DNA from: Tricholoma matsutake
Lineage: Eukaryota; Basidiomycota; Agaricomycetes; Agaricales; Tricholomataceae
NCBI GenBank assembly: GCA_026075535.2
Contig: AP026550.1
Coordinates: 6,758,001-6,822,000 of the forward strand
Length of the DNA stretch: 64,000 nucleotides
Direction: 5' to 3'
Below the pieces are notes generated by a model. It was not told the origin of the DNA, ran no database searches, and was given only the letters and a program-made list of their open reading frames with translations. A program made the translations under genes and the position numbers. Shown piece after piece: positions 1 to 64,000 of this stretch. Position 1 is the stretch's first letter; every line of letters starts with the position of its first letter.

Positions 1-973
1 ATGTGGCAGCAGCCATACTCTGGACTCGACACAAGTCAAAAGTTAGCTAGGAAGAGTTCCTCTAGTCACAAGAACGGGGCTACCCATTTTTTTCTCAGGT
101 AAAACCTCACTTTATCCTATCTAAAGATTTTGGCTCATACTGTGGCTGTCGACGACATTGTCTCACTCAATAATTCTGAGGTGCTCGAACATTTATGCTA
201 GCCTCCTACCGGCCAGAGCCACCTTCCCATTAGATTCCTTCGTATTCCGGCATGTGTGCTGTGCGCCGTTCACATGTCGTAACAGATGATAGGGAGAAGT
301 AAGGGCTCTTTGCTGCTTTGGAGATTTAGACGTCATGCGCTGCGCCAGTCGACGCTCGCAGCTGAGCACCAGTGAAGCTCTGAGTCGCTGTCGACGTTTT
401 GCGCATTGCTGGCAGTTGCATCAGGAACTTGAAAAGATTCTTGTAAGTATAGGATAAGTGTTTACATAAATTATAATTATATCGATGTTTATCTTTATAA
501 AAATACAATAATATTTTTCCTGACGGTAGCTTGAAGTTGTTCAAGACTTTTCTTACTATGTGCCACGCTCGCGGTGAACTGGAACTTTCTGATTTCATCG
601 CGTTCTGGAACAATCCGGTTGGGTGTACTAGCTCTAACGTGGATGAGATGCATCGAATGCTTCCGTTCACCACATCCTCATTGTTTTTCCATCACGCGCT
701 TTCACATGTCCTAACACCAACATATGGTCGTTCCAGTAAGTTGGTCTGACTCTGACACGCAAACTCACTACAGTCACCTGCCCTGGGCCCAGTGTACGTA
801 GCATGTCGTGTCCGGCTCGCCCCATATGTATATCGTACATCGGGGCCAGCGGTAGGGGATCCCACATGGAACAGCAATGTGCAAGTGGCAAACAATCCAC
901 ATGGACTGGATGACAGAATTACAATGCACCATGAACACCGCGTCCCTGAGGTATTCTGCCGTATGCGACGAGG
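1..973. other. no recognisable gene
   Basis: Several short open frames occur on both strands, but none has a recognisable domain or a convincing chain of exons. I see only AT-rich intergenic sequence leading to the promoter of the next gene. Confidence 0.5.
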
Positions 974-980
974 TATAAAA
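974..980 (+). promoter_or_regulatory. TATA box of the Ser-rich gene
   Basis: TATAAAA lies 138 bases before the ATG at 1118 in the same orientation, a normal distance for a fungal core promoter with a short 5' leader. The assignment rests on motif and position only. Confidence 0.45.
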
Positions 981-1117
981 CCATAGATGTGCTCCCTTCC
1001 ATCAGATCTCCACGTCCATCATCAGATATTGTTCTCAAAGGTTGTTGCTAGTCAATTCATTTATGATCATACACATTGACGTGACATCTTCTAGCGGCCT
1101 CTTCCTAGCCAACCACG

Positions 1118-2158
1118 ATGCAGCCGTCGTCATCGTCATCTTCTCGATCGAAGTCCAAAGGTTTTTTCTCCCAATCGAATCGCACCGGAGAACAGCAGGT
1201 GAAGGATAGAGTCATTGGCGTCAATCCTCGATCTAATGCACAGCCTTTGCATTTTCGAAATGATGATGGACGCCAACAGCCCGAGATGCCATCCACCCAC
1301 CTGCATGATGATCCGCCACCAGCAGTTACAAAGGAAGCAGCCGTCCAAACGAGTTCTCCTCTTTCCGCGTCGTCCTCTCGTTCTCGATGGGCTTCTTTAC
1401 GTTCCCCTCATCTCCTTTCTTCCATGAGGAACGCAACTTCAGCATCAGCGGCGCAGCCCCAAAGTCCACCAGCTACTCAGCCACTGGAGGATCAACAGAC
1501 TTCAAGAGCTTGGCATCCTCAGCATTCTCCAAACGATTCCCTGCCTTTATCTTCGAAAGGGTTTCCCCTGGGAGGCCCTTCGCGTATACCAGGTCGATCA
1601 TCTTCTGCTGACAGCTGGCGTTCATCCTCCGAGGCCCCAGTCATGAAATCTGACCGATCTAGCATCGCTCGAACAGTTCCTCCACCGTTGAATATGGCTA
1701 CAGGAACTCATAACCCTGTGGTCCAACATCCTACCTCCGCATTTCGACCACAACATCGCGACTCATCATCTTCGTCTTCGTCAAGTTCTGTTCCAAGTTC
1801 TGCATTGGCTAAGTCATCCACTGCTGGTAATACAAATCCTCCACAGACGTCCGGACAAGGATATCTTTCCTGGCGAGGTACAGGTTCTTCCCATTCCACC
1901 GGCATGGTACCTGCCTTCGCTCTTGCAGTGGCTCCTCCCTCTATTCCGAGCAATGTCCAGCCACCATGGGTAACTCCTCCTCCGTCAGCTTTGCCTTCCT
2001 CTCTATCGGATTCTCAGTCAGTCAAGAGCTTTGAGACGACATCTAGTACTGCATCCACTGTACGTCCCAAGCGACGAGGGAAGAGAAGTAAGCGTCGTAG
2101 TGATGGCCCAGTTTCTGAGTCATCCGTGTCGTCGTCAAGCCCTACTAGCTCTTCCTAA
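1118..2158 (+). CDS. Ser/Pro-rich disordered protein with basic C-terminal cluster
   Basis: An uninterrupted 346-residue frame begins with the first ATG after a TATA box. The protein is dominated by Ser, Pro, Thr and Arg, with poly-Ser runs near the N-terminus (about residues 4-9) and near residue 220. A strongly basic stretch (PKRRGKRSKRR, about residues 317-327) resembles a bipartite nuclear localisation signal, and a Ser-rich tail follows. No folded domain, signal peptide or membrane segment is visible. Such composition is typical of disordered fungal regulatory or scaffold proteins, but function cannot be assigned. The long open frame in Ser-rich, moderately GC-rich sequence supports it being coding. 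A spliced 3' extension past the stop cannot be excluded. Nuclear location is inference from the basic cluster alone. Confidence 0.6.
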   Translation: MQPSSSSSSRSKSKGFFSQSNRTGEQQVKDRVIGVNPRSNAQPLHFRNDDGRQQPEMPSTHLHDDPPPAVTKEAAVQTSSPLSASSSRSRWASLRSPHLLSSMRNATSASAAQPQSPPATQPLEDQQTSRAWHPQHSPNDSLPLSSKGFPLGGPSRIPGRSSSADSWRSSSEAPVMKSDRSSIARTVPPPLNMATGTHNPVVQHPTSAFRPQHRDSSSSSSSSSVPSSALAKSSTAGNTNPPQTSGQGYLSWRGTGSSHSTGMVPAFALAVAPPSIPSNVQPPWVTPPPSALPSSLSDSQSVKSFETTSSTASTVRPKRRGKRSKRRSDGPVSESSVSSSSPTSSS

Positions 2159-3839
2159 GGCTGGTCGATTGGAGCGAGGTCAATCAATTGTACGTTCACA
2201 CTCTCAAACATTAGTGATTAAATTGCCCCATTAAGGTGTAAGCACTGTTTCTCATCTATGGTATGTATGCCTTGTTATTCATTTCTTCAGGTTACATACA
2301 CTTATTTATAGGTCATACATCTTGTCGAAGGGCCAGAGCGTGATTTCTTTGATCGTTTCTGATCATCGGACCGTGATCCTGAACGGATTGATCCATATCA
2401 CTCCCTATCAATGAAATTTGGAACGTAAAAAATCAACAGCTGGTTTGACACTCAACAGGCGTGAAGAATGGGATGGCAAATCTGTCAACAATCAGTGTCA
2501 ATATACAACCCTTCTCTTGTGAACGGCGGGTATGGCTTTTTTTTTTATCTTCATATTCTCTTCGTGTTCATACTTCCTGTGGTCTAGTGATAACTTATAT
2601 TTGCACTGGCAAGCGGACTGAGTAAGCATGTCCACGTACAGGGCGAGCCTGAGGGCACTGGCATAAGCGTGTTGACGAAGAACCACACTGAGGAACTTGG
2701 AAGCCTTAATCTTTCCAGAAGTGCGGGAAGGAGAGACTCGGAAGTGCTTACGAAGCGATAACAATCAACAGCTACTGGTCATCTTATCTACAAGCGCTTG
2801 CTCGGTTCACGCTGTCACAAGTTCTTCTCTCTTGTACATTCTCTGATTTTTTAGTCACATCTACATTCTCAGGCTTACGCCAAGCGCTTCCTTATTGCCA
2901 GCAGTTCTTTGCCAGGCATGCGAACAATCCGGCCTATATGCGTGGCAGTTCTTGAGCAGTGTTTCTGATATTGAGTAAGGGGTGCAAGGCTCCATAATCA
3001 CAGAACGACTTCACAGCAAAGCCGAAGACCGTTTTTGCGATTCTACTTTCAAGGCCCAATATCTCTACCGATGGGAACATGACAGCTTGTGTACGTCTAA
3101 TACAATGGTTGTGCCACTGAGTGACTTGCTTCGACAGCGAAGTTCCAAGCCCTTTAGCGGGTTTTCCGCCATGGATTGCCGTCCCGCGAGTCGGAAGTTG
3201 ATCTCGCTTATGCACAAGCCTTTAATAAACCTTATGTAATAGACACGAATCAACTGTTTTTGGAAGGTGCCGAGCCAAAGTCAAACCATGCTCAAGCACT
3301 TATTCCTGCTCCACGGCGCCATCACAACGGCTGCACATGCCCTTCCTCAGCCATGGTTGCTTGCAAGATTGACTGACTTCCTTTCTGGTTTTACATGCTT
3401 TCACATCATCTTTGTTGTGTACAGTTCTGCTTTTTTTTTTAATTGCAAGCGCGCTACAGTTGACATAAGCTGATGTTGGCAGCTCAGAATATTATTATTC
3501 TAATACGGGAAGTAGTAGTTAACCATTTGAATATTATTTATTATTTTAGCCAAGATAATTATGTAGTAAATTTACACAACGGAACAAATGACCTGGAACA
3601 ATCATACGTTCCGTCATCACCATCCCAGGAACCTCGGACTCAAAAAAATCACGTCAAGTCAAGCTATCGTCCAGGTCCAATCTCATATGAGTTTAGCGGT
3701 TTACTATAGCCATTCGACTACAGTACAATACAGTACAACAGTTTGACAACAGTAGTAGGAATTCATGTATCAATGTCACGCGCCCTTCGAATTCAGATCT
3801 CAGTACACACGAACGAGAGCCAATTGAAATACTCAACGG
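2159..3839. other. intergenic, nothing recognised
   Basis: Between the Ser-rich gene and the anoctamin gene there are only short open frames without recognisable domains and AT-rich stretches. No repeat or RNA gene was recognised. Confidence 0.45.
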
Positions 3840-6673
3840 TCAAACCTCCTTTGAAATCCTCATTATCTCTTCCAGGCCCTCGTCATTATCCCAGAACCTC
3901 ACACATGGATCACCGCCGCTATTCTCATCTTCATACTCTCCATTCGCTGCTTTCCCATTCTCATTACGCCCACCGATATCCCTTGTTTCCAGCTCCTGAA
4001 CACTTTCCACGCTGTCCACCGGGTCCAAACCCGTCCTCGCCACGCCCTCCACTCCTCCTAACCCCCTCAAAAACCTCTCCTTCACCTCCCTCTCCTCTCG
4101 CTCCCACACCGTCACTTCCTCACAGCCTGTCAACACCACCCGCCGTACCACATGCCTCACTACAGCCCTCATCAATATCGCCCCATGGCTCGCCGCAAGC
4201 GCTACCAATAACGCCGTCATCAACAGCTCTCCCTTCCGCCCCGCCCCTACCCCACTATCCTTGCTTCCAACTGCACATATAGCCGCATCACTCGGAAAAT
4301 ACCCTGCGGGTACACACATATGCATCTGCCTTTCGACTTCTGCGTTATGGGCACGGTTAGCAGCAGAAGCGATATACCCCTTCAGGGGGTGGAACAAGTA
4401 CACAAGAGCGGCATTTGTCAGTGCACCGAGCCAAGTGAGGAAGGTCAGCGCCTCAAGCCAGGGCCCGATCGTGTCTGTCCGCTTGGGGACAGGCCGGCGG
4501 TGGTGTACGGTTATCTTGAACGCGTCAGAGCGCAATTCGAGGAAGTTGTTTAAGAGCGCCATCGCTGTGTGGTCGTAAACAGACCAGATATGATCAGTAA
4601 TGACTTTGGGCTCAAGTGTTTTGGGTAAAAGCAGAAGAAGGAAGGGCCAAGTTGGGAAGAGAAAAGAGAAGAGAAGAGGACAGGGAGACACCCACCCCCG
4701 GCCAACGGCCAAATTGCACTCCACAACACGACATATCCAAATTGCGTCACCATCTCACTATAGTCGCCGAAGAGCTCGTATTCAGGCAACTCAGCCTCCT
4801 CCCTTACTCGATCCAGAAATACGCGTTCTGCCATCCCGCCTTTTTCCTGCTCGTCTTCAAACACTACGCGTTTCTTACGCGGACTGGGCGCGGGAGTGGT
4901 GGTACCCGTGCTTGTGCCCATGTGTGAGTGCAAGTGGATACTTGAGTTCCTGCGGGTACTTGAGCCCTTAGTATTACCCGACCTGGGGTACGAAGACTTG
5001 GAGGGGAAATACCGTTCCCGGAAGTGCTGTACGAATCGTAGCACAAACGGGAGGCCGACCTCCGTAAGCGTATCCATGACCTGGTTCGTCACCGTATAGG
5101 CAAACATCTGCTCTCTCAGACGGCCGGGGTTAAGCCTGTGCCGCGCATTGGCTATGTCCATGTCCCAGAAAGCCGCAGCGGCGTTCAATGTGGTGGACAC
5201 AGTAGTGTTGATGTTAGCAGTGTCAGCGCTAGTTCTAGTAGCAGAAACCCCACCTAGGCGAGCAGTCTCTGCGAACAACCAGCTTTGCACCGAGCGCATT
5301 ACGTCCTCTCCGAACGGGACATAGACAAATGCGCTCAGTGCGAGGCCGAGGTAAGCTACGACCGCAGCGAGGGTGAAGGATTTGAGAGTGAGTGAGGCGT
5401 CATGTGTGGAGTGGTGTGCGTGGTTCTCCCACGAAGTGAGCTTTTCGGCGAGGAGCTGGTAGAGCGACAGGAACCGGGGGACAAGAATAACAAAAAGGAG
5501 GGTCGGGGAGAAGGCCTGTAGGATTGCGCATGTTAAATAAGGGCTCTGGATGTAGGTTAGGTGTAAAGTTAGGAAAGGACATACAATGTACTTGTGCCCA
5601 GGACCTGTATACAACTCCATCACGAAGGCCTCCAGCACGAATATTCCCGTTAACAGTGCCGCCAGTATCCCAGCAAACACCATTATCACTGGTACGCTTG
5701 CCAAGACCCGTAATTCACGCCGCCACCATGGGAGACCTGGGTTGTACTGGGCCCGATTCTTTTCGACACGATCCGCGCCACGGGTGCCGAAACGGAGTGC
5801 GAGGACGTGTTCGTGAGCACGCCACCATTCGACAAAGGTGAGGGCCCAGAGAAAGAGAAGGAAGGAGTAGAGAGGGGAGTATTCGTATGCATAGGAGGTG
5901 GAAGAGGTGGAGGTCCAGGTGGAAAGGAGGGAGAAAAGGAGACCGAGACCTGCAGGGAAAACGAGAGCTTTCGTGTATGACGAGAGGAAGGCGAAATACA
6001 GTGCAACGGCGTCTCCAAACTGCATCAAGGTATTAATAATGTTTTAATGACGAATACCCATCAGGATATTGCAGCTCACCTGTTCACGGATTCTGGCAAG
6101 CTCGACAGAGGCAATTTGACGCGGTGTCCAAGTGCGGATCCACGAATCGTTGAAGGGACGATTGTGCAGAGGGAAGACGGACTCGACGAGGTCCCAATTG
6201 GGGGACCCTGGTGTGACGCCTAACCCACCATCTGCAGGAGTGTAAGTGATATAAGCATGGACGAGACGCAGGCGCTCTGCAGGCGATAATGGTATTGCAG
6301 AAACATCATCGAGAAGTGGTTTTATGGGGAGGCCTGATATAAAATCAACATGTCTGTAGTAAAGTATCATGAAATTTGATAAGCCAAAAACAAATGAACC
6401 GCACCGTTCACGTTTAACGAGTTTGTGCACACGATGTATGGGGCACGACACGAAAACAAGAAGATGGCCTAAAGACTCTCCTCGTCGTCCAACGGCACGT
6501 AGACCACCCTGGGTGAGTGTGTCGATTAGACGAGAGTACTGCTGCTCCGCCTTGCGGGCGTCATCCTTGATTTGGAGTTTGGAAACGCTGGTTTGCTTAG
6601 TTGCACGGAAGGCAATGACAAGGTCGACGTCCACGTCGAGCGCTTTATCAGGGTTCAGTTTTGGGGATGCCAT
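3840..6673 (-). CDS. anoctamin / TMEM16-family membrane protein (Ist2-like)
   Basis: Five exons, joined in frame, give 840 residues: 6673-6405, 6353-6080, 6019-5585, 5515-4696 and 4564-3840. All junctions are GT...AG with introns of 51, 60, 69 and 131 nt, and the exon total is exactly divisible by three. The N-terminal part (residues 1-180) is a soluble region. It leads into the family hallmark FGDAVALYFAFLSSYTK and a series of hydrophobic segments. The conserved block SEMVTQFGYVVLWSAIWPLA is followed by ALLNNFLELRSDAFK, where anoctamins have their best conserved motif, and a long charged tail follows. Known family members are lipid scramblases or ion channels; the fungal relative Ist2 tethers endoplasmic reticulum to plasma membrane. 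ER-cortex location here is inferred from Ist2. The start at 6673 is the first ATG giving a family-like N-terminus. Confidence 0.88.
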
Positions 6674-8209
6674 GGTGAACGGTTGGCTGCTTGTCACGGA
6701 GCCGTGAAGCGCCAGGAAAGCGCCGCGATCACATGATATTTGGCGCTTTCCGACGGCGCTCAGTCGTCTTCCACGGATGAACGTTGAACAGTTGAACAAT
6801 TACAAACTTGCAAACTAAAAGCTCTATGTCATCACTCGAAGCCCTCCTTATCACAACCCGTACATCAACATGAAGGATGCTGGCCGTACTAAGTAGAGGT
6901 ATTTCCTGTGATAGTCGAGAAGTTACATGCTTTACGCATTTTAAAGGAGACATCAACACGTTGTAAGTGGGGAAACACAGCTGCAACGATAAGGTCTGAT
7001 TCCTCCCAGACGACAATGCCTATCTGGTGCTTGATGAAATAACACGCAGTAAGTACTAAGCAGATCACTTGTGTGATTGCAGTGACTGAAGGTCCATGTA
7101 TATAGCCAGGCGTCACAAAGCAGAGTGAGCGAAGATTTAGCACAACACTGTTCAGAACTATCTATGGGAAGAATAACATTCCCAAGAAAGCAAAAGGATA
7201 TTCAAACACTTACAGGTGACAAACATCATGCGATTACAGTGTCGATTGCAACTGTTCTCATGAAGCTCATCACATTTTCCATTCCCTTCTCTAGCTTCCA
7301 GTCATCTCCAATCACAAACTCGCGAAGGCGGAGGAGCTTGAGTTGAGATTCTGGATGTTGGAAAGTATTTAGAACTGGGGGATCTTACTGTAAGCGAATC
7401 CAGATAGTATCCAATGGGCCTGGCATATGACACCTTGATTATTGTATCGGCTATCAGTTTGTATTACTATACATCTTATAAGCATCGTTCCTAATTTGAA
7501 AAATTTCAGCTTACGCGGCCGGCAGGAGACTAGCTGCTATGAGTCCGAAACATTCACTCGCCAGTGACTCGCCTTCTGCTATGCAAGGTGATTGGCATGA
7601 ATCGTTTGTTAGCCTACCCCCAATGCTATTAGGGATCCACTCACTTATACTATAGCAGTAAACAGACTCCGGAGTCCGAGTCAGCTACCTATGATATAAA
7701 GTTGGCCTATACTTAATCCATGGCCAGTGGATCATGAGGAGGGATGTCTTTGCGGAATGGACTAAGATGCCAAATGTGCCCCAGCAGAGTGAGGTCATGG
7801 CTACCCATCCTGCACCTATGAAACCAAGGGCGTGGATTGTCTAAGTATCTTAGTAGGTCATGAGCCCTGCGCATAGATTTTCAATGCAGTGCGACGTGCT
7901 TCACTGGTGCTTTAATGCTTACACTTTGCCCTCTCACTGGCAGAAAGGTCTCCATGACGGGTACAGCAGGGTGTCGGTCTGTTTTCAAGGCTTCTGTTTT
8001 ATGTAACATCTAGACACTGGCCTTGTGATAGCAACAGCAAGACGGAAAGACAAGATCACATTGGAGTTGAATCCATATTCTGGGAAGTAAAACCCAGGCT
8101 AAAAGTAAGTAGTTGAATACAACGATCATCGATGGAGAAGATAGAACTACCACAAGAATTCAAAGCGACAACTCGACGGACTCGGAGCACTATAATAACT
8201 ACAGCGAAT
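6674..8209. other. intergenic, nothing recognised
   Basis: This is the divergent upstream region of the anoctamin gene and the downstream region of the EF-hand gene. Only short unrelated open frames are seen, with no recognisable repeat or RNA gene. Confidence 0.45.
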
Positions 8210-8904
8210 TTACGCCTTGAGGTTAAGAGCCTCATCCTTGGTAAGGTACCCGACGTTCAAAGTGTCGAATTTTGCCCATTGTTTTGCTAGCAGCGCGTCG
8301 GTCTCGCCGCTGGAGGTAGAGCGCACCGGACTGTTGCGCCATTCATCGAGTGTTATTTTGCCGTCCTTGTTTGTGTCAGTGATATCAAAAAGGTTGCTGT
8401 AAAACAATAACGTTTTCGATCCCAAACGGTGAACCGGACTGGAATCACCTACCTCGATTCATTATCATTTCTAGAAAAGAAGAACTCATGAGCGCCTTCA
8501 CACGTAAAAAAAATACCGACATACACGGAAGTTCTCTTCGAGTTCACAGACTGCTCGTCCTTAGGGGCCCGACGCCTCCTGCAGCCACCATCGCAGTTGC
8601 ACCCGAAGATGTTGCTGTGAGGAGTGTCAACAACACAGGAATTGAAATCGAGTGACTATGCATACCAGGGTCCATAGCCACAATAAGGTGTACATGGTGT
8701 GCCATCCAGACAATAGTTACTAGACGAGCAAGGGCAACAGACCGCGGGCTCAGGACTGATAGAAGAATCGAAAGCCACTGCTGTACCCTGCGCGAAAAAA
8801 ATTGCCATCAGACGATGGAAGGAGAGAGCAATCTCGCAACATACCAACACAGACACAGATACGGCGCAGGCTGCTAGAACAGCAGAGAGAACAGAGATTT
8901 TCAT
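8210..8904 (-). CDS. small secreted Cys-rich EF-hand protein
   Basis: Five exons (8904-8845, 8787-8666, 8614-8525, 8470-8453, 8396-8210) encode 158 residues; introns are 51-57 nt and the coding sum is a multiple of three. The first exon is a clean signal peptide (MKISVLSAVLAACAVSVSVL), so the protein probably enters the secretory pathway. A Cys-rich segment (about residues 34-72, with CCPC and CNCDGGC motifs) follows. Next comes a canonical EF-hand loop, DTNKDGKITLDE (residues 104-115), with all calcium-coordinating positions present. A second, degenerate EF-like segment lies near FDTLNVGYLTKDE. Exon 4 is only 18 nt. Secreted small Cys-rich proteins are common in fungi, but the exact role is unknown. 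Calcium binding follows from the motif; extracellular action is inferred. Confidence 0.78.
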
Positions 8905-10732
8905 CTTGGACGAGGTGAAGTGCTAGATAGAACCAGTGCTTGTGCGATTGGATTTATGGGTAGCAAGGGGGTGATTGATGTGCTGCTTTTAATGCATTCA
9001 CTATGGTCGGTGTTTTAAGTCTGGAATATATTGTAAACCCAAAATCCATATTCAAACAAAGACCTAGGAGTAGTGGCGGTCAAAGATGTCAACAGCGATT
9101 CAAGATGGAGATTCGGAAGGGTTCAACAACGTTGATGTCCGCTTGAATCGTCAAGAAATAACTTTGAATTGACTAGGCAGTTCAACAATAGGAGTCATTT
9201 CGAGGCAGCCCCTAAGTCTTTCGTAGACGTAAAGTATAGAAGACGATTCACAAACTACATTACATAATGAGAGTTGCGTAACGATCTTCACACGAATCGC
9301 CCAAGTCGTAGCTTGAATCGACTTCTGGATCGTCACGCGTCTTCTTTGCCGGTTATTACATAGAGCCAGTGCCCCATAAACCCCATCCTCTGCATCAAAT
9401 GAAAGAAGAGAACATCCGTCCAGTTGCAAGAACTTGCCACCGTTGCTGCCATAGAATACTTTTTTCGAACCCTAACCCTGTATGATAGTTGGCTGAATAT
9501 TTATCCTTGGGTGGGAATGAGCTTAGCGCCTCCGTGCTTAGTGGTACCATATCTATTTGCAATCAAACAGAAAATTGGCCACCCTTGAGAGTCAATGTCG
9601 TCAAGAACTCCTGATATTTATCTAACTAACATTCCTTGTAATGGGGCTATGATTAGTAGGAAGAAAACATTTAATTAACCTCGAGGTGGCATTATGTGAC
9701 CACTAAAAAATTGGCCCATCTTGGCCCATCCCGCTCACGTTTTGAGTGAGGGGATGGAACAGAGAAAAAATATACCTTGCGAGGGAGTTGTTGGGGCACC
9801 ATCATCCCCGTCGTCGTCCCCATCGTCGTCCCCGTGTTATGCCGCGGTTCATCGTCGTCGGCCTGTTGGGTCGTCTCTGCTTCATTGGCGTCTCGACTCT
9901 CCACAGGCTGCTGTATCGTCCTGAGCACGTCATCGGTGGTCGTTGTGTCCGTTATTCCCATCCCACGGCCACGGCGTCGCCTCCCCAGCACACCACATAT
10001 CCACCCCGCGAGCAGTCGCTCGCAGCAGTGGTGGTGGTTGCTGTTCTGAGAGATGTGACAGTCAGTGGTGGTTGTAGCACGGGTGTGGTGCGTACCTCCC
10101 AGCACCCTCCAGCTGTGGTCTCTGCTCCCCATGGTTGTTCAAGTCCTTCTTGATCGGGCGTCAGTGGGCCGTAACCTACAAAATAAACATTGTGGTTAGT
10201 TACAAGAATGAAAAAAAAAAACCTATTAGTGCTTTGGGTCTTTGATAACATGAGCGACATTTGTCGAACACGTAAAACGCGTTTGACCTAGCACATTTAC
10301 AGTCACGAGGGTTGCCATTGACTCAGGTCAAATGAGTGCAGTGGTGTGGAAGTCATTGGTTACGGAGAAGCTTAAGGTGATGATCGATGAGGGCGAGAGG
10401 AGGGCGTCGTCATGGAGGATCGATAATGGTAACTTGGTAAGACGGTGCTACGGTAATATTCAACGCTTGTTAGAAAATTGATATGAAAACGTCCAAAATT
10501 TATATTATTTACTTTTACTAAGTATGCTCACCTCAGTCAGCGTAGAACGGACTGAGGTGCTACTACGACGCAGGCAGGTATTTACAGTGTAAGTAACTAG
10601 GGCAATAGCCATCTAAACGAATGTAGGGACAATTGGATTGTATATCAGTAAAATACCAAATGTCCATACGAAAACCGTGTAAACTTTACATCGACGCGTC
10701 CCGGTGTGTATTCCAACACCTCAAGCTCAAGG
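8905..10732. other. intergenic with low-complexity GC-rich segment
   Basis: No gene could be supported. The segment around 9770-10130 is GC-rich and repetitive, giving overlapping open frames on both strands with His/Thr- or Ser/Val-rich translations that look compositional. The rest is AT-rich. Confidence 0.4.
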
Positions 10733-12115
10733 CTAGTGTGTTTCATTGTAGTCCTGAGACAGGCGTTTCCTATAACGCTCCTCCCAGCCTGCTTCTCCTA
10801 ATTTTACATCCGACCAGCCCAGTCTCCTGATAGTTCGCTCCATATCTCTGCCGTTATAGTAAAGATGACCACCCTTAGGGTGATCCATCAGGCGTGGTCT
10901 TGTATCATCCTTGGAACCATCAACCTTAAAGATCGAGGGCTCTGATTCAGATTCAGGGACGTGATAGAGACGGCCTTCAGTAAAGTACAAGGGTGCTCTT
11001 GAAAAATGACGGTAGCCAAGGGACTGAAGAGGAAGAGCGGGAACTCCTGGAGATGCAAGGGACTTAGCACGACCTTTTTTACAAAACGTAATGATGTTCT
11101 AACCGTCGTTGAACGTTTTTACCGAGTATTCGCTCACTGAGGCTTCACCGTGCCGTGTGCGATACGCTGCAACAATGTTCCGCCAATGTAATGAAAGCGC
11201 TCGATTTCCGATCCTTGGGCTGCCAAAGACCGCGAGCTTCAGACGCAGGGAAGTTGGCAGAAATGAGCTGGAAGGATGGTTTTCCTGATTCATCATGACA
11301 TCTAGGGCGAGCAGGTAACACATCACTGCTCCCAAACTGTGCCCTGTAAAAACTATCTCCTCTACAGCATATTCACTGAGAGCTCTGGACATAGCCTCCA
11401 GCACAAGGGATCGTGCCCCGCTGTACATCTTCCAAAATCCCGCGTGTACAGCACACTTGTCTCCGGCAGGGTATTTTATCAGTCGAATATCCAAGTTGTA
11501 GAGCGCCTGTGCAGTAGCAGCAGTACCCGAAAAGACAATGACAAGCTGTTTCGGCTCTACTCGAACGGCGACATATCCTTCGACTTCTGCAACTTTCCCA
11601 CAAAATGCGGAGACTAGATTTGATCCCTGCAGAGCATCATAGCCATGAAGTGGGAAATCAGGTTGACAGAGCTTCGTCATATTTCTCCATATGAATGGAG
11701 AGAGGTGTCCATGGGCAACTTCTGCAAACTGTCCAATTTCGGATAACTCTTGCTGCAGTTCGATGGTGGCTAGATCAGAGCAAGTGAGTATACGAGAAGA
11801 ATGTGTGGCCACGAGCTTGGAGACCCAGCGAAAGTTCTCGCTGGTTTCAGATGCATACATGCGAAGCTGGGCATCGGACAATGAAGGAGTCGAAGAGAGT
11901 CTGAACCAGCGGAACATAGAGTAGAATCTTGCTTCCTTGGGTGCGGATTTGAGAGAAGAGGTGTTGTTAGATGCCTTCTCCGCCTTTGAACTTTGTGAAC
12001 ACATCAGATTCGATATGGGAAAAAAAAAGGAACAAGCGCCCATGGTACATGACTCTTTGGGCGAGAACGTTTTGAGACTCGGATCTTCCATGAGGCCTGA
12101 GGCCTGATCTTCCAT
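10733..12115 (-). CDS. class 3 (alpha/beta hydrolase) lipase-like protein
   Basis: Two exons (12115-11104 and 11046-10733; 57-nt intron starting GTTAGA) encode 441 residues. The nucleophile elbow GHSLGA places the catalytic Ser at residue 260, and the oxyanion-hole strand VIVFSGTA is at about 192-199. The motif FNDGVPALP gives the catalytic Asp at 337, with its Gly codon split by the intron. GGHLYYNG supplies the likely catalytic His at 398. This order and spacing match class 3 lipases (triacylglycerol lipase/feruloyl esterase fold), which hydrolyse carboxylic esters. There is no convincing signal peptide: the N-terminus is Ser/Lys-rich, with a hydrophobic patch at residues 29-38. It may therefore be intracellular, or a later ATG (residue 25) may be used. 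The substrate is not predictable from sequence. Confidence 0.85.
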
Positions 12116-12676
12116 GCTCCTGGATAGTCCTGCATAGTAGTATGGACTTTACATGAATCCCATCTGTTCAGAATCACAACTTTGGGGAAATGGCCACTGC
12201 CAACCTTGGACGTCGCTTACGCAGCTTAAAGCTACGCTTCAAAAAAGGTCCACAAATGGACCACTCATCGAAGAACCTCTGGTCGCAGATCTAGACCTCA
12301 CAAACTGCTTGGCCGGCGATGCGGCAGTGTCTTGTATCTAGAGGTGAGTCTGTCTGACGCAGCACGCGGTTTCAATTTTAAACATGCCGAACGTTGAACG
12401 TTATTCCACGATAATGTCCTGGTTCATCTCAACACAACTACCACTGGTTGCAAGTGATATCATAGTAGGTTATTGTGGATGGGACATGCGAAGAAGCGTA
12501 CTTCAAAGGTTGATCGCAGTCAAAGCATGGCTTGCATCATTAGAGTAGTTCATAACATCAGCACAACTGTATGAGCTAGGATACTGAATAATACTCTCTT
12601 AATATGCATATTCTTCCTAACGTTTGCATGCTTCCTGTTTCAAGTGTATAAAGCCATATCGAAGCGTACTACACCT
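12116..12676. other. intergenic, nothing recognised
   Basis: A short AT-rich spacer between the lipase start and the F-box-like gene end. No feature was recognised. Confidence 0.4.
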
Positions 12677-14435
12677 TCAGCAGTCGGGACGGTGTAGCAA
12701 AAGGCGCTTTTCATGATCTGCTCTGACCCTCTGACAAGTTCGCAATATTTGCTTGACAGTTTCCCATCGTTCCACTGAATACCCACCATCGTCGTACACT
12801 CCCTCACCGACAGGATTCTGGGTGACAAGGTCGAGGGACGGAAAAAGACAGTCGAGATGCCGTGCAACATAATGAGGATTACCTCCATAAGCATTAGCGA
12901 CACAGAGCCGCTGCAAGCCATGGCATGTAATGGGTGGTGATTGTGAGGGACTACTGAGGTTCAACGACAGATAAAGGTCGGAAAGTTTGGGGCAGTGAAG
13001 CGCAAAGGCTTCCAAGGTTGGAAACCCTCCTTCAGGCCTCTCCACCTTTCCGCTGATGATCCATAACTTTTGAATCCCTGGCCACCACGTTGCCAACTCA
13101 CCCCATGCATCGTTTGGTAGGTCGAAAGTTACCGAAGACACCACGATAGAAACAGTTGTCAGTTTCTTGAGATTATGCAATGGCTGAAGCAACGAGAGGT
13201 CTCGGGTCAGAAGACGGTCTTGAATGTATGAAGATCCATCCCGCAATTCAAGGTGGACTAATGATTCAGACCATTGGGATAATGGTGACAGTGATCCTGG
13301 CCATAATCGTTCACCATTTAATGGATTGGATGCGACGGACCGATAGGTTATCTTCAAAGTCTCAAGGGCAGCAGTAGAGACGCAGGCGAGCACATCGCTG
13401 ACAAAAAGGGGATTCGCACGGATTGTCAATGACCGCAGAGAGTATGATTGTGACGAAACGTGAGGCCTCAATGAAATCGCTGTCTTTGAAGTTTCAGAAA
13501 AAAAGAGGCCTAGATCCACCAGCTGCCGGAGCGAAAAGATATGGCTGAATGCAGATGCGTCGAATGCACCCCCAAGGTCCCAGCTACCGATTCGGAGTGT
13601 ATGAAGATTGCTGAACTGTGCCAAGGTCCTCCATGCGTCGGGAGACATCTCGCTGCATGTGCTTAGAGTTGAGAATTTCTCCAGGTGTGGGGCACTGTCG
13701 AGCAATGCAGGCAAAAAGGAACTTGTCCCTTTGTCCCCAAGGGCAGTGATGTTCACATCACGCAAACTCGAGGACGTCAATAGCAAAAGTATTGGTGAAC
13801 AGGGGAAGGACAATGAACGCAACGAAGGCAATAGAGCCTCGCCTTTCAAATGTGGCATTAAAAAGATAAACGCGAACTCGTCCAATTTTGGCGCAATGTT
13901 ACAGTGAAGATATAGTATCTGACGGGCGTATTGCTTGAGCCTTGTCCAATTTTCCGCTTGGATGGTCTCCGATAAAGTCTGGATATTTGAGGAAATCAGA
14001 TAATGTTATTTCACTATAAACATATAGGCGAACTTGAAATCAACGAACATAACGGCTGTCATGCGCATAGTTGTTGCTCCCATGAAACTGCAAACATGGC
14101 AGAATGGAAAGCAAGGGAATGATGGAATCCATCGCTCTCCACAGGGCGTCTAGCGCAGGAGAGGAGAATCTCTTGCAGGTTCTTGCTGCATTTACAAGCG
14201 TGCGTCGCTTCGTGTGGTCGACTGCAAATGGCAAAGCCCAAGCCAGCTCAGGCTCCTCTCGAGCCCCTAGTAATCTCCTGGGTTTCCTACGACCTGTCGA
14301 GTCCGAAGCGAGCATTGAAAAGATTTCGTGCAAGAGATGTGGAATACCGAACACCCGATGTGCAGATAACTCCACCATCTTCTGCCCCATGTCGACGGTT
14401 CCTTTAGACCTCTTGCTAGTTCTTCCCACCGGCAT
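12677..14435 (-). CDS. F-box-like protein with LRR-like C-terminal region
   Basis: Two exons (14435-14049 and 13978-12677) give 562 residues in frame. The donor GTTCGT at 14048 is weak, so that boundary could move. The N-terminal region contains an F-box-like helix pair (FGIPHLLHEIFSMLASDS, then TLVNAARTCKRFSSPALDALWR), the usual opening of the very large Agaricomycete F-box family. A long Leu-rich region follows, with irregular repeats such as LVDLGLFF, LRSLTIRANPLF and LKKLTTVSI that resemble leucine-rich repeats. Family members recruit targets to SCF-type ubiquitin ligases through Skp1, but many fungal paralogues are uncharacterised. Translation may begin at the first ATG or at residue 16 or 20. 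Confidence in family is good; the substrate is unknown. Confidence 0.72.
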
Positions 14436-14655
14436 GGAAATTTTTACGACGACGTTGCGATGATGGTTCTAGTAAGTAACAGGCGTTCGAGTTCTTGGCC
14501 AAATAGCCAGAGGGGTCGTGTGAAATGTAGTGGGCAATCCCCGCATATCGCCGAAAGCGCTTGGCGATGCCACGTGATGCGCGCGCATCATTCGATGCTC
14601 CAACGAGTGACCCAAGCAATTTCAAGTGGGCACAAAAGCACCACTGGCTCGGAGT

Positions 14656-14997
14656 TGTTGGAGCATGCACTCCATGGTATCACATTCGTACGTTCATTTA
14701 GTTATTTATAGGACACCTTTATTCCTATGATCCTTTTATTTATTACTGTACCTGCTGCACGTTACAGTTTAGCCACATCACTTATAGCTCGTAGTCATGG
14801 GTATCTCCCCTCAGACTTTGCCACTACCTCGAGTGGGCTGAGCTGAGGTGAGTATCCCTTTCTCTACATACTCGTGAACATTATACTTACTCTGTTACCT
14901 GTAGTCGTGTACTTCACAGGTAATCTATTAGACTTTGCCACTACCTCAAGTGGGCTGAGCTGAGTCGTGTACTTCACAGGCTATACTCACTCTTTCA
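14656..14997 (+). repeat. 5' LTR of Copia 1
   Basis: This 342-bp LTR matches the repeat at 19848-20189. It contains two internal copies of a motif around CTTTGCCACTACCTC followed by GTGGGCTGAGCTGAG. Differences from the 3' LTR are mostly CG versus CA/TG, with a few other substitutions. Confidence 0.93.
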
Positions 14998-15012
14998 GGT
15001 CATGGGCCCTGC
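14998..15012 (+). other. primer-binding site of Copia 1
   Basis: GGTCATGGGCCCTGC directly follows the 5' LTR. It resembles the complement of the anticodon-loop half of initiator tRNA-Met rather than its 3' end. The unrelated Copia 2 element has almost the same sequence at the same position. Confidence 0.6.
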
Positions 15013-15110
15013 CCTTCCTTGAATTTCTGGAAAGCAAGTCTCAAATTTAAGCTCATTGATTTATTTATCTGTCCGATCCATCAATACACTCATTTACAAT
15101 CATATTCTCG

Positions 15111-18100
15111 ATGTTGGCACCTACCTCCATCTCCATCAGCAAGTTTGGTTCTGCTGTTGACAAGCTCAATTCAGCTGGGAAGAACTGGGTTACATTCCAG
15201 CACTGTTTCATCATTGCAGTGAAACAGAAGAGGGTCTTCGGGAACTTTGATGGTACTGCTACAAAACCCATGGTTTCAGACCCCCCTACTGCAGTCGAAA
15301 CAGTCACATTAGCTGCATGGCAGGAGAAGGAGGACACAGCAATGTACCTTTTATCACAGAAGCTGGCCAACTCAACCCTCACCAAGTACATGCAGAAGAG
15401 CACTGTTGCAGAGATGTGGTCAGCAATAATTCTTGAATTTATGCAGAAAAGCATGCTCATATGCTCAAACATGCACTCAAAATTTATGGCCATGCGCTGC
15501 ACACCAGGTGCAAACCTTCATACTGAGCTGGACTGCATTTGTGTTGAATACGAGACACTCCTAAACGCTGATGTCACAGTCACCGATAACGACTACCGCA
15601 CCCTCGTGATAAACTTCCTCCCATCCCACCTTGCATCCTTTGTTGCCCAGATATCTGCAAACACAAAGGCCATCGCAATAGTCCAACACACTGTTAGCGC
15701 AGCAAGTGCAATGACCCCTGTTGCACCCTTGGATCCAAAGCTCCTGGAGATGTCACCCAAATCTATGATGACCCTCGCATTGGAGGAGTATGATCATCAG
15801 GCTGACAAGAAGACTTCCAAGCCCAAGGACACAGGTGTAGTGGCGAGCACGATGGCGAGCGAGAAACCAGGCTCGAAAATGGGTGGAGGCAAGAGCGGCA
15901 AGGGGAAAGGACCACAGAAGCCTAAAGGGGTCTGCTGGAACTGTGGTGGCAAGGGCCACAAGTCAGACGTGTGCCCAACTCCCAAGACGGATGAGAAGTC
16001 GAAGGACCAGAAATCCAATGACCCAAAGGGGAACACAAAGCCAAAGCCAGGCGCTGGTCCCTCGAACATGGCTGCTGCACATACTGCAGCCAGCGCTACT
16101 CTTGACGAAGTCACAGGAGCATGGAGCGCATTCAACCTGTACGATGATGGGTATGAGGACCTGGTCTACAATGGATCACTGTGGAACCTTGTCCTACCTC
16201 ACAGCTTGCGCATCATATCAGACAGCGGCGACAACAATGACAGCACTGACACAGACATGCCTGACTTGATTCCCATGGAACAATCTGACCCAGGGAGCGC
16301 ATGCGATGACGATGAACATCACACTGTTGTTCTTCAAGTTGGTCTTTGTCACGAGATGGACTTCAGGAATGACTTACCTGATGATGAAGATCCTGATGCA
16401 GCTGGGATTCTTGAACTGGAGGAAGATGATGACAAGCTACCAGAAACTCGTGTCGCTGATTTGGTTGCCGATCATGCAGCCACTGCTTGCACTGATGGGA
16501 AGAACGACGATCCTTTTGGCCCTATGGATGTGCCAGCATTAGTTGCTGAGTGGGATGTGTTATGGGGCAAGCCCTTTCATGCATCGTCGAAAAGCCTCGC
16601 CATGATGGCATCACCACCTGCCTATTCAAAGGGTCAGATATGGGATCTGTATGACTCAGGTGCTAGTCACCATATGACACCAATCTGAGAGGACTTCATA
16701 AAATTCCAGTCCACCACATGGAAGACCCTGACTGCTGCCAATCAGCAGGAATTCCACTCGGGTGGAATAGGGGACGTACTGATATCTGTCCCTAACAGTC
16801 GCACCACCACTACAATCCATCTCACCTCTGTCCTATACACCCCAACCATTGGTGTTACCTTGATATTGGTCGGACACATCAATGATGCTGGATATGTGTG
16901 CTTATTTGGCAACGGACAGTGCAAGATTCGCAGGAACAATAGGGAGCTGTCATACCAAAGAGACAGGCCTTGTATTGAGTCATCAGAGACATCGAGAAGT
17001 CATCGACACACATTGTGAAGCTCGCCAAAATCACCATGATGGATTTGCACCGTCGCATGGGTCATATTGCACCTCACACTGCCCGTGGACTAGTCACAAA
17101 AGGGCTGGTGACAGGTTTGAAGATCACCCCTTCTGATGAGCCTGAGGAATGTGAAGCATGTATTAAAGCAAAACTAACATGCAAAGAAATCCTGAAAGTC
17201 TACCAAGGCAAGTGGGCAACACGATTCGGTGAAGAAGTTTGGTCAGATTTGTGGGGACCACCAAAAATCACTACACTAGGTGGGCGAAAGTATTTCATTA
17301 GCTTCACGGATGACTATAGCTGATGGACAACTGTATATCTACTCCAGATGAAGGATATCCTTGACGCATACAAGGCATTTGAGGCATGGGTCGAGAAACA
17401 CCTCAATGTCAGGATCACATGCCTGCACTCTGACTGTGGTGGGGAGTACATGTCGATGGAGCTGATCACATACCTCAACAGCAAGGGGACAGCGAGGAAG
17501 CTCACAGTCCACGACACCCCAGAGCAGAATGGTGTTTCCAAGCAACTAAACTGCACGTTAATGGAGAAAGTATGTGCCATGCTTTGGGCTGGTGGCTTAC
17601 CTCAATTTCTATGGGGGAGGCACTACTACATGCAGTATTCTTGAAAAATTGCATGTCAACCAAGGCTTTAAATGGTTGGACCCCCTATGAAGTTATCAAC
17701 AAGAAGCCACCTGATCTCTGAGATCTCCCTGAATGGGGTTGCAAAGTGTGGGTCCATGATGAGATGACTGGAAAGATTGGCACCAGGGCAAATGAAGGTC
17801 ATTGGGTTGGTTACGATGACATGAGTGCTGCACACAGGATCTATTGGCCTGATAGGAAGTCAGTGGGAGTCGAGAGAAATGTCAAATTCTTAGTCACTTA
17901 CAAAGCTACCCCTCATGACGAGGATGTTCAGCTCGAGGGGGAGGATGGTGAACTTGACGAACCCACCACTTTGAAGCCCAACAATCCGACACCACCTGAT
18001 CCACCCACACAAGTACCCACTCCCACACCTGTCAATGAACCTGAGAGATGCTCCACTTGCACCCAAAAACCCTCACAGTATGTCAAAGATATCCAATCTG

Positions 18101-19840
18101 GGAAAGGGAGCACCCAGGGTTTGAAGAATCAGCCCATCTTCCCCCAAGGGATGGTGATACCCAAAGCAACTATTGAGGAAGTGCCAGATGATGAGAATGT
18201 GAATGATCAGGGGGAGCTTGTGGAGGAAATCCCTGGTGTAGTGATGGCAGCCAAGATGGCTGAGGCTCATGGGATGGAGCCGAGAAACCTTGTGGAGGCA
18301 AAGAGAAGCCCTGACTGGCCCAGATGGCAGAAGGCGATGGAGGTGGAACGACAGGTACTGGAGAAATTTGGGACATGGCACCTTGAAAAACCCCCACCCA
18401 ACACAAACATTGTAGGTTGTCGCTGGACATTTGTCGTGAAGCGGGATGCTGCCAGCGCAATAGTGCACTACCATGCACGTCTTGTTGCCCAAGGATTTTC
18501 CCAGATACCCGGAGTTGACTTCTTTGAGACATATGCACCAGTGGTGAAGATGGTGTCAATGCGCATCTTATTTGCCATGGCTGCCCATCACAATTTTGAG
18601 ATCCACCAAGTTGACATCAAAGGTGCCTACCTAAATGGTGAATTTGAAGAAGAGGAAGTCATATATACACACCTACCTCCTGGGATCAGCCTTACAGACG
18701 ACAAAGCCCTTGTCCTCTGACTACTCAAACCCATTTATGGACTACGCCAGAGTGGCAGGCACTGGTACCGTAAGCTCTCAAGTGTCGTGATGGGGCCACT
18801 GCAAATAAAGAGGTGCAAAGTTGACCAAGTGGTCTTCTACCATGTTGAGGGGGAGTCAGTGATGGCATTAGCATTGCATGTTGATGACTGTTCAGCTGTC
18901 ACATCATCAGTGGAGCTAGAGGAGGAGATTAAATCAGAGCTCAGGAAAGCATTTAAAATTTCTGACCTTGGGGAGATTAACTGGATCCTAGGAATCGCTG
19001 TCAAACATGACCACATGGCTAGGACAATTGGGCTCTCACAGAAGTCCTACATCAACTCAATGTTGAGTCGATATGGCTTCAAGAACATCAAGCCCATCGC
19101 AATGCCCATGGACCCCAGCATGCACTTCTTCACCTCCCAGAGCCCCAAGACCACACAAGAATTCGCCGAGATGAAAGACAAGCCATATCACGAAGCTGTA
19201 GGCTCATTGATGTATGCATCACTTGGCACAAGACCAGACATCACTTATGCAGTCAGTGTCCTCTTGAAATATGCTGATAATCCTGGATTAGTGCACTGGA
19301 ACGCCATAAAATACATTTTCACCTACCTTGCTGGCACAGAAGACCTGTGGTTGACATATGGAGATTTGTCAGCTGAATTGGAGGGCTACACAGATGCAGA
19401 CGGTTTAATGCACGAGGACAGGAAAGCAATATCTGGATATGCCTTCTTACTCGATGGAGGGGCCATTTTGTGGAGCTCAAAGAAACAAAATCATCGCGTT
19501 GTCAATGACGGAAGCAGAATATGTGGCAACAACCCACGCTGCCAAAGAAGGGCTCTGGCTCCGATCATTGATCGGGGAAATTTTCAGGGAATTTACCAGC
19601 CTGACAACACTTTATGGAGATAATCAGGGTGCAATCGCACTCACTTGTGATCACCAATACCATGCCCAAACAAAACACATTGACATTTGTTTCCATTTCA
19701 TACGCTGGATCGTCACCAAGGGAAAACTCAAACTCATTTATTGTCCCACAGAAAATATGATTGCCGACACCCTTACAAAAGCCCTCCCAAGCACAAAAGT
19801 CAAGCATTTTGCTTACTCACTTGGACTATGCAAGGATTGA
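15111..19840 (+). pseudogene. Copia 1 gag-pol polyprotein, disrupted
   Basis: Gag occupies about 15111-16600 and carries a CCHC zinc knuckle (CWNCGGKGHKSDVC) near 15935. The protease motif DSGASHHM is at about 16650, just before a TGA at 16686. The integrase core (MMDLHRRMGHI, then SDLWGP and HSDCGGEY) spans about 17015-17640 and is interrupted by TGA at 17321. RT and RNase H run from about 17746 to 19840, with TGA at 17719 and 18718 and a frameshift near 19490 before SMTEAEYVA. Further frame shifts lie between 16900 and 17015 and near 17610. The four listed TGA codons sit where related Copia proteins have Arg, consistent with CGA changing to TGA. The order PR-IN-RT-RNaseH is diagnostic of Copia. 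Confidence 0.9.
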
Positions 19841-19847
19841 GGGGGAG

Positions 19848-20189
19848 TGTTGGATCATGCACTCCATGGTATCATGTTCGTATGTTCATTTAGTTATTTA
19901 TAGGACACCTTTATTCCTATGATCCTTTTATTTATTACTGTACCTGCTGCGCGCTACAGTTTAGCTGTATCACTTATAGCTCATAGTCATGGGTATCTCC
20001 CCTCAGACTTTGCCACTACCTCAAGTGGGCTGAGCTGAGGTGAGTATCCCTTTCTCTACATACTCATGAACATTATACTTACTCTGTTACCTGTAGTCGT
20101 GTACTTCACAGGTAATCTATTAGACTTTGCCACTACCTCGAGTGGGCTGAGCTGAGTCATGTACTTCACAGGCTATACTCACTCTTTCA
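19848..20189 (+). repeat. 3' LTR of Copia 1
   Basis: A 342-bp direct repeat of 14656-14997, immediately preceded by a purine tract that would prime plus-strand synthesis. It ends CTTTCA at 20189. Confidence 0.93.
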
Positions 20190-21009
20190 GGATCACTTTC
20201 AAGATCATTTAATATATATGTACAATAGTTCTGTTATGCTAGATGATCAATAAAAGCTCTTGAATATACATATCTCAGCAAACACCAGCCAAAAACCCCC
20301 TTCAAATAGGCTGAAAACTCAAACCTATAGAACTCTTTGTATACTGATCATACAGCTAAGGTCCTGGAGGCAACCCTTACTGACTTTTTGTGCTCTTCAT
20401 GTCTCTGGAGGCTGTTTTTTTTTAAATAGTGCTTCTTCATCATGAAACACCTCATTTTGGGGTAGAGTTTGCTGATTTAAATGGTTTAAATTAAAAAATT
20501 CGAATTTTTGTGTCCAGAGGCTTATAGAGCACAAAATTCCGTTTGGACCACTCTCTCACACCTAAGCAATCTGTGTACTCTATGCTGAGTTCTATTCCTC
20601 AGAAGGGTTACCCACCACTGTAGTGTGTTCCCACAGTCATATGTGGCAACAACAAGGGGGTGTCAGGATGGGAATCCCAAACCAGATGTGGGGGGAGGGG
20701 GTCCTGCTGGAGGCTGAAATTTTTTTTTGACCATGGTGAAAACAATGCTGATAGGTGTCGTTTGAGTGTTGGTTTAACATAGTAAAGCCCTGAAAGGACT
20801 TGGTAAAGCACTCATAACATTGGATTGTGTCAATTACTATCTGGATGTAAGCGAGCGAGTGTTCTTACGCTGATGTACTCAAGATCTAGTTTGTTCATGT
20901 GTGGGGATCTTGAACTAAATAGCATCACATCCAAGAAATCAACCAATTAACAAAACAGTTGCATCAGTGGCATCACATTCTTTAGAATCTTTCTGCAAGT
21001 CATGAGGTC
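20190..21009. other. AT-rich intergenic, no gene
   Basis: No coding feature. A short segment at 20650-20675 (AAGGGGGTGTCAGGATGGGAAT) resembles one near 23160-23185 in inverted orientation, with differences fitting CpG decay, so both may be remnants of one repeat family. Confidence 0.4.
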
Positions 21010-21371
21010 TTTACTGTGCCCCACATATTCCGAGCCAGTCCACGCGGAATTTGGTGGACTCCACATGGACTAGCTTGGACTGGACCCACTCATTTGGCTC
21101 AAATGTCCTGTATATGGCTCAGACTCCTAGAGAGTCTGAGCTATTTTTGGACTTTTTCTTGGAGTGCGCATGGATTTTGTCTGAGCAACATCAATTTACT
21201 CGGACTCGGACAGACTCGGACAGATACATGTCCGAGTTGAGTCCGAGTTGAGTCCGTGGATGCACAACAGAGGCTTAGCTGACTACAGAAAAATTATGTA
21301 TTAAAGTAGAATCGAACCCCAAGCCTTGTCACCAAGCATAAATAGCGCAGTTAACCACTACATCACAGAGC
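21010..21371 (-). repeat. tRNA-derived SINE-like repeat, copy A
   Basis: Read on the minus strand, the head (21371-21308) resembles a tRNA: an A-box-like TGATGTAGTGG and a B-box-like GGGTTCGATTCT at normal spacing. An unrelated body rich in GGACT/GAGTC motifs follows, then a tail ending ATGTGGGGCACAGTAAA at 21010. The same tail ends copy B at 22790. The head is too degenerate for a functional tRNA. The SINE assignment rests on head, body and shared tail architecture. Confidence 0.55.
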
Positions 21372-22006
21372 CATTATCAGTAAGTGCAAACAATTGCATT
21401 ATCTAACCATATTTAAATCACATGACTCACGTGCAAGTTCAAGACGCGTCAACAATCATTGTTGATGTTGATCACCACCATCACTCTCAACACCACTGCC
21501 TCCCACCTCCCTCTACCACCACCACCGCCCAGTCAGCCCCCGCCTCTGATGCCTCTTGCACCATCAGCAACAAACAGCAAACTAGCCGAGCCAATGCAAC
21601 AGGACCCAATGAGCCGAGCTGACACAACAGGCCCAAACAACAATAATCATCGTTTGGGCCCCTAGTAAGTGTTTTTTTTTGCTTTTTGTTTTATCAATCA
21701 GCTAATTGTATTTTATTGCCTTTTAGGTTGTATGCTACTGGGCATGACCTGCCACGATGAAAAATGCGCAACCCATGCCCACACCCACCCAATCCCCTCC
21801 TCCCCATTCAAACGGGATGTGAGGCTGTCAACATGGGCTAGGAGGGTGCCCAGGGATGCCAGGAGACCCCAGAAGGGGGATACCTGCCTAGTAAGCACCC
21901 AACCTCCGTAATCGTGCCACATTGCACTGATGTGCCCAAACCCCCCCCCCAAAAATAAATAAATACAGAAACCCAAATGGGGGACGATGGTGATGAACGA
22001 CGACAA
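21372..22006. other. intergenic, low complexity
   Basis: Contains His/Pro-rich low-complexity frames and a C-run (21942-21951). No gene was recognised. Confidence 0.4.
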
Positions 22007-22300
22007 GCCACCCACCCCCAGCCTCATGAGCAACTGCTCGTGGGGTGGAACGTGGGTGGAACGACACCCAGATGCAGGGAAAGGAGACGACAACAATGCA
22101 CCACCTGCCCCCAGCCTCACGAGCAACTGCTCGTGGGGTGGATCGTGGGTGGAACAACAACAATGACAAGCCACCCACCCCCAGCCTCATGAGCAACTGC
22201 TCGTGGGGTGGATAGTGGGTGGAACGACACCTAGGCACAGGGATAGGAGATGACAGCGCACCACCCGCCCCCAGCCTCGTGAGCAACTGCTCGTGGGGTC
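22007..22300. repeat. GC-rich tandem repeat, four units
   Basis: The core GCCTCATGAGCAACTGCTCG followed by TGGGGTGG begins at 22021, 22114, 22184 and 22274 (spacings 93, 70 and 90 bp). Each core contains a small hairpin (GAGCA...TGCTC). Linkers between the units are also related to one another. Open frames through this array are compositional. Confidence 0.75.
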
Positions 22301-22552
22301 ATGGGGTGGGTTTTTTCTTCTTCTTTTTCTTTTAGCCCTCCCCCACATTTTGGGGGGAGTTTTTTTTTAAATCTATAGTTTGTGATGTAGTTATTCTCAG
22401 TTTTTTTTGTATTTCTTTGATTGCATTGTATACTCCCTTGCATCTAACATGAGGGATGCAGTTAATAAAATTTATTTGTTCAATTTTTGAAAGATAAATA
22501 CTTGAGTTTGAGTTTGAGTGTCATAAATAAACTATGTATTACTAATGAATAA

Positions 22553-22795
22553 TTCTCCTGTGGCTCAACTGGTTGATCACATGTGTTTGGTTTGTTGTGT
22601 GATGACTTGGAGGTCTTGGGTTCAATCCTTGCTCTGCACACCTATATTTTGTAGGCACATCATGACTTTCATAAAGTCTGAAAAGCTTGGAACTTGTAAG
22701 ATATCAAATTGACCCAGATTCTGCATACAGACTAGCTCGGACTCCACACAGTCTGTGCAGAGTCCACTAGGACATGTGGGGCACTGTAAATTACT
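22553..22795 (+). repeat. tRNA-derived SINE-like repeat, copy B
   Basis: The head has an A-box TGGCTCAACTGG (22561-22572) and a B-box GGGTTCAATCC (22618-22628) 45 bases apart, as in a tRNA-derived promoter. The body is followed by GAGTCCAC and the tail ATGTGGGGCACTGTAAA (22774-22790), which matches the tail of copy A apart from one base. The two copies are inverted relative to each other. Confidence 0.55.
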
Positions 22796-23658
22796 GCAAG
22801 TCACAGTTGACAGATTAGGTATATCAAACTTTATTTTTTTCATCAACATCGCTCACCACTTCAATGTGTTTATCAAGACAACTCACATTGATGGATGGTT
22901 GACAGCTCAACTGTACTGTATTCAACTGTCAATCATACGGCCATAACTGTTGAAGAGATGGTGTACAGCCCTAGTAATGAACACTCAGCCAGGGTCACCA
23001 CTGGCCTGACATTGGTCCTGTGGCATCGCTGATTCACACATTGACATCTGAAAGAAAAAATGACATGTACACATAATTGAAACATACCATATATGGCAGG
23101 AAGGGGGAGGGGAGGGGGTCTCGAGAGCCATGAAAAAAAAATACCAACGTCATATGAAAAATTCCTGTCCCAACACCCCCTTGGGCAACAACATGCCAAA
23201 ACTGCATGGTACAAGCATGTCATTTCATATATCATGGTGGACAAACCACCCTGACTCATTTCTCCCTACCCTAACAGTTGTGTTACATTTATACAGATCT
23301 ATTCAGTCTTTTGTAGTCCTCAACAAAGCAGACCCACTTGGGTGGTGCCAAGTTGAGAAAGGGGGTGCATGTCCTACGACTGCCCCATTCCAGACAACCG
23401 TGTGGACCTGGAATTAGTACATTTCTGTAGATACCTTCACCATTATATCCAAGTTTGTAGATACACATTCTCTTTTGAGTCTGGGCAGTTATGGACCAGA
23501 TTGAAGATGGGTGGTTATACAATACCATCTGGCAAAGAAGACAATCCAATATATCACTGTAACCATATTTCTGCAATTTCCCACCAAAGGTACCCAAATT
23601 ACATTATATTTGCATGCTCTTAAAACTAATAGTAATCAAATCTAGATTATTCAACAAC
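22796..23658. other. intergenic upstream of a transposase-like gene
   Basis: No gene was recognised. The stretch 23097-23122 is purine-rich and followed by an A-run. Short open frames lack recognisable domains. Confidence 0.4.
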
Positions 23659-25514
23659 ATGCCACCAAAAGCAGCTACTGCTTCCCAAAAGAAGAATATA
23701 GCTGGATTCAATGCAGCCCAACTGGACCTACCAACCCAACATCTCACTTCCAATCTTGATGGTGGAAACACTGAACTTGCAGCACAGCTTTCAGAGGCAA
23801 AGGCCACTATTGACACATTGCGAGCATCCAAACTGGCATTATCTAATCAATTGTCTTTATTGGAGGCTGAGCTTTCCAAGGCTTTGGAGGTTTTAAAAGT
23901 AGAACAATCTTGATCAGCTGAGCTTTACCAATGTTTCCGTGTTGAACATCGTGCACGTCAGCATGGTGCAGCTCACAAGGATTTTCTTGAAAGTAAAATA
24001 GAAATCCTTCAGGCGACTAATGCACAGCATCTCACTGAACAAAAGCAGCTAATTTGTGATACTACTTCATGTGGTGAAAGTCTGGCACAGCTTGAAAAGA
24101 AGCACTCCAATCTACAGGATCAACTTTTCCATACTATGGAGTCTCAGATAGAGCTGGCTAAGGCTAAAGGAAAGCTTGCTCTGGCACAGAAAAATCTCAA
24201 ACAATCACAATCTCAGGCTGCTTATTTTTCAAAGTGTTGTGAGAATGCTACTACACTTTGACAGAAGGCTGTAATCCAGGCAAGAGAGAAGGCTCAACAA
24301 CAGGCCATTCATGAAAAATCCACACATTCACTTTTACACAATGGTGTTTACACCCAGGAAACTCAGAATCTTATTCATTTACTTGTCAAAGCTGGCTGTT
24401 CAAAAGAATATGTTAGTACAGTGATTACAGCCACTTTGAAAAGTGCTGGAATTATGACAAAAGGATCCATTAGCCATCAGACTGTTTCATGTATTCTTAT
24501 GGAAGGATATGTTGCTAGCCAAATTTAACTTGGCTTTGAAATGGCTGAAGCTGAAACACTAACAGGAAGTGGAGATGGTACTAGTCATCAGAATGTGCAG
24601 TATTATTCACAGCATATCAATCTGAAGGCTAGTGACTATGAATCATCTGATGGAGAAAAACAGCATGTCACATGGTTTTTGGGCATTACTCCATCCTTTG
24701 ATAGCTCTAGCAAAGAGTCAATCAAGGATTGGAACTTGGTGCTTGACTCTGTTGTTGATTTATATAATCGCTCACCCTTGGAAAAACGACATGGATCACT
24801 TCTATGTACAGTCAATATCTTTGCCAAACTGGTTGGAATGGTGACAGATCATTGTGCAAAGGAAAAGAAGGATGCTTGTATGCTGGAGGAGCTCAAAATG
24901 TCTGCTGCTTTACAGCAATTGAGTGAACAAAAGATTCTTGATTCTGATAATCAAGAACTTGTGCCAAAGTTCTATGCAAAATACCGTGAGGTTGTTTCAA
25001 AGTCTGGTGGAACTGGTGCATGGAATGCTTTGCCTCTTGAAACACAGCGAGCTCATTTAGCAAGAATGTCTGAAGATCTTGTTATTGATCTAGGAAAGGA
25101 TGTTTATGAAATGATGTCTGATAAGGAAAAATGACATTTGATATACTTTGTTTGGGCTGGCTGTGGTTACCACAAGGATTTGAATAGTGTTCAGGGTGGA
25201 TATATTGCAATGTCCAAATGGTGGGAGGAGCACAAGCAAACACCTCCTATTCTACTTGCAAACTGTGACAATGCTGCTGTTCTTGCTGATATGGTATCTG
25301 ATAGTGATACAATCACACCAGCACAAGAACAAGCATTTGAAACTACAGCACATGGAGGAATCAAAGCAACTCAATTGGCAGGTGCACTTTTCAATCACAA
25401 GGATGACAAAAAAGGGCATCACAATACATTTCGCTTCTGGTGGCAAGAAAATGTTGGGGGTGAATTTACTTTTCCTGATACATCCAATACACGTTTTGGA
25501 TCATACTGTGATGG

Positions 25515-25940
25515 TGTAAGGGGACTAGGGGGGTGCCCTGTGTGTTTTTCCTATTTTTTATGTTCGTCCTATATTTTTCCCCACCTCATTTCCTTCTATT
25601 CTTCATTTTCTATGATTTTTCCGGATTTTATTACTAATTTTCCCTTGCTATCATGTTTGTACATGTTGACACTTTTATATTTAGAGGCGGAGTACCCCTT
25701 CCGACACATACCCCTTGGTATGATGTCATTCGGTGGCCTTGATCCACCTATCTCCGCCTTTTTCTATTTTTAGGTTATATTTGATTTTTGTCGTCTTCAC
25801 ATATACTGGGCATCAGCAAGGGGATCCTTAGATTTTTCTCTTCAGATTTCCCTTTGCTAGGTGTGTCCCCAATGCCTGTATTATGTAGTATAATTTTAAC
25901 TTTGGATTTCCCTTTGCTAGAGGCTTAGGTTGCCCTTATA
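25515..25940 (+). repeat. 5' LTR of Gypsy copy A
   Basis: A 426-bp LTR. I noticed six sites differing from the 3' LTR, and all are CG versus CA or TG (or CA versus TG). Confidence 0.95.
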
Positions 25941-25971
25941 GTAGAAAACTCTCCCCTAAGGCCCGAAAATC

Positions 25972-27225
25972 GTGAACGCGCTGCCCAAGATAGGCAGGTA
26001 CATACTGGACGATGCTTCCCAAAGCTCCACAGAGTCCCTACACACCGTTCCAGATAATCTTGCCTTTATTACGCTGCCATTTTTGCCAAATGCGCTCCCT
26101 AGCGACATGGACACATCAGAACGCTTTGATGTGCTTGAAAGCGACGTTTCCGGAATGTGTGCGCAAATCGACTCGCTTAAATCTACGATTGAAAACTTCG
26201 TTAGGACCCTCCAGGCTAACCCTACGACCAATAGTTCCCCCTTTACGACTCCAAGCGCACCCAACAACGATGTTTTGCCAAACACGTCCACTAAGGAACG
26301 TGCCCAGATCAAACCGTCCCCCCCCACCGAATTTGATGGTGCACGTGCGCAGGGACATGCATTCCTTAATTCCTGTGAGTTATACATTAGTCTCCAGTCG
26401 CATCAATTCGTCGATGAGGCTGCAAAAATTTATTGGGCCTTCACATACATGAAATCTGAATGCGCCTATCTCTGTGTGGACCATATCCTATGTCAAACTA
26501 AAGAACTCGGTTCTCTACCTTTCTCCACTTGGGGTGACTTTCGAGCTGAGTTCGTATGCCACTTTTGCCCCCTCAATGAATGCCACTGAGCAGTGACACA
26601 ACTTGAGTCATCCGCTTACCACCAGGGACGTCGATCCGTGGATGACTATATCAATGAGTTCAAGGATTTGGTGGACATGGCAGGATATGGGAGTGGGTTA
26701 CCAGTGGTGGTGAAGTTCTGACAGGGGCTCAACCGAGAAATTCAGGACCAGATTGCACAGATGTTGGAAGGGCGCCCAGCGGATGATGATATCCTTGCTT
26801 GGTATGAAGCTGCTTCACTCTGTGATGAGAACCGACTCACAAATGCAGCATTTAATGCTGCATTCCATGCTCCAACTACCACTCATATGCCCTACACCTT
26901 CAATCAAAGCCTCCCCCACCCTAACCCCATTCCTGTTCATCAAACTCCCACACCAGCCATCAATGTCCCAGTACCAATGGATGTTGATGCAGCCCACAGC
27001 TGTGCACGTAAGTTGAATCTCTGCTACCGTTGTGGGGAACCTGGACACAGGGCTGGAGCATGTCCCCATTGTCAGGATATCCACATGCTCACCCCCAAGG
27101 GACGAGACGAACTCCTGCAAGATTTGTTGGTGCTTGTAGATGTTGAGGAAGCGAAGGATCAAGTTGCAGAGGAGATTAAGTTGGAAGTTGTAGAGGAGCA
27201 GGATTTTCCTATTTGCAGCAAGTGA
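25972..27225 (+). pseudogene. Gypsy copy A gag, with nonsense codons
   Basis: One frame encodes a Gag of about 417 residues with a coiled-coil-like N-terminal part (SERFDVLESDVSGMCAQIDS), a retrotransposon Gag core, and a zinc knuckle CYRCGEPGHRAGAC near 27020. TGA codons at 26587 and 26719 interrupt it; both fit CGA to TGA. The frame closes at 27225. The pol frame overlaps from 27213 in another register, so Pol expression would need a frameshift, or this junction is itself a lesion. Confidence 0.85.
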
Positions 27226-30200
27226 ATTGTACACCCTCACTGCCTGTCCATAACTGCTTTGAAGTCTTGTCAGTTGAATCCCCGGAGAATGAATCCATTT
27301 CTGTGACTGCTCCCCTCTCTGACCCTTCGAAGTTGGCTAAAGACGTACCTGCTCTCCCCATCTCTCCTTCTACTCCACATCCCAAAATTAAATCATGGGA
27401 GCGTAAACTACCATGCAAGTATATTGTGGCATCCACTCCCTCTGCACATTCCTTAAACCTAGCCATCGAACTGCAGACGACCAACACTGGACAGATACTT
27501 GGTGTCTCTGCGCTCCTGGACTCTGGTGCGACTGGTCTCTTCATCGATTCCCATCTGGTACAACAACATCGCCTAAATACTCGCTCACTCTCACGTCCAA
27601 TACCTGTATATAATGTGGATGGATCCCCAAATGAAGCTGGTGCCATCCGAGAGGTTGCAGACCTGGTTCTCCATTACAAAGATCATAGTGAGCGTGCCCT
27701 TTTTGCTGTCACTCAATTAGGAAAGCAAAAGGTGATTTTGGGATATCCATGGCTTCGAGACCATAACCCAGAGGTCGACTGGCATACCGGGGAGGTTACC
27801 ATGAGCCGATGTCCATCCCGTTGTCAGATGTGTTTCACAGAAGCCAGGCAAGAACGTTGTGGACAGAAGGCGGCAATACAATGTACTCAGAAGTGTCATG
27901 CTGGACCCCTGCCTATACCTGAAGTGGAATTGGAAGGGGTTCCTGATCTAATGCCGGACTCGGATGATGATGATGAGGACCCAGAGGAAGTGGAGGAGGG
28001 TGATCGGATCTTCTACACTGCGATTCGCTCATCGCATGAGGTGTGTGCCATATCGAACATATCCCAACGCCTCGCCAAGGCCTTCCACAAAAACAGCACT
28101 GCTAAATCCTCTACTAACTCCTTACTCCCTCATCTCCATGAGTTTGAAGACGTGTTCTCCAAGGAGTCATTCGACTCTCTTCCTGCACGCAAGCCATGGG
28201 ATCACGCGATCGAACTCACCCCCGGCGCAACCCCTTCATCCTGCAAGGTCTATCCTCTCTCTCCGGAAGAACAATGGCAGCTTGACCAGTTCATCGACGA
28301 GCACCTAGCCTCTGGACGTATTTGACCATCGAAGTCACCCATGGCCTCTCCCTTTTTCTTTGTCAAGAAGAAGGATGGCTCACTTCAACCGGTTCAAGAC
28401 TACAGAAGGCTCAACAACATCACAGTCAAAAATTGCTACCCACTACCCCTCATCTCCAAACTCGTAAACCAGCTCCGTGGAGCCCGATACTTCACCAAGC
28501 TCGATTTCCATTGGGGCTATAATAATGTGAGGATAAAGGAGGGAGATGAGTGGAAGGCAGCCTTTCATACCAACCATGGTCTTTTTGAACTGCTTGTCAT
28601 GTTCTTTGGCCTTACTAATAGCCCTGCCACCTTTCAGACCATGATGAACGACATCTTCCATGACCTCATCCTTGAAGGTGTTGTCTGCATCTATCTCGAC
28701 GACATCCTCATCTTCACTCGCACGGTTGAAGAGCACTGTCGCATCACGTGCCTCATCCTAGAGCGACTTCGATGGTACAAACTCTACCTTCGTCAGGACA
28801 AATGCGAGTTCAAAAGGACCAAGATTGAGTACCTTGGCCTGATTATCTCGGAGGGTCAAGTGGAGATGGATCCTATCAAGGTAAACGGGGTCACAGCTTG
28901 GCCGACGCCCACGAACAAGAAGGAGGTGCAGTCTTTCCTGGGCTTCATCAATTTCTATCGGCATTTTATCAAGGATTTCTCACATCATGCACGACCACTG
29001 TTCGACTTGACAGGAAAGGAGGCATGGAGGTGGGATAATGCACAACAGGAGGCATTCGAAAAGCTTAAGGAGATGGTCACTTCTGCTCCAATCCTTACCT
29101 TTGCTGACGATTCGCGTCCTTTTCGTGTAGAAGCTGACAGTTCTGACTTTGCGATGGGTACCGTGTTGTCTCAGCAGTCTCCGGAGGACCAGAAGTGGCA
29201 TCCTGTTGTGTTCTACTCCAAAAGCCTTAGTGCTGTAGAGCAAAACTACGAGATCCATGACAAGGAGATGTTGGCAATAATGCATGCGCTTGAGGAGTGG
29301 CGACACTTCCTTGAGGGTGCCCAACACAAGGTGGAAATTTGGACGGATCACAAGAATCTTGAGTACTTCATGACAGCCAAGAAATTGAACCGTCGTCAAG
29401 CTCGTTGGTCCCTGTATCTATCTAGATTCGACTTCTCCTTGCACCACCATCCAGGTCGCAGCATGGGGAAGACCGATGCCCTATCCCGACATGCAGACCA
29501 TGGGGATGGCAGCGGTGACAACCAAAACATTGTGCTGTTGCAGCCAGACCTGTTCACCATTCGGGCACTGGAAGGCATCACACCCCAGGGTGAGGAGTGG
29601 GACATCCTACATGACATTTGTCACGCAAACTGTAGCGGTTTACATGAGGATGTTGTCGCCTGAGCTGTTAAAGAACTGAGGAAGGGATCAACCCTTTCCT
29701 TATGTGTGGCAGAGTGGGCTGAAAAGGAGGACTTGTTGTATTTCAGGGATCGCATCTATGTTCCCAATGACCCAGACCTTCGCCGGCGCATCATATCCCA
29801 ACACCATGACTCACAGATTGCTGGCCACCCCGGATGCTGGAAGACCTTGGAGCTCACCTCACGGAACTATTGGTGGCCACAAATGTCATGGCTCATTGGT
29901 CAGTATTGTCGCACTTGTGACCTTTGCTTACACACCAAGGTTCCTTGTCGCAAGCCTATTGGTGAGCTACACCCTCTTCCTGTTCCAGAGAGTCATTGGG
30001 ATGTTGTCAGCGTCGACTTTGTGGTGGAATTGCCAGAGTCAAATGGGTTTGATGCGGTGATGTGCACAGTTGACTCAGTGGGAAAATGCGCTCACTTCAT
30101 TCCCACTCACACCACTGTCAGTGCCCTAGGTGCCGCTCAACTCTACCTCCACCACGTGTGGAAATTACATGGACTTCCTGGTGCCTTCCTCTCGGATCGT

Positions 30201-31124
30201 GGCCCTCAGTTCATGGCAGAGTTCACTCGTGAGCTGTACCAACTCCTGGGGATCAAACTCCTTGCTTCAACCACTTATCACCCACAAACTGATGGCCAGA
30301 CGGAGCGAGTCAACCAGGAACTGGAGCAGTACATCCACCTCTTTGTCAATGAACGCCAGGACGATTGGGATGATCTCCTTCCTTTGGCCGAGTTCGGATA
30401 CAACAACCATGTCCATGCTTCCACTCAACAGACCCCTTTCCTCTTAGACACTGGACGACATCCACGCATGGGATTTGAACCTCGCCAAACTCCCTCACAC
30501 ATCGAGATGGTGAATGAGTTCACAGAACGCATGAGGGATAGCTTGGAGGAGGCAAGAGCAGCCTTAGCAAAGGCGAAGGACGACATGGCGCAATTTTACA
30601 ACCAATGCCACTCCCCAACCCCTCAGTACAAGGTTGGTGATTGAGTTTATCTTGACTCCAGTGATGTCTCCACTACACGTCCATCCAAGAAACTTGCTCA
30701 TCGCTTCTTGGGACCTTTCCCCATTGTCAAGTGCATTGGAACGCATGCCTATTGTCTATGCCTCCCAGCCTCCATGTCCAGACTCCATCCCATCTTCCAT
30801 GTCGTCAAATTGCTTCCAGCTCCCCCAGATCCATTCCCAGGATGCCATTCACACCCACCACCACCACCTACAGTGATCGAGGGAGAACCCCAATACGAAG
30901 TCGAGTCAATCTTGGACAGCCATTTGCGTCGAGGAAAACTCCAGTATTTGGTACATTGGAAGGGTTATGGGTATGAGGAGAACTCATGGGTCAAAGAGTC
31001 TGATGTAAATGCCCCTCAGTTAATCAAGGAATTCCACCAACGGCACACTGCTGCACCGCGTCGCATTCAAGTCACGGACTTTGGTTGTATGCGATTTCGA
31101 ATGCATCGGGGCGATGCATCTTAG
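27213..31124 (+). pseudogene. Gypsy copy A pol with C-terminal chromodomain
   Basis: A single frame holds in order: aspartic protease (LLDSGATGLFIDS, near 27515), reverse transcriptase (CIYLDDILIF, near 28690), RNase H, the integrase zinc finger region (HHDSQIAGHPG ... CRTCDLCLHTK), the integrase core (SVDFVVELP, LSDRGPQF, HPQTDGQTERVNQ) and a chromodomain (YEVESILDSHLRRGKLQYLVHWKGYGYEENSW, here abbreviated by its ends). The chromodomain suggests targeting to methylated-histone chromatin. Three TGA codons interrupt it at 28323, 29661 and 30642. All fit CGA to TGA, and copy D retains Arg (CGA) at the third. Confidence 0.9.
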
Positions 31125-31135
31125 AGAGGGGGTGA

Positions 31136-31561
31136 TGTAAGGGGACTAGGGGGGTGCCCTGTGTGTTTTTCCTATTTTTTATGTTCATCCTATATTTTTC
31201 CCCACCTCATTTCCTTCTATTCTTCATTTTCTATGATTTTTCCAGATTTTATTACTAATTTTCCCTTGCTATCATGTTTGTACATGTTGACACTTTTATA
31301 TTTAGAGGCGGAGTACCCCTTCCAACACATACCCCTTGGTATGATGTCATTCGGTGGCCTTGATCTGCCTATCTCCGCCTTTTTCTATTTTTAGGTTATA
31401 TTTGATTTTTGTCATCTTCACATATACTGGGCATCAGCAAGGGGATCCTTAGATTTTTCTCTTCAGATTTCCCTTTGCTAGGTGTGTCCCCAATGCCTGT
31501 ATTATGTAGTATAATTTTAACTTCGGATTTCCCTTTGCTAGAGGCTTAGGTTGCCCTTATA
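31136..31561 (+). repeat. 3' LTR of Gypsy copy A
   Basis: A 426-bp direct repeat of 25515-25940, preceded by a purine tract (AGAGAGGGGG) ending a few bases upstream. Confidence 0.95.
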
Positions 31562-32697
31562 GATGGTGCAAGTGCTATTTTAGCCCATCTTTCACAATTT
31601 ACAGCATATCTTGAATATTACCAACTTTGAAAAAGCACAAAGAAGTTCAACCATATGGAGCAGAACTTCTGGAATGCAATTCATGATATTCCTACCCTTT
31701 CTGAGCTTGCTGTCTTATCACTCTATGCTCAATCAATCTCTCATCCATATATGCAAAGAGTTCATACTCCTGGACAGAATGCACTTGAGCTTGGTCCATA
31801 CCATGCCAAGGTATTAGATCATGTAGGAGAGATAATTCATAATCCTCATTTGCTCATTGGGCCATCTCCTTCATTTACAACTGCAGCACTCGATGGACAA
31901 AACTGGAATTCACCCAAAATCTTTGAAGCTGTTCATGAAAAAGTTTCCACATTTCCTCATATTTGTGGACTTCTTACTGCCTTCTTCGAAGGAGCAGAGG
32001 AGACATGGAAACAATTTACATCTGAGTTTGCACCTGGTGGACTAATTGATCAGTCTACAGTAGAAGAGAAGGAACTTGCATGGATGCCAGCAACAAATGA
32101 TGTCAATGAAGGTGCACTTAGTGCTTTTCGCATTCAAATGCGAATGAAGCCCCAGCTTACCATGACAAATTATAATGCACTTGCAATGTTTGAACGCAAT
32201 AATACTCAAAACTTCACTGGAGATTTCAAGTTTCTTCATGGGCAGGCTCGTGCATATAAAGGAAAAGATTGGGCCAAACAAAAGAAAATGGTTCTACATC
32301 AACAAGAAAAAAATGAGAAGCGAGAGGAGGCTGCAAATAAACAGAAGGAAGCAGCAGCACGATGAAAAAAGGAAATTGAGCAACTTCAGTTGGAGTTGGA
32401 CAAGGATCAGATACAGAAGATGGTAGGAAACGATCTCAGAAAACAACTTGGAGCATTTAGGAATGTGGGTGCTCCCAATCTTGACAAAGTATCTGCAATG
32501 AAGACCTTAAAATTGCCCTTACTGGTGCAATTTTGTCTTTGGAAGCAGGGGAGTGGCATTTGCCTGGTCATCAGATGGGAGAGGAAATAGGTGATGAAAT
32601 TAGTGTGGAAGATCCAGAGGATGAAGGGGAGTTCATTGACTTGAATGTGGTTGAAGATGATGATGCTTTTGAATGGGAGGAAGATGATGATCTCTAA

Positions 32698-33282
32698 CAT
32701 TAGAATGTAGTCATTTCTAGGCACTATTCTGGACATATATCACTATATTTTGATGTAATAATGATCTATACTATATAATAACATAGCTACATATCTTTTT
32801 GAACTGGGAAGAACCATGTACAAGCCCAAAAACTGAGTGGAGACAGTGGGGTCACTGTTTTGGCCAAATTATTACATAAGCATCCAAATCTGGCTGACAT
32901 GGCTATAGCTGGCATTGCCCACTCCCAGTGGCTGTGCTCCCACGTGCCACAGTTTGAAAAATAACCTGAAATCTTGCATATTCTTCAAATATTCTTTGGC
33001 AGTCATACTATGAGGACATTTTGGTAATGGAGAATCCAGATGTCTGTCTGTCTGTCTGTCTGTCTGCCACAAAGAATAAATCAAGTTCTCTGGACTAGCT
33101 ATTGGTTCTATATAATGAACTAAGCACAAACTTCTAAAGTACTGAAATGTAAAGTTGATGTGTATAATGAGCTTAAGAGATATACTGTGTAATGTGATCT
33201 TCAAAATCTAGACATAGTTGACATTTACTTTTCTCCATATTAAACCACACAATAAATTATAGTATACAACAGGTAGTAGTGA
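32698..33282. other. AT-rich spacer with a microsatellite
   Basis: No gene was recognised. A (TGTC)n run lies at 33041-33066. Confidence 0.5.
33041..33066. repeat. (TGTC)n microsatellite
   Basis: About six and a half uninterrupted TGTC units. Confidence 0.9.
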
Positions 33283-33417
33283 TTGTCAAGGGTATTCGTA
33301 CCCCCAGGGGTATGGGCCAAGGGTATGCAAGGGTAGGGTCAGGGTATGAAATTTTTACCCTCCACATACCCTTACCCTTGTGGAGAGTATCCATACCCCT
33401 AGGGGTATGGCCAAGGT
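33283..33417. repeat. GGGTA/TACCC-rich repeat fragment
   Basis: Clustered AAGGGTATG and CATACCC motifs, with a perfect 20-bp palindrome at 33391-33410 (CCATACCCCTAGGGGTATGG). Its composition matches the hAT-type MITE at 35241-35727, so it may be a fragment of the same family. Confidence 0.5.
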
Positions 33418-33690
33418 GGACCATGTTCCCACATGAAATCCAGTGAATTCGACCTCTGGTTCATAAAAAATGGTTAAGAATTGAGCAAGATATAACCAAA
33501 TCTATTTTTGTATGAGTATTTTGTTGTATCAGATTGATTTTCATTTCATCTTACTCATATGTTGATCATTTGCTTTATTCTATTAATGATCATAGGACTA
33601 ACATGTATAATAATACTCCCACCATTTGTCAATGCATGCTATGCATCACATAATTTATGGTTGTCACATTACATTTCTTGGTGTTCAGCA
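33418..33690 (-). repeat. dispersed 270-bp repeat, probable LTR of Gypsy 2
   Basis: Minus-strand sequence TGCTGAACACC...CATGGTCCA of about 273 bp, repeated in the opposite orientation at 58705-58975. The TG...CA ends and its position at the 3' end of the minus-strand Gypsy 2 integrase suggest an LTR. However, the integrase stops right at its border without a C-terminal domain, so a deletion or a MITE identity is possible. Confidence 0.5.
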
Positions 33691-33694
33691 CGAG

Positions 33695-36600
33695 TCATTC
33701 AGTAGCAAAACATACTTTAGGCAGTGCCTTCACCCATCCCTTTTGATTTCTCTCGATGTGGTACCTGAGGCATTGCATGAGTGTCTTGTTCATTCTTTCT
33801 GAAGCACCATCCATTTCAGGATGATATGATGTCGACAGTTTATGTTTAATTCCAGTGAGTCGCATCAATGCCTTCCAAAATTTTGAAACAAATATCTTGT
33901 CATGGTCACTTATGATTTCTGTTGGGCAACTGTTTTCACAGTACCAGGTGTTGAAAAAAATGTTTGTGAACTCTTCCACTGACATCGTTGTTGTGCAAGG
34001 TGCTATCTGGATGTCTGCTCCCAAGTGGTCTGTCATTGTGATGATCACATCGTATCCATCATCTGTAGGCAAGGGACCAATGAAGTCAATTGTGACAGAC
34101 TCGAAACACTTATCTGGCACAGGTAGCAGATGTAGGGGGCCTGGTCTCTTGGTCATGGATCCTTTGTTCTTTTGGCATTCTACACATCTGGGTATGTATG
34201 CGTTGATGAGATCTCTTCACATATTCAGCCAGTAAAAATCTTCTTTCAATGCTCCATAGGTTTTGTCTCCTCCGAAATGGCCAAGGTGGTCATGTGTGAG
34301 TCTGTATAGTTGCTTTCACAGATTATGGTACTTAGGAATCACTAGTCTTGTTCCAATGAACAATAATCCATTTTTCAGCTTGATGTCTAGCTTGATGTTG
34401 ATTACTCCTCGTCTGAGATCATCTAAGATTCCAGAGCACCAGCTATCCCTCTTGTACCCTTTGTGCAGACAGGAGAACAGTTTTGGATTGGTATCAATTT
34501 GGAAGATTGGATTTATGTGTGTTGACTCTGGCGCTTCTGGCATGTGTGATAAGGCATGTGCCACTGTGTTATCTTCTCCTTTAATGTAAGTGATATTGTA
34601 TTCATACTGTGACAAATATTCCATCCAGCAGACTTGGCATAAGGACAGGTCACGTTGCCCATCGAAATTTTGCAGGGTTTTATGATCCATGTAGATTCGA
34701 ATTTGGGAGCCAAGAAGGTCAACTCTCCATTTCGTGAGGGCACGCATAATGCTCAGTAATTCCTGTTCATGTACAGGGTAGTATAGCTCTGCACTTTTCA
34801 GTTGTCTACTCTCGAAGGCTACTGGATGAGCTGTTTCCCAGGTTTCCCTGAAGGACAGCACCACTCCTGTACAGCACTTGCTTGCATTGCACATCATGTA
34901 AATGTTGTTCTTTCCTGGGTTGTGGTGTTTGATGGTTGTCAGGCAGTCTGAGCTTAGTACCAAACCCTTGATTGCCTCGAAGGCATGTTGATGTTCAGCA
35001 GTCCATAGTGGGAAGCTTTGGTTACACTCCTTTTTGGTTAAGGGAGTCAGCACCGTTGTGTGCTCGGCAAGCATGGGCAAGAAGTTGCTGATGTATCAAA
35101 CTAGGCCCAAGAATTGCTGCACTTGTTTTGCTGATTCTGGAGCTTTCCAGTTCAGTATGCACTCGACCTTTGAACTGTCTGCTTCAATTCCTCTTTCTGA
35201 GATGCAGTGTCCCAGGAAATCTATTTCCATTGTGAACAATTAGGGCAAGGCAGGGGTTACCCCTGGGTGTCAAATCTCATACCCTTACCCCTACCCCTGA
35301 ACACCCTACCCTTAGGGGTAAGGGTATGGAAACATATAAGGGTTGCCAAGGGTATGGGAGGGTTTGTCAAGGGTACAAGGGTTTGGCACAAAATCAACAT
35401 ATTTAGAGCAAAATTCATTTGAAAAGTGTTGATAACTGGTATTTACTATTAATATCACATATTAATACCTCTTATTAACATATGAAAGCCATTATCATGT
35501 TGGACAATCCCAAAATCTGAATTTAATTGATGAAAATCTTGGATATGAGTCTTTGTAGCTGAAAAAATCAAATGATATTCTTACATAAGCATACCCCTGG
35601 CATACCCCTGTACCCTTAGTAAGGGTACAGGGGTATGCAAGGGTATGAACTTCCAAACCCCTACCCTTACCCCTCATACCCTTAGCCCAAAAACACAAGG
35701 GTATACCCCTACCCCTGCCTTGCCTTATGAACAATGTTGACTTTTTCACTGAGCAGTACAGGTGAGCATCCCGCAATACTTGAAGAATTGATGCCACATT
35801 TATTTGGTGTTCCACAAGTGAGTTAGACCAGATGATTATATTATCAAGATAGACATGACAAATCTTTCCTATAGTGCTGCCAGCACTAATGTGACCCATC
35901 GTTGGTGCATTGCTGGTGAATTCTGCAATCCCATTGGCATTACGACCCATTCCCACAGGCCGAAGGGGCTAAGGTTGCTGTGCATTCAATGTGGTCCAGA
36001 TGCACTAAGGTTTGGAAGAACAAGTTTGTCATGTCTATTTTCCCCCATACTCTTCCTTTAGCACAATCTGCCAATATGTCATCTATTTGTGGCAGTGGGT
36101 AAGTGTCTGGAACAGTTACTTTATTCAGTTTTTGATAATCGTTAACCCATCGCAGGAGTGCTGTCAGATCAGGTTTTGGAATGATGAAAGATGGTGATGT
36201 GTATGGTGATGAGGATGGCCTAATCCATCTGGCTTTGAAGTGTTGTTCAATCAGTGTCTTCCACCCATCTCGGTATTTCCTTGGACATGAATATGCCTGT
36301 CCCACTGAGATTGGCAACCCCAGTTTGATCTCGATATGGTGATAGATGTCTGACGGGAGTTTAGTAGCATGTGGAATGTCTGTTGGGAAATGGTCTGCAT
36401 ATTTGGCCTTAAATTTACCATCTAGCGTCTGTAAAATTTGTACTGATGCCAGTTCTTTAATTTGTGTTTTGATAGCCCCGATTACACATGGTGGCCCCAT
36501 TGTGTACAAGTCCATGTTGAATCAATATGGGTTCTTGTCAAATAAACATTGCAGTTTGGCAAGGGTGTTTTTATGTAGCATTCACATCTTAGTGTTTTCA

Positions 36601-38116
36601 TCTTTTTCGGTTTGTTGTTTTGTAGCCCGGTGTTGATATGGGGTCTGTTGGATTGGTCATGGTTTCTCTGGTGGAGGGTTCAGCAGATCAAACCCAATTT
36701 CCTTAGCAATGGCAGTTCTCAGTTCTGCATCCACTATGATCCTGTTCTTTGATAGAAAGTCTAACCCAAGGATTAAATTGGTATGCAGGTTAGGGCAAAT
36801 GATCATGTTTAAACTTCTTGATTTCCATACAGCATCTGTTGACTGAAGGTGTAATTTACAATATTCTGTTAAGTCCATGCTAGTGTCTGTGTTTCCTCCC
36901 TGGTGTTCAAAAGCTTCCATAACCAAGAAAGACTTGTACAGTTTCCTTCATGCTAATCCCACAATCTCAATGAGACTAGAGGAAATCAGCACTGTGGGTG
37001 AACCATGGTCAATAAGTGCTCAAATTGGCATTGGGGCACACGTGAGAGGTGCATCAATGCAGCACTCCCACCAAAGGTGTGATGGCAGTGAAAAAAGCTG
37101 AGGTATGTACTCAGTAGCTTCATCCTCTGCCATTTCGAAACTGCTGCTACTGCCAAGGTAGTTCCTTCTGCTTTTTTGTATGTAGCTTTTGCTTTCAATG
37201 CTTCAGTGATTGTGACCTTCTTGCATGCATCCAGTGTAGGATGGCCATTCTTTCCTAATGGACAGTCTGCAGAACAGTGATCGACATAGAACTGTTTGCA
37301 ATGAAAACATCCATGGTGAGCTTTCAATAAATTGTGTTTGACTGTGGTAAGCTTAGCAATAAAAGCCATCGCATTGTTGGAAGTTGACACTGGGTTTGTA
37401 ACCACCTCTTTGCTTCTGTTGTTGTTGTTATTCCCAGCTCCTGAACATTGGTTCCCCATCTTTGGGGCTGCAGTAACTTTCATAGCTTTAACCCATTCAT
37501 TTTGCTTATTGTTCAGTTCAACATCTAAAAGGTGTACTCATTCAATCCATGCATCAAAATCTGCGATCTTGTCCAAATCTCTGTGCATGTTATTTGCATC
37601 ATAAGACATTTTGAGTCCTGGGCAGAGTCATGGAATGAAGTGAGCTCACAGTTTCCCTTCTTTGATATGGTATGGAGAACTAGCTATGCTGAGCTCTGCA
37701 TTGGCCTCTCACATTGCCTCCGTCCATGGTAAGAAGTTGAGCAGTCCTTGCATTGCGATCTGCATTGCAATGAGGTCATCCTGCCAATTGCATGGTAAGA
37801 ATTTCTTCTTAAATTTGAGTATAAAGTTTGGAAAGGTCAAGGTCAGGAGATGATCATGATGTATATTTACCCAAGACTGGACTGCCAAGGATTCAAAGTT
37901 GTAGATGATAGCCACGAAATGGTCAGCCACTTCAACCTTCTTGTGTTGAAAGAAACATTGACAGGCATTTTTGAACATGTGGACTGTGGCAATTGCAATA
38001 CGTTCTGTGGTCAGGACTGGAGCATGGCCACCCTTTCCACCTTCAACAGTCATGGGGACATACTGACTGTTTTCCATTTTTCTAGGGTTGTATGCGCACC
38101 TGATACAGCTAGTACC
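33695..38116 (-). pseudogene. Gypsy 2 gag-pol remnant
   Basis: Transcription order on the minus strand: gag core (about 38077-37709, then 37483-36986 with a degenerate Cys/His knuckle CFHCKQFYVDHCSADC); protease (DHGSPTVL near 37000, then LILGLDFLSKN near 36760); RT (36515-35740, with YLDN in place of YLDD); RNase H (35080-34316); and the integrase core (34156-33695: DFIGPLP, SDHDKIF, HPEMDGASERMNK). Multiple stops and frameshifts break it, and a MITE lies inside RT at 35241-35727. The protein sequence differs strongly from Gypsy copies A, C and D, so this is a second family. The N-terminal gag piece is displaced to 45746-45993 by a palindromic insertion. Confidence 0.85.
35241..35727. mobile_element. 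hAT-type MITE inside Gypsy 2 RT
   Basis: A 487-bp element with terminal inverted repeats TAGGGCAAGGCAGGGGT / TAAGGCAAGGCAGGGGT, flanked by a perfect 8-bp duplication TGAACAAT (35233-35240 and 35728-35735). Removing the element and one duplicate restores the RT reading frame (KKSTLFTMEIDFLGHCIS). Eight-base duplications with TAGGG termini are typical of hAT elements. The interior is rich in GGGTA motifs and has no coding capacity. Confidence 0.88.
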
Positions 38117-38409
38117 ATGTATGATATATAGTCAATTGACACTTAATACCTATGCATCACAGCTATCAAATTACTGTCCTGCCTAAAATAGAAGATATTT
38201 CCCACTCCCCACATCAGCAAGGATCTCGGGCTCTTACCTACAATCTGCCATCACCACTTGTCATCTAATTATACCTTCTCATCAATGTCCACATACCCCC
38301 CGCTCACTGTTGCCCCACCATCATCCTGACATGCACAATACATACAAACAATGCACCAAACAGGCAACCATGCAATAATTCAGTCCTCCAGGTGGCCACA
38401 ATACATATC

Positions 38410-38683
38410 TGTTGGAGCAGACTATATACACTGCACAGTGGAAGAGACAACACATTCCTTACAACCTACCTGGGGTTTACTTAGACTTACAGCTAGGGTT
38501 AGCAGAGGTAAGAACACTGTATTCCTACTACAGTACAGGTTCTCCTTATATACATAATAATAAGGACGTCACATGACTCAGGAATGTGTTTACCGCATGT
38601 ATGCGCAGTAAGCGCAGTAACATGCGTATGCTGCATGTATTGCCTCATGTATACAGCATGCATCACTGGGATTAATTTCAACA
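38410..38683 (-). repeat. 3' LTR of Copia 2
   Basis: A 274-bp LTR. Compared by eye with the 5' LTR, all differences fall at five CpG positions. Confidence 0.96.
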
Positions 38684-38715
38684 CCCCCCCTCAAACTGTA
38701 CAGCGCTCTAAGCAG

Positions 38716-41700
38716 CTAAGTTTGAATCTCGAAAGTAATTCCGAGAGAGTCTCTAAATTTCCTGAATAGGACGGCGCCAAGGTTCTTTGTGAACATGTCA
38801 GCCGGATTATCACTTCCAGGAATGAAAACGACTGTGACTTTGTCATTTTCTATGCATTCGCAGGTGTAGTGGTAGCGAATGTCTATATGTTTTGTCCTTC
38901 TTTCCTGAACTGGATTTGATCCAATAAAGATGGATCCCTGATTATCAGCGCAGATTGGTACGCGCTTCAGTGTATATCCAAGTTCCTGGAATAAGGACTC
39001 TATCCACACTATCTGCCGACAAGTGTCAGAGAGAGCCATATATTCGGCTTCTGTGGATGACAGTGCTACAGTTTTTTGTAAACGGGACTGCCAGCACACA
39101 ATGCCACTCGCCAGAGTAGCAAAGTAACCTGTTGTAGATCGGCACTTGACAGTGTCAGCTGCCCAATCAGAATCTGTGAAGGCCTGCAGCCCCTCGGATT
39201 TCTCTCCATCATAGACTATACTGTACTTCTGGGTTCCCACCAGATAGCGCATTATGTACATTGCTTTGTCTAGATGTTCTTGGCTAGGATTAGCCGAGAA
39301 TTGCGACATCTTGATTACCGCGTAAGCGATATCAGGTCGCGTTCCGAGCATCAGATACAATAAAGATCCGATCACAGACTGATATTTCGATCTAAGCGCC
39401 GCATTTGGCGTCGCTGTGTTCTCTGACGGTTTGTAGCCAGTCGGGAGCGGAGTGGGGGCAATTTTGGCATTTGTCATCTCGAACCTCTCGAGCACTTTGG
39501 CGAGATATTCTGTTTGATCGAGTTTGACTTTTGTAGCGGTCTGGGTGACGCGCATGCCTAAGAATTCCGTGACTTTTTCAGTACTACGGCACTCCCAATG
39601 CTTCAGGCAAGCATTCTTCTTTTCATCCACAAGTTTCTTGTTCTTGCCCATGAACAAGCCATCGTCAACATAGACTAGCGCAATAATGATGCTGCCTGTC
39701 TTAGGATCCTTGTGTATGAAGATGCCGGCATCGGAGCTGGCGCGCACAAACCCAATGGTGCGCATAAATGCCTCTAGCTCTTTCCACCATGCTAGTGAAG
39801 CCTGTTTAAGGCCATACAATGCTCGGCGTAAGCGCATTACTTTGCGCTCTTTACCCTCAAGTCTGAAACCCTCGGGTTGATCCATATAGATCTCCTCATC
39901 AAGTTTGCCATATAAAAATGCGGTTTTTACATCTAGACCGGTCATATACATGCCTTCTAGAGACGCAAGGGCAAACATGAGGCGTACGGTCTCGTAGCGG
40001 ACTACTGGTGAGAAAATCTCATCAAAGTCAACGCCTTCGACTTGTGAAAAGCCTTTGGCCACGAGTCTGGCTTGTTTTCTTCCGTCTGATTTCACGGAGA
40101 AAACCCATCTATTTTTGATCGTTTTCTGATCATGTGGAAGATCGACGATATCATAGACTTGTCGCTTGCGAAGAGCCTCTAACTCTTCACGACAAGCCTG
40201 TTTCCACTCAAGTTGCTGCTGCTGGGGTAGGCGCGCAATATTGCGAAATTGGTTTGGAACTAGGCTTTTTCCGCTTGATGGTGTGACTGCTTTTGATAAC
40301 AGCCAGCGGATAAGCTCATCTCCACCTTCCTTGGTTATCTTTTTAATATAACCTGCTTCGTCCGGTTCCCCCATTGGGTAATCATGTTCTTGATTATTGG
40401 AATCGGGCACACTCTCGTGGGGTGCCGAACTCAGTCCAGCAACCGGTTCTTGCTGTTGAGGTCGTGGTCGTGTTCGGTTATGATCCGAATCTTGACCCAC
40501 AGACTTCTTCCAATATCGATCACGCACAATGTCTCTCTCTATGTCAGAGGGGAGTCGCTGTTCTCCATAGGTATTGCCGGGACGGTTTGGGATTTTCCTC
40601 TGCCTGCCTGATCGACGGGGCAATTGCTGCCATTCCTGTTGATCTTCACATCTTGGACGAAAGTCCTCAGTGTTAACTGGAGGTGGCGGAGGAGGAGCGT
40701 TAGTCGCATCGTCATGCGCCTTTTGCTCACTTGGTAAATCATCATCATCATCTTCTGATGATGGAGGAAGGGGCAGATTTTGTGGCGGTATAGGGTCATC
40801 GCCACCCGTTCCAGATGAGTGGTTGTCATCTTCTGGTTCTGGAGGTGGAAAATCACCAAGGTCTGTCTTGGCAGGAGTTTTAGCTCCGGGACAGCATGGG
40901 AACATCGTTTCATCAAATAGTGCTGTGGCACCAATGAATATTGCACCATTTTGTCGCATGAAACAATATGCTTTAATGCCATCTTCTACTCCAAGGTACG
41001 TCATTAACTCCAATCAAGGAGATAATGTTGTTGGACGTTTTTCCTTTGGTAGATAGACATAAGCACCGCAACCGAAGACCTTCAGATTGTTTAGATCTGG
41101 GCGGACCTTTGTCAGGTCCTCAAAAGGTGTCAGCCATTTCAGGCGCCTTATTGGGGTTCGGTTGTATAAATGTGTTGCATGTTCTATGCAAAATTCCCAC
41201 CATGATTGTGGTAGACAAGTGGTGAATCGCAAGGTTTGCGACTTTTCCATTATTGTCCTTATGGCGCGCTCTGCGCGCCCATTCTGTTGATGAACGTGGG
41301 GTGCAGACATCTCTATTTTGATGCCTAAGTCCTTGAGCTGTTTTTGTAGCTCACGATCCTTGAACTCCCCCCCTGGATTGACACGCCAGTGCTTGATTGT
41401 AGCGCCATATTGGGTTTTAGCCATCGCTTGAAATTGTCTAATCACTGCAGCAGCGTCAGATTTCTTTCTGAGACATTGGACCCAAATATGTGACGTTTTG
41501 TCATCCAGAAATACAATGAAGTATTTATGTTTGTGGTACGATAGTACCGGGAGTTCCTTTAGGTTGGAATGTATAAATTCAAAGGATTTGTCAGCTCGTG
41601 AGTCTGACTCGGGAAAAGATTTTGAGGTCATTTTCCCTTCTGCACACCCTGGACATATAATTTTGTCTTTAGGAATAATTAAATTCCTTGGGAATTTTAT

Positions 41701-43602
41701 GGTGCTTTTAGGCATTTTCTCTAGCGCCTCTTTGGATGGGTGTCCAAGTCGCCTATGCCAAGTCAAGTAGTCAGCGACATAAATGGTCGCAACATTAACC
41801 TTTTTGGTGCTCAATATATGAGTCCGAGCCCAATAGATCGTGTCATTCCTCCTTAGAGGGACACAATGCATGATTGGGTTTCCATGCTCGATAAATGAAA
41901 TGTGTGCAGAGGAACCACACACATCACTTCCGTCTTGTAAAAAGACCCCCATTGACATCAATCGAGTATTAATGTCGGGTATGTAGTAGACGGGGTATAA
42001 CCGCGTTTCATGTGTCTCTGACTTCCCATGACATACTACCTGGTGTTTAATGAAGACTGCTCCTTTTCCTACTATATGAGTAGTACCAGTGGCCGTTTGG
42101 ACCAAGGTAGAGTCCTTTCTCGGTAAAGGCTCGTAAGAAGCAAAATCTTTTATTTCACCAGTGAAGTGTTTTGATGCGCCTGAATCCATGATCCAGTCGG
42201 CACCTTTCTTACAATCTCCCTTTGCACACATAGCACATATATTAAGATCTAAATAATTCCATGATACATTTAATAGCAGTAAAATTTCACATGAAAAGTT
42301 CGCTGTATTCATAGGAATATTAATCTTAGTGCTTGTGGCAGGGAAAAGGACTGACCTGTCATCATATGCCCCTGTATCAAGGGGTTCATCGATGGCTTTC
42401 CACACTTCCTCATCAGACACCGGAGGTTCAGATCCGAGGGAGATGGTATCGTCTTCCACCTCCTCGATCCTAGACTCGGGTTCTGGTTCTATCCTTCTTC
42501 TCTTTCCTTCTCGCACCGTCAGGTGCTCTTCCAGCGGTCGCAGATTTTTCGCACTGCGCAGAAGTTGCATTTGCTCGAGGGTGTCTCGAGCTTGCTGATA
42601 TTTGGCATAAACCGAACGAGAGGTAGAGGCCGCGCCTGTATATGCCTGTGCAGGCGGTCGGCGGCGAGGATCCCTTGTGGGAGTGTGTTTGCGTCTTTCG
42701 ATGCGCTGTATAAGCGGCATCGGCAGTATGATGGTGCCATTACCATTTATGGTGGTATAGGCTTTGGAGGCAAGGTGGGTATGTTTATCCTTCGGCTTCT
42801 CCTCCTTAGTCTTTCTGTCCCCACGTCGTCCACACTTTCAGGACGAGTCTCCATTGCTGTTTTGCCCTTCTTTGGGCTGCCATTTGGGGTTTCCCCCTTT
42901 GCACTTAACAGCAGAAAGTTTGTTGGCCTGAGGCTGGCCAGCGGGCTTTCCTACTGCTGTGCGCCTTGAGGCTTCAGCGACAATGGAGTCCTTGACATGT
43001 TTAAATGTCAAGGTGCTAGTAGCGGTCGTGTTAAGGACCGTTGCGGACAAGGAATCGTACTCACGCGGCATCGCAGCAAGTAGAATCATTGCTTGCACTA
43101 GCTCGGGGATGGCGACGTTAGCAGCCGTAAGGCGCTCAAATCTGTCTGCCATTCTAGCAATCTCCGGTGCGGGGTTCGCAGCCGGGATCTTGATCGCTAT
43201 TGCGGACCTAAAGTCCGCGAAGACTTGGGAGGGGCCGTCCACACCATAATCGGTGTGGATGAGATCCCACACCTCCTCAGCAGTGTCCTTTGAGTTGGCA
43301 CGCTGCCGAATGGAGGGGGCCAGGTGGAGCACTAGGCTACCAATGGCCTGGTCATTTTTGTTGCTCCAGGTCTGGAGCTTGGCATTAGCATCCGCTACCA
43401 AAGTAGCGTTTGTCGCCGTCAAGGGAGGCGCCGGGGGTGGTTTTTGCTCCGCCCTGCTAGTTATTTGCCAGAGGCCCTGAGACCTGAGCCACGCCTTCAT
43501 TGAGTCGGCCCATTGAATGTAATTTGATCTGTCAAAAGTTTGAACGAGTTTCTCAAGAGTTGAAGACATGATTTTGTGGTGGCAGCTGTTAAAAGCGCTC
43601 AA
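38716..43602 (-). pseudogene. Copia 2 gag-pol polyprotein, two nonsense codons
   Basis: A single frame of 1,629 codons contains, from the N-terminus: Gag (43602-42841, opening at MSSTLEKLVQTFDRSNYIQW); protease (WIMDSGASKHFTG, near 42180); GAG-pre-integrase (WHRRLGHPSKEALEKMP); integrase core (FIVFLDDKTSHIW, then HWRVNPGGEF, then QQNGRAERAIRT); reverse transcriptase (ALVYVDDGLFMG, near 39670); and RNase H (SSTEAEYMALSD ... CADNQGS ... TKHIDIRYHY). The only interruptions are TGA at 42838-42840 and 41014-41016, both consistent with CGA to TGA. The second integrase carboxylate is Asn (VNPGGEF) where Asp is expected; GTCGAT to GTCAAT would again be a CpG change. It is therefore almost intact but inactivated by very few changes. 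Confidence 0.93.
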
Positions 43603-43800
43603 TCAGTCTTTTTACTCAATAAAACACGTTTAACGTTCTCAGGAGAAAACACTCCTTCAGAGTGGTTAACCCTAGTCAACCTAGGTATGTGCAGCTCGCA
43701 GGGAGTGCAATGCAGCTCACGAAGAGCGCAAGGTTATAATTTGGAGACGATGAAGTCAACGTCATTTGCAGCCAATTAAGGCACGTTCGCGACGTGCCCA

Positions 43801-43815
43801 GCAGGGCCCATAACC
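43801..43815 (-). other. primer-binding site of Copia 2
   Basis: On the minus strand GGTTATGGGCCCTGC follows the 5' LTR directly. It is complementary to a CATAACC-type anticodon loop as in initiator tRNA-Met, the internal half-tRNA priming mode known from Drosophila copia. Confidence 0.65.
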
Positions 43816-44089
43816 TGTTGGAGCAGACTATATACGCTGCACAGTGGAAGAGACAACATGTTCCTTACAACCTACCTGGGGTTTACTTAGACTTACAGCT
43901 AGGGTTAGCAGAGGTAAGAACACTGTATTCCTACTATGGTACAGGTTCTCCTTATATACATAATAATAAGGACGTCACATGACTCAGGAATGTGTTTACT
44001 GCATGTATGCGCAGTAAGCGCAGTAACATGTGTATGCTGCATGTATTGCCTCATGTATACAGCATGCATCACTGGGATTAATTTCAACA
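43816..44089 (-). repeat. 5' LTR of Copia 2
   Basis: A 274-bp direct repeat of 38410-38683, ending at the ATATC target duplicate. Confidence 0.96.
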
Positions 44090-45745
44090 ATATCTATTAA
44101 TAATACTTGGTAGGATGAGTCCTATAAATATATTAGACAGCTCGGGGACTGTTTCCCCCTTCGAAATTGGGTGGGAATTGATGGATGCACAACATTGCAT
44201 CTGGATGTATACCAAACAAGAACAAACAAGTTCGCATTTTTGAGTACAATAGAGTACAATGCAGCTCTCTTAGGTCTGGCAGTCTCTCACAATGTCATGG
44301 AGTCAATATAGATTAACTTGCATGTATTTGCATGTGTAGAGTCACAAGTAGGACCTGATGGGAGAGGGGAGAAATGGGAGAAATGAAAGGGTGGAGTGAG
44401 AGGGTCAAGAGAGGGTACCATCCACTGGGCTTGTATATGATCTACACATAACAGGGTATATACAGAAGGGTGTAGGTATATACTTAATGGAAGGGAATGA
44501 GGTTTGGAAATCTGGGAGGCATAGGATGGGTGTCAAACTGTACTTGTATGGGATGGGGTGAGAGATCATCACTTACCTAAATGCCTGGCCTTTCCCCCTC
44601 CTAAAATTCCCTTCAAATACCATGCCACATGTCTGTTAAACAATATGAGAGACCACCCCAAGGTGCTCTGATAGTCAGGATAGACAGAAAAGTGATTGTG
44701 TGGTCAGGAGGAGTCATACTTACTCTGGGAGATCCATGGCACCAGAACGTTCACTTTCTTTGCTTTCTTAATAGGCCTAGAAAGCAAAGAAAGTGAACGT
44801 TCTGGTGCCATGGATCTCCCAGAGTAAGTATGACTCCTCCTGACCACACAATCACTTTTCTGTCTATCCTGACTATCAGAGCACCTTGGGGTGGTCTCTC
44901 ATATTGTTTAACAGACATGTGGCATGGTATTTGAAGGGAATTTTAGGAGGGGGAAAGGCCAGGCATTTAGGTAAGTGATGATCTCTCACCCCATCCCATA
45001 CAAGTACAGTTTGACACCCATCCTATGCCTCCCAGATTTCCAAACCTCATTCCCTTCCATTAAGTATATACCTACACCCTTCTGTATATACCCTGTTATG
45101 TGTAGATCATATACAAGCCCAGTGGATGGTACCCTCTCTTGACCCTCTCACTCCACCCTTTCATTTCTCCCATTTCTCCCCTCTCCCATCAGGTCCTACT
45201 TGTGACTCTACACATGCAAATACATGCAAGTTAATCTATATTGACTCCATGACATTGTGAGAGACTGCCAGACCTAAGAGAGCTGCATTGTACTCTATTG
45301 TACTCAAAAATGCGAACTTGTTTGTTCTTGTTTGGTATACATCCAGATGCAATGTTGTGCATCCATCAATTCCCACCCAATTTCGAAGGGGGAAACAGTC
45401 CCCGAGCTGTCTAATATATTTATAGGACTCATCCTACCAAGTATTATTAATAGATATGTATTGTGGCCACCTGGAGGACTGAATTATTGCATGGTTGCCT
45501 GTTTGGTGCATTGTTTGTATGTATTGTGCATGTCGGGATGATGGTGGGGCAACAGTGAGCGGGGGGTATGTGGACATTGATGAGAAGGTATAATTAGATG
45601 ACAAGTGGTGATGGCAGATTGTAGGTAAGAGCCCGAGATCCTTGCTGATGTGGGGAGTGGGAAATATCTTCTATTTTAGGCAGGACAGTAATTTGATAGC
45701 TGTGATGCATAGGTATTAAGTGTCAATTGACTACATATCATACAT

Positions 45746-45993
45746 AATTCTGGATGTACTGGCTGGTATGCATGTTTATCGTCAGACTCTGATGAGTCTG
45801 TGCTTGAGGCAGGACTGGTTGTGTGGTTGTGTCGTGGAGTAGATGGGGTGTCTGACAGGGGACTGGATGGGGCAGGGGATGTGGTGGGACTGGTCAGTGC
45901 GGGGCCTGGGCAATTTCTAATTGGTGCAGGTATTTGGGATGGGGTGGGGGAAACAGTGTTTGGACTAGGACAAGCAGAGCTATGCATGATCAA
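45746..45993 (-). pseudogene. displaced N-terminal gag fragment of Gypsy 2
   Basis: A Ser/Pro/Thr-rich frame starts with MHSSACPSPN and runs to HAYQPVHPE at the palindrome edge. On the other side (38116 downward) a gag-like frame resumes with GTSCIRCAYNPRKMENSQ. Joining the two is inference from position and strand. No 5' LTR was found beyond it. Confidence 0.5.
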
Positions 45994-46535
45994 GGCAGTA
46001 CGAGTGGATGGTATGTGAGACAGGGTGTCTTCGAGTTATGCAACAATAACATTTGATGTTGGCAGTACGAGAGAGGGAGGGGAATTCTCAGTGTTGTTTG
46101 GCCAATATTTTAGGTAGCCTTTTATATGGTGTTAATTATATGCTGTAACTCAGATGCAACTCTTTGGAAGGTGACTATATGCAGTGGTGTGATGCACACG
46201 TGAGTTCTCAAGAAGGTGTGGGGCAGTGGAATGACATGGTGGCTTGGCGAGGTTGCACGAAACACAGGGGCAGGGTTTCTCCTTTTTCTTTTTTTTTGTA
46301 CTATTCTCTCCCAGGGTGTCATGTGGAATTGTGTTGCATGAGAATCACGTTCATCACAAAAAAAAAGTGGAAGAGAGTAGGTTCTCCCAACACTCAGAGC
46401 GGGCGCACGCATTGTGAGGAATAGGGTATCTATTCAAGAGGGAATACCTTCTACTTACTTGTCAGCAATCTACATGTATGTACATGTGATATACGTGCTC
46501 ATGTGAGAAATAGTCATGTTGTTGTAAGTTGTTGT
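45994..46535. other. intergenic, nothing recognised
   Basis: Possibly remnant 5' sequence of Gypsy 2. No LTR or gene is recognisable. Confidence 0.35.
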
Positions 46536-46905
46536 TGTAAGAGAATTGATCTTCTTACACATTGCAAGCTAGACTTCATTGAGCAGTATTGGGGAGCCAC
46601 GAAACTCTGTTATCGGAGATCAACTCAAACTGCAAACATTGATGCTATGGAGAAAAACATCCTTTTATGCCTTGACAATGTACCACTGGTTCAGATTAGA
46701 CAGTAATCATCTCATAATCTATGTTTATTAATCTCTTATCTTTGGATGTTTAGATATGCAAATTGGTTGGCATGTCTCATTTCAGCTTATGACCAGGGTT
46801 TGTCTGGTGCAGAGGCTGCATGGGCTGGAAAAAATACCATGGACACCGCACCTTACCACCTACTATGGTTGCTGAAGTGAAACAGGCATGTGTTGATCTT
46901 CTGCC
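46536..46905 (+). pseudogene. C-terminal remnant of a DDE transposase
   Basis: The frame reads CKLDFIEQYWGATKLCYR ... MEKNILLCLDNVPLVQIR, then after an intron-like GTAATC...TTTAG gap QYANWLACLISAYDQGLSGAEAAWAG. I recognise this as the catalytic-Glu region (FIEQYWG) and tail of a DDE-endonuclease transposase abundant in Agaricomycetes. After AWAGK the frame is lost in a run of six A; an extra A would restore KKYHGHRTLPPT. The N-terminal catalytic region is missing. Confidence 0.6.
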
Positions 46906-47103
46906 TACTTTCTAGCCTCAGATTTTCCTCAATGTAATTTTTTTCCCCTTCACCTCAAGATTTGGCCATGGGAACTTCGCTTATATGTGATTACATAAGG
47001 TGCTGGATTTGCATGTTGCCTATCTTAACCATTTTCAATGATCCAGGGACCAAAAATGAAGTAAATATGTGTGGGAGTAAGGTCAAACACACTTTGGGAC
47101 AAA
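46906..47103. other. intergenic
   Basis: No feature seen. Confidence 0.35.
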
Positions 47104-47257
47104 AGACTGGTTTTTCATTGGTCCTACTATATTTTTTAAAATGAAAGACCAGCAACTGGACTGGTCCATAAATAGACCTCTGGTCCAGTCTTTTCTGGTC
47201 CAATTCAGTCCAGTTTTGGTCTTTTTTTGGTCCTATGGAATGGACCTGAAAACACTA
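47104..47257. mobile_element. partial hAT-type MITE (GGTCCAGTC family)
   Basis: The last 150 bp match 59000-59177: many ACTGGTCC/GGTCCAGTC motifs and the terminus GGACCTGAAAACACTA (inverse of TAGTGTTTTCAGGTCC). The opposite end was not found. Confidence 0.55.
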
Positions 47258-47662
47258 ATCTTTGCCACTCCATATGGCTAACAATATTCTTTGCTTCTGG
47301 ATTTTAGTTGGCAGCTTCCACTTGGACTTTTTTAGAGTTGGGTACTTAGGATAACAGATACTAAAAACAATTGTGGAATAGTGATTCATGGTACATACTA
47401 CAAATCTCTCTGCCAGATGTGTGTATGGACATAATACAGTACATATTTCATGATTTTCATATGGAAGAGAATACAGAAATGATGGGGAGTGCATAGAGGT
47501 CTTGAATAAAACAGAAAAATGCTATAGAAGAAGAGCTATTAGACACCAATAAATATCCAAAGATGTTTGATATCATACAGATTGAACTTGATCTATTACT
47601 GCAGCTCACTGCACTCCAAGTCTTTAGTCAGTGTCCTCAACCTGAAAAATAGAACTGTAGAA

Positions 47663-50600
47663 TCACTTGACAAATAAAGGTGAATTACACACAAATCGAT
47701 TGGTAAGTGCAATGTTCAGAATAGTACACTGGAGACCCTCTTGGTCAGCCTCTAAGGTACTCTTTTTGATATGTAGCTTCCTGACAGCCTCCTTGATAGC
47801 AACCCAGTTGGAGGACAACCAAAATTCAGTGTATTTCTTGGCTAGCATCTCAGGTGAGTGACTGAATGAATATTCAGCCAAGATAGCCATAGCTGTATGA
47901 GAATTGAATAATAAATGATGCAAGGAATTTCTGAAAGATTATACCAAGGAAAAATTGGGTGATTGAGTGGAAGATATTAGAATCATGTATCTGGATTACA
48001 TGGTTAGGAATAAAGAATGAAATTGAGAGGTCATTACAGGCTGACCATCTCCATAAGTGCAGACTTTTGTTCTTTTGAGAAACTAGCAACAAATTTGTAA
48101 AGCTAAAAAGGCTGAGTAAATGAATAGTAAGCAAGGAATCAAGTTCAAAAATTGATCAAGTGTTACAAACCAGAAAAAACATGCATTGAATAAATAGATG
48201 AGCAAGTGCAAGAGGTGATATTGATCAAATCAAGAGGCTTACAGCCTACAAGAGCAATCTTAAATCAATTTACTCAGAAGTAGAATAGTTGAAAGTTACA
48301 TGCTATAATCACAAAGCAAAACACCATTAAGTATGAGAAAATGGTATGCCATATTTTAAATAGACATTCAACTTACCTCCTGTGATGGCAAAAGCAAAGA
48401 ATATGAGAAAGTGATGTGCCGTGTTCAAACAGACATGCAACTTACCCCCTGTGATTGCAAAAGAAAAGAGCATGGAATATGAGAAAGTGATTTGTCATGT
48501 TCAAACAGACATGCAACTTACCATCTGTGATTGCAAAAGAAAAGAGCATGGAATATGAGAAAGTGATGTGCCATGTTCAAACAGACATGCAACTTACCAA
48601 CTTTGATTGCAAAAGAAAAGAGCATGGAATATGAGAAAGTGATGTGCCATGTTCAAACAGACATGCAACTTACCCGTTGTGATTGCAAAAGAAAAGAGCA
48701 TGGAATATGAGAAAGTGATGTGCCATGTTCAAACAGACATGCAACTTACCCCCTGTGATTGCAAAAGAAAAGAGCATGGAATATGAGAAAGTGATCTGTC
48801 ATGTTCAAACAGACATGCAACTTACTGACTGTGATTGCAAAAGAAAAGAGCATGGAATATGAGAAAGTGATGTGCCATGTTCAAACAGACATGCAACTTA
48901 CCCCCTGTGATTGCAAAAGAAAAGAGCATGGAATATGAGAAAGTGATGTGCCATGTTCAAAAAGACATGCAACTTACCCCCTGTGATTGCAAAAGAAAAG
49001 AGCATGGAATATGAGAAAGTGATGTGCCATGTTCAAACAGACATGCAACTTACCCCCTGTGATTGCAAAAGAAAAGAGCATGGAATATGAGAAAGTGATG
49101 TGCCATGTTCAAACAGACATGCAATTTACCCACTGTGATTGCAAAAGAAAAGAGCATGGAATATGAGAAAGTGATGTGCCATGTTTAAATGGACTTGCAA
49201 CTTGCCTCCTGCATTTGGGCAAATAATATAAGCTATGAGAGATTTTCATCAGGGAAAGAACTTACTAGCTAGTATTTCAATGGTGTATTTAGCATTAAAA
49301 AGAAATTCACTCCAATTCTCACATATGCCTTACCTCCTAGTATAGTGAACAACAGATAAATTCTGATATAGCAGTATAATCCAATAAAAAGCTTACAGTC
49401 TACCAAGGGAACATATAAGTGTTGTGCACTATAAACTAGACCAAAGTAAACTGCCTACCTCCTATAACAATTCTAGTTTGTTATATATATTAACAGATAA
49501 AGTAATACTCTATACATTTAGAATGAATTATTAGTATTTTGTGGCATAAATTCAACCCATTCTTACCACATTCATTGGAAACCAATCACATAAACTTCTA
49601 ACCCATGAAACCCAGTCTTGCAGAATTGCAGCAGAAGAAAATATTTGTTTCAACTTGAAGGTTGCTGCTGCACTTAACATCTTCATTAGATTAGCTCTAC
49701 ATTTTTATTCAGCTCAGTATCACAATTAGAAGACCTGGATTCATACTGCACAGCATACTGAAAGGAAAGCTCTATTTGATTTCTTTGTGTTGACACAAAA
49801 AGAGCCTGCAGAGCCTTCTTATCAAGCACAGCTGCTGTCTTCTCAACAAGTTCAATGCAATTGCCCTCAGGCAAATTCATATCTGTTGTCAATATATTTC
49901 ACCCTCATTAATTAGGACACTATTAAAGCCATACCTCGAAGAATTATGTAAGTCTTTGGAGGATAACGGCATGTGAAAATGGGAAGACTCATGCAAGTCT
50001 TCTGAAAATCCTCCATAGCTCGGCTTTGAGCTTGGTTTACTGCTTCATTAGGTGAAATTCCTTCATTTGTCAGAGCTTCATATGCATCATCATCATGAGC
50101 ATCAAACTTGGTGAATATCACAATGACTGGCACTATATTAATTGCATATGAGATATTCCAGTATATATCACTGTGCAAAATATTTTGTTACCTTTCCCAG
50201 TTCCAACCTTGGAGAAGAAATCTTCCTCTGCCTTGGTAACAGGCCTTGAACTATCCATTGGAATGCAGTACCTGATCAGAGAAAGAAAGACCTCATGTTA
50301 AATCACCAAGGTATCAACCACTATGTACTAACCATATAGCATGAATTTGGTCCCGCAATTTCCTCTGCTTTGCCTGCTGCTTGATGAAATTCTTTACATC
50401 AACCAACTCATTTGCACTGCCCGCTTCGAATCCACGTGAGTCATGGAAGACAAAGCCTGGGTTACTTCGAAAAACCATTTCATTCTCAAGATTATGGAGG
50501 CCTCGCTGGAAGGGTGGAATTGATACTTATCAGCCAGAATACTAGAGCCAGGCTAAACTGACCCGGGCAGATGGTTCGACACTATCCAAGTTGATCTGAT

Positions 50601-50828
50601 TGAAAGTGTCATGATACGTTAAAGAATTAGACATTCACAACGCACTTTATTTCCCTTGCTATCGTGAATTTCAGGTTGATCGGTGGTCCTGCAAATCTTC
50701 TGTAGAATCGTTGTCTTGCCCGAGTTGGCTCTTCCGATGATTAGAATTCGGAAGCGAACAGCTTTCTCGCGAAGTTTCTGGTAGGCCCGCTCCTCATCAG
50801 GATTGACACTTGAGGTGGGGTTCGACAT
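47663..50828 (-). CDS. P-loop GTPase-like protein with a chain of 3-nt microexons
   Basis: Seven ordinary exons (50828-50646, 50595-50563, 50505-50333, 50271-50192, 50132-49935, 49882-49747, 49696-49567) give 311 codons in frame. The Walker A/G1 motif GRANSGKT is at residues 32-39, G3 DSRG at 94-97 and a G4-like TKFD at 164-167, as in small or dynamin-like GTPases. A Trp-rich segment (QDWVSWVRSLCDWFP) ends exon 7. Eighteen putative 3-nt exons follow, each preceded by AG (one lost) and followed by GT or GC. Then come a 65-nt exon (48102-48038) and a final exon (47930-47663) encoding a helical C-terminus (MAILAEYSFSHSPEML ... LQCTILNIALTNRF). All phases agree, giving 439 residues. An alternative last splice at GTGTGT near 47690 is possible. 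GTP binding is inferred from the motifs; the cellular role is unknown. Confidence 0.75.
48440..49205 (-). repeat. 76-bp intron-plus-codon minisatellite
   Basis: Splice donors (ACTTAC on the plus strand) begin at 48440, 48516, 48592, 48668, 48744, 48820, 48896, 48972, 49048, 49124 and 49200, an exact 76-bp period. On the minus strand each unit is GTAAGTTGCATG...TTTGCAATCACAG (73 nt) plus a triplet. In transcript order the triplets within the array are TGG, GGG, GGG, GGG, TCA, GGG, CGG, TTG, ATG and GGG. Diverged relatives of the unit with the same AG-triplet-GT layout extend on both sides (48243 to 49461). Confidence 0.92.
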
Positions 50829-51419
50829 GATGTGGGTTGGGGGGCACCGTCAAAGATAATTTCGTTAAATGATATTAGGACGATGTGTAAGTGGAGAAGA
50901 ACAATAAGATCGATGATCGATGAAGCGCCTCGTGATGCACGTTGTCACACTGCAGCCGGCAACTGGGAGGATCGCTTATTTTCTAATTAACACCCTACGG
51001 CACGCTACATCAAACCGGTGTTGAATAAAACCGCCCTTACCTTCAGAGGCAGTCATACTTCGATTCCTACCGCGTCACTCGACGTCCTTACAGTTCCAAA
51101 CTATCGGCATCTAGAGCCTCGTCTTAGGGTTCACCACCGTCGAGGTCATCCCCTTTGTCCCGAGTCGCACCCCGCGAGAGGTATGGTCTTTGCCAGAGTT
51201 GCATGGAGCTCTCGCGGATTTCAGGGTAATTCGCTCAAAGAATGGTACGACGGGTCCGCCTTGTGCCCATTCGCCACCTCCCCCTTCCGCTGGACGGTAC
51301 CTAAAGCTATGGAAATCGGCCCAAAGCTAGGCTTGATTGAGCCAGTCCTATATCCTATATACGCTGCCTCGACTTCCTGTTCTTGTGTATAATTGTTATG
51401 CCTAGCCCCGCAACGTCAT
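50829..51419. other. intergenic with an uncertain ORF
   Basis: Promoter region of the GTPase-like gene and downstream region of the copper ATPase. A 124-codon plus-strand frame (51018-51392) has no recognisable domain and I do not call it a gene. Confidence 0.4.
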
Positions 51420-54400
51420 TCATCGAAGATTGAATTCTTGAAGTATTCGGGCACTACGCTCCTGGTGCGATTTGAGATTGAGGATATATTGTCGCATCGC
51501 AATATCTAAACTTCTAATCATAGGATACAGTAGAGCCCATGCGAGATGTAAAGGCTCAAAGCCAGGATGGTTGGCTCCTTGTTGAAGAATGTTGTCGAAT
51601 CTTAGGGTGAGCTTGAATACATTTACGGACACCGAGAAACAGAACGCTGCATACGTACGTCAGAAGATAGTATGAATGTTTACATTGCGGTGAAGTTTGA
51701 TATATTGATACATCCAGAATCGTTATCTATGCTCGTGTTAAAACAGTCTTCGGTTCTTTGTATAGTTTGAGTAGGAGAGAGCTACAGACGACTGACACCG
51801 ATCTACAAGGACGATCTATCGATGGTTTCTTTGAATTATTAAGCGAACAACACTCACGACAGTGCCATGGTCAATGATGCCCACACAGGAGCTAAGCGAG
51901 CATGACCAGCTGGGTAGATAACACCTGCAGCAATGGGGATAGCGATGACGTTGTATATCCCTGCATAAAACTCAAGTTGCACCACATATGAGTATCTAGG
52001 CAGTGTCCTACAATGATAAATTCACCAGATTGCATTTCACTCGGTTGAACACCTTTCGTGAGAGATCGTTCAGAGTGAGCAGACTTCGAAGGTCTGAAGA
52101 TAAGAGGATGGAGGATGCGCTTGATATCGCAACATCGCCTAGAAATGAGTTAAGTCGCGTGTGTATGATTTCAACTCGACGAAGTGACTTACTTCCTGAT
52201 CCGATAGCGACGCTGATATCGGCAGTAGTCAACGCCTGGTGCGGATATTAACTACAGTTTCTGAAATATATGAATGGAACTCACCGGTGCATCGTTTATC
52301 CCATCACCCACCATGGCCACGATGCAACGCGCGTTCAACCTTCGCTTTGCAAAAATGGATCCCCACTTTGAACGGGTCCTTTTTGCGCCAACTTGTTGTA
52401 GCCATTGGATCTTCTGCGCCTGGAACAAAATCAGACAATCTCACTCTGATATCAAGTTGATGCTCGCTACCTTCTCATGTGGTAGGACACCAGCGATAAC
52501 ATTTGTTGTCGGGATGCCTACCGTTTTAGCGACGGCTCGTGCTGTGACAGCGTTATCACCAGAGATCATCCAAGTACTGATCCCCTGATGTTGCAGATAA
52601 GCTACCACAGATTGTGCTTCAGGTCTCAATCGGTCGGCGACCGCGAAGATTGCTGCGGTGGCGAAAGCCCCGGAATCTGCGGAGTCTCCAGATTCATCAC
52701 GTATTGCGAGCAAAACGACACTCTTCGCCTCGGCTTTCCAGGTCCCCAATCGCTGTCTGATCACATCATCCACAGTAACGCCATGTTCTTCAAGCCAAGC
52801 CTCATTGCCGATGATTGCCGTGCATTGCAGATCCTCAAAGTGAGCCTTCAATCCCCTTCCTGCTGTCTCCTCGAATAAGGAACCACTGGAAGGTGAAGCG
52901 CCTTGGGTTACACAGAAAGATCGGATTGCCGTGCCAAGCGGATGTGAGGATGCAGACTCCATCTCGGCAGCAATTCCGAGGACTACTCCTCGTTCCCAAC
53001 GTTTGCTCACGGAAACTACCTCGGAATCTGAGACTGTGGGTTCCCCACCTTCGGTCAATGTGCCGGTCTTGTCGAAAACTACGACATCAACTTGGGCCAT
53101 TTCTTGAAACGCCTCACCGCCACCTTGAGCTAGGATTCCAAATTTAGCTGCCAGTCCGCTTCCGACTAGTAATGCTGTGGGAGCAGCGAGACCAAGGCCA
53201 CAGGGACAAGCAACGACGAAAACAGAAATAGCAAACTCTACTGACCAGACCGCTATCAAATTGCAGGATGTTTAGCTTTATGTAAAATTCTGGGCACAAA
53301 ATGCGTTTTACTTACTCCAACCACCGATCGAAATGTCTAAATAATCCCGGGGAAGGACACCACTCAATCCCAAGCTGAGCCATGTTACCCAGGTAATAAT
53401 AGCAAGTAAAGTCACGATGGGTACAAAGTAGCCTGTGAGAAGATCGGCGACGCGTTCTATTGGAGCACGTCGCGTTTGCCCTTCTTGAACGACTTTCACG
53501 ATGTGATCGAGCCTTCGTTGAGATAAGCCTTGCTTTATTACTGCTGTTGAATGTTCAACGCGAAAATGAGACCCACATAGTTGTTCCACCACAGGCATCA
53601 ACCTTTGCATCGACTATTTTTCCTTTGTTGATTGTACCTAAGAACAGTTTGTCTCCGACAGATTTCTTGACGAGTCTCGATTCTCCTGTCAATGAGCTTT
53701 CATCGAAGGCGCCGTCAGTGCCTGAAACAATTGTCGCATCTGCAGGAGGCGTTGCACCGGTCTGTATACGGACAATATCGCCGACTTCGAGAAGATTCGA
53801 ATCAATCTTCTCGACTTTGAAGCCATGATTGGTCGAAGAAACATCTTCCCAGTCGGAGACACCTTTCTCAAGGTCACCGTTGAAAGAATATTCGGATGTA
53901 GCGGCAACGGAGGATGCACCGGGGCTAAGGACGAGGGCCTCCGTAGGACGAAGCGAGCCCAGCGCGGATATCGCGTCAGCGGTTTGCGCCTTGCTATACA
54001 CTTCTAGACAGCGGCCTAAGGACGAGTCTATGACTAAAGTATCTTTTTCCGCGAGGTAAATAGGCGAACAGACCTACAAGCAGGAACATTGTCAGGAAGA
54101 CAACAGAGTCAAAATATGTAGTGTTGTCACCCATCCCAGACGGAGACGCAGGCTGCGCTGCCGCAAGACCAAGGAGGGCAATGGATGAGAAGTACGCTAC
54201 AGATACGCCAACAGATACCTATCGATCACAATGAATTAACATAGATTTTTCATCTTGGATTCAGAGAAGACGCACTAAGAGGTTCATGCTTCCGAACCGA
54301 ATGAAGCGCCTGTAAGTGGGAGTGGTACTCCCTCTTCCCCACATAGCTCTAATTTCCTTGATGCTTCTCCGATGGAAGATATTGGCGCTGTAAAACTGGA

Positions 54401-55271
54401 CAGGGGTGGCCAAGAATAAAAGAGCCCACTGATTTCGGGATACGTTTCCGGCCCACATCGGCTGCATCAAGTAGGTTTTCGTAGGGTTGCCGTTCTTGAC
54501 CAAACTCATGAAGACAACAGCAATCACGAAAGTCGGTATAGCTCGGTATAGCGATTACGACAGCAAGTATGAGTCTCCGAAGCAGGGCATTGTATTCCGC
54601 GGCTTGCAGTGACCGAGAACGGTCTTGAAGAGAAGGAGGGCGATGTATGGAAACTTGAAAGGGTGGTGATTTAGAGGAAGCTATAGCAGAGAGCATCGAA
54701 CGGATTGTGAAGAATGGAGGAGAGGGCTGATACGAGAGCTCCAAATATGTGATCCGTGAATGTGGTGATTGTTTTGACAATCTTGACATGAGGACTGTAA
54801 GTTTCGACCGCAGCTATAATTTTCTCGGGGCAATGCCTGAAAATAAGCATTAAAAAATATGGTCTAAACGAACAAAGATACATCGGCAATTCACCGGCAG
54901 AACATGCCATCTATACGCAAAGCGATCTTCCGATAATTGGTGGTCGAATCATTTTCCAAGGCGCTGAGTGACTCTACACTGACGACTTCGGCTTCATATC
55001 CACAGTCCTTCACCGTCTCCACGACGACCTGCACAAGGTTCGTGTGGTCGACGACGACAGTGGCAGAGTTGCTCAACAGGCTGACCGCGACCTCTGAGAC
55101 TCCCCTCAGCTCTGATACTATTGTAGTTATGGTTCCAGAACAGGATGCGCATGTCATGCCTCCAACAGAGAGCGTTACACGGAGAGGACCGTCGTCATGT
55201 TCCTCGCGTCGGCTAGCGATAGAAGCTTCGTGTATCTGAAGAGAGATTTGTTTCTTGTCGGTGGTAGACAT
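51420..55271 (-). pseudogene. copper-transporting P1B-type ATPase, frame-disrupted
   Basis: The N-terminus has a heavy-metal domain with GMTCASC, then a second with GMFCRHC, whose Arg codon is split by a 58-nt intron (54837-54894). Next come membrane segments, the actuator motif TGES (about 53690), the CPC ion-binding motif VACPCGLGLA (about 53200), the phosphorylation motif DKTGT (about 53065), HP-type nucleotide-binding motif SSHPLG, and the hinge GDGINDAP (about 52300-52220). Several short introns separate these. Family members (Ccc2/ATP7 type) pump Cu(I) into the Golgi lumen for multicopper oxidases. Two frame breaks lie between the second metal domain and the first membrane helices: one near 54748 (after FTDH) and a perfect 10-bp tandem duplication at about 54534-54553. 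They do not compensate each other. Either the allele is dead or the assembly has indels. Confidence 0.8.
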
Positions 55272-55406
55272 TAGAGTGAATACCAGAGACAGGTAGATTT
55301 AGATTATACATTTCAGCAAGCAGAGTGGAATATAAGGGTCGAGGCATTTGAAGCGAGGCAGATTTTGGACCAATGACATACATCGCTCGCCCAACAAATG
55401 GCTCAG

Positions 55407-55439
55407 GATTACAGATCACTGATGTCGTGATCTGTAATC
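55407..55439. promoter_or_regulatory. perfect 13-bp inverted repeat upstream of the copper ATPase
   Basis: GATTACAGATCAC, spacer TGATGTC, then GTGATCTGTAATC: a perfect 13-bp dyad 136-168 bases before the ATPase ATG. It could be a dimeric regulator site or a hairpin. Function is not known. Confidence 0.45.
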
Positions 55440-57183
55440 TCCATTAGGGCAGGTCAATTCGCGACGCGACAAGCATGCATCACAGACTTCTAGAGTCGCT
55501 CTCAAGTACTGAAAACCGCAAAGTCCAAGGTAAACCACAACCACCTCTCAAGCTTCCAGTCGACATGGTCACCTATGTACATACTAAGGTGGTTGCACAA
55601 ATATGATTAACCTAGGGTCGAATTTTTATCAAGGGATAAAAAATACGACCCTCCCTAACCAGGGTATAGACCCGTTGTCACTGTGGGAGCCTTTTGCTGT
55701 CGTATGCGACTGGCTTTTGCACACGCCGCATTGTAAATACACGCTGTCTCAGCTCGAAGGAGGTCTTGTCACTTACGCGCCTTTACCATCGGCGCGAGTG
55801 CGCTGCTTGGCCACCCTTCTGCACGGCAGAAGTCGGTGAGGAACGCCGGTCCTGTTTTCGCGGTCCTTCTCGTGAATCTTCCGTAAGTAGGTTGTGCGCC
55901 CGCTGCGCATGCGGGGACTCGAGCATCTAGACATCCCTAGCAGGAACGAGCACTAGAAAGACGAAGGCAGATTTTTGTGCTACTATTCAAGTTAAGTGAA
56001 GTGTCGAAGGACACTGACATTAGTATAGCAGTCAGAGACTGAACGCTATTGACCCAGCACTTTCTTCGCAACACGTGATTCTCGGGAAACGCCGTGACTA
56101 GACTGGTGTGTACAGAGTGAGCGTGTCACGTAACTTACTTTCATAATACAATTTCCACAAGCATTACAATTGGAATAAGTTCAAAACTATGTTTGGTTCA
56201 CCTCGAGAGTGGAAAAATCAGACTCCAAACCATTTGTGAGGTGCGGTCTCGCATCTCAACAAAAACATGTAAATTTGGTCATATTTGTACTTTGATTTAT
56301 TTTCAATGGGAAATCTTCTGCAAGCCAATTCCTCAACAACCATGCCACATTTTGGCATGAATCTGTAGTCTATCTTATACTACTTGCTGAGCTCTAGAGT
56401 TCCACTCAGTTTATCTATTTTTTGGTTGACATCTGTGAAAGTTAGGTTGACCCTGCCAATAATGGGTGTGCCAAGGGTGTGCAAGCAATATCTCAAGAAC
56501 TCATGGTTGGAAAAATGAACTGAGAGTGGCACAGTGTAATGCAGGTAAAGGCTTTCTATGCAAAAAATAAGCCCTTGTGGCCAGTAAGGTAGAAGACATC
56601 CATAACCCGCCAATGTCACATGTCATTAGTCTCCCAAAGGCAGATTGTAGCCACTCATTTTCAACCTTCGTGCCTCAGATATCTCATGTCTGACATCTGC
56701 TTTCTATAAGTCACACCTTAACAGTTGGTCTTTTTCAGCCTCCGACGGCATCTCGGAAAGTCATGTGTAATCATGTTTTTTGGCTGGTGCATCAATTAGT
56801 CAATTAATGGTCTAACGGTATGACACATCACAACCTACCCCTGCAACTGCATATTCATATTAGCAGCTCATCAATGATGGATCCTTTCTAACAACAACCA
56901 CTCTGCTAGTTTTTACCTTCATATTGTCATACTTTGCTGCTGTGACATTGTCTTCTAAGTTTTGGATAGTAACTTGACCAAAAACTGCACTCGTAGACAG
57001 TAAGTGCACAACAGCAGTGGTCATGTGCATTGCTCATGATCAAATTTTCACTAGTGATCGAGGATCAAAGCTTGTAGCAGGCAGAGATGTCTTAGCCAGG
57101 GACCATTGAAATTTAGAAATTAGTTGGGTGATCTACTTCTAACAGGATCTCAGATCCCATATGTGAGAGGCATGGGGTGCGCC
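55440..57183. other. intergenic, nothing recognised
   Basis: Only short open frames without recognisable domains. The sequence changes from GC-richer (about 55.6-55.9 kb) to AT-rich, possibly repeat-derived DNA after 56.1 kb. Confidence 0.4.
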
Positions 57184-57516
57184 TTAACATTCATGACAAT
57201 TATAACCAGATCCGAAAGGGACAGGCCATGAAAAGTATGTGAGATATGGAGCATAGGCTGCAGCTGCGGAACCCACATCATCGGGGTGGAAACGTAGAAC
57301 ACATTGGCCTCCAGCAGGTATTGCAGCTGCAATGAGAAGACAAAGAAGGGTTGGCCCGTTGTTCTCCAGCACACCTACCACATTAGCAAGAGAAAAGCGG
57401 TGGACAAAATCCCACCTCATTTCCTCTCGTGAAACATGGAATCCACCTTCTTTACTCTCCTTCTTAACAGCCCATTCTCTGAGCTGCCAATGGTAGTGTT
57501 TGAAGGTCCAGTCCAT
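57184..57516 (-). pseudogene. gene fragment, unknown family
   Basis: A 110-residue frame (MDWTFKHYHWQLREWAVKKE ... HVSREEMRWDFVHRFSLANV ... ENNGPTLL). It vaguely resembles repetitive Agaricomycete families with EEMRWDF-like motifs, but I cannot name it. Its 5' end, including the apparent start codon, lies in the TIR of a MITE at 57494, and the first part of the frame is duplicated in inverted orientation at 57938-58002. Confidence 0.35.
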
Positions 57517-58002
57517 GGTTATGTAACAGTCTTTTGGAATTTTAAGATGTAATCTGCTTGTTAAAGCCTTACAACTTATCCTGGCATTTCAGGACTTTTT
57601 GTACACAATGTCAATATATGATTGAAAAGGTTTTGTCATTATGCCTCAGGGGTTTTTACAGAATTAAACATATTAAACATAAAACAATTTTTCCAGTCTA
57701 TACATTTTCCGAGGTTTTGAGAAAAATGTGTGAACTGGAAAAATTGTTTTGTGTTTAATATGTTTTATTCTGTAAAAACCACTGAGGCATAATGACAAAA
57801 CATTTTTGGTCCTATATTGACATTGTGTACAAAAAGTCCTGAAATGCCAGGATAAGTTGTAAGGCTTTAACAAGCAGATTACATCTTAAAATTCCAAAAG
57901 ACTGTTACATAACCATGGACTGGACCTTCAAACACTACCATTGGCAGCTCAGAGAATGGGCTGTTAAGAAGGAGAGTAAAGAAGGTGGATTCCATGTTTC
58001 AC
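57429..58002. repeat. 574-bp palindrome with a hairpin hAT-like MITE at its core
   Basis: The left arm from 57429 (GTGAAACATGGAATCCACC) and right arm to 58002 (GGTGGATTCCATGTTTCAC) are near-complementary, centred near 57715. The inner part, 57494-57937, has termini TAGTGTTTGAAGGTCCAGTCC-like on both sides. The outer 65 bp of each arm are coding-like flank. The arms are roughly 90% similar, judged from the short frames they encode. Confidence 0.75.
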
Positions 58003-58342
58003 AGTCAAGTAAGAATACCAACACTACATGTTAGTGCTTAAAAGTCCAGTCCAATGGACCAACAAGAGACCAGGAACCAAACTGGACCTTAACTGATGTA
58101 ACCAGACTTTCAGTCCCAGTTCGACCACTTCTTGAAGCAGTCCAGTCCTCAGTTTTCATTCTTGTCAACACTACTAGGACTGTCAAGGACCAGTTTAGAC
58201 CAGTTCTCGACTAGACTTACAGTCCCTAAGTTAGAATGTAACAAATATATGACTATATACAACAGTATAACTATGTACATATCCAGGCTACCTGATCATA
58301 GGAACAAAACCCGTGAGTCAGGTCACCATGAAGCATGGGTTC

Positions 58343-59177
58343 TAGTGTTTAAAGGTCCAGTCCAGTTCAGTTTTTTAACCCAAAAACATAAAGACCACAA
58401 CCTAAACCAGTCCAGGACTGACCCAGATACTGCTAGAACCAAACTGGACCACCTAGGACTGGTCCTTTCTGGTTAAAAGACCAAAAAAGACTGGTTAAGA
58501 CTGGTTCAGACCGATGTTTTGTTGTGAAATTTGTCATATTAATATAACCCATATGTATATTAGCAAATATTACCTAGACCTTATAACCACTGTACAGATG
58601 GATAGACATTGTAATTCCCCATCATTCGGTCTAACTTTTAAGACATTTCATCAAGATTTGACTTGGCTATGATCAATATAAAAATACATCTACTGAATAA
58701 CTTGTGCTGAACACCAAGAAATGTAATGTGACAACCATAAATTATGTGATGCATAGCATGCATTGACAAATGGTAGGAGTATTATTATACATGTTAGTCC
58801 TATGATCATTAATAGAATCAAGCAAATGATCAACATATGAGTAAGATGAAATGAAAATCAATATACAACAAAATAGTCATACAAAAATAGATTTGGCTAT
58901 ATCTTGCTCAATTCTTAACCATTTTTTATGAACCAGAGGTTGAATTCACCGGATATCATGTGGGAACATGGTCCAATATATGTTTCCATGATAAAATTGG
59001 TCCTAACTGGTTTAGACCAGTTTTCTTCAGTTTTACAACATTTTTCAAAATTGAAAGACTGCTAACTGAACTGCAAAAGACTGGTCCATAAATAGACCAC
59101 TGGTCCAGTCTTTTCCAGTCCAATTCAGTCCAATTTCAGTCTTTTTTTGGTCCTATGGACTGGACCCTTCAACACCA
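58343..59177. mobile_element. inner hAT-like MITE with 8-bp target duplication
   Basis: Termini TAGTGTTTAAAGGTCCAGTCC and GGACTGGACCCTTCAACACCA are flanked by ATGGGTTC (58335-58342) and GTGGGTTC (59178-59185), an 8-bp duplication with one mismatch, as expected for hAT. It contains the 271-bp repeat at 58705-58975. Confidence 0.7.
58705..58975 (+). repeat. second copy of the 270-bp repeat (solo LTR-like)
   Basis: Inverted match of 33418-33690 over its whole length (TGCTGAACACC...CATGGTCCA). It sits inside a MITE without adjacent Gypsy coding sequence, as a solo LTR would. Flanking 5-mers do not match. Confidence 0.6.
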
Positions 59178-59543
59178 GTGGGTTCCTTTCCTGCAAAGAT
59201 ATATCCTGCACCTCATGGTGCCCTGAAGTGCAGGGTATATCATTGTGGGAAAGGAACCCGCACCTCATGGTGGCCTGACTCATGGGTTTTTCCCATGATC
59301 AGGTAGTCAGTTTTCAATGAATTATTACAGAAATAAGAAATTCACACCTTGTGTACTAATTACTTTATAGTCCAGTTATTACCAGTTATAACCAGTCCAG
59401 TTCATGCCCCACTGGCTACATGAACCAGTTATATGCAGTTTGGTTCAGTTTTGGCAAGATTTGGAGAAACTATGGACCTGTTGTGGTTTCAGTTCTTCAG
59501 ATTTTGGGCTAAAAACCAAACCAAACCAGACCTTAAAGCACTA

Positions 59544-61041
59544 TAGAAAATGAAGAATAGGAGGAAATGAAGTGAGGAAAAATATAGGACAAACATAAAA
59601 AATAGGAGAAACACACAAGGCACCCCCTAGTCCCCTTTCATCACCCCCTCTCTAAGATGCATTGCCCCAATGCATCTGGAATCACATACGAGCAAAAGTC
59701 AGTGACTTGAATGTGACATGGTGCAGTAGTGTGCCATCAGTGGAATTCCTTGACTAACCGAGGGGCATTCACATCGGACTTCTCAACCCATGAGTTCTCC
59801 TCATACCCATAACCCTTCCAGTGCACCAAATACTGGAGTTTTCCTTGATGCAACCAGCTGTCCAAGATCAACTGAGCTTCATACTGGGGTTCTCCCTCAA
59901 TCACTGTAGGCAGCAGTGGTGGATGTGAATGGCATCCTGGGAATAGATCTGGGGAAGCTGGAAGGAGTTTGATGACATGGAAGACCAGGTGGAGTCTGGA
60001 CATGGAGGCTGGGAGGTGCAGACAGTAGGCATGCATTCCCACACACTTGACAATGGGGAAAGGTCCCAGGAAGCAATGGGCAAGTTTCTTGGATGGACGT
60101 GTGGTGGAGATGCCACTGGAGTCAAGATAAAGTTGATCACCAATCTTGTACTGAGGAGCCAGAAAATGGTGTTGATTGTGAAAGCGTGCCATGTCATTCT
60201 TTGCCTTTGCCTCCTCCAAGCTATCCCTCATGTGTTCTGTGAACTCATTCACTGTCTCAATGTGTGAGGGAGTTTGGTGAGGTTCAAATCCCATGCATGG
60301 ATGCTGTCCAGTGTCTAAGAGGAAAGGGGTCTGTTGAGTGGAAGCATGGATATGGTTGTTGTATCCAAACTCAGCCAAGGGGAGAAGATCATCCCAATTG
60401 TCCTGGTGCTCATTGATGCAGATGCAGATGTACTGCTCCAGTTCCTGGTTGACTCACTCAGTCTGGCCATCAGTTTGCAGGTGATAGGCAGTTGAAGCAA
60501 GGAGTTTGATCCCCAGAAGTTGGTACAGCTCACAAGTGAACTCTGCCACAAACTGAGGGCCATGGTCAGAAAGGAAAGCACCAGGAAGTCCATGTAATTT
60601 CCACACATAGTGGAGATAGAGTCAGGTGGCACCCAGGGCGCTGATAGCAGTGTGACTGGGAATGAAGTGAGCATGTTTCCCCGCTGAATCAACTGTGCAC
60701 ATCACCACATCAAACCCATTCGACTCTGGCAACTCCACCACAAAGTCAACACTGACAACATCCCAACAACTCTCTGGAACAGGAAGTGGGTGTAGCTCAC
60801 CAATGGGTTTGTGATGAGGAATCTTGGTGCATAAGCAAAGGTCACAAGTACAACAATACTGACCAATGAGCTGTGACATTTGTGGCCACCAATAATTCTG
60901 TGAGGTGAGCTCCAAGGTCTTCCACCATCCAGGATGACTGGCAATCTGTGAGTCATGGTGTTGGGATATGATGCACTGGCAAAGGTCTGGGTCATTGGGG
61001 ACATAGATGTGATGCCTGAAATACAACAAGTCCTCCCTTTC
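59544..61041 (-). mobile_element. Gypsy copy C, 3' part only
   Basis: Minus-strand fragment of the copy A family: a 97-bp remnant of the 3' LTR (59544-59640), then integrase and chromodomain coding sequence (61029 to about 59737). It is cut at 61041 by the LTR of copy D, and its own 3' LTR is truncated at the neighbouring MITE border. TGA codons near 60457 and 60619 fit CGA decay when compared with copies A and D. Confidence 0.88.
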
Positions 61042-61467
61042 TATAAGGGCACCCTAAGCCTCTAGCAAAGGGAAATCTGAAGTTAAAATTATGCTACATA
61101 ATACAGGGATTGGGGGTGCACCTAGCAAAGGGAAATCCGAAGAGAAAACTCTAAGGATCCCCTTGCTGATGCCCAGTATATGTGAAGACGACAAAAATCA
61201 AATATAACCTAAAAATAGAAAAAGGCGGAGATAGGCGGATCAAGGCTGCCGAATGACATCATACCAAGGGGTATGTGTCGGAAGGGGTACTCCGCCTCTA
61301 AATATAAAAGTGTCAACATATACAAACATGATAGCAAGGGAAAATTAGTAATAAAATCTGGAAAAATCATAGAAAATGAAGAATAGAAGGAAATGAGGTG
61401 GGGAAAAATATGGGACGAACATAAAAAATAGGAAAAACACACAGGGCACCCCCCTAGTCCCCTTACA
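61042..61467 (-). repeat. 3' LTR of Gypsy copy D
   Basis: Inverted match to the 426-bp LTRs at 25515 and 31136, with the purine tract next to it (CACCCCCTCTCT on the plus strand). Confidence 0.94.
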
Positions 61468-61502
61468 TCACCCCCTCTCTAAGATGCATCGCCCCGATGC
61501 AT

Positions 61503-64000
61503 TCAAAATCGTATACGACCAAAGTCCGTGACTTGAATGCGACGCGGTGCAGCAGTGTGCCGTCGGTGGAATTCCTTGATTAACCGAGGGGCATTTACGT
61601 CAGACTCTTCGACCCATGAGTTCTCCTCATACCCATAACCCTTCCAATGTACCAAATACTGGAGTTTTCCTCGACGCAAACAGCTGTCCAAGATTGACTC
61701 GACTTCATATTGGGGTTCTCCCTCGATCACTGTAGGTGGTGGTGGTGGGTGTGAATGGCGTCCCGGGAAGGGATCTGGGGGAGCTGGAAGCAATTTGACG
61801 ACATGGAAGACGGGATGGAGTCTGGACATGGAGGCTGGGAGGCGTAGACGATAGGCATGTGTTCCAATGCACTTGACAATGGGGAAAGGTCCCAAGAAGC
61901 GATGAGCAAGTTTCTTGGATGGACGTGTAGTGGAGATGTCACTGGAGTCAAGATAAACTCGATCACCAACCTTGTACTGAGGAGTTGGGGAGTGGTGCTG
62001 GTTGTAAAATTGCGCCATGTCGTCCTTCGCCTTTGCTAAGGCTGCCCTTGCCTCCTCCAAGCTATCCCTCATGCGTTCTGTGAACTCATTCACTGTCTCG
62101 ATGTGTGAGGGAGTTTGGCGAGGTTCAAATCCCATGTGTGGATGTCGTCCAGTGTCTAAGAGGAAAGGGGTCTGTTGAGTGGAAGCATGGACATGGTTGT
62201 TGTACCCAAACTCGGCCAAAGGAAGGAGATCATCCCAATCGTCCTGGCGTTCATTGACAAAGAGGCAGATGTACTGCTCCAGTTCCTGGTTGACTCGCTC
62301 CATCTGGCCATCAGTTTGTGGGTGATAAGCAGTTGAAGCGAGGAGTTTGATCCCCAGGAGTCGGTACAGCTCACGAGTGAACTCTGCCATGAACTGAGGG
62401 CCACGATCCGAGAGGAAGGCACCAGGAAGTCCATGTAATTTCCACACGTGGTGGAGGTAGAGTCAAGCGGCACCTAGGGCACTGACAGTGGTGTGAGTGG
62501 GAATGAAGTGAGCGCGTTTTCCCACTGAGTCAACTGTGCACATCACTGCATCAAACCCGTTTGACTCTGGCAATTCCACCACAAAGTCGACGCTGACAAC
62601 ATCCCAACGACTCTCTGGAACAGGAAGAGGGTGTAGCTCACCAATAGGCTTGCGACAAGGGACCTTGGTGCGTAAGCAAAGGTCACAAGTGCGACAATAC
62701 TGACCAATGAGCCGTGACATTTGTGGCCACCAATAGTTCCGTGAGGTGAGCTCCAAGGTCTTCCAGCGTCCGGGGTGGCCAGCAATCTGTGAGTCATGGT
62801 GTTGGGATATGATGCGCCGGCGAAGGTCTGGGTCATTGGGAACATAGATGCGATCCCTGAAATACAACAAGTCCTCCTTTTCAGCCCACTCTGCCGCACG
62901 TAAGGAAAGGGTCGATCCCTTTCTCAGTTCTTTAACAGCTCAGGCGACAACATCCTCATGTAAACCGCTATGGTTTGCGCGACGAATGTCACGTAGAATG
63001 TCCTGCTCCTCGCCCTGGGGTACGATGCCTTCCAGTGCCCGAATGGTGAACAGGTCTGGCTGCAACAGCACAATGTTTTGGTTGTCACCGCTGCCATCCC
63101 CATGGTCTGCACGTCGGGATAGGGCATCGGTCTTCCCCATGCTGCGACCCGGACGGTGGTGCAAGGAGAAGTCGAATCTAGATAGATACAGGGACCAACG
63201 AGCTTGACGACGGTTCAATTTCTTGGCCGTCATGAATTACTCGAGGTTCTTGTGATCCATCCAAATTTCCACCTTGTGTTGGGCACCCTCGAGGAAGTGT
63301 CGCCACTCCTCAAGCGCACGCATTATCGCCAACATCTCCTTGTCATGGATCTCGTAGTTTCTCTCTACAGCACTAAGGCTTTTGGAGTAGAATGCAACAG
63401 GATGCCACTTCTGGTCCTCCGGAGACTGCTGAGACAACACAGCGCCCGTCGCAAAGTCAGAACTGTCGGCTTCTACATGAAAAGGACGCGAATCGTCAGC
63501 AAAGGTAAGGATTGGAGCAGAAGTGACCATCTCCTTAAGCTTTTTGAACGCCTCCTGTTGTGCATTATCCCACCTCCATGCCTCCTTTCCTGTCAAGTCA
63601 AACAGCGGTCGTGCATGATGTGAGAAATCCTTGATAAAACGCCGATAAAAATTGATGAAGCCCAGGAAAGACTGCACCTCCTTCTTGTTCGTGGGCGTCG
63701 GCCAAGCTGTGACCCCGTTTACCTTGATAGGATCCATCTCCACTTGACCCTCCGAGATAATCAGGCCGAGGTACTCGATCTTGGTCCTTTTGAACTCGCA
63801 TTTGTCCTGACGAAGGTAGAGTTTGTACCATCGAAGTTGCTCTAGGACGAGGCGCGTGATGCGACGGTGCTCTTCAACCGTGCGAGTGAAGATGAGGATG
63901 TCGTCGAGATAGATGCAGACAACGCCTTCGAGGATGAGGTCATGGAAGATGTCGTTCATCATGGTCTGAAAGGTGGCAGGGCTATTAGTAAGGCCAAAGA
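61503..64000 (-). pseudogene. Gypsy copy D pol (partial at window end)
   Basis: From the window end towards 61503: RT palm (CIYLDDILIF near 63920), RNase H, integrase (HHDSQIAGHPG, SVDFVVELP, LSDRGPQF) and chromodomain, ending FGRIRF. Interruptions are TAA at 63237, TGA at 62940 (shared with copy A) and TGA at 62463. Where copy A has TGA at 30642, this copy keeps CGA (VGDRVYLDSS), direct evidence for the ancestral codon. Confidence 0.9.

Follow-up and report, generated by a model that had tools for sequence, protein, structure and literature searches.

Arrays of putative single-codon exons between repeated introns in a GTPase gene family of Tricholoma matsutake

The micro-exon genes (MEGs) of schistosomes and tapeworms contain consecutive micro-exons with lengths divisible by three. 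In the available sections of the work describing them, exon skipping varies the MEG protein by as little as one residue, and MEGs are missed by gene finders and by RNA-seq mapping (PMC7653826). Micro-exons in smaller numbers are known from other animals. The micro-Ex8 of Drosophila homothorax is a 3-nt exon that splices into mRNA, as is predicted here, but it is one conserved exon, alternatively spliced from a larger one, in the text of that report accessible to us (PMC7392893). As far as the accessible text goes, human RPS24 has three micro-exons in a row, and only three (PMC11162997, PMC12686416).

The window analysed here is a stretch of 64,000 nucleotides of Tricholoma matsutake chromosome 13 (C13:6758001-6822000), from a genome of 13 contigs and 161,040,721 bases. 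It carries, on the minus strand, an agaricomycete GTPase gene with a tail interrupted by 18 in-frame 3-nt units, one of which has lost its acceptor AG. The initial annotation had offered both schistosome micro-exon genes and stwintrons as parallels for this chain. A stwintron is an intron nested inside another one, interrupting its splice site. Since every unit of the array has its own donor and acceptor and the introns are serial, the stwintron reading was rejected; flatworm MEGs are the closer parallel. The assembly, TMA_r1.1, is described as telomere-to-telomere in the part of its report available to us (PMC10211490).

The gene model, homologs, and close paralogs placed seven upstream coding exons at 49567..50828 on the minus strand (50828-50646, 50595-50563, 50505-50333, 50271-50192, 50132-49935, 49882-49747, and 49696-49567). 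Summing to 933 nt, these exons encode the GTPase domain with the P-loop GRANSGKT and end at WFPMNV in phase 0. The exon 6/7 junction, for which there are two candidate donors, is the least certain of the gene model. The first intron (49566-49462, 105 nt) is followed by the triplets, which span 49461 to 48243, and the last intron (48242-48103, 140 nt) by two downstream coding exons at 48102-48038 (65 nt) and 47930-47663 (268 nt with the stop). The downstream exons form the C-terminal helical part, which by eye resembles the C-termini of the family (AMAILAEYSF vs LVIVFEHSF). The initial annotation had given the coordinates of the chain, the lengths of its introns (about 54-74 nt, with 105 nt for the first and 140 nt for the last), the same exon sizes on either side, and phase 0 at both ends of the chain, and all of them held.

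Paralog comparison distinguished five conserved 5' single-codon exons, GAG ACT GAG CTA GAG (49206..49461, minus strand; 49461-49459, 49399-49397, 49336-49334, 49268-49266, and 49208-49206), and three conserved 3' ones, GAG CAT GCT (48243..48379, minus strand; 48379-48377, 48302-48300, and 48245-48243). A 76-bp tandem array, consisting of a 73-nt intron plus 3 nt, was called by Tandem Repeats Finder at 48399..49211 on the same strand with 10.7 copies; its codons in the window gene are TGG GGG GGG GGG TCA GGG (CGG) TTG ATG GGG. The single GC donor of the chain lies at 49205. As first annotated, 18 triplets are present with one lost AG: 17 of the 18 acceptors are intact, and the CGG unit (48674..48676, minus strand) is preceded by CACAA, in which AA replaces AG. 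Splicing probably skips this unit and keeps the frame. A broken site in any unit would cause no frameshift, since all units are 3 nt long and lie in phase 0, and because any pairing of donor and acceptor preserves the frame, skipping should be harmless.

The spliced model with 17 codons, as predicted from the sequence, is stop-free and has 438 residues. The window protein qualifies as a P-loop GTPase (MMR_HSR1/Era-like): the P-loop pattern GxxxxGK[ST] is present, and PF01926, with a gathering score of 21.9, was matched at 20.9 bits and an E value of 4e-4. Of 40 aligned relatives, 39 matched PF01926 at E values up to 0.01. Within the window, no Rfam family was found at gathering thresholds, and no tRNA. 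Much of the window surrounding the gene is occupied by ORFs that resemble, by eye, Copia- and Gypsy-type retroelements (15111-19623, 25972-30644, 34316-43602, and 59737-63962). This setting counts against the reading proposed below: among 702 T. matsutake genes surrounded by transposons, 83.2% were not transcribed, according to the accessible part of an earlier study (PMC6980582). At 22090-22229 the window also has two tandem copies of a 70-bp unit that holds an inverted CACGAGCA/TGCTCGTG motif.

Arrays across the GTPase family

The initial annotation presented the chain as a property of one gene. It is present in that gene but is not peculiar to it, being family-wide and hypervariable. Among 19 GTPase loci taken from the T. 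matsutake genome, a count that leaves out the GTPase places C8:9147498, C8:2016398, C11:5392001, C12:1691823, C4:3721516, and C4:3296466, arrays were found in 16, with chains of 8 to 39 units. The DNA search found the window array at five other genome places as well, and protein searches gave seven close paralogs including the window gene. Ten distant paralogs, with 41-59% identity in the exon that matched best, all carry chains of 3-nt units as well, on other intron repeats. Four intron repeats were distinguished: A, of 73 nt, in the window gene and L009-L013; B, of 58 nt, in L054-L058; C, of 68 nt, in L059 and L060; and D, of 65-67 nt, in L051-L053. Within the chains, 336 of 350 introns measure 50-92 nt, and those in the array middle are near-identical. 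The unit counts include a first D-chain unit that is probably misparsed; in the L010 chain, the units GTT and CAT are probably misparsed as well, and the mid-intron-motif reading gives GGG.

The remaining three loci lack a full array. In L050 (C11:3577000-3586000, minus strand), the first four units are followed by sequence that is retroelement-like by eye, and searching did not recover a C-terminal exon. The family-B-like L061 (C8:9139400-9143400) has no units, being cut by a Ty3/gypsy-like coding sequence before the array position, and no chain was found in L062, a remote GTPase. Among the seven close paralogs, four appear to be damaged (L011, L012, L013, and L050). L011 and L012 have a common in-frame TGA in GTPase exon 5, with intact array splice sites; either both inherited this stop from one ancestor, or it passed between them when a damaged copy was converted. 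In L013 the P-loop is altered.

The ends of the chains are conserved. The family A start, GAG ACT GAG CTA GAG, occurs in the six array-bearing close paralogs, with CAG as the fifth codon in L010, and the same six end on GAG CAT GCT, with GCC as the last codon in L013. Family B starts with GAT TGG (AGA, AGT, or AAT) GAT GAT in the four full-chain members, L058 being degenerate here. Family C starts with GAA TAT, and family D with GAT TAT if its first unit, which is likely spurious, is disregarded. Every chain of families B and D closes with TTT, as does that of L060. By eye, the introns between end units are not mutual copies, and the five 5' introns of the window gene likewise differ from one another. 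Recent duplication is therefore an unlikely source of the conserved end codons.

The middle of the chains is variable. The upstream exons of the close paralogs differ by 2-8% synonymous divergence, and their linkers differ. Synonymous divergence in the upstream exons is 5-8%, with omega 0.24-0.33, among the window gene, L009, and L010, and the middle codons of these three differ widely. Across the close paralogs, omega exceeded 1 in 4 of 21 upstream pairs and in 5 of 15 C-terminal pairs. The longest common codon subsequence of L051 and L053 is 16 (of 25 and 18 units, respectively), and these two arrays look like products of unit gains and losses.

Coding units and tandem duplication

For the tests separating coding units from MINISATELLITE, the units were located by the mid-intron motif, blind to splice sites. 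As counted over 16 arrays, the arrangement of AG, 3 nt, and GT or GC was kept at 261 of 263 unit boundaries. The splice dinucleotides deviated at 2 of 1052 positions, compared with 685 of 13,655 in the rest of the intron, ten positions beside the splice sites being left out of the latter count (odds ratio 0.036, p 7e-20). Not one of the 261 triplets was a stop, as against an expected mean of 17.3 and a minimum of 7 in 2000 permutations in which bases were shuffled within position within each array. The full chains likewise contained no stop in 366 triplets once the +4 register was dropped. That register (NNAG/TRA/GT beside triplets ending in A) had produced the many TAA and TGA of a first stop count, which was discarded.

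In all 13 arrays that had seven or more aligned units (L012, L013, and L053 dropped from the 16), every other 3-base window varied less than the junction triplet, by a narrow margin in L051 and L052. The per-position heterozygosity of the triplet was mostly 0.3-0.8, compared with intron means of 0.02-0.17, and the third position was lower in some arrays. The contrast was weak in L013, where 22 of 73 intron columns reached or exceeded the triplet mean. When exon lengths of 1-12 were compared, length 3 alone gave the longest chain in 7 of the 10 distant paralogs. Length 7 tied with length 3 in L054 and L055 and gave 9 units vs 8 in L058; length 8 also gave long chains, more weakly than 7. The chains of lengths 7 and 8 were read as the same units in another register (NNN+gtaa/gt) and were rejected as separate candidates.

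Two other counts were set aside. In an earlier one, the splice deviation was 10 of 436 vs 145 of 6272, i.e., no difference; the method had lost units, and most of its splice deviations came from family D, which was misregistered between 65- and 67-nt introns. The other, in which 119 of 120 units were intact with 0 stops, pointed in the same direction as the final tests, and its search method had also lost units. As a window-wide control, both strands of the rest of the window (59 kb) were searched. The longest chain there was 5 units, including TAA, with introns up to 175 nt, and 3 units with introns up to 110 nt, and a chance origin of the chain was rejected on this ground.

Part of the regularity is plain duplication, since Tandem Repeats Finder calls the 76-bp repeat. 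The antisense strand of L057 served as a control. It carries a chain of 18 units in which the triplet is TCA in 18 of 18, so duplication alone can make chains. As judged from these sequence comparisons, duplication cannot give triplet variability, the absence of stops, protected splice sites, and recurrence on different intron repeats. Since the units are mutual duplicates, the permutation and Fisher p-values are optimistic, and agreement across four different intron repeats is the sounder argument.

The relation of the triplets to their introns was also examined. Where the same residue recurred in one array, the codon was the same in 372 unit pairs vs different in 28. The triplet was linked to downstream intron variants at p < 0.05 in 7 of the 12 arrays tested (of 16). 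This weak tie between triplet and intron fits frequent recombination and falls short of proof. If recombination reshuffles a small, old codon set under selection, both the recurrence of the same codon and the weak tracking of the intron are expected.

Linkers in relatives and the proposed mechanism

Among the matches listed, 206 proteins were genome-derived, and 48 of these reach the W[FY]P motif after residue 200. Forty-one of the 48 end within 70 residues after the motif, and 7 run on. The T. matsutake model L208DRAFT_1357071 (P0001) ends before the array. Models stopping soon after the WFP motif are likely an annotation artefact if micro-exons are unmodelled. In that case many mushroom gene models of this GTPase family would be cut short at the array, and through such truncation a hypervariable protein region may have escaped annotation.

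The matches listed also include 19 ORFs from unassembled-source collections (18 jgi and 1 lgn), of which 4 stop before the motif, 9 stop within 33 residues past it, and 6 run on for more than 90. We took the jgi contigs, for which the source type is unstated, to be spliced transcripts because the ORFs cross several intron positions. The intron-free ORFs P0007, P0008, P0093, P0104, and P0151 have erratic low-complexity linkers of 30-66 residues soon after a WFP-like motif; in P0066, the sixth long ORF, a linker of low complexity is not clearly present, and the linker position of the Mycena model P0189 holds a short, ordinary-looking spacer. With hand-chosen boundaries, the linker entropy was below that of every non-overlapping window in three of the five proteins and ranked among the lowest 3.4% for the remaining two. 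The linkers of the relatives presumably come from 3-nt exons. When the C-terminus of P0007 was used as a protein query, three matches were obtained, including P0007 itself. The AlphaFold2 model of P0007 had a pLDDT of 82 and a pTM of 0.81, and linker residues 309-326, with pLDDT < 50, lay after the GTPase domain and ahead of the C-terminal helices.

Another relative, P0121, is 79% identical to family B and reads WFPHSW VQWNYSEDVA, then VSSCLVIKSVCSALTATST. The latter matches the family-B array intron translated in frame 0, at 18 of 19 residues for L056 and 17 of 19 for the other four B members, the best match in other loci and strands being 8 of 19. Moreover, the W and N of P0121 coincide with units 2 and 3 (TGG and AAT) of L056 and L057. 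We read P0121 as a transcript in which the upstream introns and about nine or ten single-codon junctions appear to have been spliced and one array intron, in which the ORF ends, retained. The claim of the initial annotation that each unit adds exactly one residue gains support from the sequence tests on the 16 arrays and from these transcript-like ORFs.

Two observations concern the N-terminal side. Just upstream of the GTPase start of L057 (L057:1500-1590) lie short near-perfect tandem repeats, PDTEVEE when translated, and the N-terminus of P0121 has a diverged repeat resembling this type.

The array architecture, the protection of splice sites, the lack of stops, the hypervariability of codons, and the recurrence on four repeats are features of the genomic sequence itself, and transcript-like ORFs with such linkers in relatives lend support. 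We consider it probable that splicing includes the single-codon exons, that they are translated into a hypervariable linker, and that recombination between near-identical introns shuffles them; for the window gene itself, we infer both the splicing and the recombination route. In this reading, single-codon exons in series would encode the linker that joins the GTPase domain to the C-terminal helices. The short phase-0 introns would be removed singly by the spliceosome via intron definition, and one residue would be added per unit. The near-identical introns would serve as homology tracts flanking every codon. Unequal crossing-over or conversion inside these introns could then lead to single codons being gained, lost, and reshuffled, and to the introns being homogenised. 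Selection would keep the codons diverse, exclude stops, and protect the splice sites. The outcome would be a hypervariable linker that differs between close paralogs, with chains of 8 to 39 units. Such a mechanism suggests a use for near-identical repeated introns, namely single-codon shuffling in evolution without frameshifts, and, if true, raises the question of how the spliceosome handles 3-nt exons between serial introns.

Three other explanations were weighed. The codons may be exonic and owe their diversity to a dedicated mutator or to codon exchange at the triplet, either RIP-like or by template copying. Non-identical triplets differ at 61-79% of sites, compared with about 1-18% for the introns (12 of 16 arrays), which speaks for such a process, as do the weak tie of triplet identity to intron variants and the preference for one codon per residue. 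However, the codon repertoire is small and fixed, which points to copied old units rather than to new mutation, and L051 and L053 have the appearance of unit gain and loss; we therefore regard a mutator as unlikely. Alternatively, the units may be recursive-splicing ratchet points in an over-long intron, the 3-nt exons being mostly skipped or later removed, so that the codons would matter little. Fungal introns are usually short, and the narrow length range of the chain introns suits such ratcheting, but it gives no reason for zero stops or for a hypervariable, restricted codon set, and P0121 seems to hold its nine or ten residues before the retained array intron. We consider recursive splicing very unlikely. 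Finally, a minisatellite within one long intron (49566-48103), with a duplicated chance motif and a mature mRNA free of the triplets, would draw on a tandem duplication that is real and on the chaining of duplicated chance motifs displayed by the L057 antisense strand, but is most unlikely because in sense the triplet is unique in its variability, free of stops, and bordered by protected dinucleotides, the four repeats, though different, behave alike across 16 paralogs, the end 3-nt exons of family A are conserved, and linkers occur in the ORFs of relatives.

Returning to the reading of spliced and shuffled single-codon exons, mushroom-forming fungi might possess a diversification system in which the repeated element is the intron instead of the exon, near-identical introns serving as handles for recombination and splicing, with a linker that is possibly isoform-rich at one-residue resolution; this extension is put forward tentatively. 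Since the linker is hypervariable and the family is large, a function in nonself recognition or immune-like signalling can also be imagined, and we hold it to be a possibility somewhat short of an even chance.

Comparison with known systems

Among the open-licence PMC papers listed, we found no description of arrays of 3-nt exons or of runs of one-codon exons between repeated introns, and no paper treating T. matsutake together with microexons. If confirmed by RNA, the arrays would be the most extreme micro-exon architecture known to us, with up to 39 consecutive one-codon exons. We know of neither repeated introns nor hypervariability for the RPS24 micro-exons.

At the level of fold, the top Foldseek matches of the P0007 model over the longest stretch were mostly immunity-related GTPases, or IRGs (Irga6, Irgb6, and Irgb10), together with GM4951, which we take to be an IRG; septins tie with them on Z. 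The alignment covers the GTPase domain and some of the helical domain. The identity is about 10%, and the rmsd is near 9-11 A over long alignments, so that we do not assign the family to the IRGs.

The WD, ANK, and TPR repeats of the Podospora nwd genes and other fungal NLRs resemble the arrays in consisting of near-identical repeats that vary in number, and concerted evolution with diversifying selection on few codons is a further likeness, so far as the accessible text of the source describes them (PMC4986451). In fungal NLRs, the repeat itself codes for about 33-43 residues, whereas in T. matsutake the repeats are introns and one codon per unit is coding; moreover, NLR repeat variation was shown between strains, in the same part of that source, whereas the variation described here is between paralogs of one genome (PMC4986451). 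If the proposed function is true, the recognition linker would be comparable in logic to repeat-based immune receptors, at one-residue resolution.

The predicted model of the window gene has 26 exons, including 17 usable 3-nt exons in one run and one exon of 33 nt, and would be classed as a micro-exon gene under the computational rule given in the available sections of the MEG work (PMC7653826). No flatworm was present among the 120 listed of 985 protein matches, which form a match list and not an analysis of descent. Like MEGs as described in those sections, the T. matsutake genes have predicted runs of consecutive micro-exons divisible by three (PMC7653826). Unlike in MEGs, the exons of the T. 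matsutake runs are all exactly 3 nt, in up to 39 units, the mid-array introns are near-identical tandem repeats, the codons are hypervariable between paralogs, and the genes encode GTPases.
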